From Dermacentor variabilis (lineage: Eukaryota > Arthropoda > Arachnida > Ixodida > Ixodidae): a stretch of 64,000 nt of DNA. The position numbers were made by a program, and so were the translations under genes. The stretch covers positions 153,843,105 through 153,907,104 of the forward strand of contig NC_134572.1 in assembly GCF_050947875.1 (NCBI RefSeq). Direction: 5' to 3'. Below the pieces are notes generated by a model. That model was not told where the DNA came from and did not search any database. It saw only the letters and a list, made by a program, of their open reading frames with translations. Of this stretch, positions 1 to 64,000 are shown in pieces. Within the stretch, counting starts at the first letter, position 1, and each line of letters begins with the position of its first letter.

Positions 1-820
1 TTTTTCTGCAAAAAATTTCTGCTATATATATAGACCTTTAAAGCTTATTTGTAGATGGATCTGCTTGAGTCCGGACTATGATCGTGTAATTCCAACTTTG
101 TGACTCCTGTAGGATCCCTAGACGCTTGCTTACCATATAATGTAGCTTGGTTTATTGCTGTGTTCCATTACTTACTCGGTTTTTCTTTCCAGTACCACAA
201 TTTCAAGCCGTGTTTGTCTTATATTCTGTTCCATAACATCTACGAGATCCTTGTCATGGCAGAATGCAGTAGGAAAGGTCCTCATTTTCTTCTCTACGCT
301 TATTTGGTAATTTTGCTATTTGCTTTTCATTCAGCTTCTAGCATTCAGACGTTGGTGCTTTCTGTTTTGCTCCAGTGTCTCTATAAAATTTTTATTCTTC
401 TACGCTTATGATCGCTACTCAGGCTATCCGTTCCTTATTAGTAAACTTGATTTGACTTCATTATTCTCATATCTTTCATGAGACAAAGGTGTAGTCGAAA
501 GTCTACAGACTGCATATTTTCGTCATAGCCGCTTTACCTGCCCATGTCTTTTGTTTTTCATGGTAACTGCTACAAGGTTCTTTTACTCGGACAGATGCAG
601 TATGAGAAAACAAGTGTAACAACTATATTAGCTTAATTCTCCATGTCTGTATGCGATTCTCGCGCTAGTATCACCTGACTCAATTGTCTAGACTTAATAA
701 TATAATTCGAATGCAGTCAAGGAAGTTTTTATTTTATTCTCGGATATAACTACCTTTAAATGGAGTTGCTAAACCTAGTCTCCTTCCATTCTCATCTAAC
801 TCATAAAAGCTCCGTATGTG
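1..820. other. AT-rich sequence with no supported gene
   Basis: No reading frame here has recognisable domain content. The longest open frame (100-411, plus) is hydrophobic, lacks splice signals and matches nothing I know. I see no repeat motif either. Likely intergenic or intronic. Confidence 0.6.
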
Positions 821-822
821 TC

Positions 823-1195
823 TCGTGTATCACAAGAAGCCAACAAGGACACCACGGACAAAACAGGGAAAATAACTTGTACTTCCTGATTGAAAAAAAA
901 ATATAAATAATGGAATTGAAAGTAGATGAAGAGAGAACTTGTCACAGGATGGGAATGATCCCACGTCTTCGCATTACGCGTGTGAAGCTCTCCTGATTGA
1001 GGTACCGCGTCGTCGTCTTCTGGTGCGTTGATGTGGTTTTACTAGAACTAACCCTTGGGGTGTTGCCAGCGCCACTACTCACAAACCTTGCAGTCGGATT
1101 TTGAACATCTTTTCTGCCGCAGGCATCACGTGTACTTGATGTTTTGGGTGAAATATACTCGTCAGTGAACCCACAGGTGCTATCTGAAGGCATTA
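823..1195 (-). repeat. Tick tRNA-like interspersed repeat, copy T-a
   Basis: This is one of three related copies; the others are at 2185-2577 and 25974-26161. It starts with a segment mentioning short runs such as aagaagccaacaaggacacc and has an inner tRNA-like part at about 950-1010. Read on the minus strand, that part has an A-box-like stretch (taCCTCAATCAGGAGAGC) and a B-box-like GTGGGATC, separated by an anticodon-like arm with GCGTAATGC. The copy is degenerate. The family resembles a very abundant tick repeat with a tRNA-like core, known to me only from general familiarity with tick sequence. Confidence 0.6.
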
Positions 1196-1224
1196 ATGTA
1201 GCGGGATTCGAGACCCTCGCTATG

Positions 1225-1725
1225 TAATGAATGAGAAAAAGGGGGCGCTAACCGAGGCGCTCTATTTTCACGCGAGAGCATTAAGGAGCTCGTGCCGCAG
1301 AAAAGCCGCTTGCGTCGGCGTGGGCGGCGTTGGCCATGAGCGAAAAATCCCGGAAGGCAAGTCATAATTAAAAACAACTTGCAAGATGGGCTGGGTGGGA
1401 ACCGAACCAGGGTCACCAGAGTGTGAGACAGAGACGCTACCACTCAGCCATGAGTTCGATGGTTCAAACAGGACAAAGTCGCCTTTAGCGAATGCGGTGT
1501 TACCTTAGCAACGTGCCGTAGAAAGTTATACTGTGGTGTATATCGGTAATTAAGAGCATGTAAATTACAGAAGTCGCAGATAAATGAGTGGCGAAGTGCG
1601 TTTCCGCTACATTTCTTCTGCGCTTGGCGCACACGCAGAGCCATCTTGCGGTAAACACAGAAGACCCCCTCGTCGAAATGTACGGCGCTACCCCAACAGG
1701 TGGCGCGCCACTCACCCACTTCTCC
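1225..1725 (-). repeat. Second tRNA-like interspersed repeat family
   Basis: A minus-strand tRNA-like segment lies at 1394-1456: an A-box-like TGGCTGAGTGGTAGCG, then a spacer, then a B-box-like GGTTCGGTTCCCACC. The sequence around it (1460-1725) is moderately GC-rich and carries short overlapping open frames that look non-coding. A tRNA-derived SINE or similar composite repeat is the best reading. It is not a functional tRNA because the acceptor and anticodon stems do not pair properly. Confidence 0.55.
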
Positions 1726-2184
1726 CCTTCGTCTCGTTTAAGTGCATTGGTGCCGTGCGGAGACCGGTGTGAGGATGGCCCAATACCCTTGCGGTTAATA
1801 GGTTTTCTCGCTCTCTCCCCTTCCAACTTCCAGCGCGCGTTACTCGTACCCTCGTGCTTAGGCGACGTGCCTCCTTTTTCCGCTCACAGCGCGATTCCTA
1901 GGTGCAGCGTCCGATTCGCGACGCCTCTGACGTGATCGCTGTGCCTTAGCGAGTCTGGTGGGAAAGCGTCCCCTGAGATATGTGCCGTGCTTCTGGCGAG
2001 GAGTCATGCGTCTGCGTGGTGCTCCTGGAGCAAATAATTAGAAAAAAAGTTGTGCTGTGGACTTAGAAGTGTTGTATATGAAAACTTTGTCTTTGTGTGA
2101 CTCAAGAGAATGCCGAGCGAATTAGTGGGCGGTGCGAATGGGGTGCGCTAAAGCGATCTCGTTCCACTCTTGAAGACGAAGCTT

Positions 2185-2577
2185 AAGCGTCCTACAGCTT
2201 TTATTAACAGATCATAAAAAACAGCAAACAAAGTCACGAAGGACAATACGGAGAAAATTACTTGTACAAGTAGCAGGTCTGGGTTTTTTGACCAGTTGCT
2301 TTCACCAAAAAAGATCCCGTACTCGTCCCGCCTGCGGCAGAAGAGATGTTCCACATCCGCTGCCAAGGCTTGTGAGTAGCGGCGCTGGCTAACGCTCCCA
2401 TGGATAGTTCTAGTAGTAACACATAAATACTCCGGAAAGTGGATGGGAAGACGTCGCCGTGGTGGCTCAATTGATATAGCATCGCATGCATAATGGGAAG
2501 ACATGGGATCGGTCCCCCCCTGCGGCAAGTTGTTTTCTTTTCAACTCCATTAAGTTATCATTTCTTTATTTCAATCA
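2185..2577 (+). repeat. Tick tRNA-like interspersed repeat, copy T-b, cut by LINE A
   Basis: Same family as T-a but in the opposite orientation. The tRNA-like core is on the plus strand at about 2455-2518, with GTGGCTCAATTGATATAGC as A box and GGGATCGGTCCC as degraded B box. The repeat runs on to the phrase tttctttatttcaatcag and then stops where the 5' end of LINE A begins, so LINE A probably inserted into it. Confidence 0.6.
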
Positions 2578-2989
2578 GCAGGTACAAGTCCCCGCAGGGG
2601 CGCCTGCGTCAGCAGGCATTTGGTGTGTTGCGACACCATGTACCCGAGCACACGAGGATCGGACCCTCCCGCGTGCAGCCGTGTGGGGCTTAGCCGTCTC
2701 CGAGGAAAAGGGGATCCGGGGGGTTGAGCCGATTCCGGGTGTTAGGACCTTTGAGGCCCGCCGGCGGAGGTAACACACCTCTTCGGCCTCGGCTTCGCGT
2801 AGACGGCACATCCGGACTGACCCACCTAGAGGAAATCGGCAGTCGCTTTTTCCTGTCCTGGTCTCCAATCTTCGTCTTTCTCTCCCACTTTTCCATCTTT
2901 GCTGTCTTCTCTTCACTTTTTATTACTGCAGAATTTCTTGGTGGCAAGGGTTAACCTGGTGTGCTACGATCTACCTGTATTATAACGTC

Positions 2990-4270
2990 GTGGTTGTAGT
3001 AACAATGTACAGTTGGTATGGCAGGGCTTGCTTCACAACAATCTCTGCCGTGTCCCCTCGTTGGGCCCGGTGGTGGGTGCGCACCGATGCAACATTTGAA
3101 TTCTTTCTGAAGAAACGAGACACATTTCCCATGCATCATGTGATTCACTGTGAAAATACTAAGAAAAAAGCGACAAACATTTTACCCTTCTTGGTGTCAA
3201 AATGCCTCACGAAGGTCATTGGAAGTGGCTGCAAAGCCACCAAGATGGCAAGTGGGGACCTTCTCATTGAAGTGAAAGACAATTCGCAGTACGAGAAACT
3301 AACAAACCTGGCGGCATTTGGCGATAAAACTATGTCTGTTAGCCCACACCGAACAATGAACAACGCAAGGGTGTGGTCTCAGACGACGACGTCATGGATC
3401 TGACTGATGAAGAACTCCTGAAAGGATGGAAAGAAGAAAACGTTATACATGTACAACGTATCAAAATCAGGCGCGACAACAAAGAACTGCCAACGAAACA
3501 CCTAATACTTACATTTGGCTCTAGCACAGTCCCGGATGCAACAGAAACAGGCTACCTCGAACATTCCAAATCATCGATGCTGGTACAAGTGTCAGTAGTT
3601 ATGTCATGCTTCTCAAAGCTGCCGAGGACGACTAACTTGTGCGAAATATGCTGCGAAAGATCACTCTGCTGACGAATGTACTGCTGAGGCTCATTGCGCG
3701 AACTGCGAAGGCAGTCATCCTGCATATTCCAGATCTTGCGCAGCCTGAAAGAAAGAAAAGGAAATCATTACTATCAATGTCAAAGAGAATATCAGTTTCC
3801 GGGAAGCATGACAACGTCTTTCACCCTCATTTGTAAGGAAAACTTCGTTTGCCGAAGTGGTGCAACAGGGGGCAGCACCACAACGGACCCCGGCGGTCGC
3901 CCAAGGCACGCGCAGCGTCCTGAAGCGACAGCCACCCTCCATCTCGGTGGCAGCAGCTAAGGCTGCCCGGCCTTTTTCGATATCGGCCATACCAGAGACC
4001 TCTACTAGTACTGGCAGCAGCCATCGCGGCTCAGAAGCTAAGGACGATCCATCTCTTTCCGGGCTGGGAACGCCACAGCCTTCGTTTCTCGAGGCGAAGG
4101 CTACACAACTTACACATCGCTTGTTAGAGCGAGCGTCCAGCGCTTCGCAAGATGCTATGGACAGCACCCCAAGCAAGGTGGTGCAGCTTGCACCTAACGA
4201 GCGGCGAACTTCTTCGGACCGCTCTAGAAAAGACAAAACCAAATTAACAGGGCGGCAAACGGCTACGTAA
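2990..4270 (+). pseudogene. LINE A ORF1 (nucleic-acid-binding Gag-like protein), frameshifted
   Basis: Coding sense is spread over three frames. About 3130-3372 carries a segment with KATKMASGDLLIEV, which continues after a frameshift as VSDDDVMDLTDEELLKGWKE at 3373. Past 3590 the cysteine-rich zinc-knuckle region (reading CEICCERS and HCANCEGSHPAYSRSC-like) is scattered over two frames. From 3857 to 4270 a Ser/Thr/Ala-rich tail follows, again in another frame. ORF1 proteins of this kind bind retrotransposon RNA and form the ribonucleoprotein. Several breaks show it is not functional. The minus-strand frame at 3715-4380 is a shadow of this region. Confidence 0.75.
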
Positions 4271-4321
4271 GCTAAAACAGATTCCTTTTGTAGGCACAGT
4301 ACCAATTTAACTTCATCATGG

Positions 4322-4617
4322 ACACGCAAATTATGCAGTAGAACGTCAGAGGTCTTCTCAGAAACCTTGATGAAGTTCAAGAACTTCTCTACGAAATCAC
4401 TCGAAAGTGCTGTGTGTACAAGAGACCCATCTTAAATCCAAACACACTAACTTTCTGCGTCATTATGTTATTTTTCGTAAAGATCGTGATGATGCAATCT
4501 CATCATCTGGTGGTGTAGCCATTATACTCGACAAAGGTATAGCGTGTCAACATCTACAACTACAAATGCCCCTAGAGGCAGTGGCCGCTCGAGTCGTACT
4601 TCTAAACAAGCTTATTA
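4322..4617 (+). pseudogene. LINE A ORF2 part 1: APE-type endonuclease, truncated
   Basis: The start is near 4322 and reads as a QWNVRGL-like opening with a stop and frameshift, followed in frame from 4407 by CVQETHLKSKH. The QET motif contains the metal-binding Glu typical of apurinic-type LINE endonucleases. A GGVAIILDKGI stretch follows. Only about 100 of the usual 220-240 residues remain. The catalytic HxD/SDH end of the domain is absent, and the sequence jumps directly to the linker that precedes RT. It would nick target DNA in an active element; here it cannot. Confidence 0.75.
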
Positions 4618-4619
4618 CC

Positions 4620-6190
4620 ATCTGATCGATGCCGCAACCAAATGTATCCCAGAAACAAACGGATCATTTAACAGACGCCGTGTTCCGTGGTGGAACAAGG
4701 AGTGTCGTAACGCACGTAAAAAGCAGAACAAACCATAGGGTTTGCTCCGTGATTCTCCGACTGCCGAAAACCTGAATAATATCAAGCATGTCAAATCTCA
4801 GGGAAGGATAACGCGCGGACAAGGTAGAAGAGAGAGTTGGCAAAAATATATATCAGGAATCAACTCTTACACGGACGAGACAAAGGTCTGGAATAGAGTG
4901 CACAGAATAAAAGGTCGACAACCTTACTGGCTACTCTTAGAAAAGATAGTATGGAATACCAGGCGCACTTTCTAGGTGCACATTTTGAACGCATATCCAG
5001 TTCGTCGCACTACTCTGACACATTCCAAAGACAAAAATCACGAATAGAACGGCAGCCATTAGAACGAAAAAGTGCTAAATGTGAGGTACACAATAGACCA
5101 TTTCGCATAGCAGAGCTTCAAGCAGCACTACACGGCTGCAACAAATCTGCCCCAGGCTCTGACCGTATAACATACGAAATGCTAAAGCACTTGCCATCTG
5201 AAACACAAGAAACGCTTCTTTTTCTTTACAATGGTATATGATCTTCCGGCCAGATTCCCTATGTCTGGAAAGAGGTCATTATAATTCCCATTCTGAAACA
5301 GGGTAAGGACCCTTCCTTGGCAAACAGTTATAGGCCGATAGCGTTGACAAGCTGCCTATGCAAACTCTTTGAAAAGATGGTGAATAAACGCTTGCTCCGC
5401 TATCTTGAAACCAACAAAATATTAGACCCATAACAATGCGGTTTCAGGGAAGGTAGGTCGACGACAGACCAGCTTGTCCGCATAGAAATGTACACCCGTT
5501 AGGCCTTTATCCATAAACAGCTCTTCTTGTCTGTATTCCTTGCTATGGAAAAGGCATATGACACTACGTAACGATTTGGGATCCTTCGGGACCTTTCTGG
5601 AATGGGTATACGCGGCAACTTGCTGATCGTTATTGCGAGCTACCTGTCTGACAGAACATTTCGCGTTAGAGTTCGCAGTGTGGAGTCTCAATCCTTCTCA
5701 CAGGAGACAGGTGTACCGCAGGGTGGAGTGCTGAGCTGTACACTCTTTATTGTGAAAATGAACTCCTTACATACCATCATACCTCGCACACTCTTTTACT
5801 CGGTCTATGTGGACGATGTACAGATAGCTTTTAGGTTGTGCAATCTTAGCATCTGCGAGAGACAGCTACCGCTTGGCCTAAAGAAACTCTCAAATTGGTC
5901 AGAAGAAAATACCTTTAAATTTAACCAACAAAAGCACATGTGTTGTCTTCTCAAACAAGAGAGGCATATTACCAGAACCCGCTATTGGCCTTAACGGACA
6001 ACGAGTATGGGTAATCCTGGAAAATAAATTTTTAGGTATTATTTTGGACAGAAAAACTTAATTTCATCCCCCACTTGAAATATCTTAAAGCGAAGTGCCG
6101 GAAGACTATGAACCTGCTGAAGCTACTTTCTCAAACAAACTGGGGCACTGACAGGAGGTGCTTGCTTAGCCTGTATAAAAGCCTTGTATG
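4620..6190 (+). pseudogene. LINE A ORF2 part 2: reverse transcriptase domain
   Basis: Recognisable RT blocks appear in order across several frames: RVPWWNKECRNARKK linker (about 4676), APGSDRITYEML (about 5152), SYRPIALTSCLCKLFEKMV (about 5329), QCGFREGRSTTDQL (about 5435), AMEKAYDT (about 5545), TGVPQGGVLSCTLF (about 5710) and the catalytic YVDD at 5806-5817. Stops at about 4738, 5239, 5431 and 5501 and frameshifts between blocks show decay. The catalytic aspartates are still present. The region ends with CLLSLYKSLV near 6188, where foreign sequence begins and the RT thumb is lost. Confidence 0.85.
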
Positions 6191-6415
6191 ATGACGCCTT
6201 GTAGGAGTTGAGGAGGATGTCGGGATGAAAAACCTGGAAGGTTTATTTACAATATTTACAGTGAGAGTCAATTAACGGTTTTAAAGTCATTACGGGCCGG
6301 CAGCAACTCGGACGCTGCGACCCGCGGCAAGAAGCTCGAAAGAGAAGAATCAAGGAATGCTCTAGGAACGCTCTTCCGCTGCTCCAGGTCTGCGTTTTTT
6401 TAAGCCCTTCGGTGT
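6191..6415 (-). mobile_element. Possible LTR fragment between LINE A and the RTE piece
   Basis: This stretch belongs neither to LINE A nor to the RTE fragment. It opens with TGTAGGAG near 6191. Read on the minus strand it has a TTAAAAAAA TATA-like run (about 6398-6406) upstream of an AATAAA (about 6241), the same order seen in the window's two clear minus-strand LTRs. No second copy or target duplication was found, so this is a weak call. Confidence 0.35.
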
Positions 6416-6924
6416 CTCCGTTTGGCAGGCATTCTCAGATCATGAACAGCAGGTTGCCATTATCCCTCAAGAGAAAAGTATACAATAGCTGTGTCTTACC
6501 ATTACTCACCTACGGGGCAGAAACCTGGAGGCTTACGAAAAGGGTTCTACTCAAATTGAGGACGACGCAAAGAGCTATGGAAAGAAGAATGATAGGTGTA
6601 ACGTTAAGGGATAAGAAAAGAGCAGATTGGGTGAGGGAACAAACGCGAGTTAATGACATCTTAGTTGAAATCAAGAAAGAGAAATGGGCATGGGCAGGAC
6701 ATGTAATGAGGAGGGAAGATTACTGATGGTCATTAAGGGTTACCAACTGGATCCCAAGGGAAGGGAAGCGTAGCAGGGGGCGGCAGAAAGTTAGGCGGGC
6801 GGATGAGATTAAGAAGTTTGCAGGCATGGCATGGCCACAATTAGTACATGACCGGGGTTGTTGTAGAAGTATGGGAGAGGCCTTTGCCCTGCAGTGGGCG
6901 TAACCAGGCTGATGATGATGTTGC
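6416..6924 (+). mobile_element. RTE-type LINE 3' fragment inserted in LINE A
   Basis: The reading FGRHSQIMNSRLPLSLKRK followed by LPLLTYGAETW and AMERRMIGVTLRDKKR is the C-terminal end of an RTE-clade polyprotein. After a stop at 6723 it continues as WAGHVMRR-like and IPREGKRSRGRQKVRR sequence. It ends with gggagaggcctttgccctgc and a GATGATGATG tail (6911-6920), the usual RTE 3' end in ticks. The piece is strongly 5'-truncated. LINE A resumes immediately afterwards, but about 900 bp of LINE A are missing across the junction, so a deletion accompanied or followed the insertion. Confidence 0.8.
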
Positions 6925-7670
6925 ATATAAAGTCTACGAAAACACAAAACCTCTATCCCTAATGAAGTCTAGAACCTTTTATGTTCAGCACACACGTCGA
7001 ACCAAATTATTGTGCTTTGTTGGGTGCCTGGCCATAGAGGCCTAGAGGGCAACGTTGCTGCTGACGAAAGGGCTACATCCGTACGTTTTTTGATGCAAAC
7101 AATATACACAGACTAACTACACATACCTTAAGCCATTTTTACAGTGTAAACAACGGAAATATTGGCTACGGTAATGGGACAATCAGGTTCCCAACAAACT
7201 GCACCTAAATCAAACCAAAAATACGGAACTGGATCTCTGAGAAAACAACAAGACACCAGGAAGTACTGCTCTGTCGATTAAGAATTGGGCACACCTATAG
7301 AACTCACTCGTGTACTCTAACTGGAACTAACCATCTGACATGCACTAGGTGTGGAAGTAGACTTGCAGTCCTTCATGCTCTCGTTCAGTGCCCATTATTA
7401 GAGAGAAGAGGAAAAAGTTCTTCCCTTCCTTATACCGTCATAATATACCTTTGTACCCAGTTTTCTTCTTAGGCAATAACCCTCCTTTTAATTTTAAATC
7501 TGTACTCAATTTCTTAGAAGAAACGAATACCATAGAAATCATTTGGCCAGGCTTTTTGTAGCACAGCCTCTGCGTAGAGGTTGCAGCTGCAATGAAGTCA
7601 CTTACAGAGCACATGCCTCGCAGCCCTTGCGCTGAAGGGCTCTGCAGAGTCACTGGCGGTGCTATAAATT
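6925..7670 (+). pseudogene. LINE A ORF2 part 3: RNase H and C-terminal zinc finger
   Basis: Resumes with a KVYENTKPLSLMKS-like RNase H segment and a GAWP-GRGN-like end of the domain, with stops. It then gives LCRLRIGHTYRTHSCTL, a CTRCGSRLAVLHALVQCP zinc finger (C-x2-C, H, C spacing), and a C-terminal tail read partly in another frame to about 7670. The zinc finger after RNase H is standard for tick I-like LINEs. The block is frameshifted repeatedly and inactive. Confidence 0.75.
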
Positions 7671-7911
7671 AACACATTTTTGTATCTACTCCTTCACAAC
7701 GTACTGTTAAAACCATAGCACTCACTTTTCATTGACATTATTTTAATAGATACATATTTTACACCATTTACAGCGAATATTTTAGGCCAATATACAGCAA
7801 CTCGATTTCCACCATATTCAACTATACTCATTGCCAATCGTCACAAAGTGTCATGCGGCTATTTGGGTATTTCTGGCTCTTGTGCTAAGAAACAATATCC
7901 ATCAATCAATC
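7671..7911 (+). mobile_element. LINE A 3' untranslated region and repeat tail
   Basis: AT-rich, non-coding, ending in the short repeat tccatcaatcaatcagg. Tetranucleotide tails of CAAT type are common for these LINEs. The neighbouring minus-strand LINE ends in the same kind of tail, mirror-wise, at about 7978-7996. Confidence 0.5.
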
Positions 7912-8042
7912 AGGTCCTTGGCTTTGAAGGGCTCTGGTGAGGCAGAAGTGCTCCAGAAAATTTTAGCATCTCACATATTTTGATTGATTGATTGAAAACA
8001 TCTTTATCTGCAGGATATTCGTAGAACTCGTGGGTGGGCCGC

Positions 8043-8921
8043 CTAGTCCGGTAGCCCACTGGTTACTGCTGCTGCGCTGGCGCTGCCCACCAGCCAGTGC
8101 TGAAGGTCAGGATCATCGCTGAGCAGAATAGCCTCCCACTGCTCTTTTGAGGGATTTGGAATGGGGTCAACTATGGGATTAAATTGGCAAGCCCACACCA
8201 TGTGGTAGAGGTTAGCTACCTCTCCACAGTGTGGGCATTGCGGGGAGTATAGTGAAGGGTACCACTGGTGTAACTTAGATGACGTTGGGTATGTATTAGT
8301 TTGTAGTCTTCTGAAAGTGTTCTCTTCCAAATTTTTCAGGGATTTATGAGGTGTTGGGTACTCCTTCCTGGCTGTTCTGTTTGGTGCGAGATTGTCAGCA
8401 TACACTGCTAAAGCAGTTAGGTCGCAGCACCCTTCACAGTCATCAGTGGGAGACGCCCGGTATAGAAGAGCTCGGGCATGCCGGCGAGCGGCTTCGTTTC
8501 CTCCGGCTAGTTCCAGGTGACCGGGAAACCAGATGACTGAGGCATTGATGGGTGGATGCTTAGTCAGCAGTGACAACCCTGACCTGTGAAATAATCCATT
8601 ATTGAAGTTGCGACAGGCGTTCTGGGAGTCAGTGAGCACATCGGCGTTGGGGTTAGATGCTATAGCTAATGCAATAGCTGCTTCCTCTGCGTGAGTGGGG
8701 TTGGATGTTTTCATCGAGGCGCAATTCACCATCGATCCTAAAGGCGTTGAGACCACAAAAGTCATCATTCCATTCTTTGGCCCTGCGGCGTCCACATAGA
8801 GGGTGTTAGGTTGCTCGTCCCATTTCTTCTGCAGGGCTTCCCCTCTTGCTTTTCTCCTTCGGAGGTTATATGCTGGATGCATGTTCCGCGGAATGGGGTA
8901 CACGTTGATGCGTCTCCTCAC
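8043..8921 (-). pseudogene. RNase H and zinc finger of minus-strand LINE
   Basis: 292 open residues. The RNase H core shows TLYVDAAG (first Asp), PTHAEEAAIALAIA (Glu) and ADVLTDSQNAC (second Asp), then WFPGHLELAGGNEAARRHAR for the C-terminal block, where His stands in place of the last Asp as is common in this family. A CPHCGEVANLYHMVWAC zinc finger follows, then EQWEAILLS and a C-terminus at 8043. RNase H removes template RNA during target-primed reverse transcription. The domain looks intact, but the rest of the protein is missing. Confidence 0.85.
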
Positions 8922-8922
8922 A

Positions 8923-9330
8923 TCACTTGGTACCTCTTCCCTTTGGGTCTATCGTATAGGGCAGATTAATATGGATCTTTTCGAGCTGATCTCTACCTGG
9001 TTTTGTGAGTGTGAGCCTATTGAGTTGTGAGAGGCATTCTGCTTCGCACATCTCTTTGAGGGTATTATGTACTCCTAGAGCTATGAGCTTTGCCGTTGGC
9101 GTGGAATTTGGTAGCCCCAGTGCAGTCTTGTAGGCCTTCCGATTCAGTGTCTCCAACTCTTCAATTTCCGACTTCGTGAAGTTAAGGAATGCCGTCCCGT
9201 ACATTATCCGAGAAATCACGAAAGCCTGCACTAAGCGGATGGCGTCCCTTTCCTTCATGCCATGGTGCTTATTTTTGATACGATGCATCATTCGGAGGAT
9301 TTGCTCGGTGGATGCTGTAAGCTTCTTCAT
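8923..9330 (-). pseudogene. RT C-terminal (thumb) region of minus-strand LINE
   Basis: 135 residues reading IKNKHHGMKERDAIRLVQAF, VISRIMYGTAFLNFTKSEIE and YKTALGLPNSTPTAKLIALG. This is the conserved thumb/connection segment after the RT palm in tick LINE ORF2. The RT palm itself, with its YxDD, is missing through 5' truncation. The frame stops at TGA near 8922 and the protein continues one frame over as the RNase H segment, so a single-base frameshift separates the two. Confidence 0.8.
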
Positions 9331-9345
9331 AGTGGTGGTGTTCTG

Positions 9346-9985
9346 TCACCATCACCATCAGTCAAGGTCTACATGGACGGTCTTTGACACAGCGTCATCC
9401 AGCTTTGCAACCTCGAAGTCCGAGCGCGGTGAGTGTGTGACTAGATATTGAGACAAGATTACCTCAATATATGTGTCGCGTGTTCGATTCGCCAGAAAAA
9501 TGCTGAATGATTTTTTATTGTGATCTAAAAGTGACACGTATCAAGCTCCACAAACCAATTAGCCCAAGTAGTCGTAAAAATGATTCACTGACGAGTGACA
9601 CATACGCAGTGGCACATACGCAGCACACACGCACATACACAAGCTATTGGTCCGAAGGCTGGTTTCAAGCCCCATTTACTCAGCACAGAAGCCCGATGTT
9701 CTATCCATTGGGCTCGGCACTACGCACTTATCTAAGTTGCCGGAAAAACAGAGACATTCGCAGATAGCTAATGAAAACTGCGGGAAGTATCGTAACAAAA
9801 TCAAACGCATTAGGTGTAATGCGCACAAGTATATTCAACAGCATATCAACTAACAGCGTCTACCGGTGCTCCGGCTATATCTGGCGCAGCTTAGGGTATG
9901 ACATTCGACATCTAGCTCATATGAAGCCAGCTAAAGGACTGCATTATTGCGCTGTGCGAATGATCAAGGGCAATCTCATCTCCAC
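9346..9985. other. No supported gene
   Basis: Short open frames only. A stretch at 9376-9420 on the minus strand could be residual LINE coding sequence (a run like DDAVSKTVHVDLD), but it does not align convincingly with the adjacent LINE. Otherwise featureless. Confidence 0.45.
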
Positions 9986-9989
9986 AAAA

Positions 9990-10800
9990 TATGACTGAGA
10001 AGATAAACCAAGGCTGACGGCAAGCTCGTGCTGATTCCTCAGCTATGCCTGACCGTGACACCTACTACGTCGATGCTGCTCAAAAGTAAGAGAAAACTAC
10101 TTGAGCAGTCGTGCATTAGGATTCAAAAGAAATCGCAGTAACCGAAGCAGTACCATCCACCAAAACAGCAGGATTTAACGTCATCACCTAAGTCGGTTGC
10201 CCAAACACACACAGATACCACACTGATATTATCACAATTATTTCGACAAATCAGAGTCTACCATGCGTCTTTACAAAAATGAAACCCGGGAGCACATGCG
10301 CGCTACACTGTAGAAATGCACGCATAAACAGCCTAAATTTTAGGCTATAATAGAGGGGGTATCATGTCATAAGTGGATAGTGAGATATGAATGACCTCAA
10401 GCTGTAGCTAGAGATCCCTTAACACCGAGCAGTTCCATTATGCCGCGTTCGGCTCCTGGCCTTTGAAGTGTCAAAGTTTAAAATCAAAACAGCTCTGTAT
10501 TTGGCAACAGACATAAAAAAAGGCTGCTTTACCACCGCCGTAATAAACAGACTAGAGAGGACGCTGTAATAATCTTCTAGGTAACAGTGTTTATATTATA
10601 TAAGGAAATTATCCAACACCACATTACAAGCAGACGCGTCACACCAGCGTGTGCGTATAAAATACCCAATAATACTGTACATTTACGGGCAAAGTCCCCA
10701 TGTGGTTGTAAGTTTTGCCTCATGCATGCCACCTTCCCTTTCGTAAACTGCGCCCTAATGTATGGCCACTGCTTGCAGCCGACATGAATCACATTCATAA
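9990..10800 (+). pseudogene. Degenerate LINE RNase H/zinc-finger remnant
   Basis: Around 10045 the plus strand reads MPDRDTYYVDAAQK, a first-Asp RNase H block, then IAVTEAVPSTKTAGFNVIT and, near 10230, IITIISTNQS, a degraded IxTDSQ block. Much further on (about 10690) CGCKFCLMHATFPFVNC resembles the LINE C-terminal zinc finger. Several stops and an apparent deletion lie between. Orientation and order fit another tick LINE 3' end, heavily decayed. The call rests on motif similarity only. Confidence 0.5.
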
Positions 10801-11069
10801 GTCTAGAGAAATGGACTCGTCACCACGACCAAAACTGAGCTCGACAATGACAGTGAGGATTTATAGTATCAGACAAGACGAGAAAAAATAATACCAGAGT
10901 GAACTCGTTTTCACGCATACGTAATACATAAATGCCAGTAATAGGGGATAATTAATGATACTCAGTGACGCTAGACCGCGTCCAAGAAGGGCCTTGCAGA
11001 GCGTTGCATACCAAGTGGCACACACCAAGTGGCTTGTGGTGCATATGCCTATTGCCCCGCACCTTATCA

Positions 11070-12090
11070 CAGGCTGATGAAAATGCTAATGATGAAACAC
11101 TTATCATGCGGCTTCTCGGAGACCTGAGATTGGATGAATTATACAGGCCTACGTTGGCCACTGCACTTTGGGCAGCGGCCGGAGGGATCCCAAATACCAT
11201 TAGAAACCTCATCCTAAGTACGCGGCTAGAACAAAACCTGCCCGTAATAAGCACCCCATCATGATACGTTCCGGATGCCCTGCTGAAGATGCGGAAACTG
11301 TCGAACAGCCAACGCACCTACCTGGTGTCCGCACATTTAGCAGCCCCCGATGATTCGTGCAAGGTTATCGTTCCGGGACTGCAACTAGGCACTCCCTCAC
11401 ATATGCTGGCAGAGGAGATGCAAGCATCTGGTATCCAGATACTACAGGCTTGATAATGGGTCAGTCGAGTCTGTGTTAGTCACCTTCGAGCGCCTACGTG
11501 TACCTCGCTTCGTCACATTTCTTGCCGCTGCTACTTACACCGTCCACCCAAGCAGGTCTCCAAGACCTGCCTCAAATTGGGACACCGAGCCGAGCACTGC
11601 CCCACACCGGACCTCATTATTTGCGAACAGTGCGGCATCGACAACCCTGTCCCATCACACCCATGCTCTCTCCGGTGTAAATCACGTGGAGGGGATCATC
11701 CTACAAGTTAACCGAAGTGCAAGCGATGCCAGCGACAACCCTTCAACCGAGCTTGAGTCAAAAAAGCAATCGAGGATGAACAGCGCAGCAAATGACGGTC
11801 TCCGCAAGCGCGGCTGCTTCGTCAGTGATAACCCTTGTGTGCGGAACATCATTTAGGTAAACTGCGTGGTCTCGTCCGAAAGCGCGGTCCAGATACCACC
11901 CCAGGGTACGGGCAAAATCGAAGCGCCGACCCCGCTCCCAGTCGTCCTCCACCCGCAACCACGAGAAGCGTCAGGCTGCCACGGCATCACAGGAATCTCC
12001 CCAGCCCTACAAGAAATCACTATTAATCAAGCCGGCAACCTCAGCACCTACCCCAGATCGTCAGCAGCCACGGGCAAGTGAGAACACTAA
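11070..12090 (+). pseudogene. LINE B copy 1 ORF1 (zinc-knuckle Gag-like protein)
   Basis: The N-terminal part reads GDLRLDELYRPTLATALWAA and, after stops, YLVSAHLAAPDDSCKVIVPG and LGTPSHMLAEEMQASGIQIL. The zinc-knuckle region at about 11555-11700 reads KTCLKLGHRAEHCP then ICEQCGIDNPVPSHPC and a CKS..GGDHP third knuckle, followed by CKRCQRQP. Beyond 11860 is an Arg/Ser/Pro-rich stretch that is closely matched in copy 2 from 53275 onward. Stops occur throughout. The protein would package LINE RNA. Confidence 0.75.
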
Positions 12091-12544
12091 CGCCAAGCAG
12101 CACTTCGGGAGGTAAGTTGCTCGTGTTGTTCCGCACAGCCCGCTCTCCTCCACCCAATTTTCACCCTACAACACGCCCCGCTCTACTCTCACACCGAACA
12201 CCAACAACGATCCTTTCCCCGAAATCGTGCGGCTAGGCTGTGAGATGAAAGTGTGTCACGCGCAAATGCATAACAAGGTGGGCGCTGCAATATAGCGCAC
12301 AAACGCCACAATACAGGCAGGTATAGAGAGCGCCCGGCATGAACCTCTAGGGTTACGGCAGGAAATAATAACCGTTATGCACGCCATCAAAGGAGCGGAC
12401 ACACACCCTATTCCCAGAATTAGTCTCCCGTTTTGGTTCTATAGGCACTCCCCTGCCGGCTTCCCAGTCCGCGCGGCCCCAAACCAACCCTCACAGGTGC
12501 AAGAACATCACACCCATTCTCAAGCCCGGTCGCTTCCTCTCCCG

Positions 12545-13640
12545 AAAATGAAGGCGGACCTTAGCCAGCAGCAGATCGTGGTTTGGCAGTGAAACTGCAG
12601 AGGATGCTGTCAAAAAAGGGCATCCCTGCAACACTATGGTACTATCTCCACGCACCCTCCTGATTTTACTCTCCTACAAGAACCAAACTGCTCCCCTTCT
12701 CTTTCCCGCTTCTGCACTTTACGGGTACTTGTCCACGCGTGCCCCCCCCCCCTTATTATCAAAAAGAAACTTAACGCGCAACTCCCATAGTGTAAACTTT
12801 CACATCCCACACCCAATACGCGGAATAAGTATGCAGGGCAAGAATAGTCGCAGTATATACATACTCAATGTGTAGAGTTCTCCACCCAAACGCACACACT
12901 CATTTCATCGCCTTCTAATAGAATTTGGACACGTTGGGCACACCCTTCTCGAGTGCGGTGACTTAAACACTCCGCATATAGTTTGAGGGTACCACCAATC
13001 GGAAGCCAAATGAACTCGACTCTGCTATGACATATGCATCTCAAGATAGACCCCACATACAGACCCAGAGCACCAAACGCGTTTCGTTAACAGCGCCACA
13101 CGCGACACATGCCCTGACTTTACTTTTTCCAGAAATACGGGACAAGTGATTGCACATGGTACTCTCGACGAACATCCAGGCAGCGATCACTACATCGTGG
13201 CGACTACCCTACCACATCCCCGTGCACACTGTCAGCAGTGCAAGGTGCGGATCATGAATTGGACGCAGCTCAGGGAGCGTCGACAGAGGCCTCCTGAATG
13301 GGCAGGATAAAAGGAATTGCTCGCGTTTCCTTCTGCTGATCTAGACACGTGTACGTGCACGCTGGTCACCGTACCTGCCACCATGGACGTGGACCTACAC
13401 TTACTGCATCTGTGGGAGGCACGTAGAGGACTCGCGCGGAACTGGAACGGCCCATGCCTCAATCGCAAGCTCCGCCGGCGTATCGACCGAATTTTGCTGG
13501 AGGCACAAGGATATGCTCACAACCTCGTGCAGAACAATTGGCGGGGTTTCTGCGAGCGGCTGTCAGGTGCCCTGGGCACTGAGAAAACATGGTCAGTACA
13601 TGCGCATTCATGGACTCATGCACTATAAAGACAGAAACAC
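12545..13640 (+). pseudogene. LINE B copy 1 ORF2: endonuclease and linker
   Basis: Opens with LSQQQIVVWQ then NCRG, the usual start of this ORF2, continues as FTLLQEPNCSPS (LQE holds the catalytic Glu of APE endonucleases) and, through stops and frameshifts, fragments of the rest of the domain. From 13380 it gives the linker PHLLHLWEAR-like, LARNWNGPCLNRKLRRRID and NNWRGFCERLSGALGTEKTW. Counterpart in copy 2: about 54150-54300 plus 55550-56520. Confidence 0.75.
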
Positions 13641-14498
13641 ATCATCGCCTGCAAAGCTTTATGTATAATAATATTTATGCATAATAATATTTATGCATAC
13701 ATAATATTTATGTACCGAGACGATCCGTCGGCTCATCTCAAAGAGCTAGAGAAACGCTTCATCTCTACCGGCCGACCACCACAGTATCCCGAATACCCGT
13801 ACGCAGAAGAATGAAACGAGGAACTCAACGCGGACATCACAGTCGATGAGGTTCGCGTGATACTTAAAGATCTCCGTCGAATCACGGCCCCAGGGGCAGA
13901 ACATATAAGATTTTCCACCCTTCAAAACCTCAGCGAATCAGATCTGCGTCATCTAACAAACCTATTCATTAATCAGTGGCATCAGGGCATGCTCCCACGG
14001 CCATGGGGTCATACTGACATTTCACGAATACCCTAACAACGCAATCCCACAGCCGTAGAAAACTTGCGGCCAATATCCCTTACTTCATGCATCGTAAAGT
14101 TATTGGAACACGAGATTTTGTGGCGTCTACAGTCTTTCCTTAACGACAGGCCTTCTGCCTCTCACAGATCAGATTTCGGGAACATCTCTTCATGCAAGAC
14201 GGGCTTCTACAGCTCAAGGAATAGGTTATCCGCCCCCTGTCCTGTGCCCAGACGAAGGCCACCCACGCCCTTGATTGAAAAGGAGCACTTGATAACGTGG
14301 CACACGACTTGATTCTTTGAAATCTTGTTGAATCACGTCGCGGTTCCCGCTTGTATAACTACATTCGTTCCTTTCGGCGCGGCGGAGCAGCCACTATTCA
14401 GATAGGGCCACATCTGCAAATACAATTCGTCTCACAGGTCAGAGCACCCCACAGGTATCCGTTCTGTCCCGCGCTCTATTTATTATAGCCCTCGCAAG

Positions 14499-14767
14499 AG
14501 AGAGAGCGATAATTTAATTGAAAGAGGGCAGAGATGTCGGCCTCAGCTAAGGCGCTCTAGCCTGCTACTCTCCACAGGGGGAGGGGGAACGGGGACATAA
14601 AGGTGTGATGAGGGATGATGATGACATCGCAAGAGGGATGCGCAAAGGTGAAAGCAAGTTCAACACTCTGATGATAAACACTGGCAAATGTCATCCATGA
14701 AGCCACTATCAGGTTTCCTAGCAAGTCTGTAGTCACCAATTCAAGTGAACTTAAATATAGAGGCAAG
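14499..14767 (+). mobile_element. SINE-like insertion G1 with 11-bp target-site duplication
   Basis: This 269-bp piece interrupts the RT of LINE B and is absent from the paralogous site in copy 2. It is flanked by CCCTCGCAAGA at 14488-14498 and 14768-14778. It begins with gagagagcgataatttaatt and has the core ctctagcctgctactctcca. A related, more diverged sequence occurs at 48775-48905. No poly(A) tail or clear Pol III box is visible; the class is inferred from length, target duplication and repetition. Confidence 0.65.
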
Positions 14768-14993
14768 CCCTCGCAAGACTACCTGAGCAGGTCAACCAGA
14801 CCCCTGATGTTTCATATGCGCTACACGCAGACAGCATCACGATCCGGACGATGCGAGGGTCACACCTTCAGGTCAATGTCTGGGATCTGGTTAACCCTCG
14901 CAAGACTATCTGAGCAGGTCAACCAGATCCCAGATGTTGCACATGCACTACACGCAGACAGCATCACGATCCGGACGACGCGAGGGTCATACC
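14768..14993 (+). repeat. 127-bp local duplication with an inverted-repeat joint
   Basis: Sequence from 14768 is repeated from 14895, both starting CCCTCGCAAGACTA and covering the RT palm. The end of the first unit (14876-14897, tgtctgggatctggttaacc) is an inverted copy of 14917-14938 in the second. Copy 2 (about 57350-57440) has a single unit and no inverted joint, so the event is private to copy 1. Confidence 0.75.
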
Positions 14994-15639
14994 TTAGGGA
15001 TCGGCTGCAGAAGGCCGTCGACATCGTCACCGCTTACTTACGACAGGGCAGCTTGTCCTGTGTCCACAAAAGTCTGAGCTGCGCGCGCGTAACACTACCG
15101 CTCTACCTAGAGATCACGGTGTGCGTGGATTGCATTGCTGTACCCAAGGTGGATCGTGCTCGCACTCTTGAACTACACGTGCAAGTGAACGGGGAGGTTA
15201 ACTACACTGTCTCTCTCGTTTTCCGGTAGATCGAAGATACTCTGACCATGATTCGGCGGGTCTCCAACAGGCGCTAAGGTATACGAGAGTGGGACCTATG
15301 GCGCCTTGTGGTGGCCTGCAAGATCACTGACACTATTTACCACTTTCCCTCCAAAGACTTACCCAGTCGGAGAAGATGTTGGTCTACGCGATGCTGTGAA
15401 AGGCGACAAAATTTGCGCACGTCCTCCCACACTAAACCGCACGAAACATTTGCTAGCTCTAGGGACGCATAACATTCTGGGCGTGTTGCTGGGAGGTCTG
15501 TGCGCCAGTCACAGACAACGTCTTTTTCTCACACTCACTGGACGGCACCTTCTCGCGAGATAGGGATATTTGGTTTTCCATAATGACCAAGAAGACATCG
15601 CCATCAGTCTTCCGACTAGGATCCATACAGCATTAAAGA

Positions 15640-16515
15640 CGCACCTACTACCACAAAACGTGCATCCTGAGCATGATGCGGGATGACGACGAGCCCGTGT
15701 ACTTATACTTGGTGCGCATGTTCGGTGATATGCCTGAGACAAATACCCTATACACGGATACCGATCGGTGCCGCAACGGGTACTCCGCGGTAGAATTGGA
15801 TAACGCTCTAAAATTTCTTACGGCTGCCTCCTTGCGGAGTTCTACACCTACAGAAGCATAATTCTTTGGAGTAGCGGATGCTGTGCGATACGCTCTCCCC
15901 ATTCCTGGGGAGGTGTATATCGTAACCGATTCCCAGCAAGCATGCCGAGCATTTCCGAGGGGACGCGGCTTCTCCGAGGCGACTTTCCAGATCCTACACC
16001 AGTCACCGAAACACACACACACAAACACATCTGGCCTACAACTCATCGACTTGCTCTGGACACCAGGCCATGCCTCACTGCAAGGTAATGACCGCGCACA
16101 GGCGGTCTCTCGAGAACGTACCATTAGAGCTGCCTGGCATGGTTAAAATGGTAGTGCACATCAGATGGGGGCTCCATTCACATAAAGAGACATATTAGGA
16201 TGCTACAACCGGGCTAGACACACCATGGACTCTCCGCCACAGGCGTATTCGCGAGAGGAAGTGGTGGCACTCCGCCAATTCCAAACAAAAGTATTTCCCA
16301 ACCTCCTCTCCCTACATAAATTTTATCCTGTCACCTTTGCAGGCTCCTGCCTGGGCTGTGGCAACTGCCCCATGGCGTTCGAAGTCACGGTGGAGTGCGC
16401 CGCAAAATTATTCGCTCCCCTGCCAGTTATCCTGCACGCCATCTGCACCAAAGAAATGTGGGAAGATGTCCGAGCCGTGGGGCCTCACGAGGTTCGCCGG
16501 GCTCTAGTTTAACGG
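15640..16515 (+). pseudogene. LINE B copy 1 ORF2: RNase H and zinc finger
   Basis: RNase H blocks read DTDRCRNGYSAVE with TLYTDTD for the first Asp region (about 15750), GEVYIVTDSQQACRAF (about 15910, second Asp), and LLWTPGHASLQGNDRAQAVS (about 16048). The C-terminal part from 16225 gives MDSPPQAYSREEVVALRQFQ and TKVFPNLLSLHKFYPVTFAG, then CLGCGNCPMAFEVTVECA, a degraded version of the C-x2-C...H...C finger in which the His is lost. The frame ends with TAA near 16510. Copy 2 has lost most of this part. Confidence 0.75.
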
Positions 16516-16629
16516 GCCCGTGTTGCTGAGTTCTTTCTAGGGGCCCCGCACTAGGGGTCCCTCCCACACTCTTGCATTTTTAATAACAATGTTTATTCTC
16601 TCTCTCTTTATCTAAAGGATCTCATGCTT

Positions 16630-17180
16630 AAGTTGCACACGTGTGTCCTTGCTTTTTATATTCCTGAGCGAGTGACCACAAATTTCGCCGCATCATGCGC
16701 ATTGGCTCGGAAAAGCGTTCCGACATACTGGTAATCAAGTGTGTTTCGTTCAGTGACTCAAACCATGCGATCAGCAGTCGCCTTGTTCCTTCTGATATGT
16801 TCCAATTCGATGGGTTTTTTCAATGGATTCAGTGATTACTTGTAATTTTCTTGAGCCCACTTCCTTCAATAGCTATTGAAATGACAAGCAAGATTCGCGG
16901 GCATTTGTATCAGGTATGATGTAGAACACAATGTTGTGCTGCCTACTATGATATTTAGGTTCATCAATCTTATTTTGGAGTAGGTGTATCGCCCCCTGCT
17001 GTATATTATAGCGAGTGGCAAACTCCGCAATGATATATCCTAAGTTGGCCAATACTAACGTTTTTTCTTTCATTGAAGACACACATGAAGCCAAATCATT
17101 TATAGCTGCCTTCTGTTCCCCTTGATTCGCCTCAATAGTATTAACGTTTCGAACAATCATCTTCTTACCATCCTTAATTT
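16630..17180 (-). pseudogene. Element C ORF1 (coiled coil plus RRM-like region), truncated
   Basis: The reading IVRNVNTIEANQGEQKAAIN is followed by heptad-like sequence, then LLQNKIDEPKYHSRQHNIVF and YIIPDTNARES. That pattern (coiled coil, then basic N-x-x-F/Y-G/I-I/L-P-D) is typical of ORF1 proteins of CR1, L2 and L1 LINEs. After a stop it continues as ESIEKTHRIGTYQKEQ and, in a shifted frame, SLAQEYKKQGHTC before LINE B begins. The protein would bind element RNA as a trimer. Copy 2 has the same arrangement at about 58500-59060. Confidence 0.6.
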
Positions 17181-17394
17181 TCTTTAGTGTTGCAACAGCG
17201 CAATGGCCGGGACCCATTTCCATATGACCACCGAGTATTAACAATGAGAAATAAAATGCATAGCTACGCAAGATAAAAACGCGACGCCATGTGCAGCTTC
17301 TGGCATCTGAGTGCATACGTACATAGTTTTGCAGGATATGGGGTGGAACCGGCAGGCTAAGAACGGCAAATTGTTTGCAAGGTAAACATACACT

Positions 17395-18030
17395 AAGCTG
17401 CACGAGAAACAATACGTGCGTGGATGCACAGACCTAAATCTACCGCTATCATGCTCCGGAGAGACACATCGGTCTACCGCCTTTAGTAGGCCAGTGATAG
17501 TGGCTGTGAACCAAGATTCGTTGGCTGTTGCTTGACATATGCTGGATTCCATAGTTGGGGACATCGTCAGACCCCGATTGAGCGCCTTGGAAATTGCTTC
17601 ACTGTTACATGCGAGTACTTCGGCGATGTTGGCGATAACCCTGTGGCTATTCCATTCGTCGTCTATTGAAAGCGCTCTGGAGCTACATGCAAGCTGCACG
17701 AGAAGCAGAACATCCGTGAGCGGCACAGACTTAGAACTACCGCCTCCACGCTTCCGAGAGACAGAGCAGTCTACCGCATTTTTAGGCTGGTGCTAGTGGC
17801 TGTGAGCCAAGGTTCGTTGACTGTTGCTTGACATATGCTGGATTACACAGTTGTAGGCGTCGTCAGTGCCAAATTGAGCGCCTTGATAATTTCTTCACTG
17901 TTACAATGCCAGAACATTGGCAATGTTGGCGACAACCCTGTGGCTATTCAATTCGTGGTCTGTTGAAAGTGCTTTGGAGCTAAATTCACGCTGCACGAGA
18001 AGCGGAACATGCGTAAGCGACACTGCCATC
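17395..18030 (-). repeat. Tandem units of about 298 bp at the 5' end of element C
   Basis: The motif near 17470 (tctaccgcctttagtaggcc) recurs at 17769 (tctaccgcatttttaggctg), and gcacgagaagcagaacat-type sequence occurs at 17398, 17695 and 17994. This makes two full units plus a partial one. Copy 2 has one unit plus a partial (59277-59610). The period is not a multiple of three and the frames do not carry over, so the units are probably untranslated, like the promoter monomers of mouse L1. Confidence 0.7.
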
Positions 18031-18060
18031 GCACTGCCGGTTCCATGTCCCCTGATATGT

Positions 18061-18567
18061 GAGCAGCTCAAGCTGTCGTTACGTGACCCTGTGAGTGGTA
18101 ACGAGTGGTAATATAGAATGTACACATCCAGAAAAGAGCGTCGCATGTGTTGTTTGTGAAATTTACTCTCTCAGACAAAAAAATCAATTTCCCCGCTATG
18201 TTTGTCTGTAGGTATAACACCCGACATCTAGATCCTGAGTTTTCAAAAATAGAAGAAATACACTGAAATGAACAACACTAATACTGCGTCACAATATCAT
18301 TGGGCGTTGAGATCGTATGTGACATAGTCTCTTCGTGTGTCTGAGCTGGCAATATGTTGTACTATCTGGCAAAAATTACCTCGGATAAAAGCTAGCGTTG
18401 TGGCGAATATTCCTCAAGATGCTTGCGAGTTTTCCTAAGAATTGTCTCGGAAGAAATGGCATACCATCGACCAAGAAGCCTACATCCTCACATTTGTTGT
18501 GGCCATTCTTTAATGCAGCATTTCCGTTTTCTTAGCGCAGGGGGGGGGGCGGGCAGTACAAGCTCAG
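18061..18567. other. Duplicated flank between element C and the Gypsy insertion
   Basis: Non-coding. Matches about 59640-60150 in copy 2 (for instance ataacacccgacat at 18211 and 59796). It includes a G run at 18541-18549 and ends at the Gypsy target site. Could be more of element C or plain flanking DNA. Confidence 0.55.
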
Positions 18568-19173
18568 TGTTGCATCTGGGTCGCAAGCCCCAAGGGTAGC
18601 GTTGGCCTGGCGGCCTGGGGCCCAACTGGGAGCATCCGAAGGTCCTGGCAAAGCATGAGTTGACTGCTAACAGAACAACTTGTTTATTGTAGCATCGCAA
18701 AAGAGCGGCCGGTCAGGTCGACCGAAGTGGAGAGACGGGAGAGCACGTTACTCGACGGAAGAATTCGAAGCCTCTCTCTGCATCCGGGGCAGCTGCTTTT
18801 ATACTCTCGGAGTCGAGGGCAAGAAGGAACGGCTTGCGAGAGGCGCCCGTGACGGCGGGGCACGGACACGTTGAGGGACACGTTGAGACAAGAAGTGACG
18901 CATCCGCCTGGCCGGCGCCGGTCAGACCTCCTCGCTTCACAGTTGGGGAGCTCCTCTCCCCGGCTGCCGCGCTTGGACAAGCGTGGGCACCAACATGCAC
19001 ACACACTCACACACACACACGAAGACACGTGGCATTGAAACATGCCTGGACGCGCTTGGCAGGAAGTGTTACGGCAGCGCTGAACGGGCCGAAATGTGCG
19101 CCGCTTTGAATTAAGCCCCGGCGTCCGTTGCATCCGCACCGGCTATACCGCACGTCGATGGCGAAACGTAACA
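18568..19173 (-). repeat. 3' LTR of the Gypsy element (minus strand)
   Basis: 606 bp, matches the other LTR. TATAAAAG complement at 18796-18803 and AATAAA complement at 18683-18688. On the minus strand it is preceded by a G-rich run (ggcggggcgg at about 19175-19186) that may be the polypurine tract, although it is interrupted. Confidence 0.85.
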
Positions 19174-19680
19174 GACCGCCCCGCCGGGAGAAGGAGATCC
19201 CGATGGTCAGGGGACTGCATCCGCTGTCCGGAGGGATGTCGATCGATGATGCTCATAACCGAACTCGGTCGTCCTTCGGCGTTTCTTGAGCGCAGCGCAC
19301 AGAGAAGGCCTTGTTCTCACGTTCAGGTTCACACAGGACACTGCAAAGTGACTTCGGGAGAGTTGTCTTTTTGTTCTCGTTCCCAGCAAGCGTTAGAACT
19401 ACGCCGAAACTCAACCGATAAGTCAGCAAGCACGACACAACCCTCACTAAGCCCTGCCAGGCTCTTTCCCCTTTTATACTAATGCCTACTTCCTTACCGT
19501 AGTCTAGCAGCACTCAGAACGCGTCCACAAATTGGAAAATTGCACTAGAAAGCACGTCACGACATTGAAACACTAAACAAAAGCAATATGTTAAAAATCC
19601 TGCCTCAGGAAGAAAACATCAGTAACAAACAATTTTGAAGCTGATTCCTACGTTAGGGGCCTCGACTTAAGCCATCGGCA
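19174..19680 (-). other. Gypsy internal tail between integrase and 3' LTR
   Basis: About 500 bp with no RT or RNase H motif on either strand. If the family has an integrase-before-RT order, this is where RT and RNase H were lost. Confidence 0.5.
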
Positions 19681-20808
19681 TTACCGTTGAGACTCCCCTT
19701 TTTGTAACGCACCTAAAAGGAAGATTGTTGCAAAGCGAGGCTCCAGCACAGAAGGCGGCCATTTATGGAAGAAATGGTCTGCAGCCATTGGAGAGGGCAG
19801 TGATCCGTCTCGAAGCATGTGAAGCGGAGACCGCAGCGAGCGACCGTACACCAGCTCAGCTGGCGAAAACCCCGTAGCCGCATGCGGCGCGGTCCTTAAT
19901 GCAAACAATAACCCAGGCAGACACAGCTCCCAGTCAGTTTGTTGTTCAAACCACAATGCTCTCAACACGCGCTTCATGACGGAGTGGAGCTTCCCAACGG
20001 AATTCGACTGTAGGTGGTACACTGAGCTTTGTAACAGCTTTACCCCACACCTTTCAAGAAAGGCTGTCGTCAAAGCGCTAGTAAACTCTGTGCCCTGATC
20101 TGACTGGATTTCCGCAGGAAAACCAACTCGCGCAAATATGGACAGTAGTGCATTGACTATCTCAGCTGAGCTGAGTTCTTTAAGCGGCAATGCTTCAGGG
20201 AACTTTTTCGCTGGGCAGATCACAGTCAAAATGTGTCTGTACCCCGTGGTTGTTACCGGCAGAGGTCCCACTGTATCAATAACGAGCCGTCTATAACGCT
20301 CTGTAATGATAGGTACCAACTTCAACGGCGCCCTCGATTTGTCCCCTGGTTTTCCCACCCGCTGACAGGTGTCACATGTCCTCACAAAGTGTTCTGCGTC
20401 ACGAAAACACCCTGGCCAATAGTACTCTTGCAAGAGACGGTCCTCAGTTTTCTTAACTCCTAGGTGTCCAGACCACGAACCCCCATGCGACAAGCGCAAC
20501 AGATCCTGACGGTAGCACTGAGGCACGATCAGCTGATCGAACTCCACTCCCCTGCGGTCTAGATACTTCCTGTACGGAACCCCACCTCTTTTCACAAAAC
20601 GAGCATTTTTCTTGGCGATACCTTCCTTGACATTGCAGCGCATGTTTTCTAGGCTGCCATCCTTATTTTGCTCGGCTATCAAAGCCGACCGCCTGACTTT
20701 TAGCAGCCTATTAAGTCCATCTGACGTAGGCGCGATGAGCGAATCTGCCGATGGCTCTTCTAACTTTCCCGTGTCGGGCATTTCCTCTCCAGTAACTCGT
20801 GCCTTCAA
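19681..20808 (-). pseudogene. Gypsy integrase, catalytic Glu replaced by Lys
   Basis: 375 open residues. The HHCC zinc domain has H108, H115, C145 and C148 (SHGGSWSGHLG ... CDTCQ). The catalytic core has D178 (VIDTVGPLP) and D237 (IQSDQGTEF), but the Glu expected 35 residues after D237 is K273 (SNSVGKLHSVMKR). The end (about residues 330-375) no longer matches the usual C-terminal domain. The region upstream connects to gag-protease by a frameshift near 20840 with no room for RT. Integrase would insert cDNA; this copy cannot. Confidence 0.85.
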
Positions 20809-20944
20809 CGTTACAGGCTCAATTTTATTCAGTTCGGAGTGATCTGAATATCAGCTTGCTGAGCCTCCGACCCTTTCTCATTGTTCGACAACGTCGGCCC
20901 CGCTACTACCGCCTTTGCAGCGAGCTCCCGAACTCTCGATCTGG

Positions 20945-22408
20945 TTAAGGCCTGAACGCTAGCCTCACCAAACAGACGCCCCTTCTCGCGCAGGAGGTGA
21001 TCGGACCTGTTCGAAAATTGGTACGGGTACTAGGGGGCAGCATAGATGACACTGCGGCCTCCGTCTCAAGTGCTCCGAAAGGTCCTTCAATAAGCACTTT
21101 TGCTACGGGCAGACGCACACTATGAGCTCCCACGGCTTGCTTGATCCATGCGCACTCGTCCGTGAACATATCGGGTTCTACGTAAGAGGGGTCAACTACA
21201 TCCATTGTAGCTGCGGAATCGCGAAGCACTCGGCACTCTTTCCCGTTCACGAGGAGGCCTCGCATGTAAGGCTCGAGAAGCTGCATGTTCTCGTCAGTGC
21301 TGCATAAAGACAAAAACACGACCTTTGTTTTCGTTTTTGGACACTGCGCCGAAAAGTGACCCGGCTTCTGGCACGTATAACACACGCGCGCTTGCCTCAT
21401 CGTGAACCGCTTTCTGTGTTCGGCTTCGGCTGCCGCCATCTCCTTACGTTCGGTCGGACTGCTTTCACTCGCATCCACTCTACGTGTGTCCCCCTTGCTC
21501 TCATGGGCGTTAACTTCGGCCTCTCAAACTTTGAGCCAAATTCACCCTTTTGACCGTCCTTAGCTCCGCGAGCCCAACGCGTCACAAACTCCTCGGCTAG
21601 CTCGGCGGCTTTAGCCACGTACTAATGTCTGGCCTATCCAAGACCCAGTACCGCCCGTTCTCAGGTAACCGACTATAGAACTGTTCCAGCCCGAAACACT
21701 GCATAACTTTCTCGTGGTCACCAAACGCTTTCTCTTCTTTGAGACACTCCTGCATTTGACATAAGCCTGTAGGCAAACTCTGCATATGACTCACTTCTGC
21801 CTTTCTCATTTTCCCGAAACTTCCGACGGAACGCCTCCACTGACAGCCTGTACTTTTTAGCAGACTCGATTTGACTTTGTCGACATCCTCTGCCTCCTCT
21901 CTCTTCAAGCGAGCGATTACGTCGGCCGCCTCACCGGGTAACAAAGTGAGCAAGCGCTGTGGCCACGTTTCCCGAGAGAACCCCTGCTTCTCGCACGTTC
22001 GCTCAAAGTTAACCAGGAACAAACCAATGTCCTCTCCAAGCTTAAACGGCCGCATCAGGTCAGTCATTTTGAACAATACTCGTTCTCCTGCACCGTGTGC
22101 CTGACTTCCATTACGAGCGCGTTCCATCTCTATCTCGAGACGCTTCATTTCCAAAGCGTGTTAGGGTTGCGCTCTTTTTCTTTCTCTTGTTGCTCTCGCT
22201 CTTTCTGTTCTTTACGTTCGCGCTCCTGTCTTTTTGCCGTCTCCCTCTCCTCAACGGTCTCAAGGCATTCCGACAGCTCGTCATCCTCAGCTTCTAACGC
22301 AAGAACAGCCCTTAGCAGTTCTGGTTTTCTGAGTTTGTCTGAGACATCCAGACCCAACTCTCTTGCAAGCTCCAGCAATTTCGGTTCGCGCAACGACTTC
22401 AAATCCAT
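20945..22408 (-). pseudogene. Gypsy gag and protease, frameshifted
   Basis: Starts at ATG 22408 with MDLKSLREPKLLELARELGL and a Glu/Arg-rich coiled coil. It continues from 22154 as capsid-like sequence (MTDLMRPFKLGEDIGLFLVN, WPQRLLTLLPGEAADVIARL). From 21478 it carries a CYTCQKPGHFSAQC knuckle (C-x2-C-x4-H-x4-C, 21382-21341), then a protease-like block CRVLRDSAAT with the DSA triad at 21220-21212. Frameshifts at about 22150, 21610, 21470 and 21030 break it. Gag forms the particle; the protease would process it. Confidence 0.8.
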
Positions 22409-22723
22409 GGCTGATCTGAATGCTGCTTTCTCTACTGCCTACCACTGTCTTGCCGCAAACTAACCCGGCAGCAACGATAACCACAACTACCAGCTCTGTT
22501 TCTAACACTAACAAAAGCCTGGCAAAGCTCAGAAGAAGAAAGTCCCGCACTCACCAAACCTCGCAGCCAAGAGTCCAGCGCAGTCGTTCCGCTGCAGGCA
22601 ACCAGTCATCACACAGGGCTCGTTGCACTGCTCCCGGATCGTCGTTGAGCTGCTCAGCATACAGTCAACTGCATCTCTTCGCTGCTGGCCTCCGTTGTCG
22701 CGGTCTCACCGCTGGCAAACAGT

Positions 22724-23333
22724 TGTTGCAAATGGGTCGCAAGCCCTAAGGGTAGCGTTGGCCTGGCGGCCTGGGGCACAACTGGAAGCATCCGAAGGTC
22801 CTGGCAAAGCATGACTCGACTGCTAACAGAACAACTTGTTTATTCTAGCATCGCAAAAGAGCGGCCGGTCAGGTCGACCAAATTGGAGAGACGGGAGAGC
22901 ACGTTACTCGACGGAAGCATTCGAAGCCTCTCTCGGCGTCCGGGGCAGCTGCTTTTATACTCTCGGAGTCGACGGCAAGAAGGAACGGCTTGCGAGAGGC
23001 GCCCGGGACGGCGGGGCACGGACACGTTGAGAGACACGTTGAGACAAGAAGTGGCGCATCCGCCGGGCCGGCGCCGGTCAGACCTCCTCGCTTCACAGTT
23101 GGGGAGCTCCTCTCCCCGGCTGCCGCGCTTTGACAAGCTTGGGCGCCAACATGCACACACACATACTCACACACACACACGAAGGCACGAGGCATTGAAA
23201 CATTCCTGGACGCGTTTGGCAGGAAGCGTTACGGCAGCGCTGAACGGGCCAAAATGTGCGCCGCTTTGAATGAAGCCCCGGCGTCCATTGCATCCGCGCG
23301 GGCTATACCGCGCGTCGATGGCGAAACGTAACA
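22724..23333 (-). repeat. 5' LTR of the Gypsy element (minus strand)
   Basis: 610 bp, ends TGTTAC...GCAACA when read on the minus strand. TATAAAAG (complement at 22952-22959) lies about 110 bp upstream of AATAAA (complement at 22839-22844), the expected U3-R order. A (CA)n tract sits at about 23153-23180. I found no clear tRNA primer-binding site next to it. Confidence 0.85.
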
Positions 23334-25965
23334 GCAGCCAACGTCTGACTACGTGACATATCAATGACAGCACCTGAGGCAGTCTTTATCTTGCGCAATT
23401 GCCTGCTTTGTGTCCTGCTTATGTCCGTGTTGCCCGCACATCTTGCACGCTGGAACATTCCTCGCTGCATGGCGACAGACAGCAGCAATGTGTCGACTCC
23501 AGTCGAACTGATATTAGTTTTGGCATTGTTTAGCGACGTGTCATAGCGTATTTGTTGACTTCTTCGGCACTGTCCGAAATTCTTCCGACGCTATTTATGC
23601 ATTTAATTTCAACGAAGTGGTTGGTCGTCTCGGCAAGATATGTTAGCATTATGCAATCACTCTCCTTAAGGAAGACTCCAAGCTCGGAATGGCTGCAGCG
23701 TAAGGAGGGTGCACATCACACAGGGTTATGCATACCTGCAAGCGATTTATGTACGTTTGCCGCATCAATCCAGTGATATAAGTATGTCCAGATTCTAGTC
23801 GCTAGCTACATTTGTGTTTCGTAATCGTCTGTCCGTACTTTCGAAGAATTTTCCTGGTGTCACTGACGCGCACAATGAAAGCGCTGCAGTCGTCATTTCT
23901 AAACCTTCTGGTAGTCAAGAGAGTGCGCAGGAATTATTCCACATATGACAGTGAGTGCTTTGACGGTCAAACACAAGCTTACGTTGACAGCCAGTGTTCC
24001 TTGTACTTAGTGTTGTCCAGTACTCATTGCTTAATGCCGCTGCAAGTACTCACGGAACTCATCGAGTTGCTCGTTCCACAGCAGCAATAGATGTTGAGAA
24101 TTAATGTCGAAGGAAGCTGCGCCGTTACGGAGTTGTTCGAGGCAGAAGGCCCGCTCTTAGCTTCTTCTTGGCGGTTTATCTTGAACCGCCGGATAGTTAT
24201 CAGCCTCAAGTTGAGTAAATGCGGCATTTCTGCAGCTATTTCTCACTACCTCTCGCACAGCTATTTTTTCTTGCGTCTGCCTACACTGTTCTTCCTAATC
24301 CATTCACAAAATTCCACGGCAGACAAGCGTAACTCTGCTGCGTTAGTGGCTGAATTATCAAAGGCCGTGCTGTTAGTCAAGGCAAATCCCTTCTCCTGCG
24401 TACAGTTCGCACGTCGGTTTCGTCATAGCCGCTTACTGTTTAAAGCGTTTAGCTTTCATTTGTAACCAACTGCATTCTCTTGTATCTAACACTTTTCTTC
24501 AGTGGAGGCAGATGATAGTGCGCTCTTAAAAGACGTAAAGAGACTGCGATGATAACAATACTCACTAACGCGAGCTTTGAGCACAGCTCGGAACGGGTTG
24601 TCATTTCGCCATATATTGAGGCAAAGAGGTGGGAGCGAAATCGCCGCTTCGACTGGCAGTGGGCTGGTGCTGTCAGCGCCTTCGCAGAGAGAGTGGCATT
24701 ATGGGATCACTGTGGTGATGAGGAGCGGCATCGGAGCCAGCTGTGGAAGAATACGACGAACGCGCGAGCATTCGCACGAGCACATTCGTGTGATTACGCC
24801 AATGGACGCCAACGAGCCGGATGTGGAAGAAGGCGACGACGAATGCGCCAACAGTGGCGCGAGCACGTTGCTGCGGTTACGCCGAGGGACTGTGACGCCC
24901 ACGCCAGGAACAAGCGCTTAAGAGCTGCACTCTGAAACCGCTTGGTGGCATGGTGTTAAGCGGTGCTTTCACGCTATCTTCCCTCGTGACAGCTAGCGCT
25001 TTTAGACGCTGCGCCTCAGGTCGAAGAGCACATTTGTTTCAGACCTGCTTAGTTGCAGTGTCTGAGTCAACAGCGTCACAACCATTTTTTGGCAGTGACA
25101 CTGACAGACGGTGCACGGGGTTTAAAAGATGCCCTTGAGGAAGTGGCAATCGAAGTAGGGCTTGACTCACATGTACAGGTAAGGAACGACCTTAGGTCAA
25201 CGTGACCCTCCCCACACACGGTCAACATGATCTCCCCCATAACCATCTTCTGAGGAATGCGAAAAGCAATGTTCATTAATAATCCGGGTTGGTTTGGGTT
25301 ACGAAAAAGCCAGTGCATGGGGATGACATACTTAGCTTGCTTACAATTTTGTCCTTCCTCCTTTTCTAAATGAAATTAAAGGCCCACGTGTACCACACAT
25401 ATAAGTTTTCTTGATTGCAGCGAAAAATGAATGCGAAATGTTTGTAGGGAATAAGGCCACAGGAACACCAATATGGAATTGTACAAGAGCATATGACAAT
25501 ATATGTGGAAATGGAAAATATGACGTTTATTATAACGCCTGTCTACCTTTCTGGAAACTGTAAGTAACTTTTATCTGTTTTTTCTTGTTTTAAAGATTGC
25601 GACAAGTATATAGCCCAATTCTATATGCTCATGTGAGTTCCTCAAAAAAGGGAAACAATAGATGTGCAACAAATCGTCCAGTCCAGGGAGCTAACGAAAG
25701 AAAAATTTAATAATTAGCTTTTTAACTATTTCGTTTAGAGCAAATGTTACTATTACAAAATTGTACTTGATCTCTAGTTATCCATAGGGTATCCCCCATT
25801 ATTATTGGCAAAAAATGCAATCTCCTTAGATTAAGATAATGTCAAATTGCTCCGCTGGCAGTCGTAAGAAACTGCCAACTTGTATTCCTATGTATTCTTG
25901 TGCTAGCAGATCTCTGTCGACATACCGGGCGAACTATCTCCCGTGTCGTAGTCATTACTATGATA
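23334..25965. other. Duplicated block of unknown nature, copy 1
   Basis: Matches about 60155-63360 along its length: tatttatgcatttaatttcaa at 23592/60411-like, cgcgagcacgtt at 24858/61530, ggtcaacatgatc at 25222/61860, and atagttatccata at 25776/63125. Plus-strand frames at 23812-24090 and 24091-24465 are open in copy 1 but broken in copy 2, and two frames overlap at 24549-24935. None shows a known domain. It could be the far 5' side of element C or ordinary flanking DNA. Confidence 0.6.
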
Positions 25966-25973
25966 AACGAGCA

Positions 25974-26161
25974 GAGGGGGTTAACCGAGGGTCCCGATTT
26001 TTATTAGTCATATCATTTGAAGCCAACAAACAATGACACCAAGGACGACATAGGGGAAATGCTTGTGCTTAATAAATGAAGTAAAGAAATGATAAATAAT
26101 GGAAATTATAGTGAATGAAAAAACAACTTGCCGCAGGTGCGAACCGAACCCACAACCTTCG
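25974..26161 (-). repeat. Tick tRNA-like interspersed repeat, copy T-c, truncated
   Basis: Starts agagggggttaaccgagg, runs through gccaacaaacaatgacacc, and breaks off in the tRNA-like part (gaaccgaacccacaaccttc), where a perfect palindrome begins. Same family as T-a and T-b. It starts just past the end of the duplicated block. Confidence 0.65.
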
Positions 26162-26178
26162 CGAAGGTTGTGGGTTCG
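26145..26178. repeat. Perfect 34-bp palindrome at a repeat junction
   Basis: Arms CGAACCCACAACCTTCG (26145-26161) and CGAAGGTTGTGGGTTCG (26162-26178) with no loop. The arm corresponds to the B-box end of repeat T. Ruka-like sequence follows within about ten bases. Confidence 0.9.
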
Positions 26179-26186
26179 AAGGTTAG

Positions 26187-26412
26187 GGTTTTAAGTGCCA
26201 AAACCGCGCTTTGATTATGAGCCACGCCGTAGTAAGAAACTCCATATTTATTTTGCCCACCTTGGGTTATTTAACCTGCACCGAACACACAGTACACGGG
26301 CGTTCTTGCAATTCACCGCCATCGCAGTGTAGCCACCGCGGCCGGCATTAGATCCCAGGAACACAGGTTAGTAGCGCAACACCTCAGCAACTGGGCTACC
26401 ACGGCGGGTCCG
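26187..26412 (-). repeat. Ruka-like tRNA-derived SINE, copy 1
   Basis: On the plus strand it reads aagtgccaaaaccgcgcttt, gagccacgccgtagt, ...acctgcaccgaacacacagtac..., and ends with cagcaactgggctaccacgg, the complement of a tRNA-like head (GTAGCCCAGTTGCTGAGG). This order matches the Ruka family described from ixodid ticks. Orientation is minus. Confidence 0.7.
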
Positions 26413-27240
26413 GCGAAAAAAATAGCGAACATCTCTTTGCAGAATGCATTTTTCTTATATTTTACCCCTTAGCGTGCAATAGAACGAAATCAAAAGCTTG
26501 GCCGATATGTACCACATGGTGCTCATATTTCACATGGAGGCCAAAGTCATTTCTTTGACATAGACGGGGTGCTGGCCCAGGTGCAGGGAATGTGCTTGGC
26601 CACCAAGCACAATCTGCGCTGCTTTTTTCCGGTGGTAAATTTTACAGCGCAGAAGCACACTAGAAATGTTTAAAGAATGGGACGACAGACCGTTTGCGGT
26701 TTGCCACGACGTCGAACTAAGATCCACAAACAGCGACATTTCCCAACTTTTCTGGTCAATAGTTCAGTTGGCATGGTTGCGGCACGCAGAAATTTCGCCT
26801 TTCAATCCAAATGACAAAAACTGTCCGCGCACAGATGGCGCGGCATTTGCGACGCTTGAATTTTTCGCCATTTGCCGCGCACTTCATTAGCTCCGGCCGG
26901 TGCACTGCGTTCCTGCGATAAAGAAAGTAGTTCATCAAAAAAGCGAAGCACAAAACTTTCATATACTTGCAAATCCTAGAAATTGTTCAACAATAACATA
27001 ATATTACAAAATTTGTTATCAAATGTTACAATTCATAATATTATAAGCATGTATTTGTATGAGTGTACTTGTATGATTGTGCGTTTGCGCTGTTGATGCT
27101 TCGGCGTATTCCGGGAGTTTGTGCACGCAGTTTCTTTGAAAGCTTCCTGCGTTCTCTGCGTTCTATGTGGGCTTCGCTGTGATTTCTTTGGAAGATTCTT
27201 GCAAATTGTTCACTTTTTATGGGCTTGTTGCCTCGAAGAT
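26413..27240. other. AT-rich spacer upstream of the BEN-like gene
   Basis: No domain-bearing frame. The last 120 bases (27120-27240) are the likely 5' untranslated region of the gene that follows. No TATA box is evident. Confidence 0.45.
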
Positions 27241-27244
27241 CGCC

Positions 27245-27274
27245 ATGATCGCCTCCGACTCAGCGCCATCAAAG
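27245..27274 (+). CDS. BEN-like gene, candidate exon 1 (coding part)
   Basis: ATG at 27245 in good context (gatcgccATGa) opens MIASDSAPSK, ending exactly at a consensus donor AAG|GTGAGT (27275). The exon ends in phase 0. A longer frame upstream has no ATG, so this start is preferred. The assignment depends on the next exons, which also show clean splice sites and compatible phase. Confidence 0.5.
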
Positions 27275-28775
27275 GTGAGTGAGTGTTTCAAATTCCTCTT
27301 GTTCGTTGATTGCGACGCGGTGAACAATAACGCTTGTATGTGTGTAACGCGTGCCTTTTTTTCTAGCTTTCATTCCTCGTACTATCCTTTCGTTGCAAGA
27401 ATCTGCTGTACAACACTAGATTTGTGGTATATAACATGGAGTTTTGTCCTGGTTTATCTTCACACACCGCTTGTGGTGACACAAGGCCGCTGTGTGGTGC
27501 CAGCTAAAATAGGGCATGTTGGACGCCGCGATTTCTGATACGGTGTTCGAGCACCGATTGAGTTAGCCTAGCGCCTCCTGGTTATCCTTATTTGTGAGCG
27601 CAAAACAATGCGACATGAAACCATCTGATCTGTACTGTTATCGAAGCTAATTCGTTTGCGCCACGCCCCCTAGTTCATTGCGTGTGAGCGGGCTTGTAGC
27701 AACGAGGGGCAGTGGGATCGGCGAAAATGTGTTCTCTTGCGCTGTTCGCTTCAGGATGGAGTGACCCCGCGTTGCTGTAACCCCACTGACACGCCATGCG
27801 GCAGACGTTCGCGCAATCAGAAAACACGGAGAAGGCTATCGCGCGATAATAATAGAGAATTTTAAGGGTGTACATGCGATGTTATGTGATATGTGAGATA
27901 AATAGGGGTGGTGCCACCGAGTGCTGCTAAATCATCGAGTTATACGCCTCGCCTTCCGCGTGTGTTTTGTTTTGCACCAGTTAGCGCGCATTCAACTTTC
28001 TTTTTTCATCTCCGTTCGACGCCATCGAGTGCTTCGCGCAAACGGCGTCATGTAGGCGCTCTTTGCATTCACGGAAAAGGCAGATTCCGTGGCACTACAG
28101 ATCCTACTTTACTGGGATAGAACATCCAAAATAATGTAATAGCGTGAAATGTCAGCTTTTCGCACTTCAGTAACTGATTGGTTTAACTAAGTTTTTAAAA
28201 TCAGACAAGGAGCGAGATGTTTGAACATGTCTGCTTTGTCGTAACACTGTGTTTCTCGGCGGCATGTATACGTTATCGGCACATACACATCCATAATTAC
28301 CAAAGTTTCTTGTGACCATAGAAGTAGCTAGTTATGTCAAAGACCTATTTTTGCTTTGAATTCCACCGAATCGTTGTGAACTAAATGATGCTTTGCCACA
28401 AGCTTGGAATAATGCTTTTTCGGTGGGGCAGTTCTGTGAAATACCTTCTTTGAGAGTACGTAAAACTTTAGTACGTCAGGTAGACGGGGAGTGAAAGAAT
28501 GTAACACTGGTTTTATATGAACCAGCTGCCTTTAAGGTGTGGTCATAGCAGTCAAGTAGATGAGCAGAAATAATTTTTAGAATAAGGAGATGAACGTGAA
28601 ATAAATAAGTTGTCCAAATCACACTGCCATTGGCAAGAGCAGCCACACTTTAGTGTTTGCAATGATAGTCATTTGTATCCGTCCATTTATGTCAGCGTAA
28701 TTGTCCATGTAGCTCTTTTGATTGCTGCTTATGGTGCATCGTCGCTCAACGTTTTAATACTGACATCTTTTTCAG

Positions 28776-28817
28776 ATTCAAAATGAGCTGGGAGACACCC
28801 CAGCTGGAATGCTAAAG
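28776..28817 (+). CDS. BEN-like gene, candidate exon 2
   Basis: A 42-bp exon reading IQNELGDTPAGMLK, between a pyrimidine-rich acceptor (tctttttcag) and donor AAG|GTGAAT. Phase 0 at both ends, so it joins exon 1 without a break. No domain is recognisable in so short a piece. Confidence 0.55.
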
Positions 28818-28889
28818 GTGAATTCTTTGGTCATTCATTCTCTAGTGTCACCATGATGAAATAGAGTGATGTCGTAAAATGGATTGCAG

Positions 28890-29045
28890 GAAGCAGAAAT
28901 AGGAACATTGCTGATGCAACTACAAGCAATTTCTCCAGTGATCAATTCGTGCACTGGCTTCAGTAGCAGACATGGTGCCTGTACACACACAGCTGAAAGG
29001 CTTTGCAACTGCGCTAGGACTGGGAGTGAATTCCAGTTTCACTTG
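28890..29045 (+). CDS. BEN-like gene, candidate exon 3 (3' end unresolved)
   Basis: After acceptor ggattgcag the frame reads EAEIGTLLMQLQAISPVINS and stays open to a TGA at about 29045. The helical, Leu-rich start follows exon 2 in phase 0. I find no strong donor before the stop, so the true end is somewhere in 28950-29040, or the transcript ends here. The start is well supported by the acceptor. Confidence 0.45.
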
Positions 29046-30079
29046 TGAACATATTTTACATAGAATGTGCCTTTTATGTGTATATTCCTGGTATAAGAGG
29101 GGCGTTGAGAAAGTTCGTGCGCACATTAGAGGTCTACATGAGTGCACATCTTTCTAGTTTTACCAGAATGAAGGTATTATCACCTGTGTTATAGAGCAGT
29201 GCACTGCTAGGGGTATCTAACCAAAACAGCAGCACCTATTTAGAAAGTTGGCTGAATAACGAGCAGTGACTGGGGCTTTCTGCATTTCGAAAGCCAAATT
29301 AAAAAAAAGATTGATGCCGAAGGTGTGCAGTGCCGGTCATCACATACTGTAGCCAGCATGGCATGAATCTCTTTGGCGTTATGTCTCTTTAAGATACAGA
29401 AATTTCATCACTGCACATAAAAACAATTGGAAATTGGGAGGTTGAAGGGAGGTGGCAAGGCTCCCCTCCGGAGCAGCCAGTGCATGCCCTCTGCTATACT
29501 GACAATCCTACCATAATGAGAACCAGCAATGCATGTTATCCCATTATGCCGCCAAGTGAATTCCTTGTTTTGTGGGAAGGGGACACTAATGACACCCTAA
29601 ATCATTTTAAAATAGTGTGCTTCCTTTTACATATTTAACTTTACATGTTAACTTCTTGGTAGTTTGTTGATTAGAGAAGATGAAGCTCACTGTTCAATTT
29701 TCTGTGTATCACCCCAAAATCTTTATGCTGACATATCTTTGTCACATCAAGGAATTGAAATATTTTTTTACAAACTTGGGTTGTATTGGTTCAGTAAAAG
29801 TGCGTGACACTTTTTATTCTGTGTTTTCGGCTTTTTGCAATACAATGAAGAGCCTATTTATTTGTACAAAAAATTGCTATTCCTGAACAGACATCATCAA
29901 AGTCCAGGAAGTCACAGAAAGCTTTTGTGCCGACTTCAAGGCAGCACTGCCACCAATTTTTCCTCTTGCTCCTTTAACATTTTACTCAGCCTCTTGTCAC
30001 GGTAGAAGTGAATCTCTTGAATTATAAGAGGTTATCTACAGATACATCTGAAATAATTTTTCTCTTTAGTGCTTTCATG

Positions 30080-30297
30080 CCGTAGTTGCTTAGGGGCGTT
30101 GGCACAGCGCCACCAAGCACGAGGTTACCGGATCAAATAACCGCATTTTGACGGAGGTGAAATGCAAAACTACCCATGTACCATGCTGCCTGAAGTGATT
30201 AAAATTAATCCAGAATTCCACATTATGGCTTGCCTCAAGATCAGATTGTCGTTTTGGCACGTAAAATGGAAGCATTTAGTTAATTTAATTTTTATTT
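30080..30297 (+). repeat. Ruka-like tRNA-derived SINE, copy 2
   Basis: Begins with a tRNA-like head (cgtagttgcttaggggcgtt ... gcacgaggttaccggatcaa), then accgcattttgacggaggtg, aaatgcaaaactacccatgt and gttttggcacgtaaaatgga, and ends in a T/A-rich tail. Element order matches the plus orientation of the Ruka-like family. Confidence 0.7.
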
Positions 30298-30884
30298 AGT
30301 ACTCCTTTAGGCTTTTGCATTCATTATCTCTGCAAAACTCATGCTCAAAATATTCTCCATAAAGATTTGTTAAACAGTAGATATGAGTGTCTATTATCTT
30401 TTAGTTTCTTGTGATACGTGATGACTATTTGAACGGTGGCAAAACGAGACAGACATATTTGTAATACAATGTGTGAGGGCACGATGACGCACATCGAGAA
30501 ACTGACTGAGTCTCCCTAGAGGTTCCTGTCATGGACATCAACTGACTGTCCACAAACTTCTGAGTTCACTCCATAATCTTCTGTAGCCTGTGCTTTGCGA
30601 TTCATGTAATTTAATTGATAAGGTGGTCGTTGGCAGATACTGTCTTTGGCTTATATACATTTCATACAGTGGAGTGGAATCACACATTTCTGTATTTCTG
30701 TAGCAAAGCAAGCGAACCTGATCTGTAGTGGTAATCCTCGTAACGATCGACAATCATGTCCCTCGGCGAGCTCCTAATGCTGTTTGCCAAGACTAGCAGC
30801 AACAGCAGTTGCCCAAGATAGCATGAAAAAAAGTTACTTGCATAGTGGCATATGCCCAGGCTTACATACCCAGTCACCCAAGCT

Positions 30885-30960
30885 GTTCTGACGGTTGATC
30901 ATGAACCCACTTCCCTTGACTTAGCAGCCCAATCTCTTCTCATTAGACCAAGGGCTACCC
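30885..30960 (-). repeat. Possible tRNA-like SINE head
   Basis: On the minus strand: gggtagcccttggtctaatg, agaagagattgggctgctaa, then gtgggttcatgatcaacc. The A-box-like and B-box-like pieces are spaced as in a tRNA gene, but stems do not pair well. Confidence 0.4.
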
Positions 30961-31265
30961 ATTGACAAAAATGGGTGGGAAAATAGAGAGAAGCACCTGA
31001 AAAAGTGAAGTATCATAAGAATAGTAGTTACATTAAATAATAATAGATGTTTTGGATACTTTGGTTTACTTATTTGTCTTGTTTGTGCTGGATTGTTTTT
31101 TTCTGAAACACGTGGCATCCAGACAGCTTAAGTAGCTAGTAAGAAGTCAAGTTTAGCATTCTTGATTTGTAACAGGTACTTCTGTAATTTATTTGCAGTT
31201 GGGCTGTTGTGTAAATGGGCTGGGAAGGCTTAAAACTGCTGCGTAATATTTAGTTAAACATGCAG

Positions 31266-31469
31266 GTTCACATCGGTTGGAGGAGTGCACATTGAGAAGG
31301 TTATCCTGGCACAGTTTACCATGGCCTGCCACGGTGCACCAGGAAAGTTTGCATGGGCCTTGCTTCACCATATGTTCACAAAGAAGGAGCTCACGAGCTA
31401 TTTGCGCTTTGGAAATAACACCAAGGGGCAAAGAGGCCATTGACCCCACCAGCGTCAACGCTGTTACAG
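31266..31469 (+). pseudogene. BEN-domain-like exon with a frameshift
   Basis: After acceptor aaacatgcag the sequence reads GGVHIEKVILAQFTMACHG, APGKFAWALLHHMFTKKEL and a Lys/Asn-rich turn, then, after a one-base shift at about 31429, KEAIDPTSVNAVT. This helix-rich pattern (start GVxIxKxxL, then APGxFAxALLxxxFTxxEL, then KEAIDPxxVNAV) fits a BEN domain, a DNA- and chromatin-binding module. A second extra base may sit in catcggttgg (31274-31278). The exon ends ACAG|GCAAGT, a GC-AG donor, in phase 1. Either a decayed gene copy or assembly errors. Confidence 0.55.
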
Positions 31470-32544
31470 GCAAGTACCCTATAGCCTTTCCGGTTGCATT
31501 TTTACATTCACATTTTTATCGAAAATTAGCAACTTGCCATTGGCATAACAAACGACTTTCAAGTAGCCCCTCTGTGTCATTGTGGGCTACAATAGCCTAC
31601 CATTTGAAATGACTGTTCATATCACCTTAAGTACCTCATGCCGCCACACTCAAATGCTTCTAAAACTTAAAAGTTGCTTTCACTGCCAGAAGTGTTTGGG
31701 GGCTCTACCAGATGAAATGAGGTGCATTTGCGCATTAGCAGTGTTATTTGGTTGTCATTGCAATGAATTTGTGAAGTTTGTGAAGCACACTCCGCCTCTA
31801 GTGGTATGGAGGTCATGTTTAAATAGCCTGAAAGCGTTATTCTGATACACGAATTGCGGAGAAGCTATGCTCAAGTGCGGTTACTGCTCAGCTCGAGGAG
31901 CAGCACGTTGACTAAATTTCAGCAATCAAAACAGCTCTCCAGGTTCTGTGCTCTGAAACAGTAGTTTCACAAATTTTAACAGACCACATTGAAATAAAGT
32001 TCCTCCCATCTTGAAATGAGGTCCATGTGATGACAGACAGCAGCCCTTCAGCAGAGGGAACATGAGTTGTGTGGCAATTTTCTTTTTGTTGTTTCAGTCA
32101 AAGAAACAACAGGGACAGAGTTGCCAGCATCACTGTCGACAGTGCTATCTTTTGTGGCGCTTACTCATTCTAAGCCCCTAACCTACGACTCGCATTTATT
32201 AACATGCACTTGATCACTTTGTATTCTAAGATGCTAAAAAATATTTATTGGGCTTTTCCCCATATACTTCAATGAATTGAGAATAGGCCCTTGGCGAGTT
32301 CTGTATAAAGCTTCTTACAGACCGTCGCACGTGTGCACTACTCCCATTCTGAAATTGTTGGAATTGTTTCCTGCTTCCTTACTTCACTTCCTGTTTACAA
32401 GAATATTATGAACCGTTGTTAAGTAGAACATGGGCTTTAATTTGTCAAAAAGATGAACGGGCTTTCCCGTCGCTCTTGTTTGGGCCGTGGAGGATCACAT
32501 TTTAGGGAGAAATATGCCCCTCCAATTTAGGAGTTTTATATTTT

Positions 32545-33045
32545 TAGTGGTGTGCAAATACTCGAAACTTTCGCATTTAATAGTGTCCTATTCGATTTGG
32601 TCTTTGAATGGTCATTATTTGTATATGTGAATATTATTCGAATATTTGAAAACACCAATAAAACATCAATCTTGAGCCAAAGTACGGTAAATTTTCACTT
32701 TTAATAACATGGTATAGACATAAAACGTGAGAACTTGTACGAATAGCAGAGTATGCTACGTTATAGTAGTTGTACTTTAGGCGGTACAGCAATCATATAT
32801 GCTTACTGAAGAGTCCTGTGCATGTCAAGAAATCTTTTGCTGCTCCATTTGTGCTTTTAATAAACAGCTCTTCATAACATAGTATCCAATGATAGAAACT
32901 TGCAGACTTTAAGAATACTAGCATGTGAACCTAATTTTCCATTAATTTGGATATCAGCTGTTCATTATTCAGAAGCTATCCAATATTCGATTTGCTTCTG
33001 TAATTATTCGGTTCGGTCTCAGATATCCTATTCGCGCATCCCTAG
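32545..33045. mobile_element. MITE-like element with terminal inverted repeats
   Basis: Left end TAGTGGTGTGCAAATACTCG and right end (complement) TAGGGATGCGCGAATAGGAT form an imperfect inverted repeat of about 15-17 bp. The inside is AT-rich, non-coding and full of ATTCGAATA-type words. Flanks TATATTTT and GTATTTTT could be an 8-bp target duplication with two changes, as for hAT-type MITEs. The class is an inference. Confidence 0.55.
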
Positions 33046-34161
33046 TATTTTTATTGCAGACTTAAGTTCTTCAGAGTGACATGTTGGTAAATACTGGAAT
33101 ATACTTTTTTAAGTGACAATAAAGCAGCAAAACCCTATCAGTATTTGTAATTTTACATGTTTCTTTTTATGCAGAATAAACAGCATATATTTTTGTGTAA
33201 TGAACCTTAGAAAGCTTGTTTTGTAGTAAACTAGGTGAAGTGGCAACACTCCCAAACTACTGTAATGTCAGACACCAAGGAGCTAAGTGAAATATCATTT
33301 TTAGAGAAACCCACGGGGCGAAAGCACAATAAGAATATTTTCTAGAAGTCTGAGAACGTTCCAGCACCTCCAGTGGGATACTTTGATCTGAAAAGGCGCA
33401 TTTTTTCATGATGTTCCGTCAGAGCCACAGATGTATTGTACGGCTCTGCACATCAAAGGGTTAAAGAAGTCAGTCTCTGGCATATGGCTCTAAGATACTG
33501 TGCCTTTCTATGATACTCAGACTTTCTGTTACAGTCTGCATGTGTCATGCTAAGCAGCACGGTGCACAAACAAATACACGGAATCTTCATCATGAGTCTT
33601 TCAATCGTTGAGGCAGAAAACACACTTCGCTGTGAGTAGTATTTTTTAATGTAGAACGTCCTAAGTCACTTTAAAGGGAGAAGTGCATTGCAATTGCATG
33701 TGAACTCATGAAACTTAACTTGAAATGAAGCCATACTCAATTCTAGTGACATGACAGTATCGTATTTCGAGCATGGAAAACCACAGAGAAGTGCTGCACA
33801 ATTTAATTGTGAAAGTTATAAGAAAATTTAGGTTTTGTTATGAATGGCGAGAATTTCTTGTTCACCATTTTGTTTCTAAGCAAGCAAAGTTTACATGTTC
33901 GATATTCAGGATATTTATAAGGCATTTTGCTACAGTGTGTTGTTTCTCTTTGCCCTTTCCTGCATTTGACACTAGTGGAGTCCTGTGCCACATTGAATAA
34001 ATTTAAATGGCCATGCTGTGAAGCTGTACCCAGGGAAAGTTGGAATAAAGCAAGACAAATACATAAATTGACTTCATTAAACAAAGGCTTATTGCGTGCC
34101 ACCCTCTTGCATGTGGACGTTGCTTTTTAAAACATGTTCTAACTTTCTGTTGTTTTTGCAG

Positions 34162-34301
34162 ACTTTACGTGTCGCAAATTCCCTCGTACCAACATGGCCT
34201 ACATAAAGAACTCTGGCTTCGCTTCTCGCATGGGACCAACAGCCTCTGAAGAGCCCAACTTGGACAGCTCAAACCAAAACACAAATGCTTTGCTTTTGTA
34301 A
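34162..34301 (+). CDS. BEN-like gene, terminal exon
   Basis: After acceptor tgtttttgcag, phase 1 continues correctly from the previous exon: DFTCRKFPRTNMAYIKNSGF, then a Ser/Asn-rich tail to TAA at 34299-34301. DFTCRKFP looks like the last helix of the domain. The last coding bases and the 3' region after them are part of a three-unit tandem repeat. An AATAAA at about 35034 could be the poly(A) signal. Confidence 0.55.
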
Positions 34302-34560
34302 CTCTGGTATTTTTATATTCGTTTATGTTTATGTTAGCCTCGTAAAGAGCCCAATTCGGATTTCTCAAATGAGCATACAAATGATGTGCCTTTCTACGCC
34401 TTGACATTTTTATGTTATTTTATTTATGTTATTTATGCTAGTCTCCTGAGAAGCCCACGTTGGATTGCTCAATCCAGAGTACAAGTGATGTGCTTTGTTA
34501 TATTTCACTACATTTTTACGTTAGTTTTTCATATAGTCCCAGCAAAGATAGTGTTTACTT
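34250..34560 (+). repeat. Three decayed tandem units of about 95-104 bp over the gene's 3' end
   Basis: GAGCCCAACTTGGACAGC at 34252, GAGCCCAATTCGGATTTC at 34347 and AAGCCCACGTTGGATTGC at 34451 start homologous units, each ending in a T-rich tatttatgtta stretch. The first unit holds the stop codon of the BEN-like gene; the other two lie after it. Confidence 0.7.
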
Positions 34561-37500
34561 ATTATTATATTTTTATTATATTCAGCCCATTTCATTCCAA
34601 ACCATCCAATTTTGTCAAGAACGGCTCCATTAAGGCAAACCAATTCGAGGTTGCTTGATATTCAAAAGTAGGTACAATGAGCCAGTGTTTGAAAAATTTG
34701 TTTTCATAGTACACCTGAGCATTCCAGGGCAACCAACCAGCGTTTTTTTGACCATCACAGATATACTTGAAAACATTTAGATATGTTTTCGAAGCTCTGA
34801 ACTCTTCCTCCCCATTTGTTTTCCTTCGCAAATATTTTCTAAACTTCTGGCCAAAATTTATTGTTCATGCCCAGTTAAACTAGGAGACACTTATACACGT
34901 CTCTTTTGAAATGGGAATTGTATGATCCAGATATTCAGATGGTGCTCATGTCAAGAGACTGAAGAGGTGACTGCCAAAATTTGCAAAGTTTGAATTTGTT
35001 TCTTTGTACGCACGAAAATACAAAAGGCACAAAATAAATATAGAATCAACCGGCGGGGTTGACTTGGGATAGCTGCTAAATATTTCAATCATTGGAGGCT
35101 CAGTTGATAGCCTAAAGAACTGTAAAGTTAAATTTTTTCGCGAGAAGCTTCATGTTGAAGATGAACAAATTAGCTTTGGGGGCCGGCGCAAAAGTATATG
35201 TTACCTATCATTACAAAGCCCTGCACGTCTGCTTTTGATGTGACAAATACTGAAAAGGTATTTTTCTTGAAGTGCAAAAATTATGTTTATAACGTTCATT
35301 TGCGGATCACACATACAGCATAAATATATGAAGCCATGTCATCTAGCCAGGAAAGATTGTTAATATAATTACCCACAATAATTACTCAACAAACTGTGAC
35401 TGCCTTTTTTATCATTATGAGGACAGGTGACGTCAAGCGCCGCAGTCTCGACTCGTGTTTTTTAACATGAACGCGAAAAGAGGTCGCCAACGTTTGACCA
35501 AATAAGAGTGAACACGCCACACATGACTTTTATAGATGAGAATGTTCCGGCTCTGAAACAGTGGTAACACGCAACACCACAAGAATTTTTGATACTCGTG
35601 TAGGTTTTCAGTTTTAATTATGAAGATGTTTTCTAGTTGCATCGTCATTGGATTCCCAGGAGTAGGGCACAAGGTGTCCTGCACCTTGTAGTCGCGTTGC
35701 ATTGCAGTGCGACATGCCGTTTAAAATGCTTTGCATGAACAATATCAGCATTCTTTCTGGATTTACTGTCTGCATAATAGCAGATATTTCCTTTTGTAAA
35801 CAGCATGAAACATATCTTTTAGCACTGCAGGACTCCCTCACGAATTTAACACGTATTGATATTTTATGTGCAATAGTTGTATGGTTCTCCTGGCCCACAC
35901 CAACGACAAGCCTCATTGCGTTAGAGCTTGCGTCTCTTGGCCATAAAATGCAGACCCCAACACCGCTTCTCTATCATCTGTGTTTTAGACAAAGCCAGCT
36001 TTGGCGTCTGCATTCCCGGCTGGCAAGCTTGTGCGCACATCCGAGAAAAGTCAGTGCTGACAAAAATTCAAACAATAATTTTTTCGGATTTAAATATAAT
36101 CCCTTCTTTTTTAACTTCACACATGCATAGCAGTCATCTAGAGCTGTCCAGTAATGTATGACACATTTTTTGTCCAACTACCAAAGCTCTTTTTACCTTC
36201 AAGATGAAGTTTCTTGCAAAAGATTAGAATTTTACAGTTTCCTTACAGGTGACTAGCTCAACCTTCAGAGCTTCAAATATTTTTCTTCTGTACTATGTCA
36301 CCTGGCCTACCATTCTGTATTTAATTTCTGTGTTTTGAATGTTTAGTTGCGAAAAAATACCGTATTACAATTTTACACGCTTTTGCCGGTGCCAAAGCAC
36401 GTGAAATATTGAAATATTAGAAAAATTGGCCCTTTTGGCAGTTGCATCACTTCAACGTATTTCTATGCACACCATTTGAAGGCCTCGGTAAAATAATAAG
36501 TGTTAGAAGAGGAATGTTGATTGATGTCCTCTAGCTGAGCTGAGCAGGAAAACTAAACTGTCACCAAAATGCTACAAAATATTTGTCAAAATACAAAAAA
36601 AGTGTGTATGAAGTTTCGAACTCCTGTAAACTTATGGCATTGTGTTCAGCTATATCTGCGGTGTCGAAAAAACGCCGGTCGTTTCAGCATGGAATGACAC
36701 ACACACAAGTGCTTCGTGCCTTTGTCAGAGTTGTTCAGTAAAAACTGCATTGTACATAACTTCGTAAAAATTATTTCTAGCTATGTAAAATAAATTAGTA
36801 AAAATTAATAGGTATAAGTCGGCTTAAATTTAAAATTAAGCGAAAGCTCTCTGGTAGTGGCATGTGCCTTTCGTCTTTGCATGAAACCAGACTTTTTGTG
36901 AATTCTTTCATTATTTTTGTTGTGGTAGTGAACAAAATTGAAGTGGAACTCGTACAAGGAAGAATTTTGCAGTATTGCAGGAAATCACTAACTCCTGTTT
37001 TTTCATATAAAAATCTGAAGCAGTCAATATGAATGAGTCGCTTATTATGGAATGACCTGCGCAGGAACTTTATCATGGCAGAAAACAACTAAATCATGCA
37101 ACAGCAATACAGCATAATAAGCTGCTCCCATAAGCATCACTTATTGCAACGGCCATGTTTCAAAAGTAGATAAGGTTTACTGAAATTGGCACACACCATT
37201 CAACGAATAAATAAGGATTGTACCGAGTGATCCTTTTCCCGTATTACATATTTTTTTCAAGTTGCCTGTGCCAGGTAACATAAGTCTTCTTCTTGAGTTG
37301 GATTATTCAGAGCTGGACATGACTAATACATGAAATGGAAACACATTCAACTGATTCCCGCAAATTCACTAATTCACTTATAACATCACGGCACATATTG
37401 CAGTTTGCAAATTGTAGCGAGCGATATTAAAGAAGTATTCACTTGAAGTTAATTTCGAGGATGACACCTGTTTTGTGATTTTTCCATAAATGTGAGATGA

Positions 37501-38495
37501 TATACATGGACATTTCAGTTACTTTCGTGCTTCAAAACATAACAGTGGGTGTTGTTAAAAAAAGGAAGGGCGAGAACAGTGCATTTCTACAGCCAGTTTG
37601 ATGGGATGTGTCTCGTTACTGGTGTCATTCTCAAAATTGCCTCTAGGTGCATACACCAATAAAACTACGGCTACAATTCGTAAAACATATAATAGGAGCT
37701 GAGTTTTAATATTTGGCTGAAAATGGTGTCTTGATTTTTCATGCAAGTGATGTTTGGCGCTCTGTATCTAGAATTATGTTAGCTGCAACAGCCAGTTCTT
37801 ATTCAATTTCATGAACCTTAAAGGTAACCACCCTTCATATCAGTGCCTCAATGAGTGATGTCGGCTCAAGCAAATCGTGCCATGGTTATAGTGCCACTGG
37901 CTACCTAGAGAAAGCAAGTTCCTTTTTCTGAGTGTTCTTATTTACAGTCATGCCAGTCTGTTGTACATTTATTTATTTATTTATTTTTAAGATTTATTTC
38001 TCTAGGGAAATGCGTTTTACTTGAGGGTCGCACAGACTAGATCTGTCAGTGTTAAATTTTGTTATGGTGTCAAGTTGCAGGAAGTGTGTCCTTTAGAATA
38101 TTTTTTTAAGAAGTTTCTGATGTTCTCAATCTACAAATAGTTGTACATTTACACAGATAGTTGGTTACAAGTAAACACATCGCCTGGAAAAATCGTTTTT
38201 GTTTGCATCCATTCATCACTCTTGATTTCGTGAAGGACCATTCACTCTGAAAATTGAAAAAGTGGCATAACAGTACTGCTAGCAGCTTTACAATACGTTT
38301 TAATACAGGCAATCTCGGAGCATGATTTTGAGCCCAGGGTGACAGAGGCCTGCAATACAAAAGCGCCTGCGTTTAAATTTTACCCCTATCCTTTTACAGC
38401 AAACATATCAGCGTGCAACACCACATAGCTAAGCAGCTTTTGAAGAAAAGTAGCTTAAAACACCGCTAAATACACAGTGGGGCATAAAGGGCCTT
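34561..38495. other. AT-rich region without supported gene
   Basis: No frame with domain content or paired splice sites. ORFs at 35702-36130 and 34592-34831 are unsupported. A short (TTTA)n run lies at 37969-37985. Confidence 0.5.
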
Positions 38496-38499
38496 CAAC

Positions 38500-38890
38500 T
38501 TAATTTGGGTGTTGATTTTGAACAGAGCTGCAACAATATATCAAAGGACTTTCAATGTTGAGACTCAACAGATCTGCAACAACTCTTCAGTGGGTTTTCA
38601 ATATTCACTAAACAACACATTTTAACAATACCTCCATGGGCTTTGAATTTTGAGGCTCGACAAATATACAAGAATGCTTCAATGGGCTTTCAACATTGAA
38701 ATACATCATAGTTTAAACAATACGCCATGATCTTTCAAATTGAGAGACCCCACTCATATTTCAAAGAAATGTCGCGAGCGAATTGTCAACACTTGTCAAC
38801 AATTTTCTCAATGATGTTTCAACAATTCGCCAATGTTCTTTCAATGTCATTTGTTGACGTTGAACACTGATATTTCAATAACCTTTCAAC
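38500..38890. repeat. Decayed minisatellite, period about 46 bp
   Basis: CTTTCAATGTTG-like words recur at 38549, 38595, 38641, 38687 and 38732 (spacings 46, 46, 46, 45), and looser units continue to about 38880. It ends with ttcaacattttttttgtaag. Confidence 0.75.
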
Positions 38891-41075
38891 ATTTTTTTTG
38901 TAAGGGGCGCTTTTGCTGGTTTGCTTGGCGCCCAACTGCATTTCAAAGGGTACCCCGCAGTTTCTGCTTGCACTTTGTACAACGGTTCAAATATTTTCGT
39001 GTGCCTTAAACCAAACAGAAGCCGTCCCTTTGATGAAGTATTAACTGTGATCAGCGGGCATGACTGTCGCCTTCTGCCAGTTAATTTTTCTAACTTGTTG
39101 GTACTCGTTAAACGAGTCACCTGAATTAGTGGTGGTTGTGCCGTAGAATGTTCCCTAGTTTTAGATTTGACGTAGCACAATCGGTGTTACAGTAGCTGAG
39201 GACTCTCAGTAGGCGAGATTGAAAGGCCGACCCACGACATATTGTTGCGAAATTTCGTGTTGCGATATTTGTGTCGCTTGCACATGTTCATCTGAAAACT
39301 TGTCAAAAGTGGTGGCCGCTGGCAATAGTGGCGCTGCAGGAACAACTTGATTAAAGTGAGGTGTGCTGTGTACTAGAGAAAAATTGGTGCCACTTCATTT
39401 GTCTGGCCATAATTTTCACTTGTCAAAGTTCTTTAGCCTGAAGGAGACAGTGGGAAGCTTCGCAGAAACGGCGAAACGTCAAAAACATGTGCAACGCTTA
39501 ACGTTCCACTGCATCTCCTGAGATAGTGCTTAACATTCGACGAGATAACCTCTGCTGGGCGGCACTCTTACAGTAGCGCAACCTGGTCCAGGTTGTTTGC
39601 GCTAGGAGTAGCATCGGAGTTTGTTTTTCTTTACTGAGTGTATACTCCAGACCAATTAGGTTCAAGGAGGAGAAGCAATAGCTTTGGAGGGAAACACTGT
39701 GGCTGCGCGCTCTTTCTCTTGTTGGCCTTTTCACTCTAACTATATTCTAAAGGTCAGCGTGTAAACCGATTCGATAATGGTAAAGTCTAGGCTCCAGTGC
39801 GATTTCTTGAAGCTGTCCGACGACATTTTCTAAGGTAGCGATGCCAAGTCAACCGTGTCCTGCGCTTGCTGTTTGCCCACATTGAACAAAAATGGAAATG
39901 AAGAAAACGTTACGTGGCGCGAAGCCTGTTCGACGTGAACAAAAGTCTACAAGCTCGACCTTCAGGTATGCGCCTAATTCAGTGAATTGATCATGTCACC
40001 GCCCGTAACGTTGTTGAATACAAGCCCGAGTGCTGTTCCATAATTTTTTTGCGGTAGGAAGCACGCTAGCAATAGTCTAGTTGAACTCGATATCATTCCT
40101 TATTTAGTAGATTGCATTTGTGTGAGGATTCATTGAATACTTTCTTAAGAGAAAGCTTTAGTTCGGGTGCTCCTATCTAAATACATGTAAAAGGAGAATT
40201 CGATTTTCTCAGCAGCCACTGCACCAACTTTGGCTAGGTTTGTTGCATACAAACGGAAAACTTGAAATCCAGTGACTGCTGGTTGTGATTTATTTTATTT
40301 ATTTCGTCACTTCTTTATTAAAAATTGGCTAAAATTGATGATATTTAGAAAAAGAAACTAACAAGTTTACAACTCTGCAACGCAGCAATGGAAAGGGTAT
40401 AACAATTCTGTGAATTTCATCTAATAGTATGTGTGAATCGGAGAAAATTGATATGTTACACGTAAATCTCAAAGAACTTAGGAATATGAAAACATAGCGT
40501 TTGCAGAAGCCTTGTGCACAACGTAACGAATTTACGTAAGATATAAAACGACACATCAAATTTGTCCGCTTTCAACGATCTAGTGGAAGCAGTTTACAGA
40601 ATCGCGATATCTCATTTTGATGTAGAGCTAATAATTTGCAAACTCCCTGCTTCTATTTTCTGTCGAACTGTCGAAGTTTTGAAAGTTTGTTTTAAAAAAA
40701 GCCAAGCCTTGAATCGAAATTTCGCTTGAAGCAGTCACTAGAATTTAACTTTCTCTCTCAAATAGAACAAATTTCATTAAAATCGCTGCAGGGGTTATCT
40801 CAGAAAAACGTTCTTGCGTTCTAGATGTACTTGAATTGGCCGCGACGGAGTAGGGCCCGAGCTGAAGCTTCCTCTTAACATATTTGGAAGGCCTTGTACG
40901 CTGCCACACGTATCACGACGTCTAAGCAATTGAATGCGGCAACTGTGATAGCTATATTTCTCGAGCTCCTTTCAAGGTTGCTGAGAGCTTTAGGAAAATC
41001 AAAGTTTAGGTAGCTCGTAACCCCGGCATTCTTCTCTTTGTTGAAAAACATCCTTGGATTTTACTTTGCAACACC
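38891..41075. other. Region without supported gene
   Basis: One weak candidate first exon (ATG 39892 to a TTCAG|GTATGC donor at 39966) has no partner exon. No repeats recognised. Confidence 0.45.
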
Positions 41076-41275
41076 ACCATATGATCATGATGCACGCAGT
41101 AGTAGGGGATTCCGGAGCTAATTTGTCCACCTGGGGTACTTTACTGTCTACGGTGTGCATGGGACATGGACACTCCTTCATTTCGCCCCCATTGAAACGC
41201 GGCCAGAGCGGCAGAGATTTCATCCCGCACCGTGGGGCTTAGCAGCGCCGTGCTTTAGTCACCGCACAACCATGG
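41076..41275 (-). repeat. Ruka-like tRNA-derived SINE, copy 3
   Basis: Plus strand reads gtagtaggggattccggagc, ccacctggggtactttactg, catttcgcccccattgaaac, gcggccagagcggcagagat and ends gtgctttagtcaccgcacaa. This is the complement of the Ruka-like order, so the copy is on the minus strand. Confidence 0.75.
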
Positions 41276-41611
41276 CCGATATGGTTAAAAAAATACATTA
41301 AACGTCACTTAGTGTAGAATCAGCCAATTTACCATAATTGTAAATGGCATGTATTTAGGTGTCATTTACCTGCTAGTTGAACACACTACGAAACGTGTAT
41401 AATATGCCAAACTGAATCCTCCATGCATAACTGGACCTAAACGGGGCACAATTCCTAATTGCGTAAAGTGTTACTGCTGTCATTCTCACGAGACACAGCC
41501 AGCTCACAGACAATAAATACACAACTCAAAAATAGGGATAATCTTGTGCTTTCGTGTCCGCATGCAAAAGCTATCGCAGTTAAAGCGCCATGAAAAGATC
41601 ACATTGTACAC

Positions 41612-42380
41612 ATAGTAGTTGCTTACGGTGCATCAGAGTGGCTGGACAATAGTCTTTGGAAATGCTGTATGAAGAGCCATTCAGTTTTCTGGCACTTGAT
41701 AGAAGAGTATCCTGAAGCTTGAAATGTGTACATTTGACGGCGATAGGTCTATTCTTATTTGGCTGGAAAGACCCAAGCTGATATGCGCGTTCGATATCTG
41801 CTGGCTGCCAGTGAATCTAGAGCTTCCGAGCGCACAGTTCAGCTACTTGTTTTTCAGATTGCTCCGAGGTCTACCGACTCGTGTCATCAAGGCCAAAAAA
41901 CACAAGGTTCAACCGGCATACTCTGTCTTCGTGATCATCAATTCCTGTGGTTAGACTACCGATTTTCTATGCACTCTTTTCCGAGAGGGCCTGTACAATA
42001 GTTACATGTACTTTCATTGTTGTGATGGATGAGCATTTGTCTTCAATTTTAGGGAGTCTTTCACTGATCTCGACAAAACATTTATCATATTCCGAAAGCT
42101 TAGAACGAACGGATTTCATTTCGCCAAGAAGAGCTATTTGGCCAGACCTGATTTCTTCCAGAACTGACAACAAATCTTTGGAAGTTTCTGTTGTGCCTGT
42201 ACGGGTGTTACAGCCCGGGTTTTTTTTCTACGTCTCCTAATAGTATTAGTCACGATAGTAAAACATGAGCACGTTCATATGCAATAGCGAAGCAACAATG
42301 TGCGATTGGCAAAATTAGTAATGCGTAGTAACGTATTCGCGGCCTAACGCAAAGCCCTAACCTAAATCACTAGTCCAACC
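41612..42380 (-). mobile_element. CR1/L2-like LINE fragment F (ORF1), minus strand
   Basis: On the minus strand a coiled-coil segment reads LLSVLEEIRSGQIALLGEMK, SVRSKLSEYDKCFVEISERL (about 42180-42040), then RLNLVFFGLDD (about 41920) and, through stops, NKNRPIAVKCTHFKLQDTLL. This is an ORF1 with coiled coil and RRM-like C-terminal part. It breaks off near 41612. It is head-to-head with LINE E, and their ORF1 C-terminal parts form a diverged inverted repeat. Confidence 0.7.
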
Positions 42381-42385
42381 GCCAG

Positions 42386-42838
42386 AATGGATGATCCCAA
42401 AGACAGGGCACGCTGATTGAACCTCGTGTTCTTTGGCCTTGACGACTCGACTCGGAAGAGTTGGGAGCAATCCGAAAAACTAGTAACTAAACTTTGCGCT
42501 GTGAGCTCGAGATCCACTTGCAGTCAGCGGATATTGAACAGGCACATTGGCTTGTGTCTTTCCAGGCAAATAAGAATAGACCGGTCATCGTCGTAAAATT
42601 CACGCATGTCCAGCTTAAGCTGACTCTTCTATCAAGTGCCAGAAAACCGAAGAGCCCGCTATACAGCATTTCCGAAGACTAATCTCCGGCCAATCTGGGA
42701 TTGCCCGTAAGCAACTACTCGAGTTCGCACGCGCACAGGGCAAACCCTTCGAACTACGCTACAACATTCTAAGCATTGGCACTTCGACGTTCTTGTACGA
42801 CCACGCTTCTCGAAAATTGTTGCAGGTCAGCCGTAGAT
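42386..42838 (+). pseudogene. LINE E ORF1 C-terminal half
   Basis: Reads LNLVFFGLDDSTRKSWEQSE, KLVTKLCAV, then in other frames LQSADIEQAHWLVSFQANKN, RPVIVVKFTHVQLKLTLLSS and EFARAQGKPFELRYN with a terminal FLYDHASRK. It corresponds to the RNA-binding part of CR1/L2-type ORF1, matched on the opposite strand by fragment F. Frameshifts near 42490 and 42690. Confidence 0.7.
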
Positions 42839-42839
42839 A

Positions 42840-45800
42840 AATGCTGTCACTCGTTCAAGAAAACAACTTACCTGTGTGCCTATCCTTTACACTAATTTTC
42901 GGTGTATCTTACCGAAGCTTGATTCTTTGCGTAGGCTAATTGACACTACAGAAAGCAAAATAATTGCACTAAATGAAACGTGGTTGTATGCTTCCGGTAA
43001 TGATTTCCAGATGTCCTCTTGCTTAGCAGGCTTCGACATGTTCCGGCGCGACCCCGTTAACAGGTTAGGTGGGGGCGTCCTAATTGCATCTCACTACAGC
43101 TTACGCTGCTAACAACTTATTAACCATAGTGATCTAGAAATTATTTTCATACATGCGCAAGTTTTCCACCCACCTCTGATCATTGGCAGGTGTTACCGAC
43201 CACCGGACGCTGACTGCCTTCGTCAACCAATTTCATGAGGCGTTACCTACTGTGCTTGTGTTGCACGCCCGCTCAGCGCTACTCTTAGAAGGCGTTTTCA
43301 ATTTTCAATCAATAACGCGGAATCATCTAGCCCTCACCGTGTCGAAACGTTCCATCGAAAGCGATTTTGTTAACACATGCCTCACTTGTAACCTATCTCA
43401 GCTTGCCATGAAGAATACAAGAGAAGGCGCACGTTCACCCAGCGTACTAGACCTCGAGCTCATAACCCATCCCAATCATATTCCACCACTCACGCACATT
43501 ACCTGGTCTTAGTGATCGGGCAGTGCTTCACGATACATATTCTTGTGACCCAGCGCGCATTGGAAAGCAAGCAAAGACGTTAACACTTTATGATAAAGGT
43601 GACTATGGCGCCCTTCACAAAGAATAAAACGAGTTTTCTATCGATTTTATCAATGTCCTTTCTCAACGTTCAGTCGAATTGAACTGGTCCCTGTCCAAAT
43701 ATAAAAAAAAGGTAGTTGATTTATACGTCCCCACCATCAACGTAAGAAAACGTCCAGCTTCACCGTCGTTTAACAACGCGTTAAAGCGACTAAAATTCAA
43801 GAAGAAAAGGCTATTTCTTTCTGCAAAACAATCTAACACACCTACCGCATGGTGTAGGTATCGCATCTCTGAAAAGGAATTCGACTTTGTTGGTGCCAAA
43901 ACTAAGCGTTCCTTCCTATCGTCCACCTTACCGGTTATACTAGGAGAAAAAAATTAAAAAATTCTGGCAAATCGGTAACCCTAAACCTTGTCCTCCTATA
44001 TCACTCTTTGATGACCTCAACTTTCGCGTACGAAACGAGGACGCCGCTGCAATACTAAACTCTACCATCGCTTCAGTGTTTACTGAGGAGCCTGTAAGCG
44101 ATCTCCCAAATCATTTATTTCTGCTCTGATCACCATGAGATGCATGGCATAACATTTGAAGCAACGAAATAATCAGAATATTCGAGTGCCTGAAACCAAC
44201 ATCGTCAGTAGGAATCGATTGCATCAAGGCAAAGATCCTAAAAAATACAAAGTACAATTGAGGCGTTCATTTATCGTAGGTTTTCCAGCAATCCTTTGTG
44301 ATCGGCATTGTGCCTGATGACTGGAACGGTGTAAAAATAATTTCTATGCACAAAAACGGCTCCAAATCATCGCAAAAAAGATATCGACCCATATTGATTA
44401 CAAGTGCCCCTTCAAAAATAATGGAGCACATAATTTATTCACACAATATTGTCACGTGGTGGTGACGTTGAAGAACACAGTAGCAATACTGCGAACGACA
44501 AAACTAACTTTTATTGGGCGAACCTGTGCCCACAAATCAGGCTACACTTATAGCACAACGATAGCGGCAAACACGGTCGGCGATCGTCGAAAATCTATTC
44601 AGCGGGTCAATCGCGTCGGCTTTTATACAACAGTGGTCGAATTTTCCAGACTAATCCTTGGGACCCACGTGCCTTCCACACAGTTCTACACCATTCGCGT
44701 GAGACGATGAAATCAGATAAGACAAGGTTCGGCGACAACAGACAGCGTTTAGAAGTATCGATAACTTTCCAGAAACTTCGGATACATGCAGGCGCGTCCC
44801 GCGCTGTGCGATAACATTTGTTAGGCGGCGAAGCGTGGTCGCCCGATAAAGTGCACGTGCCAATATGTCATTTCTAGTATGTGTAAATTTTTTTTCGTCC
44901 CTGCCCACAAGGATTTCTAAACCTCGTTCATGCTCTGCCCAACTAGGCCGCTTAATTACCGATATCAGCACCAGATGTCAACGCGCCCGTCGACGCACTC
45001 TTTTTAGATTTTAAGAACGCTTTTGACAAAACTGTTCACCAACGCCTTCTATTAAACTCTCGCATTTAAACCTCAACCCCCTTGTCCTAAACTGGGTGTG
45101 TTATTTTCTTAATAATCGTGAACAGTTTGTGTAGGCTAACAACCGTGATATCCTAACGCACCGGTTGTCTCGGGCGATCCCCAGGGCACACCTGAGGGTC
45201 CATTGCTCTGCCTAACTTATATAAATGATCTTCCCAATAATATCTCCTCTAATGTTCGATTATTCGCCGATGACTGTGTTATCTACCGCTACATCAAGAA
45301 CAAACTTGACTCTACCAAGTTCCAAACTGATCTACATCACGTAGAAAAATAGTGTGACATGTGGTTGATGGCTCTCAACACAAAGAAAACTGCGCTCATG
45401 CCCTTCCACCATCGGTCGTCGAATTCCACAACAGTTTGCACAATTTACGGTTTCTAAATATCATCTCTACACTCATATAAATATCTTGGCATCCACCTAT
45501 CCGGTGATCTTACATGGTCGTCTCCCATAATTAACATCACAAACGGTGCTAACCACGCCCTCGCTTCTTTGCGTCTGAACGGGTATCACACCACGCGCTC
45601 TGTGAAAATAATGCTTGCTTACCACACGTTGGGACGACCTAAACTCGAGTACGCCAGCGCAGTTTTGGACCGCCATCAGATTAACCTTTCAAACATGTTG
45701 GAATCGGCCCAAAATTGCGCTCCAAGGTTCACTTATTCAGATTACTCTTATCTAACTAGCGGCAAAGCACAAAAATCTCGGGCCAACCTTCTCAGTCAGG

Positions 45801-46100
45801 CATGCCGCCGCAATATTGTGAGGCTTTCCAATTTTCACAAATTTCATCACTCTTCGATTAACTCCACCGTCATCACTCCTGCTCAATGATTATCACTTTC
45901 GCATAAATCAACAAAAAGCCGTTCAACCCTAATATGTCGCTATTATGCCCATATGACTTCATTTTTCGTCCAAATGGCAAAGGACTGCAACAGATTACCC
46001 GTCAATGCTGCAAAGAACACCGAACTTCAAAATTTAAAGCGGTTCTGGCGGGCATTATTAAATAGTGTTATGCATTTCTCCATCTCTCGAGCTTGCAAGA
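42840..46100 (+). pseudogene. LINE E ORF2: endonuclease and reverse transcriptase
   Basis: Endonuclease blocks: LYTNFRCILPKLDSLRRLID (about 42880), IIALNETWLYASGN (NET holds the catalytic Glu) and DPVNRLGGGVLIAS (about 43050). RT blocks: SSVGIDCIKAKIL (about 44195), KRYRPILITSAPSKIMEHII (about 44377), DALFLDFKNAFDKTVHQRLL (about 44990, after the LTR), RLFADDCVIYR at about 45258 with an intact ADD core, and LRLNGYHTTRSVKIMLAYHT plus RPKLEYASAVLD (about 45570-45670). No RNase H follows, as expected for CR1/L2. Stops and frameshifts show decay. Confidence 0.8.
44450..44862 (-). mobile_element. Solo LTR inside LINE E, with ATAT target duplication
   Basis: 413 bp, TGGCAC...GTGACA when read on the minus strand. 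TATAAAAG (about 44619-44626 complement) and AATAAA (about 44512-44517 complement) are in U3-R order. ATAT flanks both ends (44446-44449 and 44863-44866). LINE E coding sense stops at the left edge and resumes on the right. No internal region remains. Confidence 0.75.
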
Positions 46101-46359
46101 AGCTGCAACGAAAGCTTTATATGTATAAAAAAGTGAACTAACAATTTTTTATGCGCTAAATATTACTCATACCTACATTTATTTATATTAGTGATAGATG
46201 TGTTGTATTTAAGTGCATATACTAAGTGCATATACCCCTTGTTCATATCTATTTATTTTATGTTCCTTGCGTGTATGTTTATTTTATGTAGTTTTACTTC
46301 TTGTGTATATTTCATGTTTGTACCCCCCCCCATGTAATACCCTCGTTTGAGGGCCCTTA

Positions 46360-46550
46360 GGGGTAATGTAAATAAATAACAAATAAATAAATACTTGTTT
46401 GTACTTGTTATTCATATTTTTCATTCTTGTATTTAGTGTTTCTTTCCTGTTTTTGAATTGTTTCTATGAACGGTTAACCATTCCACATGTAAAACCCAGC
46501 AACAAGAGTATTTTGAGGTACATAAATAAATAAATAAATAAAAATAAATA
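46360..46550 (+). repeat. AAAT-rich LINE tail and simple repeat
   Basis: LINE E ends in aaataaataacaaataaata (46370-46390). A second tail-like unit (accattccacatgtaaaacc ... ataaataaataaataaataa) follows to 46545, suggesting a second tiny LINE 3' end. Confidence 0.6.
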
Positions 46551-48770
46551 TCCAGGACTGAGTATTTTCAATCATGTCTTTTACTAGCATCCTGAAGAAA
46601 ATGTTCCTCCCGGTGTCATAATAGCGCTACGAAGCTTCCAAACAGTTTCAAAAAGTACATATTCTCCCTTACAATTTCTTGCATGATTTCACGAGGCCAC
46701 CTGCAACAAAACTCTCCTCAACGCTACTCAACAATGATGTTCCAGTTCATTCATTTTTCTTTTGTTCCTCGTTTTTTACGCAAGAAAATACGCGGAAGAC
46801 AACCTAAATCTGCCAGCAGCAACTAAATTTGCAGTCAGAAGCCCTCACAACTTACAAGTGTTAGCGCATACAATAGTGCATACACCATTTACATCTACTG
46901 TATACTTTGTATAGTAAAATTTTACCATTTGAGTGCTTTTTGCTACTTTTTATGGGGTTACACGACGTCACTGCACCACCTGTGTCATGTATTTGGTCCT
47001 AAAATTTATTTAGTATTGTTCAGTGAACAAAATGTTTTCAGGGACAGAAAGATAAAGAAGACGAAAAAAAGGAAAGTTTGGGCGATAAACCAGACGCGGT
47101 TTCGGTTTATCTGCCAGCCTACACAGGAGTTCGGTTTTGGTTTAGCCTGCACAGGGTGAAGGGGAGAAGAGATAAATAGAGGAAAGAGAAGGAGAAAGGA
47201 CAGTGAGGTTGCTGCTTTACTGGAGGATCATGTCGACACAAGAGCTGGTCATTCAGGTCTGTGGAAGGTAGTTTGTAGATTTTAGGTTTTGGTTCTTTGC
47301 ATGATGACGCATCGCATGTAGGGCATATGTGAAGTCGATGCTAATGTTATTGAACACTTTGCTGTGGTCGTCACGCGTCTTAGAACTGATGGAACATAAT
47401 CTTGGGGCCTTCAGACATAAACGACCACTTTTTTGCTCACCATGTCTCGAAGAATTGATGAATTCATAGCTAATTAGTGTAACAAACTTGAGAGGCTATA
47501 GCTATAGCTTGGAGTCCGATTTATGAAAATGTGCCGATGTAAGAAGCATTCACGCGCACAGCGTTGCAGTTCTCACTTCTGTTCGAAACGATAACAGGCG
47601 ATGTATGATGCCTACTGAAGGCACGCAAGCAGTGCATGGAGGGCGTCCAGTACTTTTAGGTACATCGTGCTGATGTCTTGCACGGCCTAGTATAAATAAT
47701 GAAAATAATGTCAACCAGCCACTGCAGTATTACGACGACCCGCTGATCTTTTTCTGGCAGCTTCTCGGGAACGGATGAGGTGTTGGACGCTTTCGTGGCG
47801 TCTTGCGCATCATAGAATCGATAATTGCCTGCAAATACAGTAGAATAATCAGCAGTCAGGTCCTCCACAGCTTCCTTATACTTGGCTCCTTTTTCCTTGG
47901 CATTTGTTTTCTTGGGCTCGTTGATAAAGAAGGCAGTTATGACACATATATGGCCTGTACATCATAGATGCTGTAGTTATTTGATAGACGTAGGCGACGG
48001 GAGCGTTGTTGGCGTCATTTTCAAGCTATGTCGGCAGCTTCTCGGTGAAAAGATTGATCTTGCGCCATCTGCCTAAATATATTCCTATATTATTCATGAA
48101 GGGGACCTTCCCTTGGACATGCATCATGGTGTTGAAAACGGTTACGACCCCGCAGAGTGGTGCAGCGAGAGGAGTAGCGAGAGCAGGCCGTCACGTTCGT
48201 GCACACACTGCTTGGATGTCGAAACTTGATGCATATCCTGCAGTGCAGTGGTCTTTCTAAGAATGGATAGAATATATATGCACAAAATGGACTACCGCAT
48301 CGCGTGACTGAAGCTATTCACAGTTCGCAATGGCAGTCACACAACGTGAGTTTTCAGTGCGAGAAACATTTGTTATGACGGCGCTATTTGTGGCTGGCTA
48401 AGTAGGCAGTGGCCAATCTGTGTTTCATATAGCCTCCTTGATGTCCTGGAGAAAACCGGACGTGACCTGCTGGCGTGGCAAAACATGAAAGCGGACCTGC
48501 CCACACCGAGCTTGGTAGCCTGGCGCAAAGCCTAACGAGCCTCGTATTCGGCATATATAGAAAATTATTGCATTGTCGTTTGATTGTAGATATTAGCATA
48601 GAATTATTTAATGGATCTTAATTCGGGGGGGGGGGCACTCGCTTATATTATATTGCTACGCGTTGCGGTAGCTTTTGCATCTTTATTACGCATGGTCTAT
48701 CAGTAAAGAAAAATGGCAACTAAAAAATATGGTATTTCGCACGAGAAACCTCAAAAGCTGAAAAGAGCAA
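46551..48770. other. Region without supported gene
   Basis: Short frames only. No domain, no paired splice sites. A purine-rich stretch runs 47160-47200, and a G run sits at 48627-48636. Confidence 0.45.
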
Positions 48771-48774
48771 GAGT

Positions 48775-48905
48775 AAATTTTAATGAAGAGAAAGAGGACA
48801 GGTCTGCCTGGATAGCGTCTCTAGCCTGCTATTTCTCACAAAGTAAGGGGAACTGGGAGATACACTGAAATGTGGGTGGCATGTGATAAAAGGTGGGGAG
48901 CTTAC
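48775..48905 (+). repeat. SINE-like copy G2
   Basis: Shares order and wording with the insertion at 14499: ttttaatgaagagaaagagg, then tagcgtctctagcctgctat, then gggaactgggagataca. More diverged and shorter; no target duplication recognised. Confidence 0.5.
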
Positions 48906-50165
48906 GCAAGGTCATTGGACGTGGTGAAATCCGCAGATATCAAGAGACACAGTGATGAAGCTTTATTCGACTTCAGGTAACAGTAACCTTATGGGAAAGG
49001 ACGTCTCTTACGCAAACTTTCAAAGTAATTTTTTTCTTCTTCATTCGCGTAATCCCTGTTTAGCACTCACATAAAGCAACCACTGCTGTTATTTATCTCT
49101 CACATATTCTTGCAGTTAGCATTACGTGTTCTCGATTTTCCAGGGAAGAAGAGCAAGCCGCATGGAAGCAGGGACCACGCATGAAAGGCGAACGTCACAA
49201 TTGATTTGTGTAAAAGTGCGAGCAATAAATTTCCACTTCGCTTACCTACACCTGTACAGTCGTTCTCTTCCACACGGTTCAACAAGGCTCAACGTGATTC
49301 GTGTTTGGTGATAAGGTCAAACGACGCAGGGGTGAGGTCTTGCTAAAGATGTTCTGTGTAATTCAGAGAAAAAAACATGCACACAGAGTGCTATGCAGTG
49401 CTTGTTCTTCGTCTGTGTTGCTCTAGTAATTGCGCTCCAGCGAAAAGCCATCCTAATGATGTGCCAACAAGGCAAATCACCGCAGAACTGAAAGCTGGGC
49501 GAGTTGGCACCTCTTCGTATTAATGCTTTCTCTTGAGAAATAAATGCACGGACGACGGGAAGGACTGCACGACATCAGTATTAGTCGTGAGTTCGTACTT
49601 TTGATTGAAGGATCGTGGTTTATACGAACCTTAGATGCGCCACTTAGAAGTAAATCTAACAGAATAACTAACTAGGAAAATATACAGAAATTCTGACAAT
49701 TGTGTACTAATGTGTGCGCATCATTTGGCTTGGCTGTGGCTTCGTTTTTGTTTAATTTCGCTTACTTGCTCATCCTAGTTTATGCACGTCTACCGATGGT
49801 TTCTCCACTGCAAAAAATGCTTAGGCTTAGCAGACAATTCTAAGATTTCCTCGCCGCAACCGTCCCCTTAAATGCGATCGTACCAATTGAGCCGGAACGC
49901 TGGGCACGAGATTGCATCGACGTAGACGAGTGGTCGAAAGGGAACACCAGCTGTAGCGTGACAGCAGAGTGCAGTTACCCAATGCGATGTCATCCTCGAT
50001 GTCGCTCTCACAAGGCTGTGTTACGCGCACCTCCCTTGTCCATGCAAGCTCTCTCCTTCGCTATGGCTTCTCCTCGGTAAGGTCCAATGAAAATGCGCCA
50101 AGAGTGTCAAAGCGTTCGCTTGTCCGTCAGGTGTTGATAACTCTAAGGATGCTCAGCAGCATTCA
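48906..50165. other. Region without supported gene
   Basis: No frame with domain content. Nothing repetitive recognised. Confidence 0.45.
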
Positions 50166-50169
50166 TGCG

Positions 50170-50595
50170 AATATTGAACCACCCAAATTTCAAGTTGGCC
50201 CACCCGGATGGAAGTTGGCCCACCCCCAGATGTAGGCCGCCCACCCCCCAAACTTTAGATTGGCCCACCCCCAAATTTCATATTGGGACACCGCCTAATT
50301 TCAGTGTGACTACGTTCAAGTTTCATGTTGGCGGTCCCCCCGTTTAATTTGGCCCATATCCAAATAGCAAGTTGTGCCACCCCTAAATTTAAGTTAAGCC
50401 CACCCCCTAGTTTATGTTGGCCCACCCATAAATTTCAAGCCGGCCCACTTGCAAATTTTAAGTTGGCTCGCACAAAAATTTCTAGCTTGCCAACACCCAA
50501 ATTTGACTTCACCCACTTCCAAATGACAAGTTGACCAAACCCAAAATTTTAAGCTGACTCACCCCCAAATTTGCATTGGCTCACCCCTATTATAA
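50170..50595. repeat. Decayed minisatellite of about 18 units, 23 bp each
   Basis: Unit close to TTGGCCCACCCCCAAATTTCAAG, repeated with many substitutions and small indels from 50170 to 50595. The open frames here (Pro/Thr-rich) are by-products of the repeat. Confidence 0.85.
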
Positions 50596-51310
50596 ACTTC
50601 CACATGCATTTTGACGGATCTTATGTACTTCTATGGGTTTTCTGTTTTTCTTTAAATTTTTGCTTTAAATCGTTCCTCATCGCTTGAAAGCTATCAAACA
50701 TGTACATTTACATCATCCCAAAGATTACACGTCTCAATTTTGAAAATTACGCTTTTTTGTGCGAATAGAAGACCTTACCTTTTTTGTGTGACAGAGCTGC
50801 GGAGCTCGCCAAGGAATACGCATTGAAAAATTAAAGATCGCGACCATGCACCAGCTGTTCTTTTCTACTGGTCGGTCGCGCGACACGTGCAGTAGGATAT
50901 GCGGACTCTTTTGTCTAATAATATAGGTGGCAGACTGACGCCAAAACTGCCTCATATATCAGCACTGCCCAAAGAGTGTCGTGAGAATAACAGATCATAA
51001 GGATTCAATGGAGTGCTGAATTGCGAAGGCTAGATGGGACATCGCTGTAGAAAGGCACAAAGAACATCAGCTACATTACCATGTATTGAATTTGTGACCA
51101 CTACTACTACTGCATTGCGCACAAAACCGGAATATGTGCTACAAAAGGATTATGTACTACAACGTGTCGCTGACAGTAATTCCTTACCAAGGCTCTTCAA
51201 CCCAGCGCGCCACGAAAGCGTAGGAGATGATCTTGCGAGCCACAAGCGTTAACGAAAGCTTGTAAATGCCTCTACAACGTATATGTGTGCGTTCATTACT
51301 GTATGTGCAG
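50596..51310. other. Region without supported gene
   Basis: AT-rich, no supported coding sequence. Confidence 0.45.
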
Positions 51311-51320
51311 TATATACTGC

Positions 51321-51440
51321 TGTATGTATGTATGTATGTATGTATGTATGTATGTATGTATGTATGTATGTATGTATGTATGTATGTATGTATGTATGTA
51401 TGTATGTATGTATGTATGTATGTATGTATGTATGTATGTA
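51321..51440. repeat. (TGTA)n microsatellite, about 29 units
   Basis: Uninterrupted TGTA/GTAT repeat of about 118 bp. The words tatatactgctgt occur on both sides (51311 and 51445), so a flanking word was duplicated with the tract. All Cys/Met/Tyr-repetitive frames here are artefacts. Confidence 0.95.
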
Positions 51441-51581
51441 CTGTATATACTGCTGTGTGTACTATATGTCCCGCATCACTGGGTATATAGTTATTATCAC
51501 CCAATCTCGGCAGTCGCATGCTAGGCGATGCGCCTGGTTAACTTCTTCAGCATATCATTAAAGTTGCGTCCCTCCCTCTCT

Positions 51582-52359
51582 TTAGAGGCGCATCATCTTT
51601 CGTAGCAGCGTTCCGTGATGAGATGTGCTACATATCTTTTGAATGGATGACGCTGTAATATTGTACAGTACGCGGGAGTGAAAAATAAACACAAAACAAA
51701 TTAAGACAGCGCCATCGAATGGCGGCGGCACCGGTGCTTCCGTAAGCATGGCTCGAAGAGCGTGTTTCGCAGCGTGTGCAGTGCGCAAGATTCGGCGTTC
51801 GAAGGCTTCCTCACTGGGCACCCACTTCATTGGAACAATCAACTGCATCCGAGCCGACGCTCTCACCAGCTGAGAGGCCACCTTGACCTGTTCCCCACTG
51901 CACAACTGGTCCTGGAGAGCTTGCATTCTTGAGCCTTATTGTAGGAGCATTCGGGAGAACGCAAATGGGGACAGCGCGCTGGCTATGGATGTGACACCGT
52001 GATCGGCTTTTGTTTGCTCCCGGACATAAGCCCGCTGTCGGCAAGCTGGCATGTAGAGGCTCCCATTCGTGGACCGTGTCGTACAGCCACCTGAGATCAA
52101 CACGCCAACACAACGCCTTCCGTATGACCCTCCTATCTGGCACCGGTTCCGCAATGTCTCCGACACGGCGATACCTGCTTCTACATGATGTGTAGGCTGC
52201 ATGCTTGCCTTTGGCTCGTTCAAATATATCACGTGTCCTCTGAAATGTAATTTAGGTGCCATCGTCTGTGTGCTGTTTGTGTATTTTAAGTGTGCCTTGT
52301 ACAAGTATGCCGGGTATTTGTACTTCTGCGTACGGCGTCTATATCTTTCCGGAGTGATC
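51582..52359 (-). other. Overlapping minus-strand open frames, product unknown
   Basis: Frames 51926-51582, 52143-51811 and 52376-51936 overlap on the minus strand. The first contains AHAAKHALRAMLTEAPVPPP, which looks protein-like, but no ATG context, splice pair or known domain supports a gene. A decayed coding repeat is possible. Confidence 0.25.
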
Positions 52360-52491
52360 ATGAACGCATTACCCAAACAAACATGCTACATACAAGAATA
52401 CAAGGAACTTGCAACAGCTTTGTTGCGAAAAGCAGTTCTTTGCCATAGAACAACGCCACACAGAGGGAAAGACGATGTGAGTATGCTACAG
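52360..52491 (+). CDS. Two-exon candidate gene, exon 1
   Basis: ATG at 52360 (gtgatcATGa) opens 44 codons: MNALPKQTCYIQEYKELATA and LLRKAVLCHRTTPHRGKDDV, ending SMLQ exactly at a strong donor CAG|GTAAGTG (52492). Phase 0. The peptide is helical and basic. I do not recognise the family. An upstream exon is possible because the frame stays open to 52201. Confidence 0.5.
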
Positions 52492-52604
52492 GTAAGTGTT
52501 TTTAAGGTATTATTATTCTTTGGGAGCTTCAACTACTTTCCGAGGGCTATATATCTATGTGAGTTTGTATCTGACCGTTTCCCTCTATCTCGGTCACTGA
52601 GTCC

Positions 52605-52800
52605 GTGTCCGAATGGGTAGCGGATCGGGCTGCTGTGCTGAGGTAAGGAGGTTCGAAACCAAATATCCAACCAACTTGACTCCCTGAGTATGTAGCAATG
52701 TGAAAATTTTTGCCGCTGTTCAACGAGCCTCTTTCACGACCGCATGGACGACCGTAGACGCCGGACTGCCTAAGCGCCGCTGTTCGCAGGAGCTCTGACG
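52605..52800 (+). repeat. tRNA-like SINE in the intron
   Basis: Head ccgaatgggtagcggatcgg, gctgctgtgctgaggtaagg, aggttcgaaacc has A-box-like and B-box-like pieces (GGTTCGAAACC). Body follows with gtatgtagcaatgtgaaaat and ctctttcacgaccgcatgga. A tRNA-derived SINE typical of ticks is the likely identity. Confidence 0.6.
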
Positions 52801-52865
52801 CCGGCTATTACTATTGGGTATTAGTTATGTGCTGTTCTTCAATTAATCTTTTTGATTATGCGCAG

Positions 52866-53105
52866 AAACTAGAAAGAGAAATTTGGATCCAGCTCAGTTT
52901 AGGAAATGTGGGACATACAGGTATGCTAGAACCAGCGCCAACAAAATCCGTATCGTTACGCGCCTTTCAGACAATAGCGAGGGAACTCACGGGCACGGTT
53001 GGCAAACCAAGAGCAAAACTCAAAGAAATATACGTAGGAGAAGCAATTAAGCAGACATACTCAAAAGACCTTCGAAAGAAATTACGAAGACCCTGCAATA
53101 TGTGA
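52866..53105 (+). CDS. Two-exon candidate gene, exon 2
   Basis: After acceptor tttttgattatgcgcag the frame continues in phase 0: KLEREIWIQLSLGNVGHTGM, LEPAPTKSVSLRAFQTIARE, LTGTVGKPRAKLKEIYVGEA and a Lys/Arg-rich end to TGA at 53103-53105. Low-complexity free, basic and helical, it looks like real coding sequence, but no domain is recognised. The frame is open again for about 35 codons after the stop. The overlapping minus-strand frame 52967-53509 is a shadow. Confidence 0.5.
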   Translation, partial: KLEREIWIQLSLGNVGHTGMLEPAPTKSVSLRAFQTIARELTGTVGKPRAKLKEIYVGEAIKQTYSKDLRKKLRRPCNM

Positions 53106-53283
53106 AGACCGCGAGATAGTGCCGTGGTGAAAGAAGAGAAAGACGAGGACAACGAAGCTTCCTCGCACGGAGGCGAATTTTGTGCTGAGTGAAAGAAAAC
53201 GACGTCGAAGGCCATCAGACAGTTGAACGCGCACAGCAGTGAAATAGAAAACAAAGTGTCACAATCAGGAAATCCCGCGGAGC

Positions 53284-53900
53284 TTGGTTCCGCTGGATCC
53301 CGCCTGGTTCGAAAACGCGGTCCAGATACCGCCCAGTGCACGAGAAAAATCCAAGTCGCGTTCCCGATCACGCTTCCAGTCATCCTGCGCCCGCAACCGC
53401 GTGAAGCGTCAGGCTGCCCTGGCATTGCAGGCATCCGCTCAGCCCTACGACAAGGCACCATTCGGCAAGCCGGCAATCTCAGCAGCTGCCCCAGACCAGC
53501 AGCAGCCACGGGCCATGGAGAACACTAAAACCAAGGCGGCACCTCGGGAGGTGTGTTGCCCAAGGGATCACGTACAGCTCGCTCCCCCCACTCTTCATGC
53601 CACAAGACGTCCCGCTCCACTCTCCCACCGAACACCAACAATCATACCTTTTCCGAAATCTCGCGGCTCCTCCGTGACATGCAATCGCGTCACGCGCAAC
53701 CGCATGCACAGCTGGAGGCTCTAATAGAGCGCACAAATGCCAGAATACAGCCAGCAATATATAGACAGCGCGCGGCATGAATCTCTAGCGCTACGCCAGG
53801 AAATCATAACCGCAATGCAAGCATCAGAGGAGCGGATGCATTCCCTATTCGCCGAGTTTCTCCCCTATTCGGAAATACATCTTAACTTGAAGCCCCTGCT
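53284..53900 (+). pseudogene. LINE B copy 2 ORF1 C-terminal part
   Basis: Arg/Ser/Pro-rich sequence (KTRSRYRPVHEKNPSRVPDH, RLPWHCRHPLSPTTRHHSAS) matching 11870-12090 of copy 1 in wording and frame breaks, then on to a helical segment near 53700-53880. The zinc knuckles of copy 1 lie upstream of the break and are missing here. Confidence 0.65.
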
Positions 53901-54263
53901 TGACATGATTTAGACGACGCCTGTCGAACAACGCAACAAAAGGAACGCAATGAACGTCTTCAGCGCGTTCGCACCAGGCGTCACTTATATCAAGTCAAGC
54001 ATGAGCTTAAAGTTGTATTGGTGAATTGGGAGGTTCGTCTCCCGTTTGGATTCTATAGGAACCCCGCTGCCGGCTTTCCAGTCCGCACGGCCCCAACTAC
54101 ACCTCACAGGTGCAAGATCACAAGCACACTGACACGCGGCCGCTTCCACTCACGAGGATGATGGCGGCCCTTAGCCAGCAGCAGATCGTGTTCTGGCAGA
54201 GGAGCTGCAGGGTTCACCGTCAAAACAGGGCGTCCCTGCAACAGCATTCTGCTGGGTCCAGGC

Positions 54264-54381
54264 ACTCTCCTGATATTTCCTCCTACAAGAACGAAACTGC
54301 TCCCCTTCTTGTAGGCTTTCCGAAGAAGTACGTCAAGAAGGGGAGCAGTTTCATTCTTGTAGGAGGAAATATCAGGAGAGT
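54264..54381. repeat. 48-bp inverted repeat with 22-bp loop at the LINE D 5' junction
   Basis: Arms 54264-54311 and 54334-54381, one mismatch (c/t). The left arm is ordinary LINE B sequence, also present in copy 1; the right arm is its inverted copy. Loop taggctttccgaagaagtac plus gt, source unknown. Confidence 0.95.
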
Positions 54382-55549
54382 AACAGCGACACTCAAGCTT
54401 GAAGCCCTAGGAGTCCATAATACTATAAGAGAAATTATAGACGCCCACCTCACAAGCCAACGAGAACGACTAGCCCTCACACCAACAGGAAGGACAGTCC
54501 TAGCGCGCCTAGGCTACCCCACACACGGCAAAGGCCACGAACAAGCAATTCATCTGGCCCCCAACTTCCGGGAACACATCAAGGTAGCCCCTATCCCCAG
54601 AAGCATGCACCCGGAACATCATGCCGATCGTCGCCAAGCTCGCGCAAAAACTCTACAGACAAAATATGGCAGTCTCCCCACCACACTATACACAGATGCC
54701 GCGCAGTACCCCCAAAAGGCAGCCATGACGGCCAGCGTTGTCGACTATAACCTACAAGAGGTGGTCTCGATGACGTTCCGCACTGCCAGCGCCCTCGTAG
54801 CGGAGGAGACAGCCATCGCCTTGGCCATCACCTCTAGTCCGACCAACGAGTACGTCACAATCATTACTGACTCCCAGGCGGCTTGCCGGAGCTACGCGAG
54901 AGGCAGAATATCTTCAATCGCCCACCGACTCCTCAAACAAGCCTCCCAATTGCCGGACGTTGAAATAGTGTGGACTCCAGGACACGAGTCCCTCCGTGGA
55001 AATCAGCGTGCGCACGCTGTAGCCCGAGCTCATGCCTCCCTGGCGCCACAAGAGAGGGATACGGCCGCCTCCATGGAGCCCGTACCTTTACAATACAACG
55101 CCATACTACAACACCACAGATTCAACAGACGAAAATACCCGCCTCCACACAAGACCCTCTCACGTGAAGACGCCGTAACATGGCGACAACTACAAACCAA
55201 CACATACCCCCATCTAAGCAGACTACACGCAATACACCCTACACTATATTCATACAAATGTCCCCTTTGTAATGATTACGCCTCCCTATATCACACCACA
55301 TGGGCGTGCCCCAACGTGAAGGCGGCCCCGCAAATACCCGAGCACCCACACCCACACCCACACCCACACCCGAGCAGTGGGAGGCCGTGCTGACTAGTTC
55401 GGGCCCTCGTAACCAGCAGCAACTGGTGCGGCGGGCCCGGGAGACAGCAAGAGCCGCAGGAGCCCTGGACTAAGGGCGCCTCCCGCACAAGCAGAAAGAC
55501 ACCTGCTTGCCCTTTCTTTTTAATAAATGTTTCTCCTCCTCCTCCTACT
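54382..55549 (+). mobile_element. LINE D: 5'-truncated LINE inserted in LINE B copy 2
   Basis: About 1.17 kb carrying only RNase H and zinc finger, with a 3' end aataaatgtttctcctcctc. It is flanked by CTGCTCCCCTTCT (54297-54309 and 55550-55562), a 13-bp target duplication present once in copy 1 (about 12690). Between the left duplication and the LINE lie 22 bp of filler and a 48-bp inverted copy of the upstream target (54334-54381). The open frame is intact over about 340 codons, so it is younger than its host element. Confidence 0.85.
54390..55470 (+). pseudogene. LINE D RNase H and zinc finger, within a chimeric frame
   Basis: Part of one open frame from 54110 to 55393. Its first 65-90 codons come from LINE B ORF2 and from the inverted flank, the rest from LINE D. 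Blocks: LEALGVHNTIREIIDAHLTS, TLYTDAAQYP (first Asp), VAEETAIALAITS (Glu), VTIITDSQAACRSY (second Asp), WTPGHESLRGNQRAHAVARA, then CPLCNDYASLYHTTWAC. A (CCACAC)n expansion at 55346-55371 shifts the frame; EQWEAVLTSSGPRNQQQLVR and the stop follow in another frame near 55473. Confidence 0.8.
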
Positions 55550-57960
55550 CTGCTCCCCTTCTCTTTCGTGCTTCACCACTTTGTGGTGAAGCACGACTGG
55601 GTAGTTCCCCACTCGGGGGGGCTCTAGTATCAAAAAACTTAACGTACAACTCCCATACTATAAACATTGACATCCCACCCCAAGTTCTCCAAATCATTAC
55701 ACAGTGCAAGAACAGTCGCAGTGTCCACATACTCAATGCGTACAGTGCTCCGCACCCATGCACACACTCATTTCATCGCTTTATAATAGAATTTAGACGT
55801 CTTGGGCGCATCCTTCTCGTATGCGGCGACTTCAACGCTAAGCATATGGTTTGGGGGTACCGCAAATCTGCAGGCAAAGGTGCTCCTCTGGGATGAATTA
55901 TGTAACTTGAGATATACTTGATATATACTATATGTAACTTGAGATATATACAGACCCAGGGTAGGTAACACGTTTCGATAACAGTGTCACACGTGACTCA
56001 TGCCCTGACTAAATTGTTACCAAAAATACAGGACCAGTGACTGCACATGGTCCTTTCGACAAATATCCAGGCAGTGACCATTACATCTGGACCACTACGC
56101 TACCACTGCACAGTGCACACTGTCTTGAGCGCAAGGTATGGATCACGGTTTGCTCGTGGCTCAGGGAGCGTCGACAGACACCTCCTGGAGGGGTAGGACA
56201 CGAGCACTGGCACGAGTCCCTTTCTGCTGACCAAGACGCGTGTACGCGCACACTGGTTACCACAACTGCAACCCCGGTCGCGGACCCACACCTACAACAT
56301 CTTTGGGAGGCACGTACAGTGCTCACGCGGCGTTGGAAATGCCAACGCCTCAATCGCTAGGTTCGTCTGCGTATCGACAATATTTCGCACGAGGCACAAG
56401 AATCTGCTCAAAATCTCGGGTGGAACAGCTGGCGAGGTTTCTGTGAACGTCTCTCAGTCATCCTAGTCGCTGCGACAAGATGGTCGATACTTCGCGCATT
56501 GGCGGTTCTATGCGCTACAAATACACCAAGATTTCATCGCCTACGCAGCGTAATATAGAAGTACCGAGACGACTCATCTGCTCTTCTCAAAGAGCTAGAA
56601 AAACGTTTCATGTCTACCGGTCCACCATCACAGTATCCCGAATACCCGTACGCAGAAGAGCCTAACGAGTAACTCAACGTGGACATCATAATCAATGAGG
56701 TTCGCGTGGTACTTCAAGATCTCCGTCAAAACGCTGCCCCAGGGGCAGATCATATCGGATTTCCCACCCTGCGAAACCTCAGTGATTCAGATCTACATCA
56801 TCTAACAAACCCATTCAATCATCAATGGCACCAAGGCATGCTTCCGCAGGCATAGCGTCAAGCTGATATTTCGCTAATACCTAAACCAGGCAAGCCCATT
56901 GCCATAGAAAACTTACGAGCAATATCCCTTGCTTCCTTAATCGGAAAGTTAATGGGACGCGCGCTTTTGCGCCGTCTACAGTCTTTCTTCAAACTACAGT
57001 CTTTTTTCTGCCACTCACAGTTTGGATTTCTGGAACATCTCTCCACGCAGGGCGTGCTTCTAGAGTTAAAGATGTTAGCAGCCCTCCGTTCCGTGCCCAC
57101 AAGAAGGTCATCCTCGCCCTTTATCTAAAGTAAGCATTGGATGACATGGTACACGACTTGATTCACCGAAAGTTTGCTGAAGCACGCCGCGGTAGCCACG
57201 TGTATAACTACATTTGTTCCTTTTTGTGCGAGAGAATAGACACCATTGGTATAGGGCCACATCTGTCGCACACGATTCGTCTCACAGGTCGCGGCACCCC
57301 ACAGGGATCAGGTCTACCCCCCACTCTATTGAATATCACCATCGCAAGACTGAGTGGCTCGACCAGATCCCCGATGTTGCACATGCGATTTACACAGACG
57401 ACATCACGATCTGGATGACGCAAGGGTTAGACGGGGCCACTCAGGATCGGCTGCAGCAGGCCGTCGACATCGACACCACTTACGTATGACATGGCACCTT
57501 GTCCTGTGCTTCACAAAAGTTCGAGCTTGTCCATATACGCGCGCGTAGCATCACCCCTCTACCCGACATCACGGTATACGTGGATGGCGCTCCTGTACGC
57601 CAGGTTGACCGTGCTCGTACTCTTGGACTACAGGTTCAAGTGAAGGGAAGGTGAATTGCACTGTCTCTCTCTTGCCCCGGCAGACCGAACATACTCTGGC
57701 CATGATTCGGCGGGTCTCCAACAGGCGCTCAGGTCTACGAGAACGGTGCCTACTGCGCCTGGTGGAGGCCTCCATGAACGGTCTCATTACTTACCACCGT
57801 CCCTCCTACAGACTTACCCAGTCGGAAAAGATACGGGTCGACGCCATGATTCGAAAGGCGACCAACCTTGCCCACGGCCTTCCACACTACACCACCACGA
57901 AACGTTTGTTAGTGGAAGGGGCGCATAACACTCACGGCGACGAGTTGGAAGCTCAGTAGT
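55550..57960 (+). pseudogene. LINE B copy 2 ORF2: endonuclease remainder, linker and RT
   Basis: Endonuclease and linker pieces mirror 12690-13640. RT blocks: VVLQDLRQNAAPGADHI-like (about 56705), a VKLMGRALLRRLQSFF-like block (about 56945), ARRGSHVYNYICSFLCERID (about 57183), LTGRGTPQGSGLPPTLLN (about 57280) and AIYTDDITIWMTQ with intact YTDD (about 57387). The thumb reads RSGLRERCLLRLVEASMNGL and ITYHRPSYRLTQSEKIRVDA. Stops and shifts are frequent. Confidence 0.75.
55567..55595. repeat. 13-bp hairpin, 3-base loop, in LINE B copy 2
   Basis: CGTGCTTCACCAC, TTT, GTGGTGAAGCACG. Copy 1 reads cccgcttctgcactttacgg at this place and has no hairpin. Confidence 0.9.
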
Positions 57961-58424
57961 CCAGTCAAAGACAATGTCTTTTGTTCACACCCATTGGGCT
58001 GTACCTGCCCTCAAGATATTCAGTTCTCTACAATGACTATGAAGACATCGCCATCGCGGTTGCGACTTGCGTCCGTACAGCCATAAAGGTGCACCCACCA
58101 CACGAAACATGCATGTTGAACATGATGCGGGACGACGACGCGCCCGTGTACGATACCTGGTGCTTATGCTCGGTGATATGCCTGAGACAAATACCCCATA
58201 CACGGATGCCAATCGGTGCCGCAACGGGTACTGCGCTGTAGTTCCAATACTATAGCCATCCAGCGCCATCCAATGGCGCTGAAACATTTTTTACAGCCGC
58301 CTCCTTGTGGGGTTCTACACCTACACAGGGAGAACTTCTTGGAGTAGCGCTTGATGTGCGGCACGTTCTCCACATTCCTGGGCAGCTGTATGTCCTAACC
58401 GATTCCCAGCAAGCATGCCACGTC

Positions 58425-58468
58425 TTTTTGACGGGGTGCGGCTTATCCAAGGCGCACCCCGTCAAAAA
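58425..58468. repeat. 16-bp hairpin, 12-base loop, replacing LINE B copy 2 3' part
   Basis: TTTTTGACGGGGTGCG (58425-58440) and CGCACCCCGTCAAAAA (58453-58468). Left of it the sequence follows LINE B RNase H (TDSQQACHVF); right of it only the last LINE B bases remain. About 600 bp of the copy 1 counterpart (about 15985-16590) are absent. Confidence 0.9.
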
Positions 58469-58480
58469 ATGCTTACTTCC

Positions 58481-59640
58481 TCTGTCTCTCTATGTAAAGG
58501 ATCTCATGGTTTAGTTGCATACGTATGTCCTTGCTTTTATATTCCTAAGCGAACCGAAACAAATTTTGCCTTCTCTTGCGCACTGGAGCGGCAAAGCCTT
58601 CCGACATACTGATCAAGTGTTTTTTTTTTCTGTGACTCAAACCTAGTGTTCAAGGGTTGCATTGTTCGTGCTGGAGATGCTCCAAGTCGATGAACTTCTT
58701 TAATTGATTGAGCATTAGCTTATAATTTTATTGAGCATACTTCCTTCAAAGGCATTTGAGGTAATAAGCAAGATTCGCGGACATGTGTATCAGGTATGCC
58801 GCAGAACACAAGTTTTTGCTGCCTACTAAGCTTTTCAAATTCATCAATCTTACTTTGGAGCAGCTGTATCGCGCCGTGCTGTGCATCATAGTGTGTGGTG
58901 CACTCCGTAATGGCGAATTATAAGTTTGCCAGTACTAACGTTCTTCCTTCCATTGACGACACACATGAGGTCAAATTATTTATAGCTGCCGGATGTTCCG
59001 TTTGATTCATTGCGATACTATTAAGGGTTTCTAACAATCACGTTTTGGCCATGCAAAATTTTCTTTAGCGTTGCATCATTGCCATGGCCGGGATAGATTT
59101 CAATATGACCGCAGAGTATTCAGAATGACAAATAAAAGGCAAAGCGATGCAACAAAAGATTAGGCGCCGTTAGAGCTTTCGACCATCGCATTGCATACGT
59201 ACACAGTTATACAAGATACGGGGTGGCACCGGCAAGATAAAAACGGCAAATTTCGAAGGTAAACTATAACTAACCTGCACGAGAAGCAAAACGTGCCTGA
59301 GCGACACACATATAGCACTACCGCTTCAACGCTCCGGAGAGACACTGCAGCCTACCGTCTTTTGTAGGCTGGTGATAGTGCCCGTGAGCCAAGGTTCGTT
59401 GGCGATTGTTGGACATATGCTAGATTCCACAGTTGTTGGCGTCGTCAGTCCCCAATCGAGCGTACTGAAAATTTCTTCATTTTTACATGCGAATACTCGG
59501 CGATATTCACGAGAACCCTGTAGGATTTCCATTCCTGGCCTGCTGAAAGCGCTCTGGAGTTACATGCAAGCTGCACGAGAAGTAGAACGTGCACGAGCGG
59601 CAGAGACATAGAACTATGGGTTACATGCCCCTGATTTATG
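58481..59640 (-). mobile_element. Element C copy 2 (ORF1 remnant and one 5' unit)
   Basis: Same layout as 16620-18060: the LINE B junction, ORF1 remnant (about 58500-59060; aagattcgcggacatgtgta and taccttc...gttaatagcct-like words correspond), then one 298-bp-type unit plus a partial unit (59277-59610). Frames are more broken than in copy 1. Confidence 0.6.
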
Positions 59641-62600
59641 AGCAGCTGAACTTGTCGTGACATGTCCCTCTCAGTGATAACGAATGGTTATATAGAATGT
59701 ATATGTCCAAAAACGGAGCATCGCATATGCTATTTCTTCGTAAAATTTACTTTCCCAGACAAAAAAAGAACTACTCGGCTATTCTTGTCTTTGAAAATAA
59801 CACCCGACATTTACCTCGCGGGTTTTCAAAAATAGAAAAAGACGGAAATGAAGAACACTCTACATGATGCGGCATGGTATCATTTCACGTTGAGTTAGTA
59901 TTTGAGATTGCCCCTTCGTGTGCCTGTGCTGACAATATATGGTGCCATCTGGTACAAGATCACTTGGGGCAAAAGCAGCGTTGTTGCCAATATTCCTGAA
60001 GATGCTTGCAAGTTTTTCTAAGAATTCTCTCGTATGAACTGGCATACTATAACCTAGAAGTGGGCATCCTTTCGTGTGCTGCGCCTATTCCTTAGATGCA
60101 GTATTTCCGTAGTGTTTAATTTTTTTTCGGGGTGGGGGTGCAGTACCAGCGCAGCTGACGTCTGAATACGCGAGACTTCGATGACAGCACATGAGGCAGT
60201 TTTTCTTTGTGCAATCCAGTGATTTGTGTCCTGCGTGTGTCCAAGTTGCCCACACATCTCGCACGTTCGAGCATTCTTCGTTGCATTGCGATGGACAGGA
60301 GCAATGTGTCGAGTCCAGTCGAAGAGATATTAGTCTTCTTGTTTTTTTTTTTGACGTGTCACCGCGTATTTGTTGACTTCTTCAGCATTGTCCCAAATTC
60401 TTCCGATGCTATTTATGCATTTATTTTCAATGAACCAGTTGTTCGCCTGACCAAGAGATGTTAGCATTCTACAATCGCTCTCCTTAAGGAAGACGAGAAG
60501 CTAGGGATGGCTGCAGCGTAAGGAGGGCACACATCACACAGGGTTATAAATACCAGCAAACGTCTTACGTGCGTTGACCATACCAATCCAGTGATAGAAC
60601 TATGTCGAGATTCGAGAGCAAATAGCTACATTCGTGTTCGGTAATCCTCTGCCCGCGCTTTTGCAAACTTTTCTTGGTATGACTGAGACGCACAATGAAA
60701 GCGCTGTTTCCACCTATGACCGTGAATTCTTTTCCGGTCAAACACAAGCCAATGTTTCTTGTATTTAGTTTTGTTCAGTATTCATTCGCTCTTAGCTGCT
60801 GCAAGTACGCATGGAAGTCGTCGTGTTACTCATTCGACAGCAGCAGTAGATATTGACAAATAATGCCGAAGCGATCTACGCCGTTACGAGGTTGTTCGAG
60901 GAAGATGGCACGCTATTATATTTTAATGAAGGTTTAGCTTGCGCCAGCAGAAATTTATGAGCCTCTAGTTGAGTAAACGCGCCATTTCTGCAGGTTTGTT
61001 TTTCGGCTCTCGCACAGCTATTCATTCGTACCTCTGCCTAGACTATTCTTTCTTAATGCATTCACAAAATTCAACGCTAGATAAGCGTAACTGTGTAGAG
61101 ATAGCGGGTAATTTATCAAAGTCCGTGCTGTTAGCCAAGGCAAATTCCCTTCACCTGCGTACTGCTGGCCCCTCGGTTTCGTCATAACCGTTAACTTTTT
61201 AAACCGTTCAACTTTCTTTTGGAACAAACTGCATTTGTTTATCTGTTTTCTTCACGCGACGCAAAAGATAGTGCGGTCTTAAAAGACGCAAAAAGTGGGA
61301 GATGATTACGATATTCACTAATGCAATATTTGAGCGCAGCTCGGTGAGTGTTTTCATTTCGCTATATACTGAGGCAAAGGACTATGACCGAAATCGCCGC
61401 GCCGACTGGCAGAGGGCTAGTGCTGCCAACGCCTTCGCCGAGGGAGGGGCAAGTATGGGAACGCTTGCATGATTATCGGCAGCCGAGCTAGCTGAGGAAG
61501 AAGACGACTACAAACGCGCGAGCAGTGACGCGAGCACGTTCCTGTGGTTACGCCTACGGACTGTGACGTCCAACCCAGGAGCAAGTGCCTAAGAGCTGCG
61601 CTCTAAAACCACTTGGTGGCATAGTGTTCCGAATAATCCCTCGGGACAGCTAGCACTTTAATACGCTGGGCCTAAGGTCCAAGATGCAGACACTATTCTT
61701 TCAGAGGCTGATTAGTAGGAGTGTCTGAAAAGACAGCGTCCCAAACATTTTGTGGTTGGTGGCACTGACAGACGCTGCGCGGGGTTAAAAAGATGTCCTT
61801 TAGGGAGTGGCGCTCGAAGCCGGACTGCACTCAGGTGTACGGTTAAGGCACGACCTTAGGTCAACATGATTCCGCCAACATATGGTCAAACTTGATCTCC
61901 CCGATAACCACCTTCCGAGGAGTGCTAAAAGCAATGTTCGATAATAATCCGGCTTGGTTCGAGTTACGAAAAACCAGCGCTTGTGGTTGATGCGCTTAAC
62001 TTTCCTTTACACCCGCCGTAGTTGCTCAGTGGCTATGGTGCCGGCTACGGCGGCAGCTCGAGCTGCGACAAACAATGAAAATAACAGCAATGAATGCCAA
62101 AGAACCACTTTTTTATGTAACACATATACCGTGCCATGATGAATACGAACGTCGGTAAACTTTGGCTTATCATACATGCACAATGTGACAATCCCATTAC
62201 TTTTACAACTACTTTGGTGATGCGATGTTATATGCTAAAACGCTCTAAATTGTATTTTTATTTGTTCTGTCTTCTATTTCAATTGTCTCATTACCACCGC
62301 TGCGTGATCAGAACAACGTAGTTATGTCTTTGGGGCTTTGAATGTACCTGCTCGTGTGATCGACGCACTGAGAAATAAATGTAAAAAAAAATACTTGAAT
62401 TGAATAATTATTGTATATACCTTCTTTAACAAATTAATTTCATCACCACTTCTATACACACATTCTGCCTACAGAAGGAAGGCTAGAAAATAATTTCTAC
62501 ACAATAAATCCCTGCCACAGCGGCCGCATTTCGATGAGGCAAGAGGTGAAAACACCTGTGTACTTAGATTTAGATGCATGTTAGAGGACCCCAGGTGCTC

Positions 62601-63360
62601 GAAATTTCCGGGGTCCTCCACTACGGCGTGCCTCATAATGAGAAAGTGATTTTGGCACGAAAAACCCCGTCATTTAATTTTTTTACCTTTCCATTACAAA
62701 TTTTTCCTTCATCTTTTTCTAAATGAAAATAAAGGCCGACATATACCGCATATATAATTTTCTTCATTGCAGCGAGTAGGCCATGCGAAATGTTTGTACC
62801 GCATAAGTTCATTGGAACATCAATACCCGAATGTGACAAACAATACATGGTGCTCTACGGCGAACGAAAGTATAACGTTTATGATGAATCCTGTCCATTT
62901 TACCGGAAAACGTAAGTAACTTCATTTCTCGTTTAGCTCATTTAAGGATTGGAAGAAGTATATAGCCCAATTTGACATGGCCATGTGGATTGCTCAAAGA
63001 AGGAAATATTAAATGTACAACAGATCCTCCAGTCCTGGCCGCTAATAAAACAAAATTCAGTATATAATTTTCTGACTACTCTGTTTAGATCAAATGTTAC
63101 AATTACGAAATTGTATTTGATCTATAGTTATCCATAGGCTATCCGCCATTATTATTGGCAAAAATGCTATCTGTTTGAATTATTATCATGTGAAATATTA
63201 CCATGTGAATATCATTGTCATGTGAATATTATCATGTGAGCTCTGCTGGCAGTCATAAGAAAGTGTAAACTTGAATGCCAATGTATTCTTTTACTAGCAG
63301 CTCTCTGTCAACACAGCTGGCAAACTTTCTCTCCTGCCATCCCCATTGCTACGATGTTCT
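59641..63360. other. Duplicated block of unknown nature, copy 2
   Basis: Matches 18061-18567 plus 23334-25965 of copy 1, with the Gypsy element absent (empty site at about 60151) and a Ruka-like SINE added (62012). No frame with a known domain. Homology ends near 63360. Confidence 0.65.
62012..62686 (+). mobile_element. Ruka-like SINE copy 4, split, with target duplication
   Basis: Flanked by CTTTCCTTTACA (62000-62011) and CTTTCCATTACA (62687-62698). The tRNA-like head is at 62012-62045 (ccgccgtagttgctcagtgg) and the body at about 62512-62686 (agcggccgcatttcgatgag ... ttttggcacgaaaaacccc). About 460 bp of other sequence sits between. Copy 1 has no insertion at the paralogous place (about 25340). 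Confidence 0.75.
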
Positions 63361-64000
63361 AGTCCGAGTGCGATAATAAGGAACTCAGCGCGCCATGTGC
63401 TATGTGCGAGAGGGAAAACATGCGATGCTAAGCCGAAAATACTGGTGGCTTGATGCGGGCTCTCTTCCCGCGTACACGGATTGGATGGAGGGCGCGAGAG
63501 GCAAGCGTGCGCCTGCTTCGCTAGGCCAGTCATGGCTGCGCATGGCGCAGCTAAGCATAGACGTGTCCTGCACGCTCCTTCTTGGAGGCAGTCTGTGAAC
63601 GGTTGGAAGGCTCACGGCAAGCCGCGATGGCTGATGGCTTCACGTGCGCTGCCTTCTCGCGCGCGCCTATTGTTGCAGGTCAGGTTACATCAAGTTTCCA
63701 AGACGTGGGAAAGGGAGAGGCAGCGTAAAGGCGTTTGCTGCCCGCAGCTGGCGCTTTTGAACGCGCCGGGTTTCCGAAAACGAATGGTCCCGGTCTTCCT
63801 GTGAGACCCGTTGACGTTTACGTCAGCGCGCACGGCACCGATGTTCCGAATTTATTTAGTGATCTAATTTTCCCTGCGATCCATGCAGCTGATAAACTTG
63901 CAAGCCGAAATTCGTGTAGTGGTCTAATGCTTTAATATCGCATCAGTACTTCTTTTTTGAGAAACTGCAGTGTTGTTAGCCATTATAAAAATAATTTATG
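63361..64000. other. GC-richer edge without supported gene
   Basis: Beyond the duplication. Several overlapping frames on both strands at 63294-63935, none with a recognisable domain or splice pair. May be the start of another gene or CpG-rich promoter outside the window. Confidence 0.35.

What the first reader, a model, noticed from the sequence alone, without database searches (positions are those of the whole stretch)
54264..58468. A series of copy-specific short-loop hairpins in the duplicated LINE B
Copy 2 has hairpins at 54264-54381 (48-bp arms), 55567-55595 (13-bp arms) and 58425-58468 (16-bp arms). Copy 1 has an inverted joint at 14876-14938 that copy 2 lacks. At each place the other copy has plain sequence, so these arose after duplication. 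Such foldbacks are the signature of short-range template switching during replication or repair. Four in about 5 kb of paired sequence is striking.
Basis: partly seen in the sequence, partly recalled or inferred. Interest (0 to 1): 0.75.

Follow-up and report, generated by a model that had tools for sequence, protein, structure and literature searches.

The report
Mobile-element insertion scar plus ordinary hairpins
The largest of these hairpins is a scar left when a jumping gene inserted and a growing DNA end folded back to copy the target beside it, while the other three look like ordinary DNA-copying slips; it is a neat frozen record of an insertion step but not a sign of unusual instability.

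Summary
All four foldbacks are real and private to one copy, but they are not one series. H1 (54264-54381), the long one, is the 5' junction of a separate 5'-truncated LINE (about 1.2 kb) inserted into copy 2 with a 13-bp target-site duplication. In order: left flank and TSD; 25 nt of antisense LINE; 47 nt of inverted left flank; LINE body in sense (25 nt missing between the LINE pieces); tail; TSD. Best reading: twin priming, then snap-back of the top-strand cDNA onto the target flank, then joining to the first cDNA. H2 (13-bp foldback insertion), H3 (16-20-nt inverted insert at a 0.6-kb deletion) and H4 (inverted joint at a tandem duplication) fit template-switch or end-joining scars. The density is not clearly above this genome's background: 4 in 24,146 bp of both copies, 1.17 expected (P 0.03-0.05; without H1 0.11-0.15); whole window 5, 3.1 expected (P 0.20). 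Of 40 other fetched insertions of the LINE, 1 shows a plain twin-priming inversion and 0 a hairpin within 150 bp of the 5' junction. The parts are known; in ten searches of one paper library I saw no natural example of the combination.

The parts
54297..54309 (+). left target-site duplication CTGCTCCCCTTCT of the LINE insertion
   Evidence: identical 13 nt at 55550-55562; continuous in copy 1 from 12688
54264..54311 (+). H1 left arm: original target flank, template of the foldback (last 2 nt are antisense LINE)
   Evidence: collinear with copy 1 and with relatives
54310..54334 (-). 25 nt of antisense LINE (twin-priming product), loop of H1
   Evidence: 24 of the 25 nt match exactly, in reverse, in 17 of 40 fetched copies (18 of the 40 reach so far up, L018 among them; L038 differs), 25 nt upstream of the body start in 16 of the 17, the body word of the other being changed
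54335..54381 (-). 47-nt inverted copy of the left flank (snap-back product), H1 right arm
   Evidence: one mismatch in the 48-nt arms, at 54292
54382..55549 (+). 5'-truncated LINE body and TCC-rich 3' tail; RNase H domain within 54383-55390
   Evidence: 96.3-97.2% to L002-L008; PF00075 E=2.2e-7
55550..55562 (+). right target-site duplication
55566..55596 (.). H2: 13-bp foldback insertion, loop 3, starting 3 nt outside the right TSD
   Evidence: missing in 8 of 8 other copies aligned
58425..58468 (.). H3: left arm ancestral, right arm an inverted insert at a deletion of about 603 bp
14874..14939 (.). H4: inverted 22-bp joint between tandem copies in copy 1
   Evidence: other places lack room for it
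14768..14998 (+). tandem duplication (14768-14872 and 14895-14998, 91%) that carries H4
11871..25964 (+). copy 1 of the repeated unit (with later insertions)
53304..63355 (+). copy 2 of the repeated unit

Best explanation
H1 is a fossil 5' junction of a LINE insertion. Step 1 (inferred, standard target-primed reverse transcription): the bottom strand was nicked and primed reverse transcription from the 3' end of the LINE RNA. Step 2 (order of parts shown): the top strand was cut 13 nt away, and its TSD end ...CTTCT primed a second reverse transcription inside the LINE RNA (2-nt match at the primer end), giving 25 nt of antisense LINE, i.e. twin priming. Step 3 (product shown, enzyme inferred): this short cDNA end let go, folded back with about 1 nt of pairing (C at 54334 with G at 54311) and copied its own strand leftward: the first nucleotide of the antisense piece, the 13-nt TSD and 33 nt of flank beyond it. 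Step 4 (shown as a junction without microhomology): the end was joined to the first cDNA, which had stopped 25 nt short of the antisense piece. H2, H3 and H4 are small template-switch or end-joining scars, most likely independent of it.
For: TSD on both sides and uninterrupted sequence in copy 1 and in 7 relatives; the loop equals antisense LINE from 25 nt upstream of the truncation point, exact in 17 of the 18 fetched copies that reach so far up (18 of 40); the A at 54335 copies the T at 54310, which is not target sequence on either side, so the template was most simply the already extended strand (a one-base argument). A plain twin-priming insertion of the same family exists: L017, 27 nt inverted, then 10 nt of element missing, then body, with a 12-nt TSD. 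Snap-back of a cDNA 3' end onto cDNA or, less often, nearby target DNA is reported for R2-protein insertions in human cells (PMC11371274, passages read).
Against: It rests on one case: 0 of 40 other fetched insertions has a hairpin within 150 bp of the 5' junction, and 59 more listed ones were not fetched. Long hairpins also occur in this genome away from any end of this LINE: perfect 68-nt arms in L016, and 45-nt arms with mismatches in L016 and L030. The fold-back primer pairing is only about 1 nt. Which polymerase copied the flank cannot be read from the sequence.
Confidence: 0.77

Rival explanations
1. The snap-back of step 3 was done by host DNA polymerase theta during end-joining of the insertion's left end, not by the LINE reverse transcriptase (a variant of the best explanation, differing in the enzyme only).
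For: Reverse-complement snap-back inserts and single-nucleotide priming are described for polymerase theta scars (PMC5068794, passages; PMC4912351, title and abstract start in the listing).
Against: 47 nt with strand displacement seems long for this enzyme (recalled, not tested); PMC5068794 calls snap-back a minor part of its cases.
Confidence: 0.35
2. The hairpin was in the target before the LINE came, and the LINE inserted by chance at its foot.
For: Hairpins of this class occur in the flanks at about 1 per 20.7 kb; two fetched insertions lie by an inverted repeat (L024, L045).
Against: The loop itself is antisense LINE from next to the truncation point; no aligned copy has the hairpin; inverted repeats near the left junction are not enriched (1 of 38 against 2.8% of random places).
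Confidence: 0.04
3. All four hairpins are replication-fork template switches in an unstable duplicated region.
For: H2, H3 and H4 have inverted inserts and are copy-specific; 4 in both copies against 1.17 expected is borderline (P 0.03-0.05), and 0.0015 if only 5 kb of each copy is counted.
Against: H1 is a retrotransposition junction; without it 3 against 1.17, P 0.11-0.15; the 5-kb span was chosen after the fact.
Confidence: 0.06
4. H1 and H2, which lie at the two ends of the same insertion, were made in one event (snap-back on both sides).
For: H2 starts 3 nt outside the right TSD; by simulation one of 3 random hairpins lies within 5 nt of one given edge in 0.12% and within 35 nt in 0.84% of cases (one edge, roughly double for two; post hoc).
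Against: Similar 14-16-bp hairpins with short loops occur in flanks far from any end of this LINE; H2 lies outside the TSD; its arms are too short to date.
Confidence: 0.12

Closest known systems
Twin priming (5' inversion) in human L1
   Same: TSD, antisense 5' piece, small element deletion at the inversion joint
   Different: an inverted copy of the target flank lies between the two LINE pieces; 5' inversions are 639 of 2,068 (30.9%) human and chimpanzee L1 in PMC2912911 (Table 2 passage) against 1 of 40 fetched here
Snap-back 5' junctions of R2-protein insertions in human cells (PRINT, PMC11371274, passages)
   Same: cDNA 3' end primes copying of nearby target DNA in inverted orientation
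   Different: an engineered R2 system and, as I read the passages, the first-strand cDNA end; here a natural insertion and most simply the top-strand-primed cDNA
Short-range template-switch mutations (four-point model; PMC7954356, passages)
   Same: H2 and H4: private inverted insert making an inverted repeat
   Different: H3 also has a deletion of about 603 bp; H1 is not of this class
Polymerase-theta deletions with templated inserts (PMC5068794, passages)
   Same: H3: deletion with a short inverted flank-templated insert
   Different: no genetic test here; snap-back inserts are a minor class there

Membership tests
LINE insertion by TPRT (H1 element) | target-site duplication on both sides | tested here: met
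   13 nt identical, single in copy 1
LINE insertion by TPRT (H1 element) | dispersed copies sharing the 3' end, variably 5'-truncated | tested here: met
   123 genome matches to the 3'-end pattern; the 40 fetched start at many points of a unit of about 5.4 kb
LINE insertion by TPRT (H1 element) | endonuclease and reverse transcriptase in a long copy | tested here: met
   L021 ORF2: PF00078, PF14529, PF03372, PF00075; the window's piece holds PF00075 only
Twin-priming insertion | antisense 5' piece from upstream of the sense body, directly after the TSD | tested here: met
   54310-54334
Twin-priming insertion | antisense piece joined directly to the sense body | tested here: not met
   47 nt of inverted flank in between: a variant, not a plain member
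Template-switch mutation (H2, H4) | inverted local copy private to one lineage | tested here: met
   H2 missing in 8 of 8 aligned; H4 by spans of other places
Template-switch mutation (H2, H4) | significant under a pair-HMM template-switch model | not tested
   no detector was run
Polymerase-theta scar (H3) | dependence on polymerase theta | not testable with these tools
   needs mutants
Foldback-type DNA transposon (H1) | the arms recur as a pair elsewhere in the genome | tested here: not met
   of the 72 matches listed (40 of 248 candidates scored, so not exhaustive), only the window's own place holds the arms as a pair; elsewhere LINE parts alone; in relatives the flank is single

The most novel reading that the evidence does not exclude
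This LINE's reverse transcriptase itself, after twin priming, snaps back onto target DNA and copies past the TSD, and one insertion made hairpins at both its ends (H1 and H2); LINE integration would then be a source of hairpin-forming loci in this genome.
Probability: 0.1. Interest if true: 0.6.

Novelty: new variant of a known kind. Interest (0 to 1): 0.36.

Why it matters
H1 records the order of steps at a LINE 5' junction in one natural molecule: top-strand cut, internal priming on the RNA, fold-back onto the target, joining. Snap-back onto nearby target DNA has been reported for engineered R2 insertions in cultured human cells (PMC11371274). It also warns that scans for replication template switches in repeat-rich genomes can count retrotransposition junctions unless inserts are checked for TSDs.

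Tried and rejected
Rejected: one common cause for all four hairpins (H1 has a LINE junction anatomy). Not upheld: striking density, though P is borderline for both whole copies. Rejected: insertion preference for inverted repeats on the left side (1 of 38 against 2.8%; L018 and L023 left out). Looked at and set aside: L024 (long TSD with a 17-bp inverted repeat just left of it) and L045 (11-bp inverted repeat overlapping its TSD): these repeats lie in flank or TSD, not between TSD and body. A first-strand cDNA jump to the target was considered for H1: it needs an uncut template holding flank, TSD and antisense LINE in one strand, so I judged it less simple (reasoning only). Not tried: a template-switch HMM; a tree of the repeat copies; assignment of the LINE to a clade; naming the organism. 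Ten paper searches were answered.

Full report
Observation. A scan of the window for arm score 11 or more and loop up to 30 found 5 hairpins, the four named and a perfect palindrome at 26145-26178; three first-order shuffles gave 0, 1 and 0.

Copies. The two copies align in pieces between 11871-25964 and 53304-63355, at about 70-80%, with two short pieces at 87-88%. Searches of the genome found 8 further places with a piece of copy 1 and 11 further whole matches with a piece of copy 2 (40 of 397 candidates scored, so a lower bound). In the stretch 57300-57520 copy 2 is 88% identical to a place on C3 and 79% to copy 1, so the two copies are not a simple pair.

H1. Copy 1 12420-12700 matches copy 2 54034-54309, and copy 1 12688-12720 matches 55550-55582: between lies an insertion with a 13-nt duplication (54297-54309 and 55550-55562). 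The inserted body is 96.3-97.2% identical to seven other genome loci and carries an RNase H domain. The 25 nt after the left TSD are the reverse complement of LINE sequence; 24 of the 25 nt match exactly in 17 of 40 fetched copies. By their start points 17 of the 40 reach so far up, and L018 does so beyond an internal deletion; of these 18 only L038 has no exact match. The piece ends 25 nt before the body start in 16 of the 17; in L036 the body word itself is changed. Then come 47 nt of inverted left flank, with one mismatch to the flank (54292 C against T, at a CpG), then the body. H1 is therefore most simply the junction of one retrotransposition event.

Survey. The unit is about 5.4 kb, with endonuclease, reverse transcriptase and RNase H in ORF2 of L021. 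Of the 40, one (L017) shows an antisense 5' piece (27 nt, TSD before it, body after it); pieces under about 11 nt would be missed. Hairpins (score 11 or more, loop up to 30) within 150 bp of the 5' junction: 0 of 40. Exact inverted repeats of 9 or more within -250 to +40 are seen in many of the 40 (at most three printed per locus); those of 11 or more that I looked at lie in the flank, in the TSD or in the element itself, but a TSD of 8 nt or more next to the junction was recognised in only 15 of 40, so for the rest the place of such a repeat relative to the TSD is not known. Junction starts are by BLAST and can be off by some bases; L018 has an internal deletion, and L023 holds only about the last 40 bases of the element. 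The insert in the window is 97.25% identical to L021, fourth lowest of 34 rows, L021 included; rows aligned over 200 bases or less were dropped.

H2-H4. H2 is a 13-bp insertion, inverse to the sequence just before it, missing in 8 of 8 other copies aligned; its arms hold base changes private to copy 2. It starts 3 nt outside the right TSD of the H1 insertion, an unexplained closeness. At H3 the left arm is ancestral; the right arm is new and sits where copy 2 lacks about 603 bp that copy 1 has; another place has about 936 bp there. 5 of 5 aligned relatives lack the right arm, and the arms share a base change private to copy 2. At H4 copy 1 has a tandem duplication of about 105 bp (91% alike) with a 22-bp inverted joint; of the 40 places, 11 span the site of copy 2 whole without room for it, 26 span most of it, 1 in part, and 2 are copies 2 and 1 themselves.

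Density. In 186,289 bp of flanks of the 40 loci there are 16 hairpins of score 13 or more, 9 of them with sequence complexity above 0.6 (the 7 dropped are 6 AT runs and one TGTACA repeat). One of the 9 is longer than H1 (L016, 68-nt arms) and two have 45-nt arms with mismatches. All 5 of the window pass the same filter, H1 narrowly (0.63). This predicts 1.17 in the 24,146 bp of both copies; 4 are seen (Poisson P 0.031; binomial allowing for the background count 0.053); without H1, 3 (P 0.11; 0.15); for the whole window 5 against 3.09 (P 0.20). If one takes about 5 kb of each copy, P is 0.0015, but that stretch was chosen by the hairpins; four random points fall in so short a share of the unit in 20% of cases.

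Mechanism. Best reading: twin priming, snap-back onto the target, joining. Shown: the order and origin of parts. Inferred: strand, timing and enzyme. The enzyme may be the LINE's reverse transcriptase or polymerase theta. Papers: PMC11371274 passages, PMC5068794 passages, PMC2912911 passages, PMC2837659 passages, PMC12350158 passages, PMC7954356 passages, PMC4912351 listing only. In the ten answered searches of this one library I saw no natural insertion with an inverted target flank between the two LINE pieces; I read passages of six papers only, and most subscription papers are not in the library, so this is no claim of first sight.

Noticed in passing
18565-23334: A later LTR retrotransposon inside copy 1: direct repeats 18565-19174 and 22720-23334 (94%) around integrase-like and gag-like reading frames on the minus strand (names from recall of motifs, not a domain search).
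   Followed up: no
26145-26178: Perfect 34-nt palindrome that looks like two tRNA-type SINE ends head to head (B-box likeness recalled).
   Followed up: no
L024, oriented about 5760-5843: A LINE insertion with a target duplication of about 75-85 bp, far longer than the 8-15 seen in others, and a 17-bp inverted repeat at its left end.
   Followed up: partly
L016 3185-3334 (oriented): A perfect hairpin with 68-nt arms and a 14-nt loop, about 2.3 kb upstream of the LINE start.
   Followed up: no
55563-55596: H2 starts 3 nt outside the right TSD of the H1 insertion; closeness unexplained.
   Followed up: partly
14500-14767: About 268 bp in copy 1 missing from copy 2, bounded by the repeat AGCCCTCGCAAGA: perhaps another insertion.
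   Followed up: no
51321-51469: Tandem repeat with a period of about 8 bp (self-matches).
   Followed up: no
54059-55393: A 444-codon open frame runs from the flank through the H1 foldback into the LINE's ORF2, probably by chance.
   Followed up: no
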